Made by a program: the position numbers and the translations under genes. Source: Desulfosudis oleivorans (GTDB lineage Bacteria > Desulfobacterota > Desulfobacteria > Desulfobacterales > SURF-7). Taken from it: a stretch of 64,000 nt of DNA. The notes under the pieces are model-generated. The model ran no database searches. It was not told the origin of the DNA and was given only the letters and a program-made list of their open reading frames with translations. Each line of letters opens with the position of its first letter. Within the stretch, counting starts at the first letter, position 1. Shown here piece by piece: positions 1-64,000 of the stretch. The stretch lies in NCBI GenBank assembly GCA_020723325.1, contig DYJD01000011.1, forward strand, positions 139,373 through 203,372, read 5' to 3'.

Positions 1-232
1 GTACGATATACAAATGATCCAACTGCATTCGGCCTAAACAGCCGGCCAGAATGGCTACTTTGTCCCGAATATGCTTATGCTTGTCCATGATGAATTTCAA
101 ACTGCCCTTGACCTTGCATAGACCGCTGCGCACTTTGATGCCGGGCGTGTCCCGCAGATTTTGTTCCAACACCTGGATTTCCAGCTTTTCAGCGACTTCT
201 TTTAATTCCTGGTAGAGTTGCTCTGGTTTCAT
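1..232 (-). CDS. Small conserved hypothetical protein, 3' end outside window
   Basis: Reading the minus strand from an ATG at 232 gives an open frame of 77 codons that runs off the left edge, starting MKPEQLYQELKEVAEKLEI. A GAGG element lies about 10 bases upstream of the ATG. The visible part has a charged, probably helical N-terminus and a short hydrophobic stretch (VAILAGCLGRM). No catalytic motif is visible and I do not recognise a named family. It is divergently oriented from the membrane protein gene at 395, with about 160 bases between them that could hold both promoters. Its length and C-terminus cannot be judged. Confidence 0.6.
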   Translation of the reverse strand, partial: MKPEQLYQELKEVAEKLEIQVLEQNLRDTPGIKVRSGLCKVKGSLKFIMDKHKHIRDKVAILAGCLGRMQLDHLYIV

Positions 233-394
233 GTTCTGTTATATATCCTCATAGTCTTTGACCTGCAGAAATCAATTAAGCCTTGAAAATACCCATGACT
301 GTGTTATGTTCATATGGAAAATACGTTACTTTGTATTGTAATATCCGATAGCATAATCTTTTATCAAGATCGAGCCAATTAAGGAGGTCGACAT

Positions 395-1102
395 ATGCAG
401 AATTCAATAGGCTATCAAGGTTCACAAACCCAGGTTTTGGTCAATTCCTTTATCCGATCGGTTTACAACTGGATGACCATTGGTTTGACCTTGACCGGCG
501 TGGTCGCTTTTTGGGTGGCCGGCAGCGAAACCTTGCTGAATCTTATTTTTGGTAATCAACTTGTTTTTTGGGGGCTGGTTATTGGAGAGCTGGCCTTGGT
601 ATTCTATCTCAGCGCCAGAGTTCATAAAATGGAGGCCTCCACAGCCACCGGGCTTTTTTTACTGTATTCAGCTCTTAACGGCGCAACGCTTTCAGTGGTG
701 TTCGTGGCTTACACCATGTCCTCGGTGGCTGCCACTTTCTTTATCAGCGCCGGCACATTTGCAGCATGCAGCATTTTCGGCATGACCACCAAGCGGGATT
801 TGACCGGCGTTGGGCAGTTCATGCTCATGGGTTTGATCGGCATAATTATTGCCTCGGTGGTCAACCTGTTTGTCAGAAGCTCTGGCATGGAAATGATCAT
901 CAGCTATCTTGGTGTATTTATTTTCGTGGGTTTGACGGCCTATGATACCCAAAAACTGAAGCACATGGCCCTGACCCAGCCGGCCGGCCTGGATGCCGGC
1001 GTTATCCGCAAAGGCGCCATTCTCGGAGCACTGGAACTTTATCTTGATTTTATCAACATGTTCCTGTTTCTGTTGCGCATTTTCGGTAATAGCCGGGATT
1101 AA
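395..1102 (+). CDS. BAX inhibitor-1 / YccA family membrane protein
   Basis: The 235-residue product is very hydrophobic, with about seven predicted membrane spans in the arrangement of the BAX inhibitor-1 (TMBIM, YccA/YbhL) family. The C-terminal part shows the family pattern GLTAYDTQKLKHMA followed by a final span with LELYLDFINMFLFLLRIFG. Family members are inner-membrane proteins; some act as pH-sensitive calcium leak channels, and YccA modulates the FtsH protease. Which role applies here cannot be told from sequence. The start is well supported: AAGGAGG lies 8 bases before the ATG. The gene converges on glmM, with only 8 bases between the stop codons, and appears monocistronic. Confidence 0.9.
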   Translation: MQNSIGYQGSQTQVLVNSFIRSVYNWMTIGLTLTGVVAFWVAGSETLLNLIFGNQLVFWGLVIGELALVFYLSARVHKMEASTATGLFLLYSALNGATLSVVFVAYTMSSVAATFFISAGTFAACSIFGMTTKRDLTGVGQFMLMGLIGIIIASVVNLFVRSSGMEMIISYLGVFIFVGLTAYDTQKLKHMALTQPAGLDAGVIRKGAILGALELYLDFINMFLFLLRIFGNSRD

Positions 1103-1110
1103 AACCGAGG

Positions 1111-2475
1111 CTAAGATAGACATTTTCTGAGCACTGCGGCAATGCGCTGACAGCAGTCTTGGGTTTGAGCAAGGGTAGGACCTTCCACCATCACCCGACA
1201 AATGGATTGGGTGCCGGAATAACGCACCAGCACCCTGCCCTGCTCAGCCAGTTCTTTTTCCACTGAAGCAATCACCGCCGCAATTTCCGGGATGGAATTC
1301 AGTTCGCGCTTCTCCTTAACCGTCACATTCACAAGTTCCTGGGGGAACACATCCATTATTTTCTTCAATTCAGATAGTGATTTATTTGTGCGCAGCATGA
1401 CGCCGATCAACTGAATGGCTGCCAATATCCCGTCTCCGGTGGTATGATGGGACATAAAAATCATGTGACCGGAATCTTCACCGCCCAAGACCGCTCCGTG
1501 TTTTTTCATGGCTTCCATCACAAAACGATCACCCACCTGGGTTGTGATGTGCCCTATACCCAATTTTTTCAAGGCAACCCCCAAACCCATATTGCTCATC
1601 ACCGTACTGACAACCATATTGTCTTTTAAAAGTCCGCGCTGTTGCAAGTCCTGGGCGCAAATCGCCAGAATTTGATCGCCGGAAGTCGGTTCGCCGTTTT
1701 CATCCACAGCGATCAATCGGTCGGCATCACCGTCAAAAGCCAACCCGATTTCAGCCCTGCTTGCTTTTAACTGTTGAATCAGATACTGGGGATGCTGGGA
1801 ACCGCAATCTTGGTTGATATTCATGCCATCAGGCGCGGCAAAAAGGGTGTCCACATCGGCTCCAAGATCTTGAAATACCCTTGGAGCGATCCTGGAAGCA
1901 GCACCATTAGCGCAGTCCATAACGACTTTTAATCCGTTGAAAGCAAGTCCTGGTTCCAAGGAGCTTGTTAGTAATGAAATATACTGATCCATGGCCATGT
2001 TCGCAATGGGCTCCACAGTTCCTATGGATTGTCGCCCATTACCCAAGTCCGCTTCCTGGTGTTTCAGTACAAGGGCTTCGATTGCTTGTTCCTGATTTTC
2101 GGAAAGCTTGCAGCCCTCCTGATTGAATATTTTAATACCATTGTCCTGGAATGGATTATGGGAAGCGGAAACCACGATACCGGCTGCGGCCTTGAGCTGC
2201 CTTGTGAGATAGGCGACACCGGGTGTCGGCAGAATGCCGGTCAAACACGGGTTAATCCCCATGGCAGTGATGCCGGCCACCAGTGCATGCTCAATCATAT
2301 CCCCGGACACCCGCGTGTCTTTACCGATTATGATTTTCCCTCTCCCCTGCCCCTCAAGCTTGGCAGGACTCAGGAGATATGCAACTGCTTTGCCGATTTT
2401 CATGGCCATCTCAGGGGTCATGGGATATTGGCCGGCAATGCCCCTGACACCATCGGTTCCAAACAGTTTTGTCAT
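1111..2475 (-). CDS. glmM: Phosphoglucosamine mutase
   Basis: The 454-residue protein is a full-length alpha-D-phosphohexomutase. GlmM converts glucosamine-6-phosphate to glucosamine-1-phosphate on the way to UDP-GlcNAc, feeding peptidoglycan and lipopolysaccharide synthesis in the cytosol. The N-terminus LFGTDGVRGIAG, the phosphoserine loop VVSASHNP (Ser105), the magnesium loop FDGDADR and the C-terminal phosphate-binding loop RYSGTQ are all present. The last has Q where many GlmM proteins have E (SGTE), a variant I regard as tolerated. AAGGA precedes the ATG. A pgi gene and a GlmU-like beta-helix gene lie within 4 kb, giving a loose hexose/aminosugar neighbourhood. GlmM is preferred over ManB/Pgm because of length and the TDGVRG start. 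Confidence 0.95.
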   Translation of the reverse strand: MTKLFGTDGVRGIAGQYPMTPEMAMKIGKAVAYLLSPAKLEGQGRGKIIIGKDTRVSGDMIEHALVAGITAMGINPCLTGILPTPGVAYLTRQLKAAAGIVVSASHNPFQDNGIKIFNQEGCKLSENQEQAIEALVLKHQEADLGNGRQSIGTVEPIANMAMDQYISLLTSSLEPGLAFNGLKVVMDCANGAASRIAPRVFQDLGADVDTLFAAPDGMNINQDCGSQHPQYLIQQLKASRAEIGLAFDGDADRLIAVDENGEPTSGDQILAICAQDLQQRGLLKDNMVVSTVMSNMGLGVALKKLGIGHITTQVGDRFVMEAMKKHGAVLGGEDSGHMIFMSHHTTGDGILAAIQLIGVMLRTNKSLSELKKIMDVFPQELVNVTVKEKRELNSIPEIAAVIASVEKELAEQGRVLVRYSGTQSICRVMVEGPTLAQTQDCCQRIAAVLRKCLS

Positions 2476-2630
2476 CTCTGTTATTCCTTTTTCTCTCTTC
2501 TGCTACAAGACATGCTGTATTTGTTAGGGTAAAAATTTAGGTAGCACTTTCTTCATTACAAAGGAAGGGGGAATTTGATATTATATTGATGGATGTTAAA
2601 TTTAAGTATTTATTGGCTTGATACATGAAA

Positions 2631-2663
2631 AACGGCTGGATCGAAATCACAGATCCAGCCGTT
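2631..2663. terminator. Rho-independent terminator hairpin
   Basis: Two perfect 12-base arms (AACGGCTGGATC and GATCCAGCCGTT) enclose a 9-base loop. On the minus strand the stem is followed by a run of T, placing it about 28 bases after the stop codon of the PEP-CTERM gene. The plus-strand side also has TTTATTTTT, so it could act both ways. Confidence 0.85.
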
Positions 2664-2690
2664 TATTTTTAATAGACAGTATTTTTGTAA

Positions 2691-3536
2691 TTAGTTTTTA
2701 CGGTTTTTCCTTGCGGCAAACAGGCCGAATAAACCTGTTCCGATAAGAAGCATGGTTGCCGGCTCAGGCACTGGATTGGTCGGTGTGTCAGAGAAACTGC
2801 CGGCCTGTAAAAATACTCCGGAATCCAAAATATAGTCACCTGCATCGGCAATGGCTAGTTTTAAATGATATGTCTCGCCGGCAGTGAGACCGGTAATGGA
2901 AGCGGTTAAAACATCGGTAAACCCGTCGTATTCAAAAGCAAAGGGAGTAGGCGTGCCGTTGGAAGGGTCATTCGTGTTGTAATAACTTGAATTAGAGCCG
3001 AGATTGACATTATTGATGGACACCGGTGTTGTTGTTCCGGGAAGCAGAGCAACATTGGCACCATTGAAAAAGAATCCAAAGACATCATTAAAAGATGAAT
3101 TTACCCATTCATTGTATTCATCTGAACCAAAAACATAATTAAAATAGGCGGCATCACCGGAGCTCACAAAATCAAAGGATAAAATGGTGGCATCATGTGT
3201 CGAATATCCTGGTATCAAACCATTCAGGTCCGAATCGCCGGCTAAACCGTTATTACCGGTTATAGCATCACTTGTATTGGTCGTTCCATCCAGATTGGAT
3301 GCAAAACCGGATGTCAAGACAATGCCATCATCAATCCCGATCCCGGCCGCGATTCCGCCGGTGAAATAGCCGGTTGCGGCAGTAGCCCCTGTATAGTTGA
3401 TATTGGAAATAACAATCCCTGATCCCACCAAAGACTGGGCTATGTTGTTGGCTGAATCAAAGGCTGTAATGGTCAATGCAAAGGCATTGGATGAAAAACA
3501 TAAAATGGCCAATAAAATGAATAGAAACTTTTTCAT
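2691..3536 (-). CDS. Secreted choice-of-anchor L protein with PEP-CTERM sorting signal
   Basis: The 281-residue product begins with a signal peptide (MKKFLFILLAILCFSSNAFA). It continues with a beta-rich domain resembling the choice-of-anchor L family (SFDFVSSGDAAYFNYVFGSDEY) and ends in a PEP-CTERM tripartite signal: VPEPATM, a hydrophobic span and a basic tail (AARKNRKN). PEP-CTERM proteins are processed by exosortase and are usually linked to extracellular polysaccharide or biofilm; exosortase is not in this window. Ribosome site AGGAGG lies just before the ATG. A sigma-54-like promoter lies about 65 bases upstream and a strong hairpin terminator follows, so it is probably a single-gene unit. 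Function beyond surface display is not known. Confidence 0.9.
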   Translation of the reverse strand: MKKFLFILLAILCFSSNAFALTITAFDSANNIAQSLVGSGIVISNINYTGATAATGYFTGGIAAGIGIDDGIVLTSGFASNLDGTTNTSDAITGNNGLAGDSDLNGLIPGYSTHDATILSFDFVSSGDAAYFNYVFGSDEYNEWVNSSFNDVFGFFFNGANVALLPGTTTPVSINNVNLGSNSSYYNTNDPSNGTPTPFAFEYDGFTDVLTASITGLTAGETYHLKLAIADAGDYILDSGVFLQAGSFSDTPTNPVPEPATMLLIGTGLFGLFAARKNRKN

Positions 3537-3599
3537 GTTACGCCTCCTTTATTTTAAATTTTTTGAATAAAATTGTTGAAAAGATATACTTGTTGCCAA

Positions 3600-3615
3600 G
3601 CAATAGACATGCCCA
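3600..3615 (-). promoter_or_regulatory. Sigma-54-like promoter of the PEP-CTERM gene
   Basis: On the minus strand the sequence TGGGCATGTCTATTGC matches the -24/-12 consensus TTGGCACG-N4-TTGC except at two positions, with the correct GG-to-GC spacing. It implies a 5' leader of about 50 bases. Sigma-54 (with PrsK/PrsR) control of PEP-CTERM genes is known from other bacteria. Here it is inferred from motif match only. Confidence 0.5.
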
Positions 3616-3780
3616 ATTCGTAATAAAAAGCAAATAACATATAAAAACAAATCATTGGATTGTATTGGCTCAAAATCATGCCCGGCCGATTAAGAGAATA
3701 AATATATAGTTTTACGAAATGCTTTTCATACTCATACTGTAAACGATTACATAGTTGCCCTATTTTGATCATCGTTTCCA

Positions 3781-3816
3781 GCCTGTCGCGGCTGGAAGCC
3801 GCTCCCACAATCGGGG
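3781..3816. repeat. REP-like palindrome in an otherwise gene-poor gap
   Basis: The sequence CTGTCGCGGCTGGAAGCC, followed by GCTCCCACA, has the look of the 'GTGGGAGCGGCTTCCAGCCGCGA' class of short extragenic palindromes seen in many proteobacteria. A GCGGCT/AGCCGC inner stem is visible. Only one copy was seen in this window. The surrounding stretch 3537-3839 holds the PEP-CTERM promoter and no convincing gene. Confidence 0.45.
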
Positions 3817-3839
3817 ATGGCCGAATCAACGATCAAGGC

Positions 3840-5096
3840 CTATTTTGCTGAATCGCTATCATGAAAAAATCGATAAGTGGGCAGTTGACCGGACACTCTG
3901 CTGGTTAGCTCGTTGATAATGGATTGCAGCCAATCCTGCCCCATGACCGCTTCTTCCGGCTGTAAATTTTGAATAACGTCGATATATTTTCGGCCATATA
4001 ATTGAATACCGGCATTGATTCGCTCAGAAAAGGGCTCCAGCAATGAGGCAGTCGGGGTTACAGAACAAGATTCTTGTATGATTTCTTTTATATGCGGCCA
4101 GTTTTCAACAAAGGCCTTTTGTTGTAATAGCAAAGCTGAGGTATTATCCGTTTTCCTCAAAATCCCAATGGAATCAAAGACCTTTTGAGTCAAACCGTCC
4201 AAGCGTTTGACGCGCTCCTCCAAACCCAAGTCAAGCACGGAAATCAATCCATTCAACAATTCCAACGGAAATTGTTCAGAAATAAAGCGTGAACGAATTT
4301 GGCGGTACCATTGTTTTAAAGCAATCAGATTGGCCACGTAAACGATATTGCTGACCACAATGCGTTGAATCGCCTGGTAAACGCCGCTGGTAAAAGCAAT
4401 GCTGCCGCCTCTGCCGGTGCCTCCGAAAATCAGCCGCCCTGGTTGAAACTCATCCTTGCGTACGATGGTGCCGGCAGCGGTTACTGTACCAAAGGCCAAT
4501 CGACAGGGTCCGACAACCCCCCCCTGCCCCCCCAAAAAAATAGGCGGCTGGTTCAGCATGACGCCTCCGGGCACGTCTCCAAACAGGGAGGGCGTGGCTT
4601 TATCCTGGTTGGGTGTGAAATTGAAATGGATAAAAGAACTGCCGACTTCGCTGTGGTTGTGTCGTCCGGTGCCTCCGGCCATGAGGCAATCACAAAAATT
4701 GATCAAACTTCCCAAGGTGACAAATGGAAACAATATGGTCTGCTTCAGTCCCACAGTATGGGCAATGCTGGCTTCCTCTTCCATTATGGTGCCTTCGCGG
4801 ACCTGGGCACCGAATCCGGCCGCAGCCTTTTCCAAAAAAACCGATTTCCGGAAACACCCCCCTTTGAGTTCCACTTTAGGACCCAGCATGCAATCATCGA
4901 TTGTAACAGGTCCATCATGGCCTAATTTCACATGGTCAAGAATCAGGGTTGATTTTCCCAGCAGTCTGCATCCGGGGAAAATGACGGTGCCTTTTCCTGA
5001 AATTCGATCCAGATCAATGGAGTCATCCAGATAAACCGAAGAAGGATTGGGAATACGAACTCCCTTTTGTATCAGCTTTGTAATTTTTTCATTCAT
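3840..5096 (-). CDS. Left-handed beta-helix protein, GlmU C-terminal-like, function unknown
   Basis: The 418-residue protein has an N-terminal and central hexapeptide-repeat region (for example GKGTVIFPGCRLLGKSTLILDHVKLG), typical of left-handed beta-helix acyl- and nucleotidyl-transferases. A conserved central block, GTGRHNHSEVGSSFIHFNF with PGGVMLNQPPIFLGGQGGVVG, resembles the GlmU-type active region. It lacks the N-terminal nucleotidyltransferase (no LAAGxGTRM), so it cannot be a bifunctional GlmU. The C-terminal 170 residues are helical and unlike acetyltransferases I know. Such proteins are often annotated as UDP-GlcNAc pyrophosphorylase-related. Activity is unproven; a sugar-nucleotide or scaffold role is possible. 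It is divergent from pgi, with about 280 bases between the starts that probably contain both promoters. Confidence 0.75.
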   Translation of the reverse strand: MNEKITKLIQKGVRIPNPSSVYLDDSIDLDRISGKGTVIFPGCRLLGKSTLILDHVKLGHDGPVTIDDCMLGPKVELKGGCFRKSVFLEKAAAGFGAQVREGTIMEEEASIAHTVGLKQTILFPFVTLGSLINFCDCLMAGGTGRHNHSEVGSSFIHFNFTPNQDKATPSLFGDVPGGVMLNQPPIFLGGQGGVVGPCRLAFGTVTAAGTIVRKDEFQPGRLIFGGTGRGGSIAFTSGVYQAIQRIVVSNIVYVANLIALKQWYRQIRSRFISEQFPLELLNGLISVLDLGLEERVKRLDGLTQKVFDSIGILRKTDNTSALLLQQKAFVENWPHIKEIIQESCSVTPTASLLEPFSERINAGIQLYGRKYIDVIQNLQPEEAVMGQDWLQSIINELTSRVSGQLPTYRFFHDSDSAK

Positions 5097-5377
5097 TTTT
5101 TGCCCGTTGTCTTGAGCCGGTTTCAGTATTGGCGGAATCTTTTACTGATACGGTTTTGATTGTCAAGGAATTCTTCAATGAAAAGCGATTGAAAATAGGA
5201 CGAGGTGAAACCATTTGATTAAGGCCTGATTTTTATTGAATTGAGAATCAAAAAAAGATAACATAATGCTGGAATTGGTAATTGGGCCTTCAGCAGTCCT
5301 TTATTTTTCAAACCACTTTTCCCTACTCTGAAGAAACCGGAGATGCATCTCAAGAAAACATTATCATGGAGGATTAT

Positions 5378-7015
5378 ATGTTCCCGGCCAAGCTGACGGA
5401 GCTGCCTCAATGGAAACGCTTGTTTAAAGAAGCTGAAAAAATGGGGCAACCGGAAAAACATTTACGGCGATTACTACAGGACCAGAACCGCTTGAGCGAA
5501 TTTTCCAGATCCGGGGGTGGTTTATTTTTTGACTTTTCCCGCCAACGCATCGATCAGGCCGGCCTTAGACTTTTGTTTGAGCTGGCTGAAGCCTGCAACG
5601 TTCAACAAACCTTTTCAGCCATGATAAACGGTGAAAAAATAAACCGGTCTGAAAATCGTGCGGCCCTGCATACCGCCACCCGCTGCTTTGCAAATAAAAA
5701 AGTGATGCAGAACGGTGAAGACATCATCCCGGTAATGCAGGCTATTCGTGATAACATTAAAAAATTTGTGGAAGATGTCCATAATGGGCGCATCGTTAGT
5801 TCCACAGGAAAGCCCTTTACGGATATCGTGGTGGTTGGAATCGGCGGATCTTATCTCGGCACTGAATTCGCCGCCGGCGCTATGCGATTTTATGCAGACA
5901 AGGGCATGAAATTGCACTTTCTATCCAATGTTGATATTCATAATTTCGGCGAAATCGCATCTGAAATCCACGCAGAAACCACCCTCTGGATCATCATTTC
6001 CAAAAGTTATACAACCGTGGAAACCACGGCCAATACCAACCTGGCCCATGCATTCATGCGCGATCGCGGGCTTTCTCCGGAAAAGCACATTGTAACCGTC
6101 ACCAGCAAAGGCAGCCCGGGTGATGATCCCACCAATCCGATCTTGGCTTGCTTTCATATGTTTGATTATATCGGAGGGCGTTACAGCGTTACATCCGCCG
6201 TGGGCGGGGTGCCGCTGAGCCTCTATCTTGGTTTTGATCGCTATGAACGCTTTTTGCGGGGAGCGGAAGAGATGGATCAACACGCCGCCGAAGCACCTTT
6301 GAAACAAAATCTGCCCTTGATTGCGGCTCTGCTGAGTGTTTGGAACAACAACTTTCTTGGTTATCCGGCCCAGGCCATTATTCCCTATGCTTCGCCCCTT
6401 GCCAAACTGACCCCCCACGTTCAACAGCTTTATATGGAAAGCAACGGCAAGTCCATGACAACAACCGGAGCAAAGGTGGAACATGAAACCGGTGTAATCA
6501 TTTTCGGCGAACCCGGCACTAATGCCCAGCATTCCTTTTTCCAGCTCGCCCATCAAGGTCGCGGTTTTCCCATTGATTTCATAGGTGTCGTCAAACCCCA
6601 ATATGAAGGCTGTTGCTCTTCCGCCTCAGATGTTTCCAACCATCAGGAGCTATGGGCCAATCTGATTTCCCAGCCCATGGCCCTGGCCTTGGGCAAGACA
6701 GACGAAAATCCCTTTAAATACTTTGACGGCAACCGACCTTCATCCACCATTTTGCTGGAAGATCTATCCCCTGAAAATGTTGGTCGCTTGCTTGCCTTTT
6801 ATGAGGCCAGAACGGTGTTTGAAGCCTTTATTTGGAATATCAATCCATTTGATCAGTTCGGGGTTGAATTGGGTAAAACCCTGGCTGATGGTATTCGGCT
6901 GGAAATCAAAAAACGCAACAAAGATCCCAAGCATGCTTTTACCGGAAAAGATCCTATATCTGCTTTTTATTTAGATACAATATTCAACGGAAGGATACAT
7001 CTTGACAGCCCTTAA
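5378..7015 (+). CDS. pgi: Glucose-6-phosphate isomerase
   Basis: From the ATG at 5378 the protein has 545 residues, the usual length for Pgi, which interconverts glucose-6-phosphate and fructose-6-phosphate. Phosphate-binding and signature segments are present: VVVGIGGSYLGTEF, ISKSYTTVETTANTN, GGRYSVTSAVGG, and near the end FDQFGVELGKTLADGI. The frame is open upstream to 5282. I chose 5378 because GGAGG sits 5 bases before it; an ATG at 5366 overlaps that GGAGG and is less likely. The gene stands alone on the plus strand. About 95 bases without clear features separate it from the response-regulator gene. In a sulfate-reducer-like organism it would serve gluconeogenesis and polysaccharide precursor supply. 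Confidence 0.95.
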   Translation: MFPAKLTELPQWKRLFKEAEKMGQPEKHLRRLLQDQNRLSEFSRSGGGLFFDFSRQRIDQAGLRLLFELAEACNVQQTFSAMINGEKINRSENRAALHTATRCFANKKVMQNGEDIIPVMQAIRDNIKKFVEDVHNGRIVSSTGKPFTDIVVVGIGGSYLGTEFAAGAMRFYADKGMKLHFLSNVDIHNFGEIASEIHAETTLWIIISKSYTTVETTANTNLAHAFMRDRGLSPEKHIVTVTSKGSPGDDPTNPILACFHMFDYIGGRYSVTSAVGGVPLSLYLGFDRYERFLRGAEEMDQHAAEAPLKQNLPLIAALLSVWNNNFLGYPAQAIIPYASPLAKLTPHVQQLYMESNGKSMTTTGAKVEHETGVIIFGEPGTNAQHSFFQLAHQGRGFPIDFIGVVKPQYEGCCSSASDVSNHQELWANLISQPMALALGKTDENPFKYFDGNRPSSTILLEDLSPENVGRLLAFYEARTVFEAFIWNINPFDQFGVELGKTLADGIRLEIKKRNKDPKHAFTGKDPISAFYLDTIFNGRIHLDSP

Positions 7016-7109
7016 TAAATCACCTAAAGTTAGAGCGATGTGGTATAAGTATCGGTAACCAGTAACCATTTCTTTTGCACCAAAATTAATCGAAAAAGGT
7101 GATCTTGCC

Positions 7110-7499
7110 ATGATAAATAAAATTCTAATTGTTGATGATTCTCCTGTGGCGCGCAGAATGTTGAGAACCAGCATCCCCAAGGACAAGGGCTTTGAGATCT
7201 TTGAGGCGGGAAATGGTCAGGAGGGTATCGATAAATTCAAAGAATTGAAACCTGATGTGGTTTTTATGGATTTGACCATGCCGGTACTTGACGGATACCA
7301 GGCCACTGCCAAAATCAGGGAGATCGACAAGAACGCCATTGTCATTGTCACTACTGCAGATATCCAGCCCAAATCCATTGCCAGCGTAATGGAATTGGGT
7401 GCTTTCACCTTGTTGAAAAAACCGGCCAAAGCCGAATCCATTGTTGAGGCGCTCAATAAGGTCGAAATGAAACTTAAAAAGCTCCGGGAGAACAAATAA
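7110..7499 (+). CDS. Single-domain response regulator (CheY-like)
   Basis: The 129-residue product is a stand-alone receiver domain. The acidic pair is D9/D10 (ILIVDDSPVARRML), the phospho-acceptor is Asp54 (VVFMDLTMPVLDGY), and the conserved Lys-Pro is at 104-105. No output domain is present, so it probably signals by protein-protein contact like CheY. Its stop overlaps the start of the CheC gene by one base (TAATG), showing translational coupling to a phosphatase that could act on it. AAGGTG lies upstream of the ATG. It is the first gene of a three-gene unit ending in a diguanylate cyclase, convergent with the large chemotaxis cluster. Confidence 0.9.
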   Translation: MINKILIVDDSPVARRMLRTSIPKDKGFEIFEAGNGQEGIDKFKELKPDVVFMDLTMPVLDGYQATAKIREIDKNAIVIVTTADIQPKSIASVMELGAFTLLKKPAKAESIVEALNKVEMKLKKLRENK

Positions 7500-8143
7500 T
7501 GGCGAATGAAACCGTGGAGATCTTTTCTGATGAAGAAAAAGATATCTTACAGGAGATCATGAACATCGCCTTTGGCAACGCCACCGCGGATTTGGCCGAT
7601 GTGGTGGACATATATGTAAAGCTCAGCGTCCCCAGCGTTCAAGTTATCGAGATCGGCGCCTTACCCGAGTATCTTCGAACCACCATTAAAACCGATGGAA
7701 CCAGCAATATTATCGAACAAAAGTTTTGGGGAAATTTCAAAGGCTCCGGTCTGTTGGTTTTTCCCGGCGGCACGGAAAGGGATTTAATGGCCATTCTGGA
7801 GGATCAGGATCGGGAAGATATCTCCAATATCCAGATGGCGGCATTGGAAAAAGGGGGATTACTCGAGATCGGCAACATCCTGATCGGTGCTTGTGTCGGA
7901 AAAGTATCTGAACTGCTGGACACCTTTGTTACCTATTCCCCCCCTCAAGTTCTTCAAGGAGATACCAATAATTGTAATTTTTTGATCGAGCAATTCGATC
8001 CGTCTCAAACCGCTATTGTCATGAAAACCCTTTTTAATTTCAAAGAAAAAGACATCAATGGATTCCTGCTGATTCTCACCAATCACGAATCCATTGGTTG
8101 GTTGCGTAAGGCCTTGAAAAATTTTATGGATTCCTACGAATGA
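7499..8143 (+). CDS. cheC: CheC-type CheY-P phosphatase
   Basis: The 214-residue protein has two copies of the CheC/CheX/FliY phosphatase signature E-x2-N-x22-P. The first is at Glu19/Asn22/Pro45 (QEIMNIAFGN) and the second is in LLEIGNILIGACVGK, with the matching Pro in SPP. CheC enzymes hydrolyse phospho-CheY and in many bacteria form a complex with CheD, which is encoded at 13584. With both sites intact an active phosphatase is expected. It is coupled to the preceding response regulator (TAATG) and overlaps the following diguanylate cyclase gene by four bases (ATGA). FliY is excluded because there is no SpoA domain. Confidence 0.88.
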   Translation: MANETVEIFSDEEKDILQEIMNIAFGNATADLADVVDIYVKLSVPSVQVIEIGALPEYLRTTIKTDGTSNIIEQKFWGNFKGSGLLVFPGGTERDLMAILEDQDREDISNIQMAALEKGGLLEIGNILIGACVGKVSELLDTFVTYSPPQVLQGDTNNCNFLIEQFDPSQTAIVMKTLFNFKEKDINGFLLILTNHESIGWLRKALKNFMDSYE

Positions 8144-9045
8144 TCGTCTCGCAAATATTCGATATGCTGGATGCAGGAATCGTTGTCCTGGACCGGGATT
8201 TGAATGTTTTTAAATGGAATCGCTGGATGTCGACCCATAGCAAAATTTCCGCTGAGGAAATCGTAGGTAAGCCGCTTTTTGATTTTTATCCGGAACTCAA
8301 CAAATCCTGGTTTCTGCGCAATTGCAAATCCGTCTTCACTTTCGGCAATTTCGCCTTCATCTCCCAGAAACTTCACAAATACTGCTTTCCCTTTAAGTCT
8401 TATTATAACAGCCTGGGTTACCGGTTTGATTTTATGCAGCAAAGCTGCACCCTGGGCCCCCTGCGGAATGATAGCAATGAGATCCAGTATATTTACATCA
8501 CCATTCAAGATGTAACTGAAATCGTCGCCTATGAACAAAAATTGATTGAAATGAATATCAAGGACGGCCTGACCGGCGTATTCAATCGCCGTTTTTTCGA
8601 ACCGCGCCTGGAAGAAGAATTTCAGCGTCATCGCCGTTATAACAGATCATTGAGCCTGATCATGCTGGACATTGATCATTTCAAGCACATCAATGATACC
8701 TATGGCCATCAAGCCGGTGATTACATCTTGAAATCCATTTCGCTTCTGGTTGAAAAAAAGATCCGTAACGTGGATATTTTCGCCCGCTACGGCGGAGAGG
8801 AGTTCTGCTGCCTGCTGCCGGAAACAAGCCTGGATTCCGCCAAAGTAGTGGCTGAAAACATCCGCAAACAGATCTCCGACGAAACCTTCCATTTCAAGGA
8901 TAAAGAAATTCGCCTGACCCTCAGCCAGGGAGTGGCCAGCCTGGCCAAGGATATTGAAAGTGCGGAAGCCCTCCTGAAAAAAGCCGACGACGCCCTTTAT
9001 GCGGCCAAGAATACCGGACGCAATAAAGTCGTCGCCCTCCAGTAA
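8140..9045 (+). CDS. PAS-GGDEF diguanylate cyclase
   Basis: The 301-residue protein joins a PAS-type sensor (about residues 1-130) to a GGDEF domain that makes cyclic di-GMP from two GTP. The active-site loop is GGEEF at 218-222. The inhibitory product-binding site RNVD (209-212) lies exactly five residues before it, so feedback inhibition is expected. Other conserved parts are DGLTGVFNRRFF, MLDIDHFKHINDTYGH and the C-terminal DDALYAAKNTGRN. No membrane span is seen, so the cue is cytosolic; the PAS ligand is not evident. Its ATGA start overlap with cheC links a CheY-like pathway to cyclic di-GMP production. Confidence 0.93.
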   Translation: MIVSQIFDMLDAGIVVLDRDLNVFKWNRWMSTHSKISAEEIVGKPLFDFYPELNKSWFLRNCKSVFTFGNFAFISQKLHKYCFPFKSYYNSLGYRFDFMQQSCTLGPLRNDSNEIQYIYITIQDVTEIVAYEQKLIEMNIKDGLTGVFNRRFFEPRLEEEFQRHRRYNRSLSLIMLDIDHFKHINDTYGHQAGDYILKSISLLVEKKIRNVDIFARYGGEEFCCLLPETSLDSAKVVAENIRKQISDETFHFKDKEIRLTLSQGVASLAKDIESAEALLKKADDALYAAKNTGRNKVVALQ

Positions 9046-9060
9046 ATGCCGGCTGGCATT
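9045..9060. terminator. Compact hairpin between convergent genes
   Basis: AATGCC-GGCT-GGCATT forms a 6-bp stem with a tetraloop exactly in the gap between the diguanylate cyclase and cheX stop codons. There is no clear T run, so termination is only a possibility. Confidence 0.35.
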
Positions 9061-9524
9061 CACCAAATTTCCGAGCAGACCTCAATGGTAAAATCACCGT
9101 GTTCCGTGCGATAGGGCAAGGCGATCACCGGATGGTTTTCAAGATGAACGATGCTATGACCAGGACCGGTCTGGACCGAAGAGAGTTTGGCCTTGAGGGC
9201 CTTTCCCAACTCCGTCAGCTTAATGGTGGCCTGACCGGAAATCATGTTGGCGATTTCACCCACGGCATCCTTGATTTCGTCGTTGATTTCCTTCATTTCC
9301 TCGCCGAACATGGTGGAAACCACATGCAGAATGAATTTTTCTGAAAAACTGACGGCAAAACTGCCGCTGAAGTCCCCGCTCAGGTGGATCAATCCGCTGA
9401 TGGCACCTGTAGCAATCGGGTTGTCTTTCACAAAGGGTTTACGGGCCTTGATCTTGGCGCCGGCAGTAGTTTCCAGGGTATGAATGGTGGCTTCGATCAT
9501 TTTATTGATGCAATCGGCATTCAT
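9060..9524 (-). CDS. cheX: CheX-type chemotaxis phosphatase
   Basis: The 154-residue product has the size and signature of CheX: a single E-x2-N helix (VGEIANMISGQA) and the C-terminal strand GDFTIEVCSEIW. CheX dephosphorylates CheY-P or related receiver domains, acting as a dimer. AAAGGAG stands a few bases before the ATG. It is the last gene of the minus-strand chemotaxis cluster, 30 bases after the helicase gene. A second phosphatase of the same superfamily (CheC) is on the opposite strand, so two dephosphorylation routes serve this locus. Confidence 0.85.
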   Translation of the reverse strand: MNADCINKMIEATIHTLETTAGAKIKARKPFVKDNPIATGAISGLIHLSGDFSGSFAVSFSEKFILHVVSTMFGEEMKEINDEIKDAVGEIANMISGQATIKLTELGKALKAKLSSVQTGPGHSIVHLENHPVIALPYRTEHGDFTIEVCSEIW

Positions 9525-9554
9525 GATACTCCGCTCCTTTGGCCGCCAAGCTTT

Positions 9555-12425
9555 TCACCAGACTACCGGCACACGCACTTTTTGACCGGCCTTGTTCTTG
9601 AATAACAGATAACCGTTTTCCCGGCCGAATAAAAACAGATCCCGGGTGATTTTCACGTCCGCACGGCAATATTGGAGAATCTCGCTGATTTTGCCTTCCT
9701 TCCACCAGGCCAGGGCTTGCAGACCGTTTCCGCTTTTTTCAATGCCGAGGGTGTTGCCGGCCAGATGGTCCAGGGAAAGTCGATACCCCAGGCGGTCATG
9801 GACCTGTTCCAGGATGTCCAGGGTGTTGAAACGGCTGAAATCCGTATCCGTATAATGGCTCAGGACTTGATAGTCAAAACGCTTGATATTGAACCCCACC
9901 AGCAGATCCAGGCTGCTGATTTGGCCGATCAAACGGTCCACCTGGTTTTCCAGGAACTCAAAATAAGCGTCCTGCCTGGAATCATATAATACGGCGCAAC
10001 TGATGCCCATTAGATCGGCCCGGTGCCAGCCGCCGACTTCCTGGGCTGAACGCTGGGTTTCAATATCCAACACGCCGAAATGGCGAATGCACTGCTCGGT
10101 TTCTTTTTTCACAGCAGGTGGAGGAGTTGCCTTTTCCGCAATGATTTTGGCTTGAACTCTATTCGATTTTTGGCCGGCATTGATCCGATCCAATAAAAAT
10201 ACTGCTGCCGCCTTGTCAATGGGACGATTGCCGGAACCGCATTTGGGTGAGTGCACACAGGCCGGGCAGCCGTTTTCGCAAGTACAAGAATGTATCACGG
10301 CGTGGGTGTGCCTGAGCAAATCCAGGGCGTTGGTAAAGGCCTGGGCGCTCAAGCCCGCACCGCCGGGAATGCCGTCATATATAAAAACCGCGGCTTGGCC
10401 CACCTGGGGATGAAAGGGTATGGAAATCCCGCCCAGGTCATTGCGGTCGGTCATGATAAAAAAAGGCATCACTCCGATCAGGGCGTGCTCCAGGGCGTGA
10501 ATGCCGCCCATAAAATGGAGAAAAGCCTTTTCTGTTTCCTGCTGGAACTGATCCTGGATGGTAAACCAGAGCCCCTCGGTCTCGAAAACCAGGGGCGGCA
10601 ATTCAAGGGGAATGATGTTGAGCCTTTTCTTGGCATGAATCCGCCATTTTTCGTAACCCGTGATCTGTTCCGTGACTTTCAACCTTCCCAGAGAGAAGGT
10701 GGTGTTGCCGACATTTTTTTGAGTTGTAACTTCCAGGATCTCGGTCTCTTTATGGCCCCTTACCCGGGTATAGTAGTCCACTACCGCCGGAACGACTTTC
10801 ACTGTGGCCGTGGCCAGATCCAGTGTTTCCACGAGATAGGTATCACCGTGGTGCAGATAAACCGCACCAGGATGGGTTTCCTTGAAGGCCCTGAATCCAT
10901 CGATTTCCCCCCGACTTTGACCGGTGCGGCTGCAGATGATGGCAAAACGGCTGCCGGTGCCTCGTAGATCCACCTCCCGATGGGGGCGTTTGCGGCCCGC
11001 GAACAGTCGGTTCCCTTCCGAATCCCGCAACAACTCCCCTTTTTGTTCCAGATGCCCGGCGGCCTGAGCAACTTTTTCTTCTTGTAAATAGGGCTCCATG
11101 ACCTCCAAGGGTAGTTCTGCCGCTGCACAAACCAGATGTTTTTGCAAAATTTTGGAATTAAAGGGATTGATGACCGCCGCCTCCGGCTCTTTATTCAGGA
11201 GTACTTGGGGATGTTTGATAAAATATTGGTCCAGGGCGTCTTCCCCGGCAATCAAGGCCAAGGCTGATTCCTGGCCACCCCGCCCTACCCTTCCACTGCG
11301 CTGCCATGTGGCCATGATCGAGCCAGGATAACCAACCAGGATGCATAGATCGAGATCACCGATATCGATGCCCAATTCCAAGGCACTGGTGGAGATGACC
11401 GCCAGCAATTCTCCATTGGCCAGACGGGCCTCTATTTCCCTCCGTTCTTCCGGCAGGAAGCCGGCCCGATAAGCACTGATGCGCTCCTTGAACAGACCGG
11501 ATTCGCTGCCGGCCCAGATGGCGATCAGTTCGGTCATCTTGCGGGATTGGGCGTAAACAATGGTGCGCAGGCCCCTGTGCAGGGCGGCCTTAAGCAGCAG
11601 AATGGCGGTTTGGGCCGGGCCGGTATCCGGATTCAAGAGGATCACATGGCGCTTGCCACGGGGGGCGCCGCTTTGACTTACCACCTCAACATGCAGACCG
11701 GTCAACTGCCCGGCCAGTTCGGCCGGATTGGCAATGGTGGCGGAGCTGAACACAAAGGTGGGCGCGACCCCGTAATGCTCACAGATCCTCCGGAAACGCC
11801 GAAAAACCTGGCCCATATGGGAGCCCATGACCCCGCGATAGGTATGGAGCTCATCCACCACCACGAACCGGAGCTTGGATAAAAAGGCGGCCCATTGGTG
11901 ATGATGGGGCAGCATGGACAAATGCAGCATGTCCGGATTGGTCATGATCACATGGGGCGGGTTTTGCCGGATTTTTTTGCGAAACCAGTCGGTGGTATCG
12001 CCGTCATAGATTGCCGCGGCCGGCCGGCCGGGAACTGCCGCGGCCATGAGTTGAAAACTGCGTAGTTGATCCTGGGCCAGGGCTTTTAAGGGAAAAAGGT
12101 AGAGGGCCGTTGCGCCGGCATCCTGCCGAGTACGCTCCAGCACCGGCAGGTTGTAGATCAGACTCTTGCCGCTGGCCGTGGGTGTGGCTGTCACTGTATG
12201 AATCCCGGAACGGATCAGGTCTATGGCTTCGGCCTGATGGCTGTAAAGGGCCTTAATACCCAGACTCGCCAAAATTTTTTTAAGATCCTTGGGCAGCGGC
12301 TGTTTGGTTTTGGATGTGTGCGCAGGACTGGATTCGATCACCTGATGAAAGGCAATCTGGGATTTCATTCGCTGGGAGCTTATCAGCGAGTTCACATATT
12401 CGGCAATAGTTCCGGAACCAACCAT
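9555..12425 (-). CDS. MrfA-MrfB-like fusion: DEAD/DEAH helicase plus DEDD exonuclease
   Basis: The 956-residue protein fuses two enzymes. Residues 1 to about 770 are an MrfA/YprA-type superfamily 2 helicase. They carry Q-motif-like SHQAEAIDLI, Walker A TPTASGKSL, Walker B DELHTYRG, motif VI QRSGRVGRGG, and the DUF1998 cysteine cluster CTCENGCPACVHSPKC. The last 170 residues are an RNase H-like exonuclease of the YprB/MrfB type: DIET, LLVGFNIKRFDYQVL and YCRADVKITRDLF give the D-E-D-D set. In Bacillus the two are separate proteins repairing mitomycin-type DNA damage; here helicase and nuclease would act in cis. It lies between cheB and cheX on the same strand, 44 and 30 bases away, so it may be co-transcribed with chemotaxis genes without sharing their function. 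Confidence 0.88.
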   Translation of the reverse strand: MVGSGTIAEYVNSLISSQRMKSQIAFHQVIESSPAHTSKTKQPLPKDLKKILASLGIKALYSHQAEAIDLIRSGIHTVTATPTASGKSLIYNLPVLERTRQDAGATALYLFPLKALAQDQLRSFQLMAAAVPGRPAAAIYDGDTTDWFRKKIRQNPPHVIMTNPDMLHLSMLPHHHQWAAFLSKLRFVVVDELHTYRGVMGSHMGQVFRRFRRICEHYGVAPTFVFSSATIANPAELAGQLTGLHVEVVSQSGAPRGKRHVILLNPDTGPAQTAILLLKAALHRGLRTIVYAQSRKMTELIAIWAGSESGLFKERISAYRAGFLPEERREIEARLANGELLAVISTSALELGIDIGDLDLCILVGYPGSIMATWQRSGRVGRGGQESALALIAGEDALDQYFIKHPQVLLNKEPEAAVINPFNSKILQKHLVCAAAELPLEVMEPYLQEEKVAQAAGHLEQKGELLRDSEGNRLFAGRKRPHREVDLRGTGSRFAIICSRTGQSRGEIDGFRAFKETHPGAVYLHHGDTYLVETLDLATATVKVVPAVVDYYTRVRGHKETEILEVTTQKNVGNTTFSLGRLKVTEQITGYEKWRIHAKKRLNIIPLELPPLVFETEGLWFTIQDQFQQETEKAFLHFMGGIHALEHALIGVMPFFIMTDRNDLGGISIPFHPQVGQAAVFIYDGIPGGAGLSAQAFTNALDLLRHTHAVIHSCTCENGCPACVHSPKCGSGNRPIDKAAAVFLLDRINAGQKSNRVQAKIIAEKATPPPAVKKETEQCIRHFGVLDIETQRSAQEVGGWHRADLMGISCAVLYDSRQDAYFEFLENQVDRLIGQISSLDLLVGFNIKRFDYQVLSHYTDTDFSRFNTLDILEQVHDRLGYRLSLDHLAGNTLGIEKSGNGLQALAWWKEGKISEILQYCRADVKITRDLFLFGRENGYLLFKNKAGQKVRVPVVW

Positions 12426-12469
12426 GGGTTGGTATTACCTGTTTTTTTCGCACAAAGCAATCCGTATCC

Positions 12470-13543
12470 CTATCGCCGGCAGGCGGATAATACCTCAAAA
12501 GCAATGCGATCCAAAGGCAGGATCTTGTCCACAGCGCCCAATTTAATGGCCTCATTGGGCATGCCGAAAACTATGCAAGAGGCTTCGTCCTGGGCGATGG
12601 TGTAGGCCCCGGCCTCTTTCAACTCCAGCATACCCTTGGCGCCGTCGTCGCCCATGCCGGTCATGATGACCCCTACTGCATTTTTGCCGGCATAGCGTGT
12701 GGCTGAGCGGAACAGGACATCCACGGAAGGTCGGTGGCGGCTGACCAGGGGGCCGTCCTTTATCTCCACAAAATAGCGCGCCCCGCTTCTTTTCAGCAAG
12801 GTGTGACGGTTGCCCGGGGCAATCAGGGCATGGCCCGGAATGACTGTATCATTGTTTTCCGCCTCCTTGATGGCAATGCGGCAGATGCCGTTCAAGCGGT
12901 TGGCAAAGGCGGTGGTGAATTTCTCCGGCATATGTTGGACAATGACAATGCCGGGGGAATCCAGGGGCAAGGCTTCCAGGAATTCCCGCAGGGCTTCGGT
13001 GCCGCCGGTGGAGGCCCCCACCACCACCACTTTTTCGGTTGTCTGGAGCATGGCCCGGGATTTGACCGGCGGCAGGATCACATCCGCACTCAGTTTTTTG
13101 GCCACCAGCCTTATTGGTCCTGCTGGAATAGGTTTTATTCTAGCCTGGGCCGCTGCCTTGACCGCATCACAGATGCGGATGGATGATTCCTTTAAAAAAT
13201 TCTTGGTACCCAGTCTGGGTTTGGTGATGATGTCCACCGCCCCGTATTCAAGGGCCTTTAGGGTGGTTTCGGCCCCGATTTCCGTGAGACTGCTGCACAT
13301 GACCACCGGGATGGGATGCTGGCTCATGATTTTATGCAGGAAAGTAATGCCGTCCATCCTGGGCATTTCCACATCCAGGGTGATTACATCCGGCACTTCC
13401 TTTTTCAATTTTTCGGCAGCGATAAAAGGGTCGGAAGCAGTGGCGATCACTTCGATGCCCGGATCTGAATTCAGGATTTCCTCCAGGGTCTGCCGCACCA
13501 CGGCCGAATCGTCCACCACCAGTACCCGAATTTTCTTCGTCAT
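12470..13543 (-). CDS. cheB: Chemoreceptor glutamate methylesterase/deamidase CheB
   Basis: The 357-residue protein has an N-terminal receiver ([12 protein letters not shown], acceptor Asp in [12 protein letters not shown]), a linker and the C-terminal methylesterase. The catalytic serine is in [10 protein letters not shown], the histidine in QHMPEKFT, and the aspartate in [12 protein letters not shown]. When phosphorylated by CheA it removes methyl groups from receptor glutamates, resetting sensitivity. AAGGA precedes the ATG. It follows cheD and cheR in transcription order, the normal adaptation module. CheB and CheD may share the receptor-deamidation task. Confidence 0.95.
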
Positions 13544-13583
13544 ACACGCATCCTTAATAGTAAACCGTTTAAACAGGCTTTTA

Positions 13584-14150
13584 TCATTTCGGCAAATGGG
13601 GGTAAGGGTTCCGCATCAGTTCAGATCCGCTGTTGATTTTTCGGATTCCATTCCTTTCCTTTTGAACCAGCCTGTTCTGTTCCTTCAGAGCGGTCCTTTT
13701 CAAAAAAACCGCACCGGTATCCGTATGGAAATAAATCTTTCGAACGTCGGTTCCACCCAGGTCAGAGCTGACAATGTCGATCCTTTCTTGACGCAGAAAA
13801 TCCAAAACAAAATCGGCAAGAGCTTGTCCCACGCCTCGTTCATTAGGTAATGTCGCAAGCAGCTGCGCGCCGCCAAATACTTTGGCAATCAGATTACGAT
13901 GTTTGCCGCCGAGGCCGATGACCCCGCTGATCAGGATTTCAATGGCATTGCGGGCATAGCGGGTCGGATCCAACAAGGAACCGGGAGCGGCCTGGCCGGG
14001 CAGTAAAATATGATTCATCCCTCCGGTATTTTGAATGGGGTCATGGACGCAAACCGCCACACACGACCCCAGGAGGGTATGAATAATCGTTGGCTCTTCG
14101 CTTATATAAAATTCGCCGATGTGTATGGATACCTTTTTTTTACTTTCCAA
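13584..14150 (-). CDS. cheD: Chemoreceptor glutamine deamidase CheD
   Basis: The 188-residue protein carries the CheD catalytic cysteine in [13 protein letters not shown], the histidine in [10 protein letters not shown], and the threonine region FFGG-like KVFGGAQLL. CheD deamidates specific receptor glutamines and is inhibited or redirected by CheC. Both partners exist in this window (cheC at 7499), suggesting a Bacillus/Thermotoga-style CheC-CheD-CheY-P feedback loop. The ATG is only 4 bases after the cheR stop, indicating coupling. The C-terminal 35 residues beyond the core are polar and poorly conserved. Confidence 0.92.
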
Positions 14151-14154
14151 ATCG

Positions 14155-15033
14155 TTAATACTCCGGCTTTTGATACACCGACGTGGCCACCGGCATGAAC
14201 TGGTTGTTGATGCCGTGCAAGGTCTCTGAATGACCGATGAACATGAAACCCCCGGGCGCCAGTTGTTCGTAAAATTTTACAAATAATTTTTTTTGGGTTT
14301 CCCGGTCGAAATATATGATCACGTTCCGGCAAAAAATAATATCCATGCGGATATTGAGTTCAAACCGGCGGCCTTCGTTTAAATTCAAGCGGGCGATCTG
14401 GACCCGGTTGCGCAAGGCCGGCACAATCCGGCAAAAACCGGTCTGGCGGCCTTTGCCCCGCAGGAAATATTTATGCTTGAGATGTTTGGGCACCGAATGG
14501 ATGGCTTCTTCCGGATAGATGGCCTGGCGGGCTTTTTCCAGTACATGGGTGGAGATATCTGTGGCCAGAACCTGGAAATCACCGGGTTTTTTGGAGTAAT
14601 AATCCGCAAGCACAACGGCAAGAGTGTAAGGCTCTTCGCCGCTGCTGCAGCCGGCGCTCCATACACTCAATTTGCGGCTGAGGGTTCCCCGGCCCCGACG
14701 GTTCAAGGTAGGCAGAGCGGTTTCCACTAGAAAATCAAAATGGCCTGGTTCGCGAAAAAAATCGGTTTTATTGGTGGTGACCACATTGATCATGGCGGTC
14801 AGCTCATGCTGCCGGCCTTGGGCGCTGGTGACGTATTCGAAATATTGGTCGAAAGCGTTCATATCCACGGCCCTTAGCCGCTTGAGCAAACGGGAGGTGA
14901 GCATGGTTTTTTTGGCCGGCGGCAGCTTCACCCCGCATTCGTCATAAATAAATTCGCTGAAACGCTGAAAATCCTTGTCCGACATAGTGGGATTGCCGGC
15001 CGCATCCACATTTTTCAAGCTTTCGGTGGCCAC
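14155..15033 (-). CDS. cheR: Chemotaxis protein methyltransferase CheR
   Basis: The 292-residue protein methylates receptor glutamates using S-adenosylmethionine. The N-terminal helical domain has DECGVKLPPAKKTMLTSRL and TTNKTDFFRE. The SAM site reads VWSAGCSSGEEPYTLAV, followed by ATDISTHVLEKAR and FCRNVIIYFDRETQ. The start is a GTG with GGGGAAGG just upstream; an in-frame ATG 16 codons later is an alternative. The three linked receptors end in F-E-x-Y tails, which fits a pentapeptide-dependent CheR. An AT-rich repeat of about 115 bases separates it from cheW. Confidence 0.93.
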   Translation of the reverse strand: MATESLKNVDAAGNPTMSDKDFQRFSEFIYDECGVKLPPAKKTMLTSRLLKRLRAVDMNAFDQYFEYVTSAQGRQHELTAMINVVTTNKTDFFREPGHFDFLVETALPTLNRRGRGTLSRKLSVWSAGCSSGEEPYTLAVVLADYYSKKPGDFQVLATDISTHVLEKARQAIYPEEAIHSVPKHLKHKYFLRGKGRQTGFCRIVPALRNRVQIARLNLNEGRRFELNIRMDIIFCRNVIIYFDRETQKKLFVKFYEQLAPGGFMFIGHSETLHGINNQFMPVATSVYQKPEY

Positions 15034-15055
15034 TGCACCTTCCCCAGATCCAAAA

Positions 15056-15143
15056 AATCAACAATTATTCATTGATAATTGATTATTAACAATTTGAATT
15101 CAATAATTAATTGTCAATTGCTAATTATTAATTGTTAACAATG
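15056..15143. repeat. AT-rich degenerate repeat between cheW and cheR
   Basis: Short units such as CATTGATAATTGATTATTAA and AATTAATTGTCAATTGCT alternate in direct and inverted order around a central TTGAATTCAA. The block fills the whole cheW-cheR gap and is far more AT-rich than its neighbours. It may be an extragenic repeat or a weak intra-operon structure; no gene is present. Confidence 0.6.
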
Positions 15144-15148
15144 ACTCC

Positions 15149-15691
15149 CTATGCATGCGCCTGACCGGACTCCGCTGCCGGGCCCACGTCCGCTTTCAAG
15201 CTGCCGGGCAAGAGCATTTCGCTACTTTCACGCACCAGGGTCAATTCCTCACTGGAAAAGATCCGATCAATGTCCAGAATGATCAAAAACTTGTCGTCCT
15301 GTCTGCCCATGCCTTTGATGAATTCGGTCTTGAGGCGTGTTCCCAGCTTGGGTGGCGGAGCGATGTTGGCGGTGTCCAGATCGATGACTTCCTTGACTGA
15401 ATCCGCCAGGGCACCCATCTGGGTCATGTCGCCGTCGATATCCAGTTCCACGATGACGATACAGGTATCCACCGTGCGGTCCACGGCACCCATGCCTAGT
15501 TTCAGGCGCATGTCCACCACCGGCACCACATTGCCCCGCAGGTTGATCACCCCCCGTAAAAAGTCGGGCATGCGCGGCACCTTGGTGATGGTGGTGTAGT
15601 CCAGTACCTCCCGAACTTTGGAGATTTCCAATGCAAATACTTCATCGCCGATGGTGAAGGTCAGGTATTGTTGAATTTGATGATTGCTCAT
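15149..15691 (-). CDS. cheW: Chemotaxis coupling protein CheW
   Basis: From the ATG at 15691 the product has 180 residues, a single CheW (SH3-like double-barrel) domain that docks CheA onto receptors. Typical segments are QYLTFTIGDEVFALEISKVREVL, VPRMPDFLRGVINLRG, VVPVVDMRLKLG and FLIILDIDRIFS. The frame extends upstream to 15748 and into the preceding receptor gene. The inner ATG is preferred because AGGAGG lies 6 bases before it and the domain starts at once. The 25-residue C-terminal tail is unstructured. It is the only stand-alone CheW here and probably serves all three receptors. Confidence 0.94.
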   Translation of the reverse strand: MSNHQIQQYLTFTIGDEVFALEISKVREVLDYTTITKVPRMPDFLRGVINLRGNVVPVVDMRLKLGMGAVDRTVDTCIVIVELDIDGDMTQMGALADSVKEVIDLDTANIAPPPKLGTRLKTEFIKGMGRQDDKFLIILDIDRIFSSEELTLVRESSEMLLPGSLKADVGPAAESGQAHA

Positions 15692-15722
15692 AAGTATCCT
15701 CCTGCAAGGTTGAGAGTAATAA

Positions 15723-17924
15723 TCAATATTTTTCGAATTCACTGTCATCCGATTCTTTCATTTCCAGGGCGACCCCTTGAAAAGCCGCCGGATTCAAATT
15801 CTTTTTTACATCCGGCTTGGATTTGGAAATTCTGGAAGTCTTGATATCTGTCAGTCTGTGTGTTTGCTTTTGTTGCAGGAAATAGGATTGCCCATTGCCT
15901 TTTTCAACTTTGAAAAAAGCGGCGGCATCCTTGAGTTGTTCCGCCTGGCCGGAGAGTTCCTCGCTGGTGGAGGCCATTTCCTCCGTGGCGGCCGCATTCT
16001 GCTGAATAATCTGGTCCAGTTGTTGGACTGCGGTGGTCACCTGGCGGATACCGTCGGCCTGCTCGGCGCTGGCGGCATTGATTTCCTGGACCAGTTCCGC
16101 GGTTTTCTGGATGCTCGGCACCATGCTGTCCAAAAGCATGCCGGCTTTTTCGGAAATCTCCACGCTGGAGATGGACTGGGCGCTGATCTCCTTGGCAGCG
16201 GTCTGGCTGCGTTCGGCCAGCTTGCGCACTTCCGCAGCCACCACGGCAAAACCCTTGCCGTGTTCCCCGGCCCGGGCCGCTTCAATGGCCGCATTCAGGG
16301 CCAGCATGTTGGTCTGGCGGGCAATTTCCTCGATGATGTTGATTTTTTCAGAGATGTTTTTCATGGCCTTGACGGTTTCGGCCACGGCCCGGCCGCCTTC
16401 CTGGGCATCGGCAGCAGCCTTGGTGGCGATGCCGGCGGTTTCCCGGGCATTGTCGGCATTCTGCTGAATCGTGCTGTTCATTTCCTCCATGGAAGAAGAA
16501 ACCTGTTCAACACTGGCGGATTGCTCCGTGGCGCCCTGGGACATTTGCTGGCCGCTGGAACTGATCTGCTGGCTGCCCGAGGCCACCTGGTCTGCCGCGG
16601 TCTGGACATTTACGGCGATTTCGGTCAGGTCCTTTACCATTTTTTCCAGGGCGATCATGAGCTCATCATTTTGTGAGCGCCTTTCCACTGTTACGCGCAG
16701 GTCGCCCATGGAAATTTTCTGGGCAATGGCAGTCATTTCATTGGTAACCTTGATCAGGAAATTGAGATTATTCTTGATTTCATTGAAATCGCCTTTGTAT
16801 GCCTCGCTGATTTGTTCCGGAATGTCGCCTTTGGCAATCCGCTCGATATATTCGGCAGTCACATTGATGGGCCGCACAAAGGCTTCCACCAATTCGTTAA
16901 GCCCCTCCACCAGATGGCGCCAACCCCCTGAATATCGGGTTCCATCTCCTCTGGCATCCAGCCGGCCTTCGCGCACGTTGCGGGAAATGGAATTGATTTC
17001 CTCGGCCAGTTTGCGGATATTGTCCACCATGGCGGTAAGGGCTTGGCCCAGTGTATCTTTTTCAGAAAGAATCTTGACCGTTGCCGCGAGATCGCCTTGC
17101 CCCAGTTTTTCCGCCACTTGAACCGTGGCTCTGAGATTCTCCACCATGGTTTTCATGGCCGCCAGCAGTTGGCCGGCTTCATCCTTGCCCGGTACCTGAA
17201 TATCCATGGAGATATCACCCAGGGATAGTTGCCGTGCCGTGGCAACGGCTGCGGCAATCGGTGTGGTGATGGCTCGGGTGATGATCCAAGCGAATCCCAG
17301 GGCCGACAATAGACCTATTATCGTCAAGACCATGGAAACCGTCTGCACGCGCCGGGCAATACTGTCATAGAGTTCATCCGACTCAAGACTTTCCTTTTTC
17401 AGGGATTCGATCATTTTCCCCAAAGGCTGCATGGTGGCTTCCCTGAGTTCATCGATCCTGGCGTCGTTTTCGCGGATGCGGCGCTCGTCTTCGCCGGCAG
17501 CGGTCGTTTCTTTTTCCATTTTTTCAAGAATGGGCAGGGTGCCGGTTTCAAAAACCTGCAGATATTCGCCATAGGCGCTTTCAAACTCTTTGGCCCAAGC
17601 CCGTTCTTGCTCCGTATCCGCAAGGGTGTTTACCGTAGTCATATCTTTTATGGCCATGGTCTTAGCACGGGCAAAAGCCTTCTTGGATTCCGCGAGGTTC
17701 CGGTTGATGACGGCATCCGCCATAATGGCGTATACTTCCGCGGCTTCATGGCTGACCTGGCCGATGGCAATGGAGGCCTTGGCCCTTTCTGCCCCGTCAT
17801 CCTGCAAGCGGCTAAGCACCTGCATTTGGATGATCTGGTAACCTGTGATGATCAAAAAAATTGCCACCACACAGATAAAACCGCCGAATAATTTATTGCC
17901 GATTTTCATGTCAGCGAATTTCAT
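15723..17924 (-). CDS. Transmembrane methyl-accepting chemotaxis protein
   Basis: The 733-residue receptor has a first membrane span near residues 9-31, a helical periplasmic domain to about 190, a second span near 193-213 ([18 protein letters not shown]), several HAMP/HAMP-like units to about 430, and the cytoplasmic signalling hairpin. The CheA/CheW contact tip reads [20 protein letters not shown]. The ligand domain is a four-helix type; its ligand is not evident. The last residues are DSEFEKY, matching the aromatic CheR-tether pattern F-x2-Y. AAAGGAG precedes the ATG. It is separated from the neighbouring receptor gene by 26 bases. Confidence 0.93.
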
Positions 17925-17950
17925 ACTGATCTCCTTTATTGGGATTGGTG

Positions 17951-20059
17951 CTAATAGCGTTCAAAATCTTCATCCCCGGCATCGGCCATGGAAAGATGCA
18001 CGCCCTTTTCCGCAACGGCTTTTTGATTGTCCTTGGCCCTGGCGGACAAAGCGGCGCGATGTGGTTCACGGCCCGATTTTTTTACGGGCTTGGAAACATT
18101 ACGGTTCGGCATGGTGATTAAAGGCCTTGCCTTGGAAGGGCTATCCGAAAGGTGTTTTACCGCCATCATGTCGATCGAAAAAAACGAGGCGGTTTCCTTC
18201 AGAATGGAAGCCTGTCCGGAAAGTTCCTCGGAAGTAGAGGCCATTTCTTCGGTGGCGGCCGCGTTCTGTTGAATGATTTGGTCCAATTGCTGAACCGCTT
18301 CGGTCACCTGCCGGATACCGTTGGCCTGTTCGGCGCTGGCGGCCTTAATTTCCTGCACCAGTTCTGCGGTTTTTTGAATGCCCGGCACAATGGTGTTCAA
18401 TAACATGCCGGCCTTTTCGGCGATTTCAACACTGGATCCGGAATGGGCGCTGATTTCCTTGGCGGCTGTCTGACTCCGTTCCGCCAGCTTGCGCACTTCC
18501 GAAGCCACCACGGCAAAACCCTTGCCGTGTTCCCCGGCCCGGGCCGCCTCAATAGCCGCGTTTAGAGCCAGCATATTGGTCTGGCGGGCGATTTCCTCAA
18601 TGATATTGATTTTTTCGGAAATGGTCTTCATGGCCTTGACGGTTTCCGCCACAGCCAGTCCGCCCTCACGGGCATCCGCCGCCGCCTTGGCGGCGATGGA
18701 TGCTGTTTCTTTGGCATTGTCCGCATTCTGCTCCACGGTGCTGTTCATTTCTTCCATGGAAGCGGAAACCTCCTCCACGGCGGCGGATTGCTCCGTGGCA
18801 CCCTGGGACAACTGCTGGCCGCCGGCGCTGATCTGCTGGCTGCCGGATTCCACTTGCTCGGCGGCCGCCTGGAGATTACGGGCAATGGCGCTTAAATCCT
18901 GAACCATTTTGTCCAGGGCTTTCATGAGCTGGTCGTTTTCAGAGCGGGCCTGAATTTTTACGGTCAAATCACCACCGGCGATTTTCTCGGCTGTAAGGGC
19001 GATCTCATTCAAGGCCTGGATCAGGCTGTTCAGATTTTCTTTAATCGTGTTGAAGTCACCTTGATAGACTGCGGTGATTTTTTCAGGCAGATTGCCTTTG
19101 GCGATTTGATCAATGTATTCGGCTGCAAAATGCAGCGGGGCGATGATCCGATCCAGAGTCTGGTTGACAGCTTTGACGATCTGTTGATAATTACCCTCGA
19201 ATTGATCCGCATCGATACGTTCGGCCAACTTACCAGCGAAGGCATGATCGGCGAGTTTAATGATTTCCCGTGTTATTTCTTTTTCTTTGCGGATATCCAG
19301 GACATATTCAAGGGCGCCGATGATGTTGCCTTGGCTATCTTTAAGGGGTGCACCGGTATAACGGATGGGAATTTCGCCGGAAGGCAGCCGAGCCAGGGTG
19401 TCGCCGGTAAAGACCCCGTTCATCTGCATGGCTTTGCTTACACGGCATTCTGCTGTGTTGCAGTGGGGCGTGTTGAACAGGTTGAAGCATTTCATTCCCT
19501 TGCATTCTTCCGGTCTTCTCCCGGCAGCCTGGGCACCGGCCGGATTCATAAAGGTGATGTTGAAATCCCGATCCACGGCCAGCACCGGCGTGGGGATATT
19601 GTTCAGATATTCCACCTTAACAGCCGAATCCGTCATGGCTTTTTGAATTTCGGTTTGATCCACTACAAATTCCAGGCCGCCGATGATGCTGCCATTTTCA
19701 TCCTTCAAGGGCACGCAGGTATAGCGGATGGGTACTTCTCCCGCGGGTAAGCGGGCCTTGGTATCGCCGATCAAAACCTGATTCTCGCGCATGGCCCGGG
19801 CCAGACGGCATTCCGGAGTGTTGCAATGGGTGGTATTGAACAGGCTGAAGCACTTCTTGCCCATGCACTCGCTAACTGATCGTCCCAGCACTTGGGCGCC
19901 GGTGGAATTTATATAGGTAATGTTCATGTTCAGATCCACGGCCACCACCGGTGTCGGGATCAGATTCAACAAGCGGCTCTCCATTCTGGCCTGGGTCAAG
20001 GCCATGCGGCATTCGTTCAAATCTTTTTTAAACAGGGTTTCCGAGATGGTTTTCAGCAT
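17951..20059 (-). CDS. Soluble chemoreceptor with two Cys/His-rich PAS domains
   Basis: The 702-residue protein has no membrane span. It begins with two PAS domains, about residues 30-145 and 150-265, each containing the pattern C-x7-H-C-x4-C ([16 protein letters not shown] and [16 protein letters not shown]). A HAMP-like linker and a standard MCP hairpin follow (tip [20 protein letters not shown]). PAS-sensed cues are usually small molecules, haem, flavin or redox state. The repeated Cys/His set suggests metal, haem or thiol redox sensing, which is inference. It ends DEDFERY, an aromatic CheR-tether-like tail. AAGGAG lies before the ATG. Location between two transmembrane receptor genes suggests a shared array. 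Confidence 0.92.
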
Positions 20060-20081
20060 AATAAGTTCTCCTTAATGAAGA

Positions 20082-22523
20082 TTAATACTGTTCAAAATGT
20101 TCATCTTCCTTTTCATTTACCCTGAAATCAAAACCCCGGGAACCAACACCGGCTGATTTGGACTTGATTCCATGACCGGATGGCTCGGATAATGAATCAG
20201 GCAGTTCCTTGGCCCGGCTTTTCATTTGGGTAAGCCGGGAGGTGCCGTGGGACCGATGACCGTTGACCTTGAAAAAACCCGAGGCTTCGTTGAGTTTCTG
20301 CGCCTGGGTGGAAAGTTCCTCGCTGGTGGAAGCCAGTTCTTCCGTAGCCGCTGCGTTTTGCTGGATCACCTGGTCCAGTTGCTGCACCGCCTGGGTGACC
20401 TGATGAATTCCGCTGGACTGCTCCGCACTGGCGGCATTGATTTCCTGGATCAGGTCAGCGGTTTTCTGAATGCCCGGCACGATCTGTTCCAGCAGCTTGC
20501 CGGCTTTTTCCGAAATTTGCACACTGGAAACGGATTGGTGGCTGATTTCCTTGGCCGCGGCCTGACTGCGTTCCGCCAGTTTGCGCACTTCCGAAGCCAC
20601 CACGGCAAAGCCTTTGCCGTGCTCGCCGGCCCGGGCGGCCTCAATGGCCGCGTTGAGAGCCAGCATGTTGGTCTGGCGTGAAATTTCCTCGATGATGCTG
20701 ATTTTTTCAGATATGTTTTTCATGGCCGCCACGGTTTCCGCCACGGCCCGGCCGCCTTCCTGGGCGTCCAGGGCCGCTTTCTGGGCGATGACGGCGGTTT
20801 CCTTGGCATTGTCGGCGTTCTGTTGAACCGTGGCCGACATCTGTTCCATGGAGCTGGAAACCTGTTCCACACTGGCGGACTGTTCCGTGGCCCCCTGGGA
20901 CATCTGCTGGGCGCTGGAATTGATTTGCCCGCTGCCGGCCGCCACCTGTTCAGAGGCACTCTGGATATTCACGGCGATTTCCGTGAGATCCCGCACCATT
21001 TTTTCCATGGCCTGCATGAGCTCATCCCGTTCCGAGCGGCGATGAACCTCGATTTCCAGATTGCCGTCGGCAATTTGGATCGCCAGGTGGGTGACGTTTT
21101 TCATGGAATCGATCAGGCTATTGAGATTGTTTTTGATCTCGTTGAAATCACCTTTGTATTCCTCCTTGATTTTCTCAGGGATGTCGCCCTTGGCGATACG
21201 TTCCATATATTCCGCAGTGACATTGATGGGCGCAACAAAGGCATGAATGATGCCGTTCAAGCCGCTGATCAGGTCGGACCACCCGCCGGCAAACCCCTGG
21301 GCATTGCCGCGTACATCCAGCTTGCCGTCCTGCACGGATCGGATAATACCATTGATTTCCGATAAAATGGCATTGATCCGCAAGACCATCTGCTTCATGG
21401 CTTCCAGCAATTGTCCCACTTCGTCGGTGCTCGAGGATTGGATGGAGAGATTCAGATTGCCCTTGGCCAATTCGTCGGCAATGTGCACAGCCTGGTTCAT
21501 GGCCTTGGACAGGGAGCGCGCATATACAAAAGATAGCATTGCGCTCACGAGCAGACTGACCAGGAAAATACAGACAATGGTCCAGGTGATCTCGGTTTTG
21601 GTGCCTTGGGCATGGGTGACGGCATTCTTTTTGCCCGCATCCACATGTTCTTCCATGACTCTTTCAATGCTCTGATTCACACCGCTGGTGAGGCCCAGCA
21701 TGGCCGTGTGAAGAGCGCTTTCTGTTTGAAACAGGTCCCGGGCCTGCACTAAGGCAGAGTGGATTTGTTTGTGTAAGGTTTCAATGTTGGCCGCGGCTTT
21801 TTCCAGTTGGCTTTCGCCCCTTACAAGCTGCTGCCAGTTTTCGAGGCCTGCGGCGGTTTCTTTAAACCGTGTTTCCATTATCTCAAAATGCTGGGGGGTG
21901 GGTTCAGCCATAAAATCGTGGACCCCGATCAGCAGCTTATAAGTTAGGGCAATGATCTCTTCGTTTATGGTCATGTCGATCTGGCCCCATTTGACGATTT
22001 CATCCAAATTACGGGTGTTCTGGGCCTTTCCCCTGGCCGGATCGATAATGGTTTTCATCACCTTTTCAAGCTGGGTGAAGATATCGGTAACATCCTTGTC
22101 AAGGGTGGTTTTCAGGCTTTGGATTTCATCATTGTGTTTGCGGAATTCCGCCATTTTTTGACTAATTCCGGCAAGGGCCTGCTCCATCTTGGCAGCTTCT
22201 TCCAGGATTTCGTTTTTATTCTGAATGATCTTGCGCCAATTTTTCAAACCCGTATCCGCTGTTTTCAGAGCCTCTTCATAGATCTGATAGGTTTCCCGGC
22301 CCGGAGCGCCTTTGACCATTTCAATGGCGGTGGTTAATTTCAAAAAATTCTGGACCACATTCTCATTCATCTCCTCATCCACGTCGGACCAATCCATGAA
22401 CGTTTTAAAATCCGAAAAGACTTCGGTGAGCCCTAGATATCCTGCGCCGCCCACCACAGCCATGAAAGTCAGGGTTACGGTCATGAGCAGCAACTGTTTG
22501 GTCATCAGTTTCAAGTTTTTCAT
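20082..22523 (-). CDS. Transmembrane methyl-accepting chemotaxis protein
   Basis: The 813-residue receptor has a short cytosolic N-terminus, a first span near residues 11-30, a long helical periplasmic region of about 290 residues, a second span near 315-335 ([20 protein letters not shown]), HAMP units and a signalling hairpin (tip [20 protein letters not shown]). The periplasmic region looks like a double four-helix bundle; I cannot name the ligand. The C-terminus EDEHFEQY again fits the CheR-tether pattern. AAGGAGG stands before the ATG. It is the first receptor after cheA, from which a hairpin-forming repeat separates it. Confidence 0.93.
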
Positions 22524-22661
22524 TTTTTCGCCTCCTTAAGTTACAAATGGCCGTCCATGGTGTGCGAAACAATTGTCTGTTTGGAAACGACTAAAGGCTG
22601 TTCTATAAATTCGGGATTTGGAAAACGTACAATCGAGATTTGAAGATCAGGACTCATGAAA

Positions 22662-22751
22662 TAGAAGTCAGAAGCCGGAAGTCAGAATAAAAATGGGGAT
22701 AAAATCGAAAGATTCTGTCTCCTGACTTCTGACTTCTGTATTTTGACTTCT
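22662..22751. repeat. GAAGTCA/TGACTTC heptamer repeat forming a hairpin
   Basis: Two degenerate GAAGTCAGAAG-type units at about 22663-22686 face TGACTTCTGACTTCTG at 22722-22738 and TGACTTC at 22744-22750. The opposed arms can pair into a long stem. It lies just after the cheA stop (minus strand) and could attenuate transcription into the receptor genes. The rest of the 233-base cheA-receptor gap shows no gene. Confidence 0.6.
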
Positions 22752-22756
22752 CTCTT

Positions 22757-24850
22757 TCACTTTCCAGCCGCAATCAGCTCCTCCTCTTCCTGATCGGCCT
22801 TGCGCACCAGTTCGGGAATATCCAGAATCAAAGCCACGGTACCGTCGCCCATGATGGTGGCGCCGGAGACTCCTTCAGCGTTCTGGTAGACTTTTCCCAG
22901 GGATTTGATCACGGTCTGGTGATCGCCGATGATGTGATCCACCACAATGCCCACCCGCAGGTCTTCCACTTGAACAATGGCGATATGTTCGATTTCCGGA
23001 GCAATGCCCGGCAAGTCGAAAAATTCCCGCAGCCGGATGAACGGCACCAATTCCCCCCGGACCGGAATCATGTTGCGGCCGTGGGTGGTGCGGGCTTGTG
23101 CCTGGGTGAGTTCCACACATTCCTCGATCATGGACAGGGGCAGGACGAAGAAGTTGGCGTCCACCTTCACCAGCAGGCCGTCGATGATGGCCAGGGTCAG
23201 GGGCAGGGAAAGCCGGATGGTGGTGCCCAGGTCTTTTTTACTGCTGATCTCAACGCCGCCCCCCAGGGAATCGATCTCCCTTTTGACCACATCCATGCCC
23301 ACGCCGCGGCCGGAAACGTTGGTGACTTGCTCGGCGGTGGAAAAACCCGGCGCAAAAATCAGGGCCTGGATTTCCTTTTCCGACAGCTTGGCATCCGGAG
23401 CCATCAGCCCCTTTTCAATTGATTTTTCCCGGATCAAGACCGGGTCCAGGCCCTTGCCGTCATCCTGGATGGTAATGATCACCTCGGCACCCTGATGGGC
23501 GGCGCTGAGACGGATCATGCCCGTGGCCGGCTTGCCCTTGGCGCTGCGCTGGTCTGGAGGTTCAATGCCGTGATCGATGCAGTTGCGGATCAGGTGCACC
23601 AGGGGGTCGTTCAAGCGTTCAATCACGGTTTTATCCAGTTCGGTCTCGGCCCCTTCAGTGACCAGTTCGATTTCCTTGCCCAATGTATCGGCCAGATCCC
23701 GCACCAGCCGTTTGAACTTACTGAAAGTGGTGCCGATGGGCAGCATGCGGATATTCAGCACCACATCCCGTAACTCCGCTGTCAGTCGTTCCACTTCCTC
23801 CACTGGTCCGGCCAATTCCATGTCGCTGATGTTTTGGGCCACCTGGGAAAGGCGGGCCTGGGTAATGACCAGTTCGCCCACCAGATTGACCAAATGGTCG
23901 AGTTTTTCCGAAGGCACCCGAATGGTGGCGGCCTTGGCAGCCGCGCGGCGCTGATCGATGATTTTCTGCTCTTTCAGGGCCGAAGCGATTTTATCCGGGG
24001 AAACCTTGCCGGACTTGACCAGCAGCTCGCCGATCTTTTTGCGGCCCCCCATGACTTCCTCGATGTCTCCGGGGGCCACGTCGCCTCTTTCCACCAGAAT
24101 TTCCCCCAGCAACGGTACTGGTGAATCCAAATCATAGGTTTCGGCTGCTTCAATGGGGGCGATGGTGATCCGGCAAAAATCCTGCACAAAAATAAAGACA
24201 TCTCTAATGGCATTCTCATCATGGCGGGTTGTCAGGGTAATATCCCAGGCAGGATAGCTTTGTTCCTGTTGTTGTGCGGCGGAAATTTTTTCAGTCTGGG
24301 GAACCACCTGGCAATCCCCCAGGCTGCATAATTCATTTAAAATATCCGCCGGATCCACCCCGGAATTCCCGAAATCCGGCAGGGGCGCAAAACGGATGCG
24401 ATACACTTGTTCAACACCGCCGGCGTCTTCCTTGATGCTTTTTCTCTCTTTTTCACCCGGACGACTGCGTGTGGCTGCTTCCAGGCCCCGGATGATTTGT
24501 TCCGCCGCAGTTTGGTCCACGGGGCTGCCGGTCTCGGCGCTTTGCAGCAAGGTCTGAATATGGTCACGGGACAACAGGATCAGATCAATCATCGCCTTAT
24601 TCACCGTTACGGTACCGGAACGGACTTTATCCAGTGCGGTTTCCACATGATGGGAAAAGGCGGCGATCTCATCAAAACCGAACATGCTGCCGGACCCTTT
24701 AATGGTATGCATGGCTCGAAACAGCTTGTTGACGTTCTCCTGGTCGTTGGGCTGTGCTTCAAGTTCCAGCACGGTCTGTTCTATTTCAGCCAACAGTTCG
24801 TCCGCTTCCTGCCGAAAGGTGTCGATGAATTGGGTGGTTTGATTTGTCAT
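22757..24850 (-). CDS. cheA: Chemotaxis histidine kinase CheA
   Basis: The 697-residue kinase has an N-terminal HPt domain (His48 in MHTIKGSGSMFGF), a dimerisation helix pair near 305-370 (HLVNLVGELVITQARL), an HATPase domain (N-box VHLIRNCIDHGIEPP; GRGVGMDVVKREID) and a C-terminal CheW-like domain (MIPVRGELVPFIRL). Residues 245-298 hold two repeated helix-turn units (LGEILVERGDV and IGELLVKSGKV), like the N-terminal region of GspE ATPases, in place of a typical P2 domain. It phosphorylates CheY-type and CheB receivers; candidates are the regulator at 7110 and CheB. No CheY gene lies inside the cluster itself. Only a weak ribosome site (AGGT) precedes the ATG. Confidence 0.95.
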   Translation of the reverse strand: MTNQTTQFIDTFRQEADELLAEIEQTVLELEAQPNDQENVNKLFRAMHTIKGSGSMFGFDEIAAFSHHVETALDKVRSGTVTVNKAMIDLILLSRDHIQTLLQSAETGSPVDQTAAEQIIRGLEAATRSRPGEKERKSIKEDAGGVEQVYRIRFAPLPDFGNSGVDPADILNELCSLGDCQVVPQTEKISAAQQQEQSYPAWDITLTTRHDENAIRDVFIFVQDFCRITIAPIEAAETYDLDSPVPLLGEILVERGDVAPGDIEEVMGGRKKIGELLVKSGKVSPDKIASALKEQKIIDQRRAAAKAATIRVPSEKLDHLVNLVGELVITQARLSQVAQNISDMELAGPVEEVERLTAELRDVVLNIRMLPIGTTFSKFKRLVRDLADTLGKEIELVTEGAETELDKTVIERLNDPLVHLIRNCIDHGIEPPDQRSAKGKPATGMIRLSAAHQGAEVIITIQDDGKGLDPVLIREKSIEKGLMAPDAKLSEKEIQALIFAPGFSTAEQVTNVSGRGVGMDVVKREIDSLGGGVEISSKKDLGTTIRLSLPLTLAIIDGLLVKVDANFFVLPLSMIEECVELTQAQARTTHGRNMIPVRGELVPFIRLREFFDLPGIAPEIEHIAIVQVEDLRVGIVVDHIIGDHQTVIKSLGKVYQNAEGVSGATIMGDGTVALILDIPELVRKADQEEEELIAAGK

Positions 24851-24883
24851 GGGAAGACCTGCCTATAGCGAACGTTTAGAGGT

Positions 24884-26053
24884 TTACGATTGGCGGCTGC
24901 GGAGGGGTAGCTTGAGCGTGAAGGTGGTGCCCTGCCCCACGCATGATTCAACCAGAATCCGGCCGCCATAGGATTCAATCATTTCCTTTGTGGACGCTAA
25001 ACCCAAGCCGGTGCCGGTGGGCCGGCCATCCTGGGCCGAGAGCGGCTTGGTGGTAAAAAATGGTTCAAAAATCTTCGCTTTGGTTTCTTCCGGAATACCG
25101 CTACCGGTATCGCTGATGTCGATGCGGATGGCTTTTTCATCACTGGTCGTCTTAATGGTCAAGCATTTCTCGTTGGCATCATACATGGCATCAACAGCAT
25201 TTTTCAGCAAATTGGCGATGATCTGGCAAAAATGGGAATACACTCCGGCGTACAAGGGTACCGGCTTGAGCTTCAGTTCTGATTGAACTTTGTATTTGAA
25301 AAAAGAATTTCCTTGCATCAATTCCACTTGCTCTTTGATTACCTTGTTCATATCCAGCAAGGTTACTTCCTGTTGACTCTGACTGTGGCAGGTCGTGAGA
25401 AAAGTGGCGATCATTTCCTGCATTTGTTCAGCGGCCTTGTGCAGCATGGCCACGTCCTCATTGTCCGGATAGCTCATCTCGATGAGTTCGGTATAACCCA
25501 TGATGGCCTGCAAGGGGTTTTTCAGGTTGTGAACAATCCCGGCCGTATTCTTACCGATGGCCGCCATTTGGGCTGCCTCCAGCAACTGTTCGGTGCGTTT
25601 TTTGACCTGCTCGTTCAAGGTGGCGTTCATCTGCTCCAATTTGTCTTCCACGGATTTCAGGCGCTGGAACACGCGGATTTTGGCGAGCAGTTCCTCTTTC
25701 TCAAAAGGTTTTCCAATATAGTCGTCCACACCGACTTCATAGCCCTTCAAGCGTTCTTTCAACTGGCTTTCGCTGGAAACCATGATGATTTTAATAAAGC
25801 CGAGGCTGCGATCGGAACGAATTTTTTTGCAAACCGCATAGCCGTCCATACCGGTCATGACCACATCCAGCAAGACCACATCCGGCTTGTAATTTTTTAT
25901 GATTTTAAGGGCTTCTTCACCGCTATGGGCTATTTTAAGGGTGAATTCGTTTTCCAGGGCTTTGGAAATGAAATTGGCAATGGAAATGGAATCGTCTACA
26001 ATTAAAACCTTGCCGGGAACGGCTCCGTCTTGTTCATTCAGCAAATGATTCAC
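24884..26053 (-). CDS. Receiver-histidine kinase hybrid
   Basis: The 389-residue protein begins with a receiver domain (VLIVDDSISIA; acceptor Asp63; Lys-Pro at GKPFEKEELL), then a coiled coil (about 130-165) and a kinase core. The phospho-histidine box is HNLKNPLQA (His175), an unusual variant of HELRNPL. The ATP-binding lid reads NLLKNAVDAM, DTGSGIP and GTGLGLA. There is no membrane span, so it is a cytosolic kinase whose input is another kinase through its receiver. The start is a GTG; AGGAGG lies 13 bases upstream, somewhat far. It is 34 bases from cheA and 17 from the HEAT-receiver gene, so the three are probably one relay. Confidence 0.88.
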   Translation of the reverse strand: MNHLLNEQDGAVPGKVLIVDDSISIANFISKALENEFTLKIAHSGEEALKIIKNYKPDVVLLDVVMTGMDGYAVCKKIRSDRSLGFIKIIMVSSESQLKERLKGYEVGVDDYIGKPFEKEELLAKIRVFQRLKSVEDKLEQMNATLNEQVKKRTEQLLEAAQMAAIGKNTAGIVHNLKNPLQAIMGYTELIEMSYPDNEDVAMLHKAAEQMQEMIATFLTTCHSQSQQEVTLLDMNKVIKEQVELMQGNSFFKYKVQSELKLKPVPLYAGVYSHFCQIIANLLKNAVDAMYDANEKCLTIKTTSDEKAIRIDISDTGSGIPEETKAKIFEPFFTTKPLSAQDGRPTGTGLGLASTKEMIESYGGRILVESCVGQGTTFTLKLPLRSRQS

Positions 26054-26070
26054 AGCAGATCGCCCGCCTC

Positions 26071-27666
26071 CTATTTATCCAAGGTAATGTATCTGCCGAT
26101 GGTTGCTTTCAGTTGCTCGGCGGTGAAGGGTTTGTTGATAAAACCGTTTACGCCGACTTTTTCAGCCAGGCGTTTCTGGGAAGCATCGGATTCGGTGGTG
26201 ATCATGATGATTGGGATCTGCTGGAAATGCACCTGGGCCCGGGCTTGTCTGGTAAATTCGATGCCGTCCATGATGGGCATGTTCATATCGGTTAAAATCA
26301 TGGTAAAAGAGTCATCAGCCTTTATCAGATCCAGGCCCTCCTTGCCGTTGAGGGCCGTGGTCACCTCAAATCCCATTCCTGTCAGGGCGGTTCGATAAAA
26401 AGCCAGCATGGCTTTGGAATCGTCTGCTGCTAAAATTTTCCGTCCGGGTGCGGCAGTGGAATAGGCCGACAACTGTTCGGCTGCCGCGGCTGCGCCGGCA
26501 TGGGGCATGCTTTTTAGTTTTTCACGAAAAGCCGCCACCAATACAGGATCTTTTGAAGCTGCTATGCATTCCAGCAAGGCTTTGGCCAGGGCCGGCTCCG
26601 GATAGAGGGCCTCAAAAATAGCAAAGGCCCGGGCCGTAACAATCGCCTCAAGGACCAGCCGGGCCTGGGCCACGCCGGAATGGAGAGTTTCCGTTATCTT
26701 TTTGATCACCCCTGGATTGATCTGGTTTTCCAAGGCGGTCAATACCGCTGTCAGCAACAGGGGGTCTTTTTCCCCAAGACCATCCAGTAAAAATACAATG
26801 CCTTTCATAAAAGGAATATTACCCAGGGCCTCATAAACCGCGTAGCGTACATTGGGGTCCTTGAGCAAGCCGCGATCGGCCGCTGAAATCAGGATCTCAC
26901 CACCGCTTTTATCACGGATTTGACCGATCACATTGGCGGCCATGATCATCATGTCCACATCTTTCCCCTCAAACACATGGGCAATGAGCGGCAGAACCTC
27001 TTTGCCACGCTCGATCAAGACGCGATGGATCAACTGGCGGCCGGCGGGATTGCGATAGTGCAGTTTGGACGCCAGGAATTCATGGGCTTGAACGGCTGTC
27101 AGGCGGCCGAGAGTTTCAATGGCGGCACCGGTTTTCAAATCGCAGACCATATAACTTTCGTCGCTCTCCCCCTGCTGGATGATCTGGATCAACCGTGCGA
27201 TGCTCTCTGTATCATTGTAATGACTGAGCATTTCAATGGCCGTGGCGGATATCACATCATCCGGAAAATCAATCAACTGTCTGAATATTCCAAGGAATTC
27301 CGGCGCCTGGATCTGGGACATGGCCAGCAGCAGTTCATTGATCAGACGACTGTTGCTTGCCAATATCTTCATCAGCAACGGAATGGATTTTTGAATTTTT
27401 TTTTGGCCGCAGATTTGAATGCAAAGTTTCTGAATCTCCGCTTGTTCATGTTGCAGACCGGCCACCGCCTCGTTCTCATGGGCGGCTAAAATTTCCCGCA
27501 AGGTCATACCGACCATATAATCCACGGCATTGTCTTCTAAGGGATTGAGATAAAGCTCATACAACTCAGGTAGTATTTCAGAGGGCTGACTGCTTTTGGC
27601 TTGTTCCAGGGCCTGAATTTGCTCCATCAAGTCTTTGCGCCGAAAATCTTGTAAAATGTTTTTCAT
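26071..27666 (-). CDS. HEAT-repeat protein with C-terminal receiver domain
   Basis: From the ATG at 27666 the product has 531 residues. The first 400 are alpha-helical repeats of the HEAT/PBS-lyase type (for example GVIKKITETLHSGV and SATAIEMLSHYNDTESIARL), a scaffold for protein contacts. The last 120 form a receiver domain (ILAADDSKAMLAFYRTAL; acceptor Asp in LTDMNMPIMDG; Lys-Pro in FINKPFTAEQL). The ATG at 27672 is only 3 bases from the GAGG site, so the second ATG is preferred. It is the first gene of the minus-strand chemotaxis cluster. Its partner is not evident; phospho-dependent scaffolding of CheA or the adjacent hybrid kinase is an inference. Confidence 0.85.
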   Translation of the reverse strand: MKNILQDFRRKDLMEQIQALEQAKSSQPSEILPELYELYLNPLEDNAVDYMVGMTLREILAAHENEAVAGLQHEQAEIQKLCIQICGQKKIQKSIPLLMKILASNSRLINELLLAMSQIQAPEFLGIFRQLIDFPDDVISATAIEMLSHYNDTESIARLIQIIQQGESDESYMVCDLKTGAAIETLGRLTAVQAHEFLASKLHYRNPAGRQLIHRVLIERGKEVLPLIAHVFEGKDVDMMIMAANVIGQIRDKSGGEILISAADRGLLKDPNVRYAVYEALGNIPFMKGIVFLLDGLGEKDPLLLTAVLTALENQINPGVIKKITETLHSGVAQARLVLEAIVTARAFAIFEALYPEPALAKALLECIAASKDPVLVAAFREKLKSMPHAGAAAAAEQLSAYSTAAPGRKILAADDSKAMLAFYRTALTGMGFEVTTALNGKEGLDLIKADDSFTMILTDMNMPIMDGIEFTRQARAQVHFQQIPIIMITTESDASQKRLAEKVGVNGFINKPFTAEQLKATIGRYITLDK

Positions 27667-28030
27667 TCGCATTCACCTCAGTTCCCATTTGATACGCCCT
27701 GCTTTTTCCAATGAGCGCTGGATTTCCATGTGCAGCATCATAAGCCGAAAACAGATTCAAGAAGCTGGGGCTTGGGTGCGCCGGCCGGCGCGTTCTGTTT
27801 GCTGCAGAGAGCGTTTGTCCTGTTCGATCAAGCTTGTCCGGAAATCTCCAAACAAGCCGGTTGCCGTTTATATTGTAAAGCTGAAAAAAATGAATACCCG
27901 GTGGTAAAGTGTTTCAGATGGCCGGGAAAGGCCTTGGGCAAAAATGATAATTTTCTTTTCCGTCTTATAGCAGGAATCATCCTAAAAAAAAAGAAAAAAT
28001 ATCGCATTGAGATTTTTCGGCAATAGGTAT
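27667..28030. other. Divergent intergenic region between chemotaxis cluster and Kor/Hdr operon
   Basis: About 360 bases separate two divergent operons, so promoters for both are expected here. I saw no gene, no convincing sigma-28 or sigma-54 site and no riboswitch-like fold. The last 70 bases before korD are A-rich. Confidence 0.5.
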
Positions 28031-28357
28031 ATGGATCAACATTTCAAGACAAACCGGATCGGCAATGTAGGCGTAATGAAGGATGGGGTTATGAAATACT
28101 GGCGGGTGCCGCTGGATGCGGATGAAATCAAGGTTGTGCGCGGTGTGGTTCATATCATTGAAGACCGCTGCAAAGGCTGCGGTTATTGCATTGAATACTG
28201 CCCCCAGGGTGTGATCGAATTTTCCAAAAAATTCAACGCCAAGGGCTATCACCCACCGGTGGTCAAGGCCGACACATGCCTGAATTGCCATTATTGTGAA
28301 AATCTGTGCCCGGAATTTGCCATATTTTCAGTGGAAAAAACTGAAAGGAGCCTATGA
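28031..28357 (+). CDS. korD: 2-oxoacid:ferredoxin oxidoreductase, ferredoxin (delta) subunit
   Basis: The 108-residue protein carries two [4Fe-4S] motifs, CKGCGYCIEYCP and CLNCHYCENLCP, typical of the delta subunit that passes electrons from the thiamine enzyme to ferredoxin. The frame opens at a TTG at 28007. The ATG at 28031 is chosen because it starts the recognisable protein (MDQHFKTNRIGNV), although the ribosome site (ATAGGT) is weak. The stop overlaps korA by four bases (ATGA). Gene order delta-alpha-beta-gamma matches the Kor/Vor class. Which 2-oxoacid is used is not resolved; 2-oxoglutarate or branched-chain and aryl 2-oxoacids are possible. Confidence 0.9.
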   Translation: MDQHFKTNRIGNVGVMKDGVMKYWRVPLDADEIKVVRGVVHIIEDRCKGCGYCIEYCPQGVIEFSKKFNAKGYHPPVVKADTCLNCHYCENLCPEFAIFSVEKTERSL

Positions 28358-29508
28358 AATCAGCAGTACTAACCGGTGAACATTTCATCAACGGCGACGA
28401 AGCCTGTGCCGAAGGCGCCATTGCCGCGGGCTGCATGTTTTTTGCCGGCTATCCCATCACCCCGGCTACCGAGGTGGCGGAACAGATGGCCTTGCGCCTG
28501 CCGGACGTGGGCGGGACTTTCATTCAGATGGAGGATGAAATCGCGGCCATGACCTGCATCCTGGGCAGTGCCTGGACCGGGGCCAAGAGCATGACCGCCA
28601 CCTCCGGCCCGGGTTTCAGCCTCATGATGGAAACCGTGGGCCTGGCGGTGGTCACGGAAACCCCTTGCGTGGTGGTCAATGTGCAGCGCAGCGGGCCTTC
28701 CACCGGCCTGCCCACCCAGGGGGCCCAGGCCGATATGATGCAGGCCAAATGGGGTTCCCACGGCGATTATGAAATCATCGCCATTGCGCCCTCCTCACCC
28801 CAGGAAATGTTCAATCTGACCATTACCGCATTTAATTTGAGCGAAACCTACCGGGTCCCGGTTTTTATCATGTCCGATGAAATCGTGGGCCATATGAGCG
28901 AAAAGGTGGTGATTCCGCCGGCCGGCAAGATCCGAACCGTGTCACGGCCCAAACCCAAAGGCCGCAAGGAAAACTTCAAGCCCTATGCCCCTGGACCCAA
29001 AGGCGTGGCCCCCATGCCGGCCATCGGCGAGGGCTACAATGTCCACGTCACCGGCCTGACCCATGATGAAAAAGGCTATCCGGTCATGTCCGTGGATACC
29101 CAGAAGGAAATGATGGCACGTTTGCTGGGAAAAATCCGGAACAATCTTCAGGACATCATTTTAACCGAAGACTACCAGCTTGCGGATGCTGAGATCGTCC
29201 TGATATCCTACGGCGTGGCGGCCCGTACCAGTTATACGGCGGTGCAGACCGCAAGACGCATGGGCATCAAAGCCGGTCTTCTCCGTCTGATAACGGTCTG
29301 GCCGTTTCCGGACGACCGCATCCAGGCCCTGGCCGAACAGGTCAAGGCCTTTGTCACGGTGGAGATCAACATGGGCCAGATTTGCCGGGAAGTGCAGCGT
29401 TGCGCCCAAGGCCGGGCGCGCACCTATTTTGTCGGACATCCTGGCGGGGCCATCATTCCGCCTGCCGATGTCATGGCAGCGATCAAGGAGGCGATGCAGG
29501 CCAAATGA
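28354..29508 (+). CDS. korA: 2-oxoacid:ferredoxin oxidoreductase, alpha subunit
   Basis: The 384-residue protein is the pyrimidine-binding half of the thiamine-diphosphate enzyme. Typical segments are FAGYPITPATEVAEQM, FIQMEDEIAAMTC, SATSGPGFSLM-like TATSGPGFSLMMETVG and NVQRSGPSTGLPTQGAQAD. The enzyme converts a 2-oxoacid plus CoA to acyl-CoA and CO2 while reducing ferredoxin. The start overlaps korD (ATGA) and the stop overlaps korB (ATGA), so subunit synthesis is coupled. The C-terminal transketolase-like domain (VLISYGVAARTSYTAVQ) is complete. The Kor name is by family; substrate identity is uncertain. Confidence 0.92.
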   Translation: MKSAVLTGEHFINGDEACAEGAIAAGCMFFAGYPITPATEVAEQMALRLPDVGGTFIQMEDEIAAMTCILGSAWTGAKSMTATSGPGFSLMMETVGLAVVTETPCVVVNVQRSGPSTGLPTQGAQADMMQAKWGSHGDYEIIAIAPSSPQEMFNLTITAFNLSETYRVPVFIMSDEIVGHMSEKVVIPPAGKIRTVSRPKPKGRKENFKPYAPGPKGVAPMPAIGEGYNVHVTGLTHDEKGYPVMSVDTQKEMMARLLGKIRNNLQDIILTEDYQLADAEIVLISYGVAARTSYTAVQTARRMGIKAGLLRLITVWPFPDDRIQALAEQVKAFVTVEINMGQICREVQRCAQGRARTYFVGHPGGAIIPPADVMAAIKEAMQAK

Positions 29509-30350
29509 CGAAAAATGTGAAACAGCAGGCTGGGGAAGCAAAACATCCCTTGGAGGACCTGGTCCGCATGGACCGCATTCCCCATATCTGGTGTTCCGGC
29601 TGCGGGATCGGCTCTGTTTTCTCCTCCTGTCTGACAGCCATCAAGAATACCGGCATCGACTACAGCAAATTCGCCATGGTTTCCGGTATCGGCTGTTCCG
29701 GACGGGGGGCGGGCTACATCAACATCGATTCCTTTCATACCACCCACGGCCGGGCCATCCCCTTTGCCACCGGCATTAAAATGGCCAATCCGGACATCAA
29801 CGTGATTGTTTTTTCCGGCGACGGCGACCTGTTCGCCATCGGCGGCAATCATTTCATCCATGCGGCCCGCAGAAACATGGACATCACCGTGATCTGCGTC
29901 AACAACATGATCTACGGCATGACTGGCGGCCAGGTGGCGGCCACCACCCCCTATCTAGCCAGATCCGCCACCACCGAGGCCGGCAATCCGGAAAGCCCGT
30001 TCAATCTGCCGCTTTTGGCCTATGCTGCCGGCGCCACCTACATTGCCCGCTGGACCATGTTGCATACCCGGGATTTGGCCGACGCCATTGTGGCAGCCAT
30101 TCACCGGAAAGGCTTTTCCTTTATCGAGGTGTTGTCCCCCTGCCCGATCAATTACGGCCGGCGCAACAAGGAGAAATCCATCGACACGTTGAAAAATTAT
30201 CATGACAAGACCATCATCAAGAACGGCGCCGACCCGGTCACCCTGGACATTGATTATGGCAAGGGGGTGATTCTGGGCAAGTTTGTGGATATCGACAAAC
30301 CCACCCATGATGAAAAATACCGGAAGATTTACCTGCGGGAAAAGGAATGA
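29505..30350 (+). CDS. korB: 2-oxoacid:ferredoxin oxidoreductase, beta subunit
   Basis: The 281-residue protein binds thiamine diphosphate: CSGCGIGS at the N-terminus, then GDGDLFAIGGNHFIHAARRN with NNMIYGMTGGQ, the magnesium-diphosphate motif (GDG-x-NN). Cys residues near the N-terminus (IWCSGCGIG, GIGCSGRG) may bind the catalytic-domain iron-sulfur cluster. The frame is open upstream inside korA, but the ATG overlapping the korA stop (ATGA at 29505-29508) is the natural start. It forms the catalytic core with KorA and is followed 35 bases later by korC. Confidence 0.92.
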   Translation: MTKNVKQQAGEAKHPLEDLVRMDRIPHIWCSGCGIGSVFSSCLTAIKNTGIDYSKFAMVSGIGCSGRGAGYINIDSFHTTHGRAIPFATGIKMANPDINVIVFSGDGDLFAIGGNHFIHAARRNMDITVICVNNMIYGMTGGQVAATTPYLARSATTEAGNPESPFNLPLLAYAAGATYIARWTMLHTRDLADAIVAAIHRKGFSFIEVLSPCPINYGRRNKEKSIDTLKNYHDKTIIKNGADPVTLDIDYGKGVILGKFVDIDKPTHDEKYRKIYLREKE

Positions 30351-30385
30351 GCCGCATCCAAATACAACCATAAACAGGCATTACC

Positions 30386-30982
30386 ATGACTACCCAACAG
30401 ACAAAGAAAAATTGCGAAGTCATCATCACCGGTTTCGGCGGTCAAGGCATTGTCCTAGCCGGCCGCATCCTGGGCATGGCCGCGGCCCTGGGGGATCACA
30501 AGGAAAGCACCCTGGTGCAGTCCTATGGTCCGGAATCCAGGGGCGGGGCCTGTTGCGCCCAGGTGATCATCTCCGCTGACGTGATCCAATATCCCTACGT
30601 GACCATTGCCGATGTGCTGGTTTGCATGTCCCAGTCCGCCTACCAAAAATACAAGGAACAACTTGCGCAAGACGGGATTCTGATCATTGACCAGGACCTG
30701 GTGCAGACCGACGGCAAAAGGGAATGTTTTGCCATCCCGGCCACCCGCATGGCTGAAGAATTGGGCCGTAAAATGATGGCCAACATCATCATCCTGGGCT
30801 TTACCACGGCGGTGTCGCAATTGATCTCCCGCAAGGCGGCCGAGGAGGCAGTGCAATCCTCGGTGCCCAAGGGCACCGAATCCATGAATATCAAAGCCTT
30901 TACCAAAGGTTATGAATACGGCTTGTCCAAACTGAAAGGCCGGGAGAAAAAAGCCGAAGGCAAATCAGGAGCTGTTGCATGA
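30386..30982 (+). CDS. korC: 2-oxoacid:ferredoxin oxidoreductase, gamma subunit
   Basis: The 198-residue protein has the gamma-subunit opening VIITGFGGQGIVLAGRILG and the CoA-contact region SYGPESRGGACCAQVIIS. Gamma subunits bind CoA and complete the heterotetramer. AGGC precedes the ATG; a GC-rich 35-base gap follows korB. Its stop overlaps the start of the next gene (ATGA at 30979), tying the 2-oxoacid enzyme to the Hdr-like electron-transfer proteins. Confidence 0.92.
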   Translation: MTTQQTKKNCEVIITGFGGQGIVLAGRILGMAAALGDHKESTLVQSYGPESRGGACCAQVIISADVIQYPYVTIADVLVCMSQSAYQKYKEQLAQDGILIIDQDLVQTDGKRECFAIPATRMAEELGRKMMANIIILGFTTAVSQLISRKAAEEAVQSSVPKGTESMNIKAFTKGYEYGLSKLKGREKKAEGKSGAVA

Positions 30983-33900
30983 AAATGACTAAAGATCGCC
31001 TGAATCGCGTCATGGTCATCGGCGCCACACCGGCGGGTATTGCGGCGGTGAATAAATTGGGTGAATTGGGGATCCCGGTTACCCTGGTGGATTCAGAAGC
31101 GGATGTGGACCGCAGACTGGCCAGGGAAGAATGGAAATTAAAAACCGGCATGGGGCTTAACCATGCCCACCGCCCCGGACTGATCCGCATCTTCAGAAAT
31201 CCGGGGATCGCCTGTATTCTCCCGGCCCGCATCACCGCCATCAAGCACAGTCCCCAGGGATTCCGGGTGGGCCTGACCCGGCCCCAGACTTATATAGATC
31301 CGGAAAAATGCACCCTGTGCGGTCGTTGCCTGTCCATCTGTCCGGTGACCAAGGCGGGTGATGAAAAAGCCGTGGAACTCACCAGCCGGCGCAGTCTGCC
31401 GGGCCGGGTGGTCATCGACAAAAGGAGAACACCCCTTTGCCGCACCAATTGCCCCTTGGGGGTCAATGTCCAGGGCTATGTGGCCCTGGCCAAGGCCGGC
31501 CGCTTTGACCAGGCCTTGGCCCTCATCCGTGAAAACAATGTGCTGCCCGGGATTTGCGGTCGTATCTGCACCCATCCCTGTGAAACTCAATGCCGGCGGG
31601 GCGAGCTTGAGGGGGCTGTGGCCATCCGCGGCATCAAGCGCTTTTTGGCGGATTATGAAACAGAAACCGGCCGCCGGCCCCGGCCCTTTGAACTTGGCGA
31701 AAAAAGAACGGAACGGATCGCCGTGATCGGTTCCGGACCGGCCGGTCTGGCCGCCGCCGCCGAATTCGCCCGGTTTGGTTTCAAGGTCACGGTTTTTGAA
31801 AAAGAAGCGCTGGCCGGCGGACTACTGCGCTACGGCATCGGCTCCCACCGCCTGCCGCGCCCTATTCTGGAAAGAGAGCTGGACCATATCGCCGACCTGG
31901 GGGTGGACTTCAAAACCGACCATCCCATAGATTTAAAGCAGGACCTGAATCGCCTGGCCGCGGAGTACCATGCTGTTTTGCTTTGCACCGGCACCTGGAA
32001 AGATCGCAAGCTCGGCGTGCCCGGCGAAAATCTGCCGGGGGTGCAAGGCTGCCTTGCGTTTTTAAGCGATTTTCACCAGGGCAAAATCGGCAAATTGCCC
32101 TGGAAAGCCGCCGTTATCGGCGACGGCAACGCCGCCTATGACTTGGCCCGCACCCTCACCCGCCTCGGCGCCCAGGTCACCATCGTGTCCTGGTTTGACA
32201 AAAAACAGATTCCGGCCGATACCGAGGAAACCACGGCAGCGGAAGCGGAAGGAATCGTGCTGCAGGACAATACCCAAGTGGTGGAGTTTTTGGATTATGA
32301 AGGCCGTTTCGCCCGTTTGCGCTGCAGGCCCACCCAACCAGGTGAAAAGGACCCGGCCGGAATCGCCTGGCCGAAAATCAAGGCCGAGGCCCAGGCCTTT
32401 GAACTGCCCTTTGACCTGGCCTTTGTGGCCATCGGCCAAGTGGCGGCCTTGAAATCCGCGGATTTGCCCGAGGGCCTGGAATTGAACGCCGCCGGATTCA
32501 TTCAGGTGGATGAGAATTGCAAGACCTCCCTGCCCCGGGTTTACGCGGCCGGCGATGCGGCCTTGGGGCCTTCCACTGTGGTGCAGGCCATGGCCAAGGG
32601 TAAGGCCGCGGCCGGTAAGATCCTGCAGGATGAATTCGGCATCGCGGTTCCCGGGCTTGGTTCCCCAAGACCCCTGGACAAGGATTTTGATGAAATCCCC
32701 CAGGATTTGCCTGTTTGCAAGCGGGCGGAAATGCCGGAGCTGCCCCTTGACCAGCGCGGCAGCAATTTCACCGAGGTGGCCCTGGGTTTAGCCGCGGCCC
32801 AGGTGCAATATGAAGCCGAACGCTGTCTGCAATGCGGCGGCTGCGCCGAATGTCTCCAATGTGTGGAAGCCTGCCGGGCTGTCGGTGCCGTGGACCACGC
32901 GGCCCAGGCCCAAAGCTTCATGGAGCAAACCGGCGTGATCATCATAGCCGATCCGGACCTTGCGCCCGGGATTAAAGGCGAGGATGTGATCCGGGCCTAT
33001 GGTCCTGCTTCATCCAGGCCCGATGTCTATGACCTGCTGGTGCGCGGCTATGCGGCCGCGGCCCAGGCCTTGGTGCTGCTGGGCAAGGACTCCCAGGGGC
33101 AAAAGGGTCAGGGCTGGTCCTTTGCCAGGCCGGACCCGGGTCTGGCCAAGGATGTCCGGATCGGCGTGTTTGTCTGCCGCTGCAATGATGCCCTGGGCTG
33201 GCTGGATCAAATGGATGACTATATCCAGACCCTGGAGGCCATTCCGGATGTGGCCCATGTGGAAGTGCTGCCGGCGGCCTGTATTCCCCAGGGAACCGCG
33301 GCCATTTTAAAGGCGGTGCGGGCCAAGGACATCACCCGCATCGCCCTGGCCTCCTGTGTCTGCTGTTCCCTTAATTTTGTCTGCAGCGCCTGCACGGACC
33401 AGCGCAGCCGCTTGAAAAATTTTCTGTTCAGCGCCAGCGGCATCGGCCGTTCCATGGCCGCCACCTGCAATATCCGCGGCGAGGCCTTGAGTCTGATCCA
33501 CCGGAATCCGGAGCAGGCTTTTCAGAAATTTACGGGTCTGCTGGACCGGGTCATCCGCAACAGCCGCAGATTGAAATTGCTGGCCACACCGGCGCGCATG
33601 TACAATTTCGCCACTGCCGTCATCGGTGAATCCGAAGCTGCCAAGACCAGCGCCCTGACCCTGGCGGCGGCCGGCCGGGAAGTTTATCTTTTCGGCAGCG
33701 GGCCGCTGAAGGAGAGTCCCCTGCTCCAGCAAGCGAATATCTTCTGTTTTGAAAACGCCGCGGTAACCGCCCTGAGCGGCACCCTGGGGGATTTTCAAAT
33801 AACCCTGACAAGCAACGGCGTGGAAAAGACCGTCCAGGTGGGCGCGGTGATCCTGGACGACAAATCCCGAAGGAAAATCCCCTACATTCACCAGAAAGGA

Positions 33901-34341
33901 TTGGCCGGCGGCATCGTGGACTATGCCATGCAAGCCCCGGGGGTGACCGGAACGCCTTTTTATTATCCCGGCATGACCTCCATTTCCGGCTTGTTTCTGG
34001 CAGATCCGCCCGGCATCCACATTTCCGCTCGTCAAACCGCGGCCGCGGCCGCGATTCTGGCCGCCGCGGTCATGCCGCGCGGTCCGCGCCAGAGCAAGGG
34101 CTATACCGTAAACGTGGACCCGGAAATCTGCCGGGGCTGCGGCCGTTGCCTTTCCGCCTGCCTGTATCAGGCCGTGAGCCTGCAACCCAACTCCATAGGG
34201 GGTTGGCATGCCGTGGTGGATGAGGCTTTTTGCAAAGGATGCGGCAATTGCATATCGGTCTGCCCTTCCAATGCGGCGGACAGCCCTTATCGCAGTCAGA
34301 CCTTTTTGGAACGCAGCATCGAGGCCATATTGCTGCAATAA
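30979..34341 (+). CDS. Multidomain HdrA/GltD-like iron-sulfur flavoprotein
   Basis: The 1120-residue protein joins several electron-transfer modules. Residues 1-100 are a dinucleotide-binding start (VMVIGATPAGIAAV). A ferredoxin motif is at 111-122 (CTLCGRCLSICP). Then comes a GltD/NADPH-glutamate-synthase small-subunit-like part: a Cys-rich domain (CRTNCPLGV, CGRICTHPCETQC), FAD site IGSGPAGLAAAAE, NADPH site VIGDGNAAYDLARTL and YAAGDAALG. An HdrA-like part follows near 735 (VRIGVFVCRCND). Two terminal [4Fe-4S] motifs, CRGCGRCLSACL and CKGCGNCISVCP, end it. It probably links NAD(P)H to the Kor ferredoxin pool or the Hdr partners encoded next; the direction is inferred. An ATGA overlap with korC supports one operon. 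No exact named homologue is recognised. Confidence 0.82.
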   Translation: MKMTKDRLNRVMVIGATPAGIAAVNKLGELGIPVTLVDSEADVDRRLAREEWKLKTGMGLNHAHRPGLIRIFRNPGIACILPARITAIKHSPQGFRVGLTRPQTYIDPEKCTLCGRCLSICPVTKAGDEKAVELTSRRSLPGRVVIDKRRTPLCRTNCPLGVNVQGYVALAKAGRFDQALALIRENNVLPGICGRICTHPCETQCRRGELEGAVAIRGIKRFLADYETETGRRPRPFELGEKRTERIAVIGSGPAGLAAAAEFARFGFKVTVFEKEALAGGLLRYGIGSHRLPRPILERELDHIADLGVDFKTDHPIDLKQDLNRLAAEYHAVLLCTGTWKDRKLGVPGENLPGVQGCLAFLSDFHQGKIGKLPWKAAVIGDGNAAYDLARTLTRLGAQVTIVSWFDKKQIPADTEETTAAEAEGIVLQDNTQVVEFLDYEGRFARLRCRPTQPGEKDPAGIAWPKIKAEAQAFELPFDLAFVAIGQVAALKSADLPEGLELNAAGFIQVDENCKTSLPRVYAAGDAALGPSTVVQAMAKGKAAAGKILQDEFGIAVPGLGSPRPLDKDFDEIPQDLPVCKRAEMPELPLDQRGSNFTEVALGLAAAQVQYEAERCLQCGGCAECLQCVEACRAVGAVDHAAQAQSFMEQTGVIIIADPDLAPGIKGEDVIRAYGPASSRPDVYDLLVRGYAAAAQALVLLGKDSQGQKGQGWSFARPDPGLAKDVRIGVFVCRCNDALGWLDQMDDYIQTLEAIPDVAHVEVLPAACIPQGTAAILKAVRAKDITRIALASCVCCSLNFVCSACTDQRSRLKNFLFSASGIGRSMAATCNIRGEALSLIHRNPEQAFQKFTGLLDRVIRNSRRLKLLATPARMYNFATAVIGESEAAKTSALTLAAAGREVYLFGSGPLKESPLLQQANIFCFENAAVTALSGTLGDFQITLTSNGVEKTVQVGAVILDDKSRRKIPYIHQKGLAGGIVDYAMQAPGVTGTPFYYPGMTSISGLFLADPPGIHISARQTAAAAAILAAAVMPRGPRQSKGYTVNVDPEICRGCGRCLSACLYQAVSLQPNSIGGWHAVVDEAFCKGCGNCISVCPSNAADSPYRSQTFLERSIEAILLQ

Positions 34342-34367
34342 CGTTTTGAGTGACGGATGCAACAGGT

Positions 34368-35951
34368 ATGCAAGAAATTAAAATCATACTCTATCTATGC
34401 AACTGGGGGCCCCATGTGGCTTTTCAGACCCTGCAGGACCAAGACTACCTGATCCCGCCGGAAGTGAAAATGGTGCGGATTCCCTGCACCGGCAGAATCA
34501 GCAAGGCCCTGCTTTTTAAAGCCTTTGAAATGGGCGCGGACGGGGTGGCCCTGGTGGGCTGCCAAACCGGCACCTGCCGTTACGGCCGCGGCACGGACAA
34601 TGCAGCGGCCAACACGGAGGATACCCGCGGCATCCTGGATCTACTGGGACTGGGCAAGGAGCGTCTGCGTTTTGCCGCATTTCTGCCCGAAGATGTTGAG
34701 GCTCTGAAGACCTTTCTTTTTCAGTTCCGGGATGATCTGCGCCGCATGACGGCCAGCCCCATCCGCCCCGGCGGAGCCACGGCAGCCGCCCCAAGGCCCG
34801 GCAAAGCCCTGGCCGCCATCCTGGCGGAGCACCATGTATCGGCCTGCCAGGATTGCGGCAAATGCACTTCAGCCTGCCCCCTGGCCTTGAGCGGCAAGCC
34901 CTATTCCCCCCGGGGCATCGTTAATTCCATTATCACCGGCAAGCTGGCAACCGAGGCGGTGATAAAGGAAATCTGGTCCTGCCTGACCTGCGGCATTTGC
35001 TTTCAGCGCTGCCCCTCCCAGGTGGATTTTCCGGCCTTTATCCGGGATCTGCGCGCCCATGTGGCCGGCCATGACAATGGCCGCGGCCCGGCCCATGGCG
35101 GCTTCTTTCAATCCCTGATGCGCGCCATGACCGCCGGCGGACTGCAACCCCAAAGATGGCTGGATCTGCCTCAGGACATTGAAGTGAATCCCCACAGCAA
35201 GACCCTGTTCTTCGGCGGTTGCGCGCCCTATTTTGATGTGTTTTTCAGGCGCCACCAGACCGTGAAGACCGCGGCCGTCTTGACGGACAGTCTGCGCCTC
35301 CTGAATTTTTTCGATGTCAAACCCGCCCTGCTTTCGGCGGAAAAATGTTGCGGTCATGATCTGCTCTGGTCCGGGGATGAAGCCAATTTTCTGAGGCTGG
35401 CGCGGTTGAATACGGAAATGATCCGGGCCCTGGGCATTACCGAAGTGATCACTGCCTGCCCGGAATGTTATCAAACCATGGCCCATGATTATGCTGCCCA
35501 TGGAATTGAAACCGGCTTCAACGTCAAGCATATCTATGAATTCCTGGAGCATGAGATCGATAAAAACGCGGTGGCCTTCAAACCCTTTGCGGGCCGCCTC
35601 ACCTATCAGGATGCCTGTCGCCTGAACCGCTCGGAGCACATGCGCGCTTTTCCGCGCAAACTTTTGCAGCGCCTGCGGCCGGAAGGATTCAGCGAGATGA
35701 AGGAAAGCCAAAACGCAGCCCTGTGTTGCGGCAACAGCGCCTGGACCGGCTGCGATGCCTACAGCAAGGCCCTGCAGGTGAAACGCATCCGCCAGGCCAA
35801 GGAGACCGGGAGTAATCTCCTTTTGACTTCCTGCCCCAAATGCCAGATTCATCTGCGTTGCGCCATGGAAGATCCCTTCCGGGGGGATGAACTTAGGATG
35901 GAAATGAAGGATTTGACATCCGTGATTGCCGAAACCATTTGCTGGGAATAA
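34368..35951 (+). CDS. MvhD-HdrC-HdrB-like fusion protein
   Basis: The 527-residue protein starts with an MvhD/FlpD-type [2Fe-2S] domain (YLCNWGPHVAF, RIPCTGRISKALLFKAFE, GCQTGTCRYGRG). Next is an HdrC-like ferredoxin pair (CQDCGKCTSACPLAL, CLTCGICFQRCPSQVDF). Last are two HdrB/HdrD-type CCG domains (KCCGHDLLWSG with CPECYQTM; LCCGNSAWTG with CPKCQIHL), which bind non-cubane [4Fe-4S] clusters in heterodisulfide reductases. It could be the electron-accepting end of an Hdr-like complex. The substrate disulfide is unknown, since this is not a methanogen. The frame opens at a GTG at 34350; the ATG at 34368 is preferred because MvhD homology begins there. Neither start has a strong ribosome site. 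Confidence 0.85.
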   Translation: MQEIKIILYLCNWGPHVAFQTLQDQDYLIPPEVKMVRIPCTGRISKALLFKAFEMGADGVALVGCQTGTCRYGRGTDNAAANTEDTRGILDLLGLGKERLRFAAFLPEDVEALKTFLFQFRDDLRRMTASPIRPGGATAAAPRPGKALAAILAEHHVSACQDCGKCTSACPLALSGKPYSPRGIVNSIITGKLATEAVIKEIWSCLTCGICFQRCPSQVDFPAFIRDLRAHVAGHDNGRGPAHGGFFQSLMRAMTAGGLQPQRWLDLPQDIEVNPHSKTLFFGGCAPYFDVFFRRHQTVKTAAVLTDSLRLLNFFDVKPALLSAEKCCGHDLLWSGDEANFLRLARLNTEMIRALGITEVITACPECYQTMAHDYAAHGIETGFNVKHIYEFLEHEIDKNAVAFKPFAGRLTYQDACRLNRSEHMRAFPRKLLQRLRPEGFSEMKESQNAALCCGNSAWTGCDAYSKALQVKRIRQAKETGSNLLLTSCPKCQIHLRCAMEDPFRGDELRMEMKDLTSVIAETICWE

Positions 35952-35965
35952 GAATGAGGGAAAAA

Positions 35966-38392
35966 ATGGAAAAAGCCAAGTCGGGAAAATTTTCCATGGA
36001 TGTGGAAAAAGATGTGCGCATCGGCGTTTATGTGTGCCGGTGCGGTCTTAATATTGCCCAAAGCGTGGATTGCGCCCAAACCGCCGGGTGGGCCGCCGGG
36101 CTCGGGGATGTGGTCCTCGGCAAAGACATTGCCTATGCCTGCTCAGAGCCGGGTCAGAAGGAAATCGAAACCGATATCCTGGAAAATCATCTGAACCGGA
36201 TCGTTATCGCTTCCTGCTCGCCGCGCCTGCATGAACCGACCTTTCGGCAGTTGCTGAAAAACGCCGGCCTGAATCCGTTTTTGATGGAAATGGCCAACCT
36301 GCGCGAACAATGCAGTTGGGTGCACATGCAGGATACCGCCGCCGCCACCCGCAAGGCCATGGATCTGGTGGCTATGGCCGTGGCCCGGGCCCGGCTGCTG
36401 ACGCCCCTTTATGCGGAAGTACTGCCCCTGACCAAGCGCACCCTGGTCATCGGCGGCGGCATTGCCGGGATCCAGACCGCCCTGGATCTGGCCGACAATG
36501 GTTATGAAGTGGCCCTGGTGGAAAAAGGGCCTTCCATCGGCGGGGTCATGGCCCAGATCGACAAGACCTTTCCCACCATGGACTGCTCCATCTGAATTCT
36601 GGGGCCCAAGATGACGGATGTCGGTCGACATCCCCGGATTACATTGCATGCCCTGAGCGAAGTGGTGGAAGTGAACGGGACCGTGGGCAATTTTACGGCC
36701 CGCATCGTGAAAAAAGCCCGTTATGTGCGGGAAAAGGACTGCACTTCCTGCGGTGAATGCGTCAAAGTCTGTCCGGTGGTCTATCCGGATGAATTCAACG
36801 TGGGCCTGTCCTCCCGCAAGGCTGTTTACAAGCCTTTTCCCCAGGCCGTGCCGGCTTCCTATCTGATCAACATGGACGAATGCCTGGGACGGGGCTGTTC
36901 CAAATGCCTGGATGTCTGCGACAAGAAATGCATCGACTTTCATATGTCCGATGAGGAAGTCCACGAACAGGTGGGCTCCATTGTGGTGGCCACGGGCTTT
37001 GAACCCTATGATCCTAGGGAAATGGATGAGTACGGCTATACCCGTTTTCAAAACATCATCACCAGCCTGGAACTGGAACGCCTGGTGAACGCCGGCGGCC
37101 CCACCAAGGGCGAACTGGTCCGGCCCAAGGACCGCAAGCACCCCGCTTCCATCGGCTTTATCCAGTGCGTGGGTTCCCGTTCCAAACAAAAAGGGGGCGA
37201 GTACTGCTCCAACATCTGCTGCATGAACACCATCAAAAGCGCCCTGGTGTTGAAGGAACACAACCCGGACCTGACCATCAAGGTCTTTTACATCGATATT
37301 CGCGCCTTTGGCAAAGGCTTTGAAGACCTGTACAACCGCAGCCGCAAACTAGGGGTCCAGTACCTGCGCGGCCTGCCCGGTACAGTGGAAGAACTACCCG
37401 ACGGCAGCCTGCGGGTGGCCGTGGAAAACATGGCCACTGCCAAGGTGGAATTCCATGACCTGGAAATGCTGGTTTTGGCCCTGGGCATGCAACCGGCCCC
37501 CGGCGCTCGCAAACTCCAGGAGATGCTGGGCCTGCAATTGACCCCGGACGGTTTTTTCCTGGAGGCCCATCCCAAACTCCAGCCCGTGGATGCCGCCACC
37601 CGGGGGGTGTTCTATGCCGGTTGCGCGGAAAGTCCCAAGGACATCAAGGAATCCGTCACCCAGGGCTCGGCCGCCGCGGCCCGGGCCGTGCGTTTGATGC
37701 ACAAGGGCGAGATCGCCACCGAACCCATCACTTCCGAGATCCTGGCCCAACACTGCAAATCCTGCGGCAAATGCGCCGAGGTCTGCCCCTATCACGCCAT
37801 CAGCGTGGATGTGAAGCGCAAGACCCCTGCCGTGGTGAATTCAGCCGCCTGTTCCGGCTGCGGTACCTGCGCCGCGGAATGCGTTTTCGGCGCCATCTCC
37901 ATGAACCATTTCACCGACGACCAGATCAATCATCAGACCGACGCCCTTTTGGCGGAAAATCCCTGGGAAAAAGTGGTGGCTTTTGCCTGCAACTGGTGCT
38001 CCTATGCCGGCGCGGATTATGCCGGCGTGTCGCGCCTGCAGTATCCGCCCAGTGTGCACCTGATCCGGACCATGTGTTCCGGCCGGGTGGATGAAAAGTT
38101 CATCTGGCACGCCTTTCAAAAAGGCGCGCCGGTAGTGCTGGTGAGCGGCTGCCATATCGGTGACTGCCACTACATCAATGCCAACCACTGGACCGAAAAA
38201 CGCGTAGCCAAGGTTCGCAAAAAAATGGAGAAACTGGGAATCCGGCCGGAACGGCTGCAACTGGAATGGATCAGCGCCGCCGAAGGCATCCGCTTTGCCA
38301 AGGTGATGACCGCCATGGAAGCCCTGCGGCAAACGGTAACCGCCGCGGAAATCGCCGAAACTGTCAGCGCCATAGAAAGTAGGCAACAATGA
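35966..38392 (+). CDS. hdrA: HdrA-MvhD fusion selenoprotein (in-frame TGA read as Sec210)
   Basis: With the TGA at 36593-36595 read as selenocysteine the gene encodes 808 residues. It opens with the HdrA N-terminal domain (VRIGVYVCRCGLN). An FAD site follows (LVIGGGIAGIQTALDLA), then FPTMDCSI-U-ILGPKMTDVGRHP, where other HdrA proteins carry Cys or Sec. Ferredoxin motifs are CTSCGECVKVCP, CSKCLDVCDKKC, CKSCGKCAEVCP and CSGCGTCAAEC. A C-terminal MvhD domain ends it (FACNWCSYAG, GCHIGDCHYINAN). The frame is maintained across the TGA and homology continues without gap. GAGGG lies 5 bases before the ATG at 35966; an ATG at 35954 is an alternative. HdrA bifurcates electrons at its FAD; here MvhD is fused and would couple it to a donor. 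It follows the HdrC-HdrB fusion by 14 bases. Confidence 0.9.
36593..36633 (+). promoter_or_regulatory. Selenocysteine TGA codon and bacterial SECIS-like hairpin
   Basis: Directly after the in-frame TGA lies a perfect hairpin: GGATGTC (36616-36622), loop GGTC (36623-36626), GACATCC (36627-36633). The GGTC apical loop equals that of the Escherichia coli fdhF SECIS. The loop begins 27 bases after the TGA, somewhat further than in fdhF but inside the range known for bacteria. The reading depends on SelB binding; sel genes are not in the window. Confidence 0.82.
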
Positions 38393-38519
38393 TAAAGCTG
38401 GTTATAAAATCAGCTGGCCGATTGCGGCAACGGCAGCCCCGCCCGGCAAGTTAGGTGGGCTCCCCTCAGTATGGGCAAAATGCTTACGAGCCGTTTTTCG
38501 GCCCTAAAAAGCTAGTTTT

Positions 38520-38544
38520 AAGACCTAAAGACGGTCTTGTTTTG
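38520..38544 (+). terminator. Possible terminator after the Kor/Hdr operon
   Basis: AAGACC and GGTCTT form a 6-bp stem with a 7-base loop, followed by GTTTTG, about 130 bases after the hdrA stop. The T run is short, so confidence is limited. The stretch 38393-38575 otherwise shows GC-rich unstructured sequence and no gene. Confidence 0.4.
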
Positions 38545-38575
38545 AAGTCGAATTCTTGACTGGAGTGCATTCAGC

Positions 38576-39553
38576 TTGGTCCGACCCAATGTCATTGGCT
38601 TTTTTTCATTAAAACAGATAGATATCCAAGAAGCGGTTTTTGACGTAACCTTCTTTCTGTTTACTTTCACGATACTGGAGTTTGAATGTTTAAATGGTAC
38701 CCAGTTATTGTCCCATATCAGTTATCCGCTGGCCTTGTTCCTGATCTTTATGATCAATGCTTCAATCACCTTCAACATGGCCCAGGTCAGGAATCGATAC
38801 CACGCATATGCCAACCGACTGTTGACCCTGGCCATCCTCATCATATTCGGTCTTACCGCCTTGATGATCGATCTTTACACCCCCTACATCCTCAAGTTAT
38901 GCGGCATCATCCCAACCGACTTTAAAACGGCCCTTGCCTATTTGATTGCCGTGATCGCGTTTTTATGGGGGGGGTTCTGGGGCGAATGGAGGTTTGGCAG
39001 CGATCCAGCCCCCCATGATCATCAACTAAAACAGAGATGGTATTCTTCTAGACATCCCATCCTTTTCATTGCCCTGCTGCCAATGGCCTATGCATCTCTG
39101 ATGGCGGCCTTGGCAGTATGGTATGTCGAGGTACAGATGTTGATTAAAGTGATGGTTTCGCTGCTATTTATTTTGCTGTCTACTCTCGGGCTGCGACAGT
39201 TGTATCGCTCTTTGGCTCGCTTGCTAGCAAATTACCGGCCAAAGCTTACTCTGGATTTGCCCTCCAAGCTCATCCGGTCATTAAAGATTTTATCCAAAGG
39301 GATTGCTTATATCCTAATGGCGATTTTGATCAGCATCCTCAGTGAGATATATATCTACTCATATATTGCGATCATGCATCGGAACGATTATACACCGGAT
39401 ATTTTCCGGCTTTTTTTTATTTTGGTGGCAACCGGTCTATTGCCTTACCGCTTGATTATTGCATTTGAACCGCCGATAAATATCATCAATCTGTTAATCG
39501 GAGGGATCGTTTTTTCCCTGTTTGTCCAATCGGCTTTTATTGCCGTAGGTTAA
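38576..39553 (+). CDS. Multi-pass membrane protein of unknown function
   Basis: The 325-residue product is strongly hydrophobic, with about seven or eight predicted membrane spans (for example SYPLALFLIFMINASITF, LLTLAILIIFGLTALMI, ILMAILISILSEIYIYSYIA). Short charged loops follow, such as GEWRFGSDPAPHDHQLKQRW. I do not recognise a family and see no catalytic motif. The start is a TTG with GGAG 10 bases upstream; no ATG lies nearby in frame, so the exact N-terminus is uncertain. It stands alone between the Hdr operon and decayed gene fragments, and its base composition is lower in GC than the operon before it. It may be an accessory gene. Confidence 0.6.
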   Translation: MVRPNVIGFFSLKQIDIQEAVFDVTFFLFTFTILEFECLNGTQLLSHISYPLALFLIFMINASITFNMAQVRNRYHAYANRLLTLAILIIFGLTALMIDLYTPYILKLCGIIPTDFKTALAYLIAVIAFLWGGFWGEWRFGSDPAPHDHQLKQRWYSSRHPILFIALLPMAYASLMAALAVWYVEVQMLIKVMVSLLFILLSTLGLRQLYRSLARLLANYRPKLTLDLPSKLIRSLKILSKGIAYILMAILISILSEIYIYSYIAIMHRNDYTPDIFRLFFILVATGLLPYRLIIAFEPPINIINLLIGGIVFSLFVQSAFIAVG

Positions 39554-39616
39554 ACTCCAATGAGTTGATCCTGTTTAATCCAAAAGCTGCTCTCGCCTTC
39601 TAAATGGACGGACATG

Positions 39617-39700
39617 GGTTGCAGTGACGTTGCCCGTCTGGGGACATTGCCAGGGAAGCGGCAGCAAGCCCTATGAGGTCCGCATTGAATCCATGGATAA
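39617..39700 (+). pseudogene. Remnant of a SWIM zinc-finger protein
   Basis: Fragments in two frames match the start of SWIM-domain proteins: KWTDMGCSD, then after a frame change WGHCQGSGSKPYEVRIES. The pattern WGxCQGSGSxPYxVxI is characteristic of that family. The CxCxnCxH zinc-binding part does not follow, so this is a truncated, frameshifted relic. From 39700 to 39860 only short broken frames are seen. Confidence 0.6.
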
Positions 39701-39859
39701 TTCTCTATCCCATGATAATCAAAAATCTTATACCACAAATCATAAACAAAAACTTGATGTTTGTGATGGATATTCTTGGCAAACGTTTTTTTATCGGCAC
39801 CCGCCGGGAAAACACGGCCATACCAGCGTTGCCGGATGGTCTGGCGCGCTTTTTTTAGG

Positions 39860-40490
39860 AACTAGAGGCGCTGGATTTGAACGTTGAGGAGCGGGCCTTG
39901 TACCAATGTACCCTGGGCAGGCGCTTTTGAAACCCCCTCGGTACGCACCAAATTGATCGCCCTGTTCCAGCATAACTTAAGTTCTGCAGACGAGGGGCTG
40001 GAAGCCGTGGAACCCGATGTTCATCTGGTGGCTGACCTCATCGCCCTCAGCAGCGTCATTCCCGATCAGACCAAAGCAACCGCCCGCAGCGTGGTTGACA
40101 AGGTGGTTGCAAAACTGATGAAAAAGCTCGAAGAACCCCTGGGTTCGGCCATAACCGGCGCGGTGAACCGGCAATCCGCAAGGCGCCGTCCGCGACTTGC
40201 GGAGATCGCCTGGAACCGAACCATCCGGGCCAATTTACAGCATTATCAACCTATCTATCGAACCATCATCCCCGAGCAATTGAACGGCTAGGGCCGCAAA
40301 TCAAGGCGCTTGCAACGGGATATCATTCTGGCTATCGACCAAGGCGGCTCCATGGCTTCTTCGGTGGTTTATTCCAGCATTTTCGGCGCGGTTATGGCAC
40401 CCAAAACCTGATCGCTGCCGGCGTGCAGTTCATTGTGCTTCTGGCCTTGAGCGACGAAGGCGCCCCATGTATGACAAAGTGCAAATGGCC
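39860..40490 (+). pseudogene. Decayed VWA (CoxE-like) domain protein
   Basis: The open stretch 39884-40291 encodes the part before a von Willebrand A domain (AVEPDVHLVADLIALSSVIP, RRRPRLAEIAWNRTIRANLQ, HYQPIYRTIIPE). A TAG stop follows. The same frame then continues RDIILAIDQGGSMASSVVYS, where the metal site DxSxS has become DQGGS, up to a TGA stop. A last piece, LIAAGVQFIVLLALSDEGAP, fits the C-terminal end of such proteins, implying an internal deletion. VWA and SWIM genes usually sit together with MoxR-type ATPases, so this is the ruin of one locus. Confidence 0.7.
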
Positions 40491-40542
40491 CCTCATTGCA
40501 TGAATATTGGGATTGCCACATATTAGGTCAATCTATAAAATT

Positions 40543-40579
40543 TGACAATTTTTGTCATAAAAATGCCAAACTTTGTCAT
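40543..40579 (+). promoter_or_regulatory. Possible activator-binding site upstream of sigma-54 promoter
   Basis: TGACA-ATTTT-TGTCA (40543-40557) is a perfect 5-bp inverted repeat. A second TTTGTCAT half-site lies 21 bases after the first, about two helical turns. The position about 100 bases before the sigma-54-like promoter is usual for enhancer-binding activators. Motif-based inference only. Confidence 0.4.
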
Positions 40580-40652
40580 TCATTTCATCCCCAAATTCGG
40601 ATCAATCCCCCAATGATTATTGAATAGACCAGTTAATTTTTTTTCTAAGGGA

Positions 40653-40668
40653 TTGGCATGCCTTTTGC
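40653..40668 (+). promoter_or_regulatory. Sigma-54-like promoter
   Basis: TTGGCATGCCTTTTGC matches the -24/-12 consensus TTGGCACG-N4-TTGC at 11 of 12 defined positions with exact GG-to-GC spacing. The leader to the transglutaminase-like gene at 41009 would be about 330 bases. It may drive that gene and possibly the large secreted proteins that follow. Confidence 0.55.
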
Positions 40669-40929
40669 GCTAATATGCGAAAAAGAATTGACTTACGAAA
40701 AAAAATCGCCACTCAAATTCTTTGGCATTGATAATATTTTTATATCGAGATTGTGGGTACTATTCTGGCGGTATTTTTAATAAAAAAATATAATTGACAC
40801 TTGCGGCCGCACAATGATAGAGGATATCCAAGTTTGATTCGCTGGGGGGGATAGAAGAGTCAAATAATTTAATAATAATTTTTCTACGATTTTTTTCGTA
40901 AGGCAAAAAGCATTTATTTTTCCCCCCTT

Positions 40930-40948
40930 AAATAATAATAATAATAAT
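40930..40948. repeat. Short TAA/AAT microsatellite
   Basis: Six tandem AAT units lie about 60 bases before the ATG at 41009. Copy-number change could alter promoter or leader spacing; this is speculation. Confidence 0.6.
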
Positions 40949-41008
40949 GAATATCACGCGGGTTGAATTGCGTGTTTTTTAGTACCAGTAAATAAACGGT
41001 GTTAACTG

Positions 41009-41896
41009 ATGCGGCCCCAAAAACCTTTTGTGATTATTGCTATTATCATCCTCGGTATCTCCGCCGTATGGATCTACCAAAGTTCACGCAAGGGGGATCT
41101 GGAAAAAGCTTACAACCAGCCGCGTCTGGTGCGCTACGCCTTCACCGTCACCAACACCACCAATCAGTTGATCAAGTCCGCCGAATTAAAAGTACGGGCG
41201 CCGGTGCTGCGCACCCCCAGCCAAAAATGTGGCGAAATTACCGCATCCCAGACTTTTGAAACCCTGAAAGACAAAGTGGGCAACCAGGTGTTGCGCTTTA
41301 CCCTTGCCGACCTGCCGCCCTTCGGCAGCCGCATAATCACCGTGTCCGTGGATCTGATGATGGCTCAGGCCCCGGTAAGGACCGACCTGGACGAGCGTTC
41401 CGTCTGGCTGGCCGCCGAGCCCTTTGTGGAGGCGGACGATACCGAAATCAAGGCCGAGGCCCAAAAACTGACGGCAGGGGACCCCCAGGCCGTTGCGGCC
41501 AAGATCAATGCCTGGACTGCGGATCACATCACTTACGCCGGTTATGTGGCCAATGAGCGGGGGGCGCGCTATGCCTTCAAGAACCGCAAGGGCGATTGCA
41601 CGGAATACATGGATCTGTTCGTGGCTCTGAGCCGGGCCGCGAGCATTCCGGCCCGGGGGCTTGGCGGTTTTATCTGCCCGGAAAGCGCCAACCTGACGCC
41701 GGCCGGGTATCACAACTGGGCCGAGTTTTACGACGGCAAGACCTGGCAGCCGGCCGACCCCCAGAACCGCATGTTCATGACCAAGGCACGGGATTACGTG
41801 GTCATGCGGATCATCAGTCCGGCTTTGGAAGATCCGGCCATGGGTTTCGACCGTTTCGAGGTCAAGGGCGAGGGACTGAAGGTTAGTATGGATTAG
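41009..41896 (+). CDS. Membrane-anchored transglutaminase-like protein
   Basis: The 295-residue protein has an N-terminal membrane anchor (residues 7-23, FVIIAIIILGISAVWIY), a beta-rich region, and a transglutaminase-like cysteine protease/transferase domain in the C-terminal half. The triad is visible: Cys in RKGDCTEYMDLFVALSR, His in GYHNWAEFY, Asp in WQPADPQN. Bacterial members often cleave or modify peptides in the periplasm or on secreted proteins. The following genes encode very large secreted proteins, so a role in their processing is possible but inferred. The ribosome site (CGGTG) is weak. A 9-bp minisatellite starts at its stop codon. Confidence 0.82.
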   Translation: MRPQKPFVIIAIIILGISAVWIYQSSRKGDLEKAYNQPRLVRYAFTVTNTTNQLIKSAELKVRAPVLRTPSQKCGEITASQTFETLKDKVGNQVLRFTLADLPPFGSRIITVSVDLMMAQAPVRTDLDERSVWLAAEPFVEADDTEIKAEAQKLTAGDPQAVAAKINAWTADHITYAGYVANERGARYAFKNRKGDCTEYMDLFVALSRAASIPARGLGGFICPESANLTPAGYHNWAEFYDGKTWQPADPQNRMFMTKARDYVVMRIISPALEDPAMGFDRFEVKGEGLKVSMD

Positions 41897-42095
41897 TTTA
41901 ATTAGTTGGATTGGTTTCATTGGTTTCATTGGTTTGATTAGTTGGATTAGTTGGATTAGTTGGATTGGTTTGATTGGTTGGATTGGTTGGATTGGTTGGA
42001 TTGGTTGAATCCACAATAACCAATAGAACCAATAGAACCAATTAAACCAAAGTTTTAAATAACCAATAGAACGAATAAAACCAATAAAACTATTT
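41894..42095. repeat. 9-bp-period minisatellite, forward then inverted array
   Basis: Units of the type GGATTGGTT/TGATTGGTT repeat from 41894 to about 42008. From 42017 to 42095 the complement type (AACCAATAGAACCAATAG) follows. The two arrays can pair into a long imperfect hairpin between the transglutaminase-like gene and the 2163-residue protein gene. Confidence 0.85.
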
Positions 42096-42126
42096 TTATA
42101 AAACCCTTTTTTTTGGAAAGACAACC

Positions 42127-45100
42127 ATGAACCGACCACATTTTAAATCGATTCTGATGCTGATCAGCTTTTTGCTCCTGGGCCTTGTGCCGGTCCAAGC
42201 CTGGGCTGCCGAAAGCCTGTGCGCCGAGGTCAAGATAGAGATCAAGCAGGAGCTCAGCCTGGAGCGCCAGGCCTTCGACGCCCACATGCGCATCAACAAC
42301 GGTCTTTCCAATATTTCCCTTGATCACGTCAAGATCGTGGTCAATTTCATGGACGAGAACAACAACCCGGTGACAGCCAGTTTTGATCCCAATGCCGACC
42401 CCAGCACCACCCGTTTTTTCATCCGGGTGGATTCCATGGAGAACATCACCGATGTGGACGGCCAGGGGGTGGTTTCCCCCTCCACCTCGGCGGACATTCA
42501 CTGGCTGATCATTCCCACCCAGGGCGCGGCCGGCGGCCAGATCCAGGGCAAGCTCTACTATGTGGGCGCCACCCTTACCTATCAACTGGGGGGTGAAGAA
42601 AACGTGACCCAGGTGACCCCGGATTACATCTATGTCAAACCCCTGCCGGATCTGGCCCTGGATTATTTCATGCCCGAGGATGTCTATGGCGACGACGCTT
42701 TTACCGATGCCATCGAGCCGCCGGTGCCCTATGCCCTGGGCCTGCGGGTGAAGAACATCGGCCAGGGTATTGCCCGCAATGTCAAGATCGAGTCGGCCCA
42801 GCCCAAGATCATTGAAAACAAGCAGGGCCTTTTGGTGGGTTTTGTGATCGAATCCTCCGAGGCCAACGGCAAGATCGCGCCGGCCTCCCTGCTGGCGGCC
42901 CTGGGGGACATTGCCCCGGAGAGCGCCGGCACGGCCCGCTGGATCATGACCACCACCCTGTCCGGCAGGTTCACCAACTTCACGGCCTCCGTGGCCCATG
43001 CCAATGAGCTGGGCGGGGACCTGACTTCCCTGATCAAAACCGAGAATCTCAAGCCCCACACCCTGGTGCGCGACGTGCTCACCGATTTGCCCGGCCGGGA
43101 CGGAATAAGAGATTTTCTGGCCAAGGACGGCTCTCTTTTCAAACTGTATGAGAGCAGCGGCGTTGACACTCAGGTGGTGGATTTTTCCGGGGATTCCAGT
43201 CTTACGCCGGCAGGCGCCTCCGGCACCACCACGAATTTCACCCTGACCACCACGGCCAATGCCGGGTTCAGTTACATTTGCCTGTCCGACCCCCATGCCG
43301 GTAGTCGTATCCTCAAAGGCGCGGTGCGCTCCGACGGCAAGCTCATCAAGCCCGAAAACGCCTGGCTTTCCAAGACCCGAAAGGCTGATCCGGCCGCGGG
43401 CTGGAACTATTTCGTGAACCTGTTCGACGCCCAGGGCACATCTTCATATACCCTGACCTTTGATGATCCCGGCAACCTGCCCCAGGCCCCGGTTCTGGGC
43501 TATATCGCCGACCATGCCGGCGTGGAAGGGCAGCAGCTCGGCTTTTTGGTGGAGGCCTCGGACCCCAACGGCACCGTACCCAAACTTACCGCCGAGGCCC
43601 TGCCGGCCGGCGCCACCCTCACCGACAGCGGTAACGGCAGCGCCGTATTCGACTGGACCCCCAATTCCGGCCAGGCCGGCACTTACACCATCACCTTCAA
43701 GGCCTCGGACGGGGTCTTGTCTTCCACCCGCCGGGCCGTTGTCAGCATTCATTCCCTGGGGGACAGCGACGGCGACGGCCTGCCCGACAGTTGGGAAATG
43801 GCCCATTTCGGCACATTGGACCGGGACGGCACCGGCGATTTTGACGGCGACGGCATTTCCGATCTGGATGAATTTTTAAACGGCACGGATCCCGAGCGGG
43901 CCGACCATGCCCCCAGCGTGCCCCTGATCATTTCCCCAGCCGCGGGCGCTGAAGTGGATACCCTCTTGCCCCAATTGACCGTGGAAAACAGCACGGATGC
44001 CGACGGCGACCCCATCACCTATGAGTTCCAGGTGTTCAGCGATGAAAGCCTGGCCGAGCCGGTGGCGGTTCAAACCGGTATCGCCGCCGGCAACAACCAG
44101 ACCTCCTGGACCGTAACCGTTGCTTTAGCGGATAACACGACCTATATCTTCAGGGTGCGGGCCTGCGATCAAGCCTCCCGCAGCCTGTGGGCCTACGGCC
44201 GCTTCATGGTCAACACGGCCAATGATACGCCCTCTGTCCCCTTGCCTTGCGACCCGGCCCAGGGCCGCATGGTGGACACCCTCACGCCGGTGCTCACCGC
44301 CATGGCCGCCGGCGATGCGGACAACGACAGCCTTGCCTATACTTTTGAGATTTACGATAGCGCGGACATGGCCAACCTCTTGACCACCGGACCCGGCATG
44401 CTCACCGACGCCGGCCGGCGGGTGGTTTTCGCGGTCACGGATGCGGTCCTCGCTGACCAGGCCACCTATTATTGGAAGGTCTTTGTGAGCGACGAGCACG
44501 GCCTGGAAAACGCAAGCGACATCATGGCCTTTACCGTCAACCTGGCCGACCATGCCCCCACGGCCCCCGGCATCATTTTGCCGGCCCCGGGCAGCGAGGT
44601 GACCGCCCTTTCCGTGGACATTACCGTGACAAATTCCCTGGATGCGGACGGCGATGCCCTGACCTATGAGTTTGAGCTGGACACCCAGGCGGACTTTAAC
44701 AGCCCGGCCAAGCGGGTCTCCGGCCCCCTCCCGGCCGGCGATGTGGAAACCATGTTTGCGGTGACCGGCCTGTCCGACAACACCCGCTACTATCTCAGGG
44801 TGCGGGCCGATGACGGCCTGGCCCCAGGCCCCTTCAGCTTCAGCAGCTTTTTTGTCAACACGGTCAACAACCTGCCGGCAACCCCGGTGGTCAAGAACCC
44901 GGACGAACTGGCCTGGACCACCACCCTTGCGCCCACCCTGGGTGTGGGTCCGGCCAAGGATGTGGATGAAGATGAACTCACCTATCATTTTGAGATCTAT
45001 GATGACGCGGACCTGACCCAACTGATCCAAGCCGGGGACGCCGCTGATCCTGAATGGGTCGTGCCCCAGGCACTCACCGTGAACACCCGCTATTACTTCC

Positions 45101-48100
45101 GGGGTAAGGCCAGGGATGAGCACGGCCTGGCAAGCCCCTGGTCGCCCGTCGCAAGCTTCTTCGTGAGCGAGGAGGCAGCGCCGGCCTCCCTGGCGGTGCA
45201 GGTAAAGACCGGCAAGGGTGTGGAACTCCAGGGCCTGAATGTCTATGCCTTTACCCAGGCCGGGGCCTATACCGGCATCCATGCCCAGACAGATGCCGGC
45301 GGCAAAGCCGCCTTTGATCCCGCGGCCTTCAATGCCGGCGCCTACAAGTTCCGGGCCGATTATCTCGGCCGCCAGTTCTGGACCACGGTGGCGACCTTGC
45401 CGGGCACGGCTCTGATCAACCTTGTGATCCCCACCGAGACCGTGACCCTGGCCGTGACCACGGCGGCCGGGCCGGCCGAGAATGTGCATGTGTACGTGTT
45501 CAGTCCCACCGGATCGTATTTAGCCCTTTTCGCCGATACCGACGACCAGGGCCATGTATCCTTTGAACTGCCCGCGGGCAGCGGGTATAATTTCCGGGCC
45601 GACCTGCTGGGCAACCAGTATTGGAGCAACGTGCAGCAGGTTGTTGCCGGCACGGCCAATGCCTTTGCGGTCAATAGCGGCGGCGGGGAGCTGGCCGTCT
45701 ATGTGGGCGAGAATGCCACCACGGCCTTGCCGGGCCTGCGGGTCTATCTCTTCCACCAGAATGAAAGCTATCTCAACCTGAACAGCGTCACCGACGACCA
45801 GGGCCGGGCCGCCTTTGACGTGCCGGCCGGCACCTACAAGGTGCGCGCCGATTACCTGGGCTACCAGTTCTTCAGCGCTGAAACCTCCGTAACGGCCGAT
45901 ACATCCGCAAACCTGCTCATTCCCCATGCGGATCTGGTCGGAACCGTAACCGGTGAGTTCCAGGGGGAAAGCACGCCCCTTGCCGGCCTGAATGTCTATC
46001 TGTTCAACAAGGACAGCGCCTACCAGAACCGGCACTTCATCACCGATGGAGAGGGCCGGGTGACCCTGCATCTGCCGGCCAAGGCCTATAAGATCCGGGC
46101 CGATTATCTGGGCCGGCAGTTCATGTCCGAAGAATTCACCCAGACCGATGTGAACGTGGCCATCCCCATGGCCGACGTCAATGTGCGCGTGGGCTGGAAC
46201 ACCGCCGCCATTCCAGGCGTGTCGGTCTATGCCTTCAGCGCGGCCGGGGCCTATCTTTCCCTGCACGGCACCACTGATGCTGCGGGCGAGGTCCAATTCC
46301 GCCTGCCCTCTGCCGGAATTTACCGGTTCCGGGCCGATTACCAGGCCGGCCAGTTCTGGAGCGGCGACACCAGCCTGTTGCCGGGCGAAGTCAAAGCAGT
46401 GGACATCAGCACCGGCGGCGGCGCCTTTGCCTTCAGCGTGCAAAAAGGCCCGGGCGAGCCCATCCCCGGTGTCAACTGCCATGTGTTCAGCGAAACCGGG
46501 GCCTATTTCGGCGTGCACGGCCCCACCAGCAGCGACGGCGAAGTCACTTTTGACCTGGCCGACAACATCTACAACATCCGGGTGGATTATCTCGGGTACC
46601 AGTTCTGGAGTTACAACCATGACGTGCCCGAGGTGCTTTCCGGCCTGCTGACCATCCCGCACCAGGATACGGCGATCACCGTTTCCGGCAGCTTCAACGG
46701 CACGGTCACGCCCATTGCCGGCGTGCCGGTGTACCTGTTCACCAAGGAGGGCGCCTACCAGAACCGCTCGCTGACCACGGACGGCAACGGCCGGGTGACC
46801 TTCAACCTGCCGACCCAGGAATACAAGGTCCGGACCGATTATCTGGGCCGCCAGTTCTGGTCCGGGGCTTTCCAGCAACAGGACACGGCCGTTGCAATCC
46901 CCATGGCCGACGCGGAGATCCTGGTGACCTTTGCCGGCCAGCCCGTGGCCGGCGTGCCGGTCTATGCCTTTACCGCGACCCATAGTTATCTTAATCTCCA
47001 TGCCACAACCAATGCCGAGGGCAAGGTTTTGTTCCGCCTGCCGGCCGCCGGGGTCTATGATTTCCGGGCCGACTACCAGGGCAGCCAGTTCTGGTCAGGC
47101 GAAGCCGGCCTGACCGCCGACCAGCTCAACCCGGTTGAAATCAACACCGGCGGTGGCCTGTTCACGTTCACGGTGCTCAAGGCCGAGAACATGCCCCTTA
47201 CCGGCGCCACCTGCTATGTGTTCAACGAGCAAGGGGCCTATCTCAACCTCAACGCCGTGACCAGCAGCGAAGGCCAGGTGTCTTTCGGCCTGGCCGACGG
47301 CCGCTACAAGATCCGGGTGGACCACCTGGGCTATCAGTACATGAGCCCGGTGATGCAGATCCCGGGCAGCCTTTCCGGCACGTTCACCATCCCCCATGCG
47401 GATGTGACCGTGTCGGTGAACAGCCTGTACCAGGGCGTGCTTGAGCCCATGGCCGGCCTCAAGGTCTACCTGTTCACCCAGGCCGGGGCGTACCAGAATG
47501 TCAACAAGACCACCGACGCGGCCGGCCAGGCCGCCTTCAACCTGCCGCCCGGCCAATACCGCCTGCGGGTGGATTACCTGAGCCAGCAGTTCTGGTCCGC
47601 GTACTTCAGCCAGACCAATGTGACCGTGGACATCCCCATGGCTGAAGCAGCCGTCACCGTCAGCGGCGCGGGCCAGCCCCTTGGGAATGTGCCGGTGTAT
47701 GCCTTTACCGGCAGCCGGGCTTACCTCAACCTGACCCAAACCACCGCCGCGGACGGCAAGGCCCTGTTCCGTCTGCCGGCCGCCGGCGTTTATGATTTTA
47801 GGGCCGACTACCAGGGCAGCCAGTACTGGGCCGATGACGCGGCCCTTGCCGCCAACCAGGTCAACATTGTGCCCATTTCCACCGGCGGCGGCGTGTTCCA
47901 GCTCACCCTGTTCAAGGAGCCGGGCCTGGCCCTTGCCGGCATCCGCTGCTATGTGTTCAATGCCGCCGGGTCGTATCTCGGCCTGTCCGGCACCTCCGAT
48001 GCCCAGGGCCGGGTGAGCTTCAACCTGGCGGACGGCACCTACAAGTTCCGGGTGGATTATCTCGGGTACCAGTTCTGGACCGGCCTGCACACTGTGCCCA

Positions 48101-48618
48101 CCAGCCTTGCGGATGACTTTGTGATTGCCCACCAGAACACCACCGTCACGGTGCAAAGCCTGTATCAAACCGCGGCGCCCCTCGGGAACGTGCGCGTGTA
48201 CCTGTTCACCCAGGGCGGGGCCTACCAGAATATTTACCAGAATACTGATGCCCAGGGCCGGGTGGTGTTCAGCCTGCCCCAGAAAGCCTATAAGGTCCGG
48301 GCCGACTATCTCGGGTACCAGTTCTGGTCCGACCCGTTCACCTGGACAGATCAGACCGTTTCAATCCCCCACGGCCTGGCCAAGGTCCATGCCCTTCGCT
48401 CGGGTGTGGACCAGCCCGGCGCCCGGGTCTATCTGTTCACCGGCGCCGGGTCCTATCAGAGCCGCTACGTGGACACCAATGCCGCCGGCCTGGCTGAGTT
48501 CCTGATTCCCAACCAGGCCTTCAAGTTCCGGGTGGACCACAGTGGTAAGCAAGTGTGGAGCGGGGTGGTCACTGTTACGCCGGGGGGGGAGAATGTTGTT
48601 GAGGTGGAGTTAAATTAG
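42127..48618 (+). CDS. Very large secreted repeat protein (2163 residues)
   Basis: A signal peptide (MNRPHFKSILMLISFLLLGL, ending near AWAA) starts the protein. Residues 30 to about 540 are beta-rich, with CARDB/cadherin-like parts. A calcium-binding type segment follows at about 546-590 (DSDGDGLPDSW, DFDGDGISDLDEFLNGTDP). Ig/FnIII-like domains extend to 1020 (DADGDPITYEFQV, DADGDALTYEFEL). Then 14 tandem units of about 80 residues follow, each ending like YKxRADYLGYQFWS and containing VYLFxxxGAYxxxxxTDxxG, similar to carboxypeptidase-regulatory-like or transthyretin-like sandwiches. No membrane span, LPXTG or PEP-CTERM end is present, so secretion or loose surface attachment is likely. GGAAAG precedes the ATG. 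Adhesin or structural function is inferred; no enzyme domain is visible. Confidence 0.88.
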   Translation: MNRPHFKSILMLISFLLLGLVPVQAWAAESLCAEVKIEIKQELSLERQAFDAHMRINNGLSNISLDHVKIVVNFMDENNNPVTASFDPNADPSTTRFFIRVDSMENITDVDGQGVVSPSTSADIHWLIIPTQGAAGGQIQGKLYYVGATLTYQLGGEENVTQVTPDYIYVKPLPDLALDYFMPEDVYGDDAFTDAIEPPVPYALGLRVKNIGQGIARNVKIESAQPKIIENKQGLLVGFVIESSEANGKIAPASLLAALGDIAPESAGTARWIMTTTLSGRFTNFTASVAHANELGGDLTSLIKTENLKPHTLVRDVLTDLPGRDGIRDFLAKDGSLFKLYESSGVDTQVVDFSGDSSLTPAGASGTTTNFTLTTTANAGFSYICLSDPHAGSRILKGAVRSDGKLIKPENAWLSKTRKADPAAGWNYFVNLFDAQGTSSYTLTFDDPGNLPQAPVLGYIADHAGVEGQQLGFLVEASDPNGTVPKLTAEALPAGATLTDSGNGSAVFDWTPNSGQAGTYTITFKASDGVLSSTRRAVVSIHSLGDSDGDGLPDSWEMAHFGTLDRDGTGDFDGDGISDLDEFLNGTDPERADHAPSVPLIISPAAGAEVDTLLPQLTVENSTDADGDPITYEFQVFSDESLAEPVAVQTGIAAGNNQTSWTVTVALADNTTYIFRVRACDQASRSLWAYGRFMVNTANDTPSVPLPCDPAQGRMVDTLTPVLTAMAAGDADNDSLAYTFEIYDSADMANLLTTGPGMLTDAGRRVVFAVTDAVLADQATYYWKVFVSDEHGLENASDIMAFTVNLADHAPTAPGIILPAPGSEVTALSVDITVTNSLDADGDALTYEFELDTQADFNSPAKRVSGPLPAGDVETMFAVTGLSDNTRYYLRVRADDGLAPGPFSFSSFFVNTVNNLPATPVVKNPDELAWTTTLAPTLGVGPAKDVDEDELTYHFEIYDDADLTQLIQAGDAADPEWVVPQALTVNTRYYFRGKARDEHGLASPWSPVASFFVSEEAAPASLAVQVKTGKGVELQGLNVYAFTQAGAYTGIHAQTDAGGKAAFDPAAFNAGAYKFRADYLGRQFWTTVATLPGTALINLVIPTETVTLAVTTAAGPAENVHVYVFSPTGSYLALFADTDDQGHVSFELPAGSGYNFRADLLGNQYWSNVQQVVAGTANAFAVNSGGGELAVYVGENATTALPGLRVYLFHQNESYLNLNSVTDDQGRAAFDVPAGTYKVRADYLGYQFFSAETSVTADTSANLLIPHADLVGTVTGEFQGESTPLAGLNVYLFNKDSAYQNRHFITDGEGRVTLHLPAKAYKIRADYLGRQFMSEEFTQTDVNVAIPMADVNVRVGWNTAAIPGVSVYAFSAAGAYLSLHGTTDAAGEVQFRLPSAGIYRFRADYQAGQFWSGDTSLLPGEVKAVDISTGGGAFAFSVQKGPGEPIPGVNCHVFSETGAYFGVHGPTSSDGEVTFDLADNIYNIRVDYLGYQFWSYNHDVPEVLSGLLTIPHQDTAITVSGSFNGTVTPIAGVPVYLFTKEGAYQNRSLTTDGNGRVTFNLPTQEYKVRTDYLGRQFWSGAFQQQDTAVAIPMADAEILVTFAGQPVAGVPVYAFTATHSYLNLHATTNAEGKVLFRLPAAGVYDFRADYQGSQFWSGEAGLTADQLNPVEINTGGGLFTFTVLKAENMPLTGATCYVFNEQGAYLNLNAVTSSEGQVSFGLADGRYKIRVDHLGYQYMSPVMQIPGSLSGTFTIPHADVTVSVNSLYQGVLEPMAGLKVYLFTQAGAYQNVNKTTDAAGQAAFNLPPGQYRLRVDYLSQQFWSAYFSQTNVTVDIPMAEAAVTVSGAGQPLGNVPVYAFTGSRAYLNLTQTTAADGKALFRLPAAGVYDFRADYQGSQYWADDAALAANQVNIVPISTGGGVFQLTLFKEPGLALAGIRCYVFNAAGSYLGLSGTSDAQGRVSFNLADGTYKFRVDYLGYQFWTGLHTVPTSLADDFVIAHQNTTVTVQSLYQTAAPLGNVRVYLFTQGGAYQNIYQNTDAQGRVVFSLPQKAYKVRADYLGYQFWSDPFTWTDQTVSIPHGLAKVHALRSGVDQPGARVYLFTGAGSYQSRYVDTNAAGLAEFLIPNQAFKFRVDHSGKQVWSGVVTVTPGGENVVEVELN
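45187..48615 (+). repeat. Fourteen tandem protein-coding repeats with a three-unit super-repeat
   Basis: Units are recognisable by the core (R)(A/V)DYxGxQFW. From the third unit they cycle through three types that differ in their ends: ...IPMAD, ...TGGG and ...IPHxD. The cycle is seen three full times plus remnants, so the array grew by duplication of about 250-residue blocks. Confidence 0.8.
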
Positions 48619-48722
48619 TTTGATTGGTTTGATTGGTTTGATTAGTTGGATTGGTTGGATTAGTTGGATTGGTTTAATTGGTTGGATTGGTTTTATTGGT
48701 TGGATTGGTTTTATTGGTTGGA
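48616..48722. repeat. 9-bp-period minisatellite, forward array
   Basis: TTTGATTGG/TTGGATTGG-type units begin at the stop codon of the large repeat protein and run to just before the ribosome site of the four-helix-bundle gene. The matching reverse array lies after that gene (49104-49158). Confidence 0.85.
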
Positions 48723-48731
48723 AAGGGTGGA

Positions 48732-49103
48732 ATGGGTACGGTCAGACGATTTGAAGACTTGGAGTGCTGGCAGGAGGCACGCAAGCTGGTGGGATTGATC
48801 TATTCGTTCACCCAAAAAAAAGGCTTCAAGTCGGATTTTGAACTGATAAGCCAGATCAGGCGCAGCGCGGTGTCCGGCATGGCCAACATCGCCGAGGGTT
48901 TTCACCGAAACAGCAATAAGGATTTTATGAAATTTCTGGATTACAGCCGTGCTTCAATAGCCGAAACAGTAAGTCATTGCTATGTTGCCCTGGATCAGAA
49001 ATACATCACCGAACCGGAGATGCATCAAGCCAAAGAACAAGCCGAACTCGTCTGGAAAAAAATAAACAACTTCATCACCTATCTAAACAAAAAGGCCAAC
49101 TAA
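48732..49103 (+). CDS. Four-helix-bundle protein of the S23/IVP family
   Basis: The 123-residue product matches small four-helix-bundle proteins first found in 23S rRNA intervening sequences: RRFEDLECWQEARKL near the start, QIRRSAVSGMANIAEGFHR in the middle, FLDYSRASIAETVSH later. Family members form pentamers and include the Avd accessory of diversity-generating retroelements, but most stand-alone copies have unknown function. No reverse transcriptase or template repeat was seen here. The frame extends back into the minisatellite; the ATG at 48732 is chosen because AGGGTGG precedes it and the family starts there. The gene is enclosed by a forward and a reverse minisatellite array. Confidence 0.88.
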   Translation: MGTVRRFEDLECWQEARKLVGLIYSFTQKKGFKSDFELISQIRRSAVSGMANIAEGFHRNSNKDFMKFLDYSRASIAETVSHCYVALDQKYITEPEMHQAKEQAELVWKKINNFITYLNKKAN

Positions 49104-49158
49104 ACCAATGCAACCAACCAAACCAATCCAACTAATTAAACCAATTAAACCAATCCAA
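49104..49158. repeat. 9-bp-period minisatellite, reverse array, partly coding
   Basis: AACCAATCCAACTAATTAAA-type units are the complement of the array at 48616-48722. From 49108 they are in frame with the rhodanese-like gene and encode TKPIQLIKPIKPIQL. Confidence 0.8.
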
Positions 49159-49869
49159 CTTTTTTTTATGTTTCTATTTTTCGCCAACCTATCCTTTGCC
49201 GCCGAACAAGACCTGCTGCTGCAAGCAGGCGCGGCCCTGCAGTCCTATCGGCAAAACAGCATTACTATAATCGACGTCCGTGACCCGGCCGCCTTTGAAA
49301 AACTGCATATCCCCGGCGCCCTGAACGTTCCCTTGTTCGCCGTCAAGACCAAGTCGTTCCTCAAGGCTGGCCCTATCGTTTTGGTCAACGAGGGTTTTCA
49401 TTTAACACCCCTTGAAACCGAATGCCGCGCCCTGCGGGAAAAAGGCTTCAACGCCGCGGCCCTCATCGGCGGCCTGGTGGCTTGGGATGCTGCCAAAGGC
49501 CCGCTGGACGGCGACCGCCTCTATCTATCCGAAGCCCGCATGGTCTCTGCCAATGTGTTTCAACAAGAGAAAAATCGTTCTGACCTTCTTGTGATCGACG
49601 CCTCGAAATGGAGTCAAGTAAAAGATATTTTATCTACCCAAAAACCACAGCATCAGCCAACTCTATTATATACCCAAAATGGGGCGGGCTATGAAAACAT
49701 ACATTATGGAATTGAAAAAGTCGGTGCCGGGCCGGTGTTTTATCTGGCAGGCGGGATGGCCGGATACAAGGCTTTTCAAAACAGCCTGGCCATGTCCCTG
49801 CGACCCCAGGATGAGCGCATGCAAAGCATCAGCGCTTGTCCTTCCTGTAAAAAAAAAGCGTTGGATTAA
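49108..49869 (+). CDS. Secreted rhodanese-like protein lacking the catalytic cysteine
   Basis: The 253-residue product has a rhodanese-like fold (SITIIDVRDPAAFEKLHIPGALNVPLFA; AALIGGLVAWDAAKGPL). A second, weaker rhodanese-like half follows (LLYTQNGAGYENI; FYLAGGMAGYKAF). At the active-site loop the text is VLVNEGFHLT, with no Cys, so sulfur transfer is unlikely. A CPSC pair near the C-terminus could bind metal or form a disulfide. The start at 49108 lies in the minisatellite and gives a charged start and hydrophobic core ending LSFA-A, a plausible signal peptide. A start at 49168 would leave no basic region. The ATG is 4 bases after the previous stop. Confidence 0.72.
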   Translation: MQPTKPIQLIKPIKPIQLFFMFLFFANLSFAAEQDLLLQAGAALQSYRQNSITIIDVRDPAAFEKLHIPGALNVPLFAVKTKSFLKAGPIVLVNEGFHLTPLETECRALREKGFNAAALIGGLVAWDAAKGPLDGDRLYLSEARMVSANVFQQEKNRSDLLVIDASKWSQVKDILSTQKPQHQPTLLYTQNGAGYENIHYGIEKVGAGPVFYLAGGMAGYKAFQNSLAMSLRPQDERMQSISACPSCKKKALD

Positions 49870-49875
49870 TAAAAC

Positions 49876-50049
49876 TGTCTGATTGGTTTAATTAGTTTGA
49901 TTAGTTTAATTAGTTGGTTAAGGAGATAATCGAGTTGAATTCTATATTTTCAATACAGCGATTGATGAAAATGAAAACCACAAAAACCAATCCAACCAAT
50001 AAAACTAATTCAACCAATTCAACCAATGAAACTAATAGAACCAATTTAG
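49876..50049. repeat. 9-bp-period minisatellite, forward and reverse arrays
   Basis: A forward array (GATTGGTTTAATTAGTTTGA) covers about 49876-49918 and a reverse array (AACCAATAAAACTAATTC) about 49980-50049, with 60 bases between. The gap includes TAAGGAG and a TTG at 49935 in frame with the giant gene. The arrays fill the space before the giant gene. Confidence 0.8.
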
Positions 50050-50066
50050 CAAATATAGAGGCTTTT

Positions 50067-53000
50067 ATGAAAGCGATCCGTTGCTCAAATGACAATTCTG
50101 CTAAAAATCAGAACATATCTTTCAGGGCCATGCTCCGCATCGCTTTTATCTTGCTTCTCTTCCTATATCCGCTGGCAAGCAGTGCCTTGGCCGACCCAGT
50201 GGTGATCTCCACCAACACGACCATTTCCGCAACCAACACAAGTTTTGACAATCAGGACATTACTGTCAGTGGATGCACCTTAACTATTGATGGCGCACAC
50301 CAATTCCAAAGCCTTTCAATTATAAACGGCGGCAAAATCACCCATATCGCCAACTCCACCACTCAGACTAATATTTTGGATCTTAATATCACAAACGATG
50401 TCACGATTGATACGGGCGCGTCCATTGATGCCAGTGGTTGCGGATTTACCACCGATCAGGGACCTGGCAAAGGGTCTGCAACTTTTTACGGTGGCGGAGG
50501 AGGAGGACATGGCGGTAATGGTGGTTATTGTTATAATAACTATAGCGCTACAGGAATAAGTCCTGGCGGCGTAGAATATGATTCCATAACGAATCCATCA
50601 CAAATCGGTAGTGGAGGCGGTTATGGTAGGAGTGGTGGTCGCTTAGGTGGAAATGGTGGCGGCGGTATCAGATTGAATGTCGGAGGGCGGCTTGAAAACA
50701 GAGGGAAAATCCTATCAAATGGCAATAATGGCGTTGGCTCTTTTGATATGTCTTCTGGTGGTGGTTCGGGTGGTTTTATCTATTTAACTGTTGGAGATTT
50801 TGCTGGCGTCGGGGAAATTAGCGCCAACGGTGGAATTGGAGGATCTCCGAGTTCGGGTGGAGGTGGTGCCGGCGGCAGAATAGCCATTTTTTACAATACA
50901 AAGACATATACAGGCGCTACTACAGCATATGGTGGTACGGGCTATCAAAACGGTTCTGCCGGCAGTATTTATTTGAAATCCAAAATCTCCACTGAAGGGC
51001 AGATCATATTTGACAACAGTGTAAACACGGTTGCTTCTACAAGTATCGTAGGGGATTTTCCAGATATCCTTATTCGTAATTCTGTAGTCATTGTAGCCGG
51101 TAACGTAACCGCAATTAGTTGCACTGTATCGAATAATGCCGTCTTGACTCACTCTCAGAACACTGATGTTCAGACCAATATAATTGACATGGCGGTTTCA
51201 GGGAATATGACTGTAGAAAGTAGCGGGCTGATCAATGCCAGCGGGCTCGGCTTTCTCCGCGATCAAGGTAACGGCAAAGGACTTTCAGGTTATTATGGCG
51301 GCGGCGGTGGTGCCCATGGCGGCAATGGTGGCAATGGTACCAGCAATACCGGAGGTGTAAGTTACGATTCCGTAACCGATCCATCCCAGATCGGCAGCGG
51401 TGGTGGTTCTGGCAGTAATGGCGACCGCTTAGGTGGAAATGGCGGTGGTGGTATCAGATTGAGTGTCAGCGGACGGCTTGAAAACAACGGCATAATAAGA
51501 GCAAATGGTAACAATGGAGTTGGTGGTGGTTCTGTATATTGTGGTGGGGGCGGTGCTGGTGGTTTTATTAATTTGACAGTTGGTGAGCTTACAGGTGTCG
51601 GCTCTATCAGCGCTAATGGCGGCATTGGCGGCATTACAGGTTCGAACGGCGGCGGCGGCGGAGCCGGCGGTAGAATAGCCATCTATTATAATAGTAAGTC
51701 ATATACAGGCACTGTTACAACTTATGGCGGTACAGGCTATCAGAATGGCGCTAGCGGCAGTGTATATATAAAGTCCAATGCTGATGCAAATGGCGAGGTT
51801 ATTTACGATAATAATCAAAACTATGGTGCTTATACGTATATTTCTGGGACCCTGCCGAATATAACCATACGCAATAAAACCATGGTTGTCGCTACCGGAA
51901 CAATAACAGCAACCAGTTGTATAGTATCAAACAACAGCATTTTAACTCACGGGATAAACAGCAACAATCAGGAATATATTGTTGACATGGTAGTTTCGGG
52001 TAATTTTATCATAGAAACCGGCGGCCTGATTGATGCCAATAGTCGGGGCTATACCAGTGGTCAAGGTTCTGGCAAAGGAGGTTCAGGCTACTATGGCGGC
52101 GGCGGTGGTGCCCATGGCGGCAATGGTGGCAATGGTACCAGCAATACCGGAGGTGTAAGTTACGATTCCGTAACCGATCCATCCCAGATCGGCAGCGGTG
52201 GTGGTTCTGGCAGTAATGGCGACCGCTTAGGTGGAAATGGCGGTGGTGGTATCAGATTGAGTGTCAGCGGACGGCTTGAAAACAACGGCATAATAAGAGC
52301 AAATGGTAACAATGGAGTTGGTGGTGGTTCTGTATATTGTGGTGGGGGCGGTGCTGGTGGTTTTATTAATTTGACAGTTGGTGAGCTTACAGGTGTCGGC
52401 TCTATCAGCGCTAATGGCGGCATTGGTGGCATTACAGGTTCGAGCGGTGGCGGCGGTGGCGCTGGCGGTCGCATCGCTATTTATTACCATTCAGCCCATC
52501 CAGCATCTACCTTCAACATGGCTAACGTTGCGGTTGTAAGCGGCACTGGTTATCAAAACGGCCAACCAGGCACCATCTACATCCCGGAAGTGGCCACCCC
52601 GGTCATCACCACCAACAACGGCCAGGATTTTTCCACCGGCAACATAGCCCTGACCCTTACCGGCACCTGTCTTGCCGATGCGGCGGTGATCCTGGTGAAC
52701 GGCTCGGCCGACGGCGTGACCCATGGCCCGGGAACCACCTCCTGGAGTTATTCGACGAATCTTACGGAAGGCGCCAACACCTTTTCCGTAGTCGCCCAAA
52801 ACGGCATGGGCCTGCAGAGCGGGGCCGCTGTCATCACGGTGACCTTGAATTCCACTCCGCCGGGTGCGCCGGTGATCACCACCAATTCCGGCGGGGATTT
52901 CACGGTTCAGACCGCCCAGGTCCAGCTCCAGGGCACCTGCACGGCGGACAGCAACGCCATTCTGGTGAATGGCTCGGCCGAAGGTGTCACATACACGCCC

Positions 53001-56000
53001 GGCGCTACCACCTGGTCCTATAGCGGCGAGCTTGCCGTGGGCGCCAACTTCTTCTCGGTCATGGCCATGAACGCCGCCGGCCAGCAAAGCCCGGCCGACA
53101 CCATCACCGTGACCTTTGCCAACACCGTCCCGGATCAGCCGGCCAACGTGAGCCCGGCCGACGGGGCCGTGAATGTCAACCAGCCGGTCCTGCTCACCGC
53201 CTCGGCCTATTCCGATGCGGAGGGCGATGTCCATGCCGCCGGCCAGTGGCAGGTGCGGGCACAGAACGGCACCTTTGACACGCCGGTGTTCAACCTGGTT
53301 TCCGGCGCCGGCCTGATCCAGGCCACGGTGCCGGTGGGCACCCTCAACTGGTCCGCCACTTATTATTTCCATGTGCGCTACAAGGACAGCCGCGGCTCCT
53401 GGTCAGCCTGGTCCAACGAGACCAGCTTTACCACCACGGCGGATAATCTCGCGCCTGAAAATGTCGCCAATCTGCGGGTGACCGCTTCCCAGGAAAACGC
53501 CCTGGTCCTCACTTGGAATCATTCAGTCGACAGCGCCGGGGACCTGGCTTCCTATAAAATTTATCGCGACGGCAATGCCGTGACCACCATTGCCAAGGAG
53601 CAAAACACCCACACCCTTGACGGGCTTGCCCCGGCCACGGGTTATGTTGTGAAAGTCACCAGCCTGGACCAGAGCGGCAATGAAAGCAGCGGCGCAACCA
53701 TCAATGCCGCCACCCTGCTGAACAACCCGGTGAATGTCCAAGCCCATACCGGCGCCACCCGGGTCAGCCTGAGCTGGGATCCGGCCTCTCCGGCCGGCCT
53801 GGTCAAACAATACAATGTCTATATAGGTGCAAGCCCCTTCGCCGGCATCGCGGGGCTCACGCCGGTGGCCACCGTAACCGGTACCGCGGCGGACATCACC
53901 GGCCTGACCGCTAATCAGGACTATTATTTTGCCGTGGCGACGGTGAACATCTCGGACGGTGTAAAGACCGCGGTCACATCCATTCAGGCCACCCCCGTAA
54001 GCCGGCTGACGGCCCATTACACCATGGACGGCATGGTGGGCGATCAGATCTATGATGAAACCGGCGTGCACACCGCCACGGTGTACGGTTCGGCCATGAT
54101 CGTGCCGGGCTATGAGGGCAACGCCCTGGATCTCAACGGCGTGGACGACTGGTTGGGCGTGGATTCCCTCTCCCTTGACCTGAAGACCGGGGATAACATC
54201 ACCCTGACCTGCTGGTTCAAGACCACGGCCGCCAAGACCAATGACACCAGCAACATCCTGTTCGCCTCCAATAACGACGCCCAGGGCGATCTGTTCCGCC
54301 TGGGCACGGGCAACAGCGGCGGCATTTATCATGCCGTGGGCGCCTCCGGCGGCGAATACGGCACAGGCTTCAACAACGGCGCCTGGCATTACCTGGCCCT
54401 GGTCCAGTCCGGGAGCGGCGCCTACAAGATCTATGTGGACAATCAACTGATCCGCTCCGCCACTGCCACGGCAGCGGCCTGGTCCAACGCCGTGTTCCAC
54501 AGCATCGGCCAGGAATGGGACACTACTGGCCCCAGCGACTTCTTTGACGGCCGGATCGATGATTTTAGGATTTACAACTACGCCCTCACCGAGGCCGAGA
54601 TTGCGGCCCTGTATGTGGACAACCTGCCGCCGGAACTGTCCTCGGCCGTGCCGGCGGACGGCAGCCTGGTGAATCTGGTGAACGACATCCGCCTCACCCT
54701 GCTGGACCGCCAGGGCGCCATTGACACGGTGGCCACCGCCGCCACCATGGTGGTCACCAACCATCAGGCCCAGACCCTGACCGGCAGCGTCACGGTCTCC
54801 GGCAGCACGTTTATTTTTACCCCGGATGCGGCGCCCCTTGCGGACGGCATTTACCAGATTGCGTTGACCGCCTTTGACATGGAAGGCAACAGCCAGGCCT
54901 ATGCCATTGCCTTTACCGTGGACAGTGAGGTGCCGAACGCGCCCACCATTACCGGCGGCACGGTGACCTCCGGCCTGATCCAAGTCGCACCGGTGATCAA
55001 CCGTTCCAGCAGCAAAACCGTAACCCTCACCGGCACCCGCGAGGCCGATACTTCCATCTGGATCAACGGGGTCCAAAAGACCGCCGTGGGCTCGGGCGAC
55101 TGGTCCGTGGCCCTCACCCTTACGGAAGGCGAAAACAGCCTTTCCGTTTCCATGCAAGACCAGGCCGGCAATGAAAGCGCGGCCGTGACGGTCATCATTC
55201 AGGTGGATTCCATTGCGCCCGCCGTGAGCGACATGACCCCGGCCCATAACAGCTACATCAATTTCGGCCCGGCCGATATCATCCTCAACCTGGCAGAAAC
55301 CGGCTCCGGCCTGGATCTGCCAGGCTCCACCCTTGCCGTGCGCGACAACAGCCTGGCCTTTGTGCCCGGCGACTGGCAGCTCACCGGCAGCCAGCTAGTG
55401 TTCACGCCCCAGGTGCTCCTGGGGGATTCGGTCTATACCGTCACCCTCCAGCTCAAGGACCTGACCGGCAATCAGACCGGTCTGCTCCAGTACCAGTTTA
55501 CCCTGGACCGGGTGGCGCCGGCCGCGCCGGTTATCAACCCTGTGACCAGCCCGACCTACAACCCCGGCCAGACCGTGTCCGGCACCCGCGAAGCCTATAG
55601 TGCCATCCTCTTGAACGGCACGGAGGTTCTGGGCAATGTGTCCGGCACCAGCTTCCAGCATACCATTACCCTGGCTTCCGGCACCAACACCTTGAATTTC
55701 ACGGCCCGGGACCGGGCCGGCAACCTGAGCCAGCCGGCCACGGTCACCATTGTCTATGATGACGTAGCGCCCCTGGCCGTCACCAATCTGACCATCAATC
55801 CCAACGGCGATGGCACCCGCGTGACCCTGAGCTGGGCCGGCTACAACGAGGCCGAGCACGGCGACATTGCCGCCTATCGCATTTATCGTTCCACCACCGG
55901 CTTTGCCAGGATCGACGACGCCGGCGTGAGCCAGACCGGCTCGGTCAATGCCGGCACCTTCACCTATGCCGCCACTGGTCTTAGCCGCAACACGGCCTAT

Positions 56001-59000
56001 TATTTTGCCGTGGTGCCCGTGGACCAGACCGGCAATTTCATTTACGAGGTCACGGCTGTTGCCGCCACACCCATGGACACCCAGGCTCCGGACGAGGTGC
56101 GCAACCTCACGGTGACCGCCTATGCGGACCGCCTGGTCTTCAACTGGCAGCCCGCTTTGGCAACAGACCTTGCCGGATATAAACTCTATTTTGACAACGC
56201 GACCCAGCCCGGCGCAACCCTTACTGCTGATGTGCTCACCTATGAACGTACCGGCCTGGCCCCCGCCACCGCCTATCCGTTCAAGATCAAGGCCACGGAC
56301 GGCGCCAATGATTCTGCCGGGGTCAGCCTCACCGGCTACACCTTCTTGAACAACCCCACGGGTCTTACGGCCACGCCTTTCAGCGGCAAGGTGACCCTGG
56401 CCTGGAACGCCAGCGATCCTGCGGCTTACGTCAAGCATTACGCGGTTTACGTGAGCACCACGGATTTTAACGGCAGCGTGGAAGGCCGCAATCCGGCCCT
56501 GACCACCACCGGCCTCTCCACCCAGGTGGCGGGCCTCACCAACAACACGCCCTATTTCTTTGCGGTCACGGCCGTGAACCTGTCCAACGGCGAGAAAAAG
56601 GAAGTCACAAGCATCACCGCCACCCCGGTGGCCGACAGCCAGGGACCCGCCATTGTCAACCCCCTGGCCGGGACCACGCCCTTGACCGAGGGCCTGACCC
56701 TGACCAAGTCCCTGACCCTGTCCCTCACGGCCGATGATCCCGCCGGCATCAGCCGGGCCGAATTTCTGATCGACGGAGCCCTGGTGCGCACGGATTACAC
56801 CGGCCCCAACTATAGCTTTGACCTGGATCTTTTCAGCCTCAGCGACGGCAACCATACCATTTCCATTGCCGTGTACGACACCCTGGGGAACAAGACTCTT
56901 TCCGTATACAATATCACCGTGGCCCTGGCCCTGCCGGCCGCGCCGGTGATCACCCAACCCGCCACCGGCATCACCGTGAACCAGGCGGCATGTCCCGTGA
57001 AGGGTTCAGCCGAAAAGCAGACCACGGTTCAACTGTACCTGAACGACGCGGCGGTGGGCAGCCCCCTGGCTGTGGATTCTCAAGGCAATTTCGCCGGCAG
57101 CCTGACACTTGTGGAAGGCCTGAACAAGCTCGAAGCCGCGGCCGTCAACCGCACCGGCATTGGTCCCAAGTCCGCGGCGGTGAATGTCACCCTGAACACG
57201 GCCGTGCCCCTGGCCCCGGCCGGCCTCTCGGCCGAGACCCGCGCCGGCGGCACCATCCGCCTGTCCTGGCCGGCTTCCGCCGGCTCGGGAGTGAGCGGCT
57301 ATAATCTCTACCGCGCCGGTCAGCCCTTTACCACCACGGCCGGCGGGCTCAAGATGAACACCGGCCTGATCACCGCCACCCAGACCGACAACCTGCCGCC
57401 CGCGGACGGCACCTATTACTACCGGGTCACGGCCGTGAACGCAGCCCAGAACGAAAGCGAGCTGTCCAATCAGGCCACCGGGGTCTCGGACCGACTGGGA
57501 CCCAAGGCGGTTGCCATTGTCTACACGCCCCAGGGCCGGGTGGGGGCTGACGGCACCATGGCCCCCGGCCGGGTGAACCTGCTGCTCACGGTGAGTGAGG
57601 CCCTCCAGGCCCTGCCGTTCCTGTCCGTGACCCCGGAAGGCGGCACGCCCATTGCCATTGAACTGACCAAGGAAGACGACCTGACCTACAGCGGCTTCTT
57701 CACCATCACGGAAAACACCCCCACGGCCACGGCCTGGGCCGTGTTCTCCGGCCGGGATCTTTACGGCAACCGCGGCACGGATATTCTTTCCGGCAACAGC
57801 ATCAAAATCGACACGGACGGCCCGGCCGTCTCCCGTCTGGTGGTCCAGCCCCAGGCGCCTATCAAGAACAATGCGGCCGGCCCGGTGGCGGTCCAGATGA
57901 CCCTGGGCCTGAATGAAAAAGTCAAAACCGGCACCAATCCCACCCTGGGCTATGTCCTGCCCAGCCAGGGCAGTGAACCCATTTCCATCAGCAGCCTGAA
58001 CAAAATCGACACAGCCCCGGGGGATGCCGAGACCTGGCAGGCGGTCTTTACCCTGCCGGCCAATGCCGGTCAGGCCGGTCCGGAGACCTTGAGCTTCCGC
58101 TACACCGGCCAGGATGAGCTGGACAATATCAGCCATGAAATCCTGGCGGCGAACCAGTTCCAGGTCTACCAGGGCAATCTGCCGCCCTTGGCGGCCCCCA
58201 CCGGTTTAACCGCCGAGGCCTTGCCCGGCGGCCAGGTGATGCTGTCCTGGAAGGCCGTAACCAATGCCGTGGGCTATCAGATTTATCGCAAAGCCCCGGG
58301 TGAAAGCGAGCTTGGTTCCCACGCCCGGGTCAACTCCGGCCTGGAATTTACCGAAACCGTCGCTGAAGACGGTGTCTATACCTATGCCGTGGCCAGCATC
58401 CGCAGCGTGAACAGCGAGGAGTCCGAGAGCGGTCTGTCCACTCCCGTGACCGTCACCACCGACGCCACGGCCCCGGCCGCGCCCACCAATCTCATGCTGG
58501 ACTTGATCCCCCAGGGCATCCGCGCCCAGTGGACCGCCACGGTTTCTGCCGAGCCCGTGACCTACGCCTTCTATCGCGCCCCCGGCGAGACCACGCCCGT
58601 GGCCGACGCCACTTTGATCCAGGAAGGGTTCAGCCAGACCTCCTGGATTGATTTCCATCCGGATAATGCCCAGCACTGGTATTTCATCACCGCCGTGGAT
58701 GCCACCGGCAACGAGTCCGCGCCCTGCGCGCCCCAGTATCTGGACTTTGCCCTGCTGCCGGTCGCAAGCATCACCGTGACCCAGCAGGATTTAAGCCTGC
58801 CGGTAATCACTTGGACCCATCCGTCCGCCGCGAATATCGACGGCTACAATCTCTATCTGGGTCCGGTGTCCCAGGGCGTCAAGCTGAACAGCAACCTTCT
58901 GACCACCACCACCTATACGGACGTGGGCTACAGCGGCGACACCCGCGCCTACACCCTCACGGCCGTGAATGATAATCAGGACAGCCTGGCCCGCACCCTG

Positions 59001-62000
59001 ACCCTGCCCAAGATCAAGGCGGTGCTGCCGGCAACGGCCCGCATCAAGCGCGGTATCATGAACCGCCTGGAATACCAGGTGACCAACAGCTCCGAGGCGG
59101 AAGTAACCGGCATCACCCTCAAGACGGCCCTGAACAACCGCACCCATCTGTCCGCGACTTTCAGCCTGGCCCCCGGCGAGAGCCGGGTTGTGCCCGTGGT
59201 GGTGGCCGGTTACAGCGAGCTGCCGGATGTGACCCCGCTCACCACCACCATGGAGATCAGCCCCAATACCGGCGAGACCGTCCGCATCATCCGTTCCGGC
59301 GAGATCGAGGTCATGGACGGCTCCCTGATCCTGCAGCTCTTCAACGAGGAGTTCACCCGCGGCGCCATGGGCAAGGTGGGCTTCACCCTGCAGAACACCG
59401 GCGACGAGGAGATCGAGATCGTCACAGCCCGGAATTCCGGCTCCCAGCCCTCGGACCAGGTGACCTTCACCCTGCTGGACAAGGACAACAACGTCATTGC
59501 CACCCAGCCATTCAAGCAGGCTGTGGGCGACATGCTGGTGGGTCTGGTGAACGCCAACACCGTGGCCCGCATCCCGGCCGGCGCAACCTTCACGTCGGCC
59601 CTGTTCGAAATGCCCATTCCAGCCACGGCGCCGGACCAGGTCACCGTGCGTCTCAACATCAGCACCATTTACCATCACCAGGGCCGCACGGACCAGATCT
59701 CCATGACCGGCCTATCCACAACCCATCAGGTGTCCCTGGTCGACACCTCCTATTTCGGCGAGATCACCGCCGTGACCCCGGCCCTGTCCAAGGGCGACCA
59801 GGATATCACCATCCTTGGCCGGGCCGTGGAACGCGGCACCAACAATCCCCTTGGCAGCGTCAAACTCAAGCTGGTGATCACAGTCCAGGGTTTTGAGCGT
59901 ACCTATGAAGTCTATACGGATACCAACGGATTGTTCAGCTATACCTTCACGCCCCTTTCCGGCGAGGCCGGGGTCTATACCGTGCGCGCCGTGCATCCGG
60001 ATTTGACCGACAAGCCCGTGCAAGGCACGTTCACCATCGGCCGCACCACCTACAGTCCGGCCCTGATCAACCTGAGTCTGTCGCGTAATTACCAGAAGAC
60101 CATCAACATCAGCCTGAGCACCAGCGCGGGCAACGCCCTTGAGACCGCCCGGCTGGTCTTTGAACCCGAGGATCAGCCCGGCGCGGTCCTGCCCCAGGGC
60201 GTGAACATCACCCTGGGCACACCCCAGAATGTGCCCTCCTCCGGCTCCGTGAACTTGCCGTTCACCATTTGGGCCGATAACAGCGCGGCCAATACCGCTG
60301 TATTTTATTTAAAGGTTCTGAGCGGCGAAACACCCACCATCCACGGCTGCGTGCGTATCAATGCCCAGTTCCTGGAAGCCAAGCCGGTATTGTCATTCAC
60401 CCCCAATCATATTGAAACCGGCGTGTCCTGGGACAACACCGTGGTGGAAAGCGAGACCCTTACCAACACCGGCGTGGCTGACATGAACGACGTGCGCGTG
60501 GTCCTGCTCAGCCAGAACGGCAGTCCGGCCCCGGCCTGGGTGTATTTGAACTCCGCCGCGGACCAGGGCACCATCGCCGTGGGTGAAAGCAAGAAGATCG
60601 ACATCGCCTTCTCGCCCGTGGAGGGCACCACACCCGAAGGCATCTACACGTTCCTGTTGCGCGTGATCAGCAGCAACCATCCCACCCGCGACATTTACGT
60701 GGTCGCCACCGTGACCCAGTCCGGCCGGGGCAAAGCCCTGTTCCATCTTTCGGATATCTATACCGGCACCCTGGACGCCAACAGTGATCCCATCCCAGGC
60801 CTGAGCGGTGCCAAGATCCGACTCCAAAACGAACTGGTGCCCACCGACATATTCAACGGCGGCCCCAGCAATACAGATGGTGAAATCGAGTTCCTCGATT
60901 TGCCTGCCGGCAGATACCAGTACCGCGTGACAGCCGCCAACCATTCTGAGCAGACTGGGCGTATTTGGATCAAACCGGCCGTGACCACCACCCAGGAGGT
61001 GTTCCTGGACTACAACCTCGTCACCGTGGAATGGTCGGTGAACGAAATCACCATCCAGGACAAGTACGAGATCACGCTGAATACGACTTTTCAAACAGAC
61101 GTACCCGCAGCAGTAGTCATTGCGCAACCGTCCGCCACCGTTCTACCTAAAATGAAGGCCGGGGATGTGCTCAACACCGAGATCAACCTCACCAACCATG
61201 GGCTGATCAAGGCCGATCATCTTAAGTTCACATTGCCGACCGATGACGAGCATTTCAAATTCGAAATGCTGGGAGGTTTGCCGGACAGCCTTTTTGCCAA
61301 GCAAGTCATTACCGTCCCGATACGAGTTACTTGTTTATCGCCGCTTGAGCCGGAAACGGAAACCGGCGGCGGGTGCGTGAATTATGTCCGTTGCGGATAT
61401 TTGGTTTATGATTTCATCTGCTCCAATAAGAGACAGAGCGTATCCAAAACGGACTATTGCGTGACATATACATCCTGTAGCCACGAACATACGGGTGGCG
61501 GCCAAGGTGGCGGAAGCGGCACCATCAACGTGAGCGGAGGTGGTAGTGGTGGTACAGGTTCCTTTTTGGACAATCCAGCGCAAGAGTCTACGCCGGTAAG
61601 CGGCTCTAAATGTTATCCTGAACAGAAGTCGGATGTGGATGATATCAAATGCGAGCCTTGTAGAAATAAAGCAACCAAACAAGATCAAACGCAAGAAACC
61701 AAATCGGAAGTTCATACGCGTCTGCGCAAATATCAACGCGATGACAGGGATCTATCTGTAAAGGTTCCGGGAGGGCTTGCTGAAATTAACCGTTATTATC
61801 GCGATGGTCGGTGGTACATGGGATTTACAGATTATGCTGATAGGTCCTGGCCACTCTTTGCCGGCTATATGGGCGCCGACTTCCATAGGAAACTCCTTAC
61901 GATTCCGTGTCGGGATGAAAAGCTACTCTCGGAAGCAGTTACCATTGAAGGGGTTATTTACGGCAATTTGATGGTATTCTCAAGCGACATTGCGCTTGTA

Positions 62001-64000
62001 AGCAAATATGATCCTGATGGCAGGTTGATTGATCAATGGTATGACTGCATTGTGGAAGGCAGATCGATTAATTATTTTTATAGGGGGTATAACGTCGAAG
62101 AAACGACTGACGGAATGGCTCGTTGGGTATCGCCAAGCGGCTTATGGCGAAAATTTGAAAGCTTCAACGAAGGCCGTAGTGGTCGCCTTAAGGCGTACGG
62201 TGATAAAAACGGAACCATCGCCCAATTCGATTACGATGATGCCACCGGCAGACTGCTCCGAATGACCGATTCTTCCGGTGAGCCGATTGTCTGGTTCGAA
62301 TATAATGCGGATAATCTCATATCGGCCTTTTACGACAGTGCCGGCCGACGGGTTGAGTACACCTATACCAACGGCCATCTGACGAATGTCAAGGATGTTA
62401 ACGGGAACAATACTTCTTATACGTATGATGACAAAGGCCGGCTGATCCGCACCACAAATCCGGAGGGCGGAGAAAGCAATATCACCTATGATAAGGAGGA
62501 CGGGATTCAATCTGTTTTGGATCAGAACGGGAAAGGCCATTTATTTGATTTTAATTATGACAAGTATAAAAAGCAATTGTATGCCCGGGTTCGCACCACA
62601 TCCGGCATGATCAAGGAGACCTGGTACAATAAGGATGGCGATACGAATAGAGTGGATTTGAACGGTCGTACGATCAAGAAAATCAATAAAGACAATCGTA
62701 TTCTGTATTTAACCGACGAAAACGGTTTTGTAACCCGAGAAGAATTTGATGAATGGGAAAATAAGACAAAGACGGTTTACCCAGACGGCTCGATGATTAA
62801 AAAGGAATACGAGCATAAATACAACCAACCTGTATCGAGTGTGGATGAAAATGGCGTCCTGACACGTTTTGAATACGATGAAAAAGGCAACCTTATTCGA
62901 AAAAGAGAGGCGATCGGTACAGATAATGAGCGCATCACTGAATACACCTATAGTACGAACGGCAATGTTTTAACGATCACGCAATTGGGCGATGCTGACA
63001 CACCGGCAGCCCTCACCCAAATGACCTATGACAGTGCCGGTAATATTTCAACAATTACCGACGCGGAAGGCAACTTGACCCAATTTACAAGTTATGACAA
63101 TATGGGCAACGTCCTGACCAAGATCGACCCGCGCGGCAAGGAATGGTCCTATACTTATGATGCCGCGGGTCACATGCTGACCGCCACCGATCCTTTGCTC
63201 AATATCACGAGATTCTTCTATGACAAGGTGGGCAATAAAGTTCATGAGATCGACGCGGAAGGCAGGGAAAAATTCTTTGAATACGACGACAGCAACAACC
63301 TGGTCAAAGCCATCGATGCCGATGGGAAGATTACCTTGTTCGAATACAACACGGACAACAAGTTAATTAAACAGACCGACCCCACCGGCAGGATCATAGA
63401 GTATCATTACGATAATGAGGGCCATCTGGTGCAAACCACCGACGGCAACAATAATCAGATCTATATGCAATACAAAACCGGGGCATCCGGTTGTTCCTCC
63501 TGCTCGGGCGGCACCGGCAGCGGCAGCCAGCTCGCCAAAACCATCTTCCCGACCTACGAGCAGGCCTATGCCTATGACCGCCGCGGCCGCAGGACAGCGG
63601 AGAGCGACATCATGGGTTCTACCATTTTGACCACCCATTTTGCCTATGATCCGGTCGGCAACCTGACCCAAAAGATCGACAAGGAGGGCAATCTCACCGG
63701 CTACGACTATGACGAGCTGAGACGCCTGACCAAGGTAGCCAATGCAACCGATGATGGAACCAATGAAACCATCTATACTTACGATGATCGTGACAACCTG
63801 ATTGCTCTTGAGGATGCGAAACACCAGATTACAAGGTTCGAATACGACCGAAACAATCGCCTTACCAAGGAAATCCGGCCCCTCAACCAGGCCACGACTT
63901 ATCATTACGATACGGCCGGGAATCTTGACTGGAAACTAGACGCCAAGAATCAGAAGACCGAATACGTTTACAACGACGCGGGCCAGCTCACGGACATCAA
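50067..64000 (+). CDS. Giant secreted protein with Gly-rich, LamG, FnIII/Ig and YD/RHS regions, 3' end outside window
   Basis: One uninterrupted frame of 4644 codons runs from the ATG at 50067 to the window edge. Signal peptide: a hydrophobic core (AFILLLFLYPLASSALA) ends near residue 42. Residues 45-808 hold three Gly-rich beta modules (YGGGGGAHGGNGG, GGRIAIYY). Ig-like domains follow to about 1310, a LamG/concanavalin-like domain at about 1313-1517 (AHYTMDGMVGD, FDGRIDDFRIYNYALT), then many FnIII/Ig-like domains to about 3680, a Cys-rich linker, and from about 3895 YD repeats (YDDKGRLIRTTNPEGG, YDAAGHMLTATDP). GAGG lies 6 bases before the ATG. Such architecture fits RHS/polymorphic-toxin or adhesin proteins; any C-terminal toxin domain is not visible. 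Long minus-strand open frames here are composition artefacts. Confidence 0.9.
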   Translation, partial: MKAIRCSNDNSAKNQNISFRAMLRIAFILLLFLYPLASSALADPVVISTNTTISATNTSFDNQDITVSGCTLTIDGAHQFQSLSIINGGKITHIANSTTQTNILDLNITNDVTIDTGASIDASGCGFTTDQGPGKGSATFYGGGGGGHGGNGGYCYNNYSATGISPGGVEYDSITNPSQIGSGGGYGRSGGRLGGNGGGGIRLNVGGRLENRGKILSNGNNGVGSFDMSSGGGSGGFIYLTVGDFAGVGEISANGGIGGSPSSGGGGAGGRIAIFYNTKTYTGATTAYGGTGYQNGSAGSIYLKSKISTEGQIIFDNSVNTVASTSIVGDFPDILIRNSVVIVAGNVTAISCTVSNNAVLTHSQNTDVQTNIIDMAVSGNMTVESSGLINASGLGFLRDQGNGKGLSGYYGGGGGAHGGNGGNGTSNTGGVSYDSVTDPSQIGSGGGSGSNGDRLGGNGGGGIRLSVSGRLENNGIIRANGNNGVGGGSVYCGGGGAGGFINLTVGELTGVGSISANGGIGGITGSNGGGGGAGGRIAIYYNSKSYTGTVTTYGGTGYQNGASGSVYIKSNADANGEVIYDNNQNYGAYTYISGTLPNITIRNKTMVVATGTITATSCIVSNNSILTHGINSNNQEYIVDMVVSGNFIIETGGLIDANSRGYTSGQGSGKGGSGYYGGGGGAHGGNGGNGTSNTGGVSYDSVTDPSQIGSGGGSGSNGDRLGGNGGGGIRLSVSGRLENNGIIRANGNNGVGGGSVYCGGGGAGGFINLTVGELTGVGSISANGGIGGITGSSGGGGGAGGRIAIYYHSAHPASTFNMANVAVVSGTGYQNGQPGTIYIPEVATPVITTNNGQDFSTGNIALTLTGTCLADAAVILVNGSADGVTHGPGTTSWSYSTNLTEGANTFSVVAQNGMGLQSGAAVITVTLNSTPPGAPVITTNSGGDFTVQTAQVQLQGTCTADSNAILVNGSAEGVTYTPGATTWSYSGELAVGANFFSVMAMNAAGQQSPADTITVTFANTVPDQPANVSPADGAVNVNQPVLLTASAYSDAEGDVHAAGQWQVRAQNGTFDTPVFNLVSGAGLIQATVPVGTLNWSATYYFHVRYKDSRGSWSAWSNETSFTTTADNLAPENVANLRVTASQENALVLTWNHSVDSAGDLASYKIYRDGNAVTTIAKEQNTHTLDGLAPATGYVVKVTSLDQSGNESSGATINAATLLNNPVNVQAHTGATRVSLSWDPASPAGLVKQYNVYIGASPFAGIAGLTPVATVTGTAADITGLTANQDYYFAVATVNISDGVKTAVTSIQATPVSRLTAHYTMDGMVGDQIYDETGVHTATVYGSAMIVPGYEGNALDLNGVDDWLGVDSLSLDLKTGDNITLTCWFKTTAAKTNDTSNILFASNNDAQGDLFRLGTGNSGGIYHAVGASGGEYGTGFNNGAWHYLALVQSGSGAYKIYVDNQLIRSATATAAAWSNAVFHSIGQEWDTTGPSDFFDGRIDDFRIYNYALTEAEIAALYVDNLPPELSSAVPADGSLVNLVNDIRLTLLDRQGAIDTVATAATMVVTNHQAQTLTGSVTVSGSTFIFTPDAAPLADGIYQIALTAFDMEGNSQAYAIAFTVDSEVPNAPTITGGTVTSGLIQVAPVINRSSSKTVTLTGTREADTSIWINGVQKTAVGSGDWSVALTLTEGENSLSVSMQDQAGNESAAVTVIIQVDSIAPAVSDMTPAHNSYINFGPADIILNLAETGSGLDLPGSTLAVRDNSLAFVPGDWQLTGSQLVFTPQVLLGDSVYTVTLQLKDLTGNQTGLLQYQFTLDRVAPAAPVINPVTSPTYNPGQTVSGTREAYSAILLNGTEVLGNVSGTSFQHTITLASGTNTLNFTARDRAGNLSQPATVTIVYDDVAPLAVTNLTINPNGDGTRVTLSWAGYNEAEHGDIAAYRIYRSTTGFARIDDAGVSQTGSVNAGTFTYAATGLSRNTAYYFAVVPVDQTGNFIYEVTAVAATPMDTQAPDEVRNLTVTAYADRLVFNWQPALATDLAGYKLYFDNATQPGATLTADVLTYERTGLAPATAYPFKIKATDGANDSAGVSLTGYTFLNNPTGLTATPFSGKVTLAWNASDPAAYVKHYAVYVSTTDFNGSVEGRNPALTTTGLSTQVAGLTNNTPYFFAVTAVNLSNGEKKEVTSITATPVADSQGPAIVNPLAGTTPLTEGLTLTKSLTLSLTADDPAGISRAEFLIDGALVRTDYTGPNYSFDLDLFSLSDGNHTISIAVYDTLGNKTLSVYNITVALALPAAPVITQPATGITVNQAACPVKGSAEKQTTVQLYLNDAAVGSPLAVDSQGNFAGSLTLVEGLNKLEAAAVNRTGIGPKSAAVNVTLNTAVPLAPAGLSAETRAGGTIRLSWPASAGSGVSGYNLYRAGQPFTTTAGGLKMNTGLITATQTDNLPPADGTYYYRVTAVNAAQNESELSNQATGVSDRLGPKAVAIVYTPQGRVGADGTMAPGRVNLLLTVSEALQALPFLSVTPEGGTPIAIELTKEDDLTYSGFFTITENTPTATAWAVFSGRDLYGNRGTDILSGNSIKIDTDGPAVSRLVVQPQAPIKNNAAGPVAVQMTLGLNEKVKTGTNPTLGYVLPSQGSEPISISSLNKIDTAPGDAETWQAVFTLPANAGQAGPETLSFRYTGQDELDNISHEILAANQFQVYQGNLPPLAAPTGLTAEALPGGQVMLSWKAVTNAVGYQIYRKAPGESELGSHARVNSGLEFTETVAEDGVYTYAVASIRSVNSEESESGLSTPVTVTTDATAPAAPTNLMLDLIPQGIRAQWTATVSAEPVTYAFYRAPGETTPVADATLIQEGFSQTSWIDFHPDNAQHWYFITAVDATGNESAPCAPQYLDFALLPVASITVTQQDLSLPVITWTHPSAANIDGYNLYLGPVSQGVKLNSNLLTTTTYTDVGYSGDTRAYTLTAVNDNQDSLARTLTLPKIKAVLPATARIKRGIMNRLEYQVTNSSEAEVTGITLKTALNNRTHLSATFSLAPGESRVVPVVVAGYSELPDVTPLTTTMEISPNTGETVRIIRSGEIEVMDGSLILQLFNEEFTRGAMGKVGFTLQNTGDEEIEIVTARNSGSQPSDQVTFTLLDKDNNVIATQPFKQAVGDMLVGLVNANTVARIPAGATFTSALFEMPIPATAPDQVTVRLNISTIYHHQGRTDQISMTGLSTTHQVSLVDTSYFGEITAVTPALSKGDQDITILGRAVERGTNNPLGSVKLKLVITVQGFERTYEVYTDTNGLFSYTFTPLSGEAGVYTVRAVHPDLTDKPVQGTFTIGRTTYSPALINLSLSRNYQKTINISLSTSAGNALETARLVFEPEDQPGAVLPQGVNITLGTPQNVPSSGSVNLPFTIWADNSAANTAVFYLKVLSGETPTIHGCVRINAQFLEAKPVLSFTPNHIETGVSWDNTVVESETLTNTGVADMNDVRVVLLSQNGSPAPAWVYLNSAADQGTIAVGESKKIDIAFSPVEGTTPEGIYTFLLRVISSNHPTRDIYVVATVTQSGRGKALFHLSDIYTGTLDANSDPIPGLSGAKIRLQNELVPTDIFNGGPSNTDGEIEFLDLPAGRYQYRVTAANHSEQTGRIWIKPAVTTTQEVFLDYNLVTVEWSVNEITIQDKYEITLNTTFQTDVPAAVVIAQPSATVLPKMKAGDVLNTEINLTNHGLIKADHLKFTLPTDDEHFKFEMLGGLPDSLFAKQVITVPIRVTCLSPLEPETETGGGCVNYVRCGYLVYDFICSNKRQSVSKTDYCVTYTSCSHEHTGGGQGGGSGTINVSGGGSGGTGSFLDNPAQESTPVSGSKCYPEQKSDVDDIKCEPCRNKATKQDQTQETKSEVHTRLRKYQRDDRDLSVKVPGGLAEINRYYRDGRWYMGFTDYADRSWPLFAGYMGADFHRKLLTIPCRDEKLLSEAVTIEGVIYGNLMVFSSDIALVSKYDPDGRLIDQWYDCIVEGRSINYFYRGYNVEETTDGMARWVSPSGLWRKFESFNEGRSGRLKAYGDKNGTIAQFDYDDATGRLLRMTDSSGEPIVWFEYNADNLISAFYDSAGRRVEYTYTNGHLTNVKDVNGNNTSYTYDDKGRLIRTTNPEGGESNITYDKEDGIQSVLDQNGKGHLFDFNYDKYKKQLYARVRTTSGMIKETWYNKDGDTNRVDLNGRTIKKINKDNRILYLTDENGFVTREEFDEWENKTKTVYPDGSMIKKEYEHKYNQPVSSVDENGVLTRFEYDEKGNLIRKREAIGTDNERITEYTYSTNGNVLTITQLGDADTPAALTQMTYDSAGNISTITDAEGNLTQFTSYDNMGNVLTKIDPRGKEWSYTYDAAGHMLTATDPLLNITRFFYDKVGNKVHEIDAEGREKFFEYDDSNNLVKAIDADGKITLFEYNTDNKLIKQTDPTGRIIEYHYDNEGHLVQTTDGNNNQIYMQYKTGASGCSSCSGGTGSGSQLAKTIFPTYEQAYAYDRRGRRTAESDIMGSTILTTHFAYDPVGNLTQKIDKEGNLTGYDYDELRRLTKVANATDDGTNETIYTYDDRDNLIALEDAKHQITRFEYDRNNRLTKEIRPLNQATTYHYDTAGNLDWKLDAKNQKTEYVYNDAGQLTDI
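51294..51628 (+). repeat. Direct repeat copy 1 inside the giant gene
   Basis: This 335-base segment, encoding the second Gly-rich module, reads base for base like 52092-52426, an offset of 798 bases (266 codons). Identity falls off quickly on both sides, so the event was recent duplication or gene conversion. Confidence 0.85.
52092..52426 (+). repeat. Direct repeat copy 2 inside the giant gene
   Basis: Second copy of the 335-base segment, in the third Gly-rich module. The first module (about 50460-50900) is a diverged relative at protein level. Confidence 0.85.

What the first reader, a model, noticed from the sequence alone, without database searches (positions are those of the whole stretch)
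50067..64000. Giant secreted protein of more than 4600 residues ending in YD/RHS repeats
It combines Gly-rich modules, a LamG-like lectin domain, dozens of FnIII/Ig domains and YD repeats. The 3' end is outside the window and may carry a polymorphic toxin domain or an adhesin core. It is the largest gene here and has no obvious secretion partner nearby.
Basis: partly seen in the sequence, partly recalled or inferred. Interest (0 to 1): 0.68.

Follow-up and report, generated by a model that had tools for sequence, protein, structure and literature searches.

The report
Giant Rhs toxin with peptidase tip
This 5,200-residue protein is the full-length member of a family of exported bacterial weapon proteins whose last ~140 residues are swapped between relatives; here the tip is a zinc enzyme of the kind phages use to cut bacterial cell walls, built like the signalling part of animal Hedgehog, and a candidate protective gene follows it.

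Summary
The YD repeats close in a standard Rhs core (PSIFLDPWGL, residues 5121-5130), followed by a 140-residue tip and a 255-aa gene with a signal-peptide-like start. In relatives of the same order, and in displaced copies in the same genome, the Rhs body is conserved up to residue ~5130 and similarity then drops to background: a polymorphic toxin, not a plain adhesin. The tip is an M15-type zinc peptidase of the Hedgehog/DD-peptidase kind: H-x6-D, Glu and HxH are present, relatives are phage endolysin-like genes and LysM/lysozyme proteins, and the fold (modelled on a 48%-identical relative) is nearest to Hedgehog-N. Best explanation: a Sec-exported surface toxin that delivers a peptidoglycan peptidase to neighbours, with an exported immunity protein. 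The genome has type II secretion marker genes and no type VI sheath gene. A second Rhs-M15 tip occurs in a Nitrospinota MAG beside an Rhs-M23 tip. Toxicity, immunity and the outer-membrane export route are inferred. New variant of a known kind.

The parts
49914..64000 (+). Giant secreted Rhs protein. The frame continues past the window to window-equivalent 65726 (5,270 aa; 5,219 from ATG 50067; 5,198 from ATG 50130). Beyond the window, on the same contig: variable tip at equivalent 65304-65723 (C89:204676-205095, residues 5131-5270, M15/Hedgehog-type zinc peptidase with H5175, H5181, D5188, E5219, H5229, H5231); candidate immunity gene at equivalent 65764-66531 (L010:2137-2904, 255 aa); ~62-bp dispersed repeat at equivalent ~66532-66596
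50130..50195 (+). Signal-peptide-like segment (residues 73-94, MLRIAFILLLFLYPLASSALAD)
   Evidence: sequence; no SignalP available
50196..52583 (+). Head: three Gly-rich modules (residues ~95-890); other family members carry NosD-type beta-helix heads instead
   Evidence: (low-confidence model)
52584..61493 (+). Stalk: fn3 / bacterial Ig and related domains (residues ~891-3860), conserved at 42-54% over up to 3,700 aa (stalk plus part of the cage) in relatives
54153..54605 (+). Laminin_G_3 / concanavalin-A-like lectin domain (residues 1414-1564)
   Evidence: E 1.8e-19
61611..64000 (+). Pre-RHS region and RHS/YD-repeat cage (residues ~3900-5130; ends beyond the window at equivalent 65303 with core PSIFLDPWGL)

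Best explanation
A full-length polymorphic Rhs toxin. It enters the Sec pathway by its N-terminal signal, crosses the outer membrane by an unidentified route (type II secretion is the best candidate) and is presented at the surface by its head and its fn3/Ig/lectin stalk. The YD repeats form a closed cage around the tip. Two conserved Asp residues of the core (D5103, D5126) are expected to cut the chain after DPWGL and free the 140-residue tip. The tip is a zinc peptidase of the M15/Hedgehog-DD-peptidase kind that would cut the peptide stems of peptidoglycan in the periplasm of a neighbouring cell. The next gene, a 255-aa protein with an export-signal-like start, would protect the producer in its own periplasm. 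Shown by sequence: architecture, core, tip polymorphism, peptidase family, catalytic residues. Inferred: export, cleavage, delivery, peptidoglycan as substrate, toxicity, immunity.
For: RHS core and conserved autoprotease Asp pair, aligned with solved cages 8h8a/8h8b, 7q97 and 8qja. Tip polymorphism: identity to nine relatives or paralogs is 25-95% per 20-residue block up to 5129, then mostly 0-25%; different tips in G009, G003, G569, G500 (phospholipase A2, PF06951 E 8.9e-11) and in C49 of the same genome. Tip family: relatives are ~100-aa phage and microvirus proteins; one passes Peptidase_M15_3 (PF08291, 26.9 bits against cut-off 23.2). The closest relatives sit on lysozyme/LysM/PG-binding proteins. 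H-x6-D, Glu and HxH are conserved across 33 relatives. A model of a 48%-identical relative (pLDDT 90) matches Hedgehog-N (Z 11.0) and M15 endolysins/DD-peptidases (Z 5.6-7.2). An independent Rhs-DPWGL-M15 fusion exists in a Nitrospinota MAG (L026), followed by an exported-looking gene and then by an Rhs-M23 tip. No VipB in the 99.5% complete genome; GspG present twice.
Against: The tip itself has no Pfam or NCBIfam hit; its M15 assignment is by homologs. Immunity function rests on position and export signal only: no homolog in 395 genomes of the phylum and no similarity to the L026 candidate. No functional data. The signal peptide was judged by eye. The outer-membrane step is not identified.
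Confidence: 0.75

Rival explanations
1. The tip is not a toxin for neighbours but a self-directed cell-wall peptidase that opens the producer's own peptidoglycan so that the giant protein can be assembled at or released from the surface.
For: A 5,200-residue protein must pass the wall; M15 homologs occur on plasmid proteins annotated TraG and beside phage lysis-type genes, where cutting the wall serves passage.
Against: Relatives with the same body carry unrelated tips, including phospholipase A2, so a wall peptidase is not needed for export; the tip sits after the Rhs core, inside the predicted cage; a new gene with an export-signal-like start follows it.
Confidence: 0.1
2. A plain giant adhesin whose Rhs end has picked up a decayed phage peptidase; no antibacterial role.
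For: Large fn3/Ig/LamG stalk; several displaced or broken Rhs fragments in this genome.
Confidence: 0.07
3. A polymorphic Rhs toxin aimed at a protein or glycan other than bacterial peptidoglycan, for example of protist predators; Hedgehog-type folds need not act on peptidoglycan.
For: Best structural neighbours are Hedgehog-N domains; the stalk carries a lectin-like domain.
Against: Sequence neighbours of the tip are phage lysis-type genes and lysozyme/LysM proteins; the sister Rhs tip in L026 is an M23 peptidase, another peptidoglycan enzyme family.
Confidence: 0.08

Closest known systems
Sec/T2SS-exported classical polymorphic toxins with RHS repeats (PMC3482391)
   Same: Signal peptide, adhesion domains such as laminin-G near the N-terminus, RHS repeats, variable C-terminal toxin, adjacent immunity gene
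   Different: Much longer Ig/fn3 stalk (~3,000 residues), exchangeable heads, and an M15 tip that a text search of the held part of that catalogue did not find
T6SS Rhs effectors (RhsP 8h8a, Rhs 7q97, Tse15 8uy4, Tse5 8cp6)
   Same: YD-repeat cage, core motif and Asp pair for C-terminal self-cleavage
   Different: Signal peptide instead of a PAAR/clade domain; genome has no VipB sheath gene
Bacterial teneurin-like proteins (9pt5/9ifo; PMC13018210)
   Same: Exported Rhs cage with polymorphic C-terminal toxin; sequence similarity over the cage, E 1.8e-31
   Different: Stalk and head differ; teneurin-specific superfold parts not tested; the tip here is a peptidase
Hedgehog/DD-peptidase family (M15A, BacHh; PMC6027127, PMC8052667) and Microviridae/phage M15_3 peptidases (PMC3394797)
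   Same: H-x6-D and HxH zinc motif, catalytic Glu, fold
   Different: Here the domain is the tip of an Rhs protein; Hedgehog-type calcium site not established
M15 T6SS effectors: Tpe14 with LysM + M15_3 (PMC6833914), WHIX effectors with M15-like domain (PMC12135965)
   Same: M15 peptidase predicted as antibacterial effector
   Different: Those are not Rhs proteins and use a T6SS

Membership tests
Polymorphic Rhs toxin | RHS/YD repeats with Rhs-associated core (PxxxxDPxG, TIGR03696) | tested here: met
   TIGR03696 64.4 bits against cut-off 32.5; PSIFLDPWGL
Polymorphic Rhs toxin | C-terminal domain varies between otherwise conserved relatives, boundary at the core | tested here: met
   conserved to ~5130, then mostly 0-25% identity in nine relatives or paralogs
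Polymorphic Rhs toxin | Conserved Asp pair for C-terminal self-cleavage | tested here: met
   D5103 and D5126 align with the two Asp positions of 8h8a; cleavage itself not tested
Polymorphic Rhs toxin | Cognate immunity gene directly downstream | tested here: inconclusive
   a 255-aa gene 38 nt downstream, N-terminal hydrophobic segment, no known family, no homolog found
Polymorphic Rhs toxin | Toxicity of the tip | not testable with these tools
   needs expression
T6SS Rhs effector | T6SS machinery in the genome | tested here: not met
   no VipB (PF05943) in a 99.5% complete genome; the control rings in E. coli
T6SS Rhs effector | N-terminal PAAR or VgrG/Hcp link | tested here: not met
   no such domain in the protein
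Sec/T2SS-exported RHS toxin | N-terminal signal peptide | tested here: inconclusive
   MLRIAFILLLFLYPLASSALA by inspection; no predictor available
Sec/T2SS-exported RHS toxin | T2SS present in the genome | tested here: met
   two GspG (PF08334) genes; use by this protein not tested
M15 / Hedgehog-DD-peptidase (tip) | H-x6-D and HxH zinc motif with catalytic Glu | tested here: met
   H5181, D5188, E5219, H5229, H5231
M15 / Hedgehog-DD-peptidase (tip) | Passes a curated family model | tested here: inconclusive
   tip itself no hit; homolog L013 passes PF08291 (26.9 against 23.2 bits)
M15 / Hedgehog-DD-peptidase (tip) | LAS/M15 fold | tested here: met
   model of a 48%-identical relative, Hedgehog-N Z 11.0 over 104 residues; the tip itself was not modelled
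BacHh (calcium-binding Hedgehog-like) | Hedgehog-type calcium ligands | tested here: inconclusive
   the alignment covers the region only in part; calcium ligands not clearly conserved
Teneurin-like protein | Teneurin superfold parts outside the YD shell | not tested
   only the cage was compared

The most novel reading that the evidence does not exclude
Hedgehog-N-type peptidases are a recurrent class of Rhs toxin tip. With the HINT domain and SuFu, which PMC3482391 traces to polymorphic toxin systems, the signalling half of animal Hedgehog would then also descend from, or share a toxin reservoir with, tips of this sort.
Probability: 0.1. Interest if true: 0.85.

Novelty: new variant of a known kind. 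Interest (0 to 1): 0.55.

Why it matters
It adds a peptidase class of phage-lysis and Hedgehog type to the known Rhs tips, in a family of roughly 3,500-5,200-residue, signal-peptide-bearing Rhs proteins whose pre-Rhs region was found in 25 of 194 genomes of the order. The family varies at both ends (head and tip) around a conserved stalk and cage, which makes it a clean system to ask how an Rhs toxin without a type VI machine leaves the cell and enters a neighbour.

Tried and rejected
Direct Pfam, NCBIfam, PHROGs and PDB sequence searches with the tip alone gave nothing significant; homologs were needed as intermediates. Single-sequence scans of genome contigs and viral contigs with the tip found nothing; the alignment query did. 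T6SS delivery rejected. The PADLOC hit to JetB for the tip (E 0.0097) is a chance-level match. The 3' repeat was considered as an integron attC site or structured RNA: no Rfam match, DNA folding no better than shuffles, and by inspection no attC-type ends; rejected as either. Immunity homologs were sought in the phylum and in viral contigs, none found. The Gly-rich module model is low confidence (pLDDT 51) and was not used. A profile search of 395 genomes of the phylum found no second Rhs-M15 fusion there.

Full report
OBSERVATION. The finding is real. One frame covers 49914-64000 and is open at the window's end. The window is G000:C89:139373-203372 and the frame is 5,270 aa, stopping at window-equivalent 65726. 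A third start, ATG 50130, gives the cleanest signal peptide.

ANATOMY. Head: three Gly-rich modules, residues ~95-890, 58-79% identical to one another, weakly like the AgmC N-terminal model. Stalk: fn3, Big_13, Big_5, Big_6, Big_7, Glucodextran_B and one Laminin_G_3. Cage: RHS repeats, RHS protein and Rhs_assc_core. Relatives of the cage with solved structures are T6SS Rhs effectors and bacterial teneurin-like proteins. The core PSIFLDPWGL aligns with the core of 8h8a, 8h8b, 7q97 and 8qja, and both Asp positions implicated in C-terminal self-cleavage are kept (D5103, D5126). The residue after D5103 is Ile, not the usual Pro.

TIP. Residues 5131-5270 match no curated model directly, but they have clear relatives: 96-99-aa prophage-like proteins in an order relative, near a small membrane protein gene; hypothetical proteins of Microviridae; and 17 genome and 47 viral loci found by an alignment query. 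L013 passes Peptidase_M15_3. Roux et al. 2012 (PMC3394797) describe M15_3 peptidases in Microviridae and link them to holin/endolysin genes. The closest relatives of the tip, L017-L021, share its extra segment before DHIHxEYD; L019, L020 and L021 are proteins with phage lysozyme, LysM, PG_binding_1, GH19-like or Hydrolase_2 domains. H-x6-D, the Glu and HxH are invariant or nearly so in 33 relatives.

FOLD. A model of the L017 domain (48% identical to the tip; pLDDT 90) matches Hedgehog-N best: Foldseek E 1.6e-4, VIA Z 11.0, 2.3 A over 104 residues. Then come VldE, LysECD7, ChiX, Zn DD-peptidase 1lbu, MepA, Ply500 and T5 endolysin at Z 5.6-7.2. Profile searches agree. In BFVD the best matches are a Microviridae protein already named 'Sonic hedgehog protein...' and a Salinibacter phage protein. 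Roelink and colleagues (PMC6027127, PMC8052667) group Hedgehog with M15A DD-peptidases by the same H-x6-D and HxH motif. The Hedgehog-type calcium site is not established here, so the tip is called Hedgehog/DD-peptidase-like rather than BacHh.

POLYMORPHISM. In its own genome the Rhs body recurs at C100 (87% aa, runs into a contig end), C90 (87%, fragment) and twice in C49 (81% and 76%) with two unrelated tips. C49 thus looks like an orphan tip array, beside two tyrosine recombinase-like genes (named by inspection). In the order, the pre-Rhs/Rhs region is found in 25 of 194 genomes, the best matches mostly in frames of 3,500-4,500 aa. Comparing C-termini, identity is 25-95% per 20-residue block to residue 5129, then mostly 0-25%. 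Tips include a phospholipase A2 (G500) and several of unknown family; five of the six tips whose downstream sequence is held are followed by a small or exported-looking gene on the same strand. The downstream candidates of L133 (G569) and L138 (G500, C13) lack a strong export signal, while that of the M15 tip has one, as expected if the M15 tip acts in the periplasm; this contrast rests on few cases. Heads vary too: G009 shares the Gly-rich head, whereas G569, G514 and G500 have NosD-type beta-helix heads on the same stalk.

INDEPENDENT CASE. L026, a Nitrospinota groundwater MAG contig, holds a partial Rhs protein ending NFIDPWGL + M15 domain (33% identical to our tip), then a 150-aa gene with a hydrophobic start, then a displaced Rhs end with DPLGL + Peptidase_M23 (PF01551 E 6.5e-20), then a 173-aa gene with a hydrophobic start. 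Two peptidoglycan-peptidase families as Rhs tips, each followed by an exported-looking gene, favours wall-targeting tips. Its M15 domain has Thr-Phe-Thr-Thr where most relatives have Thr-Ser, but keeps the zinc motif.

DELIVERY. No VipB in the genome while the control rings; two GspG genes. Neighbouring window genes are redox, chemotaxis, transglutaminase, rhodanese and a 2,163-aa CarboxypepD_reg protein, with no secretion genes among those scanned. PMC3482391 lists signal-peptide, Sec/T2SS-dependent RHS toxins as a class. For a teneurin-like protein, a tip that is toxic only when given a signal peptide has been shown (PMC13018210). How the tip reaches a neighbour's periplasm is unknown.

IMMUNITY. 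The 255-aa gene begins 38 nt after the stop and has an N-terminal hydrophobic stretch. No family, no homolog in 395 genomes. Its role is inferred from position.

NOVELTY. The kind (polymorphic Rhs toxin, Sec-exported) is known, and M15 peptidases are known or predicted as T6SS effectors outside Rhs (PMC6833914, PMC12135965). In the papers searched I found no Rhs tip of the M15/Hedgehog type; the library is partial, so this is an absence in what was searched only. PMC3482391 holds no M15 toxin in the held text but does trace HINT and SuFu of the Hedgehog pathway to polymorphic toxin systems, which gives the evolutionary hook its interest. It remains speculative: M15 domains are widespread in phages, and a toxin origin of Hedgehog-N was not tested here.

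Noticed in passing
C89:205899-205969 (window-equivalent ~66527-66597, beyond the window); C49:262-325, 828-890, 980-1040; C5:16150-16212; C98 ~127824-127886; C13:243993; C99:86350; C113:43778: A ~62-bp dispersed repeat follows candidate immunity genes or Rhs fragments at four Rhs loci and otherwise lies near toxin-antitoxin or Fic-like genes; absent from the 58 relatives searched. 4 of 7 loci near Rhs is far above chance by a rough estimate (P ~3e-7). It could serve as the 3' homology arm for tip exchange.
   Followed up: partly
C49 (L090 1076-5030, - strand): Orphan Rhs tip array with two unrelated tips and putative immunity genes, beside two tyrosine recombinase-like genes (L090 5662-7702).
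   Followed up: partly
C100 (L089 292-6494): A beta-helix plus repeat-domain protein is followed, in the same frame after one stop codon, by an Rhs body 87% like the giant's that runs into the contig end; broken gene or assembly junction.
   Followed up: no
L026:1-3328: Nitrospinota contig with Rhs-M15 and Rhs-M23 tips in tandem, each followed by an exported-looking small gene.
   Followed up: partly
L136 (G500:C17): Related giant Rhs protein with a phospholipase A2 tip (PF06951/PF09056) followed by an 86-aa hydrophobic protein.
   Followed up: partly
window 49882-50018: Imperfect inverted repeat (34-nt arms, 82% complementary) of simple TTAATTAG/CCAAT-type sequence around the start of the giant gene; may affect its expression.
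   Followed up: no
window 42127-48618: 2,163-aa protein rich in CarboxypepD_reg and Ig-like domains just upstream on the same strand; no Rhs part.
   Followed up: no
plasmid hits H14-H33: The same M15 domain type occurs under genes annotated as TraG N-terminal-domain or LysM proteins on sphingomonad plasmids, suggesting a wall-opening role in conjugation.
   Followed up: no
L082 (C5:8836-15408): Another 2,191-aa Rhs frame in this genome whose tip carries an HESLH (HExxH-type) motif and is followed by a 176-aa frame and the dispersed repeat.
   Followed up: no
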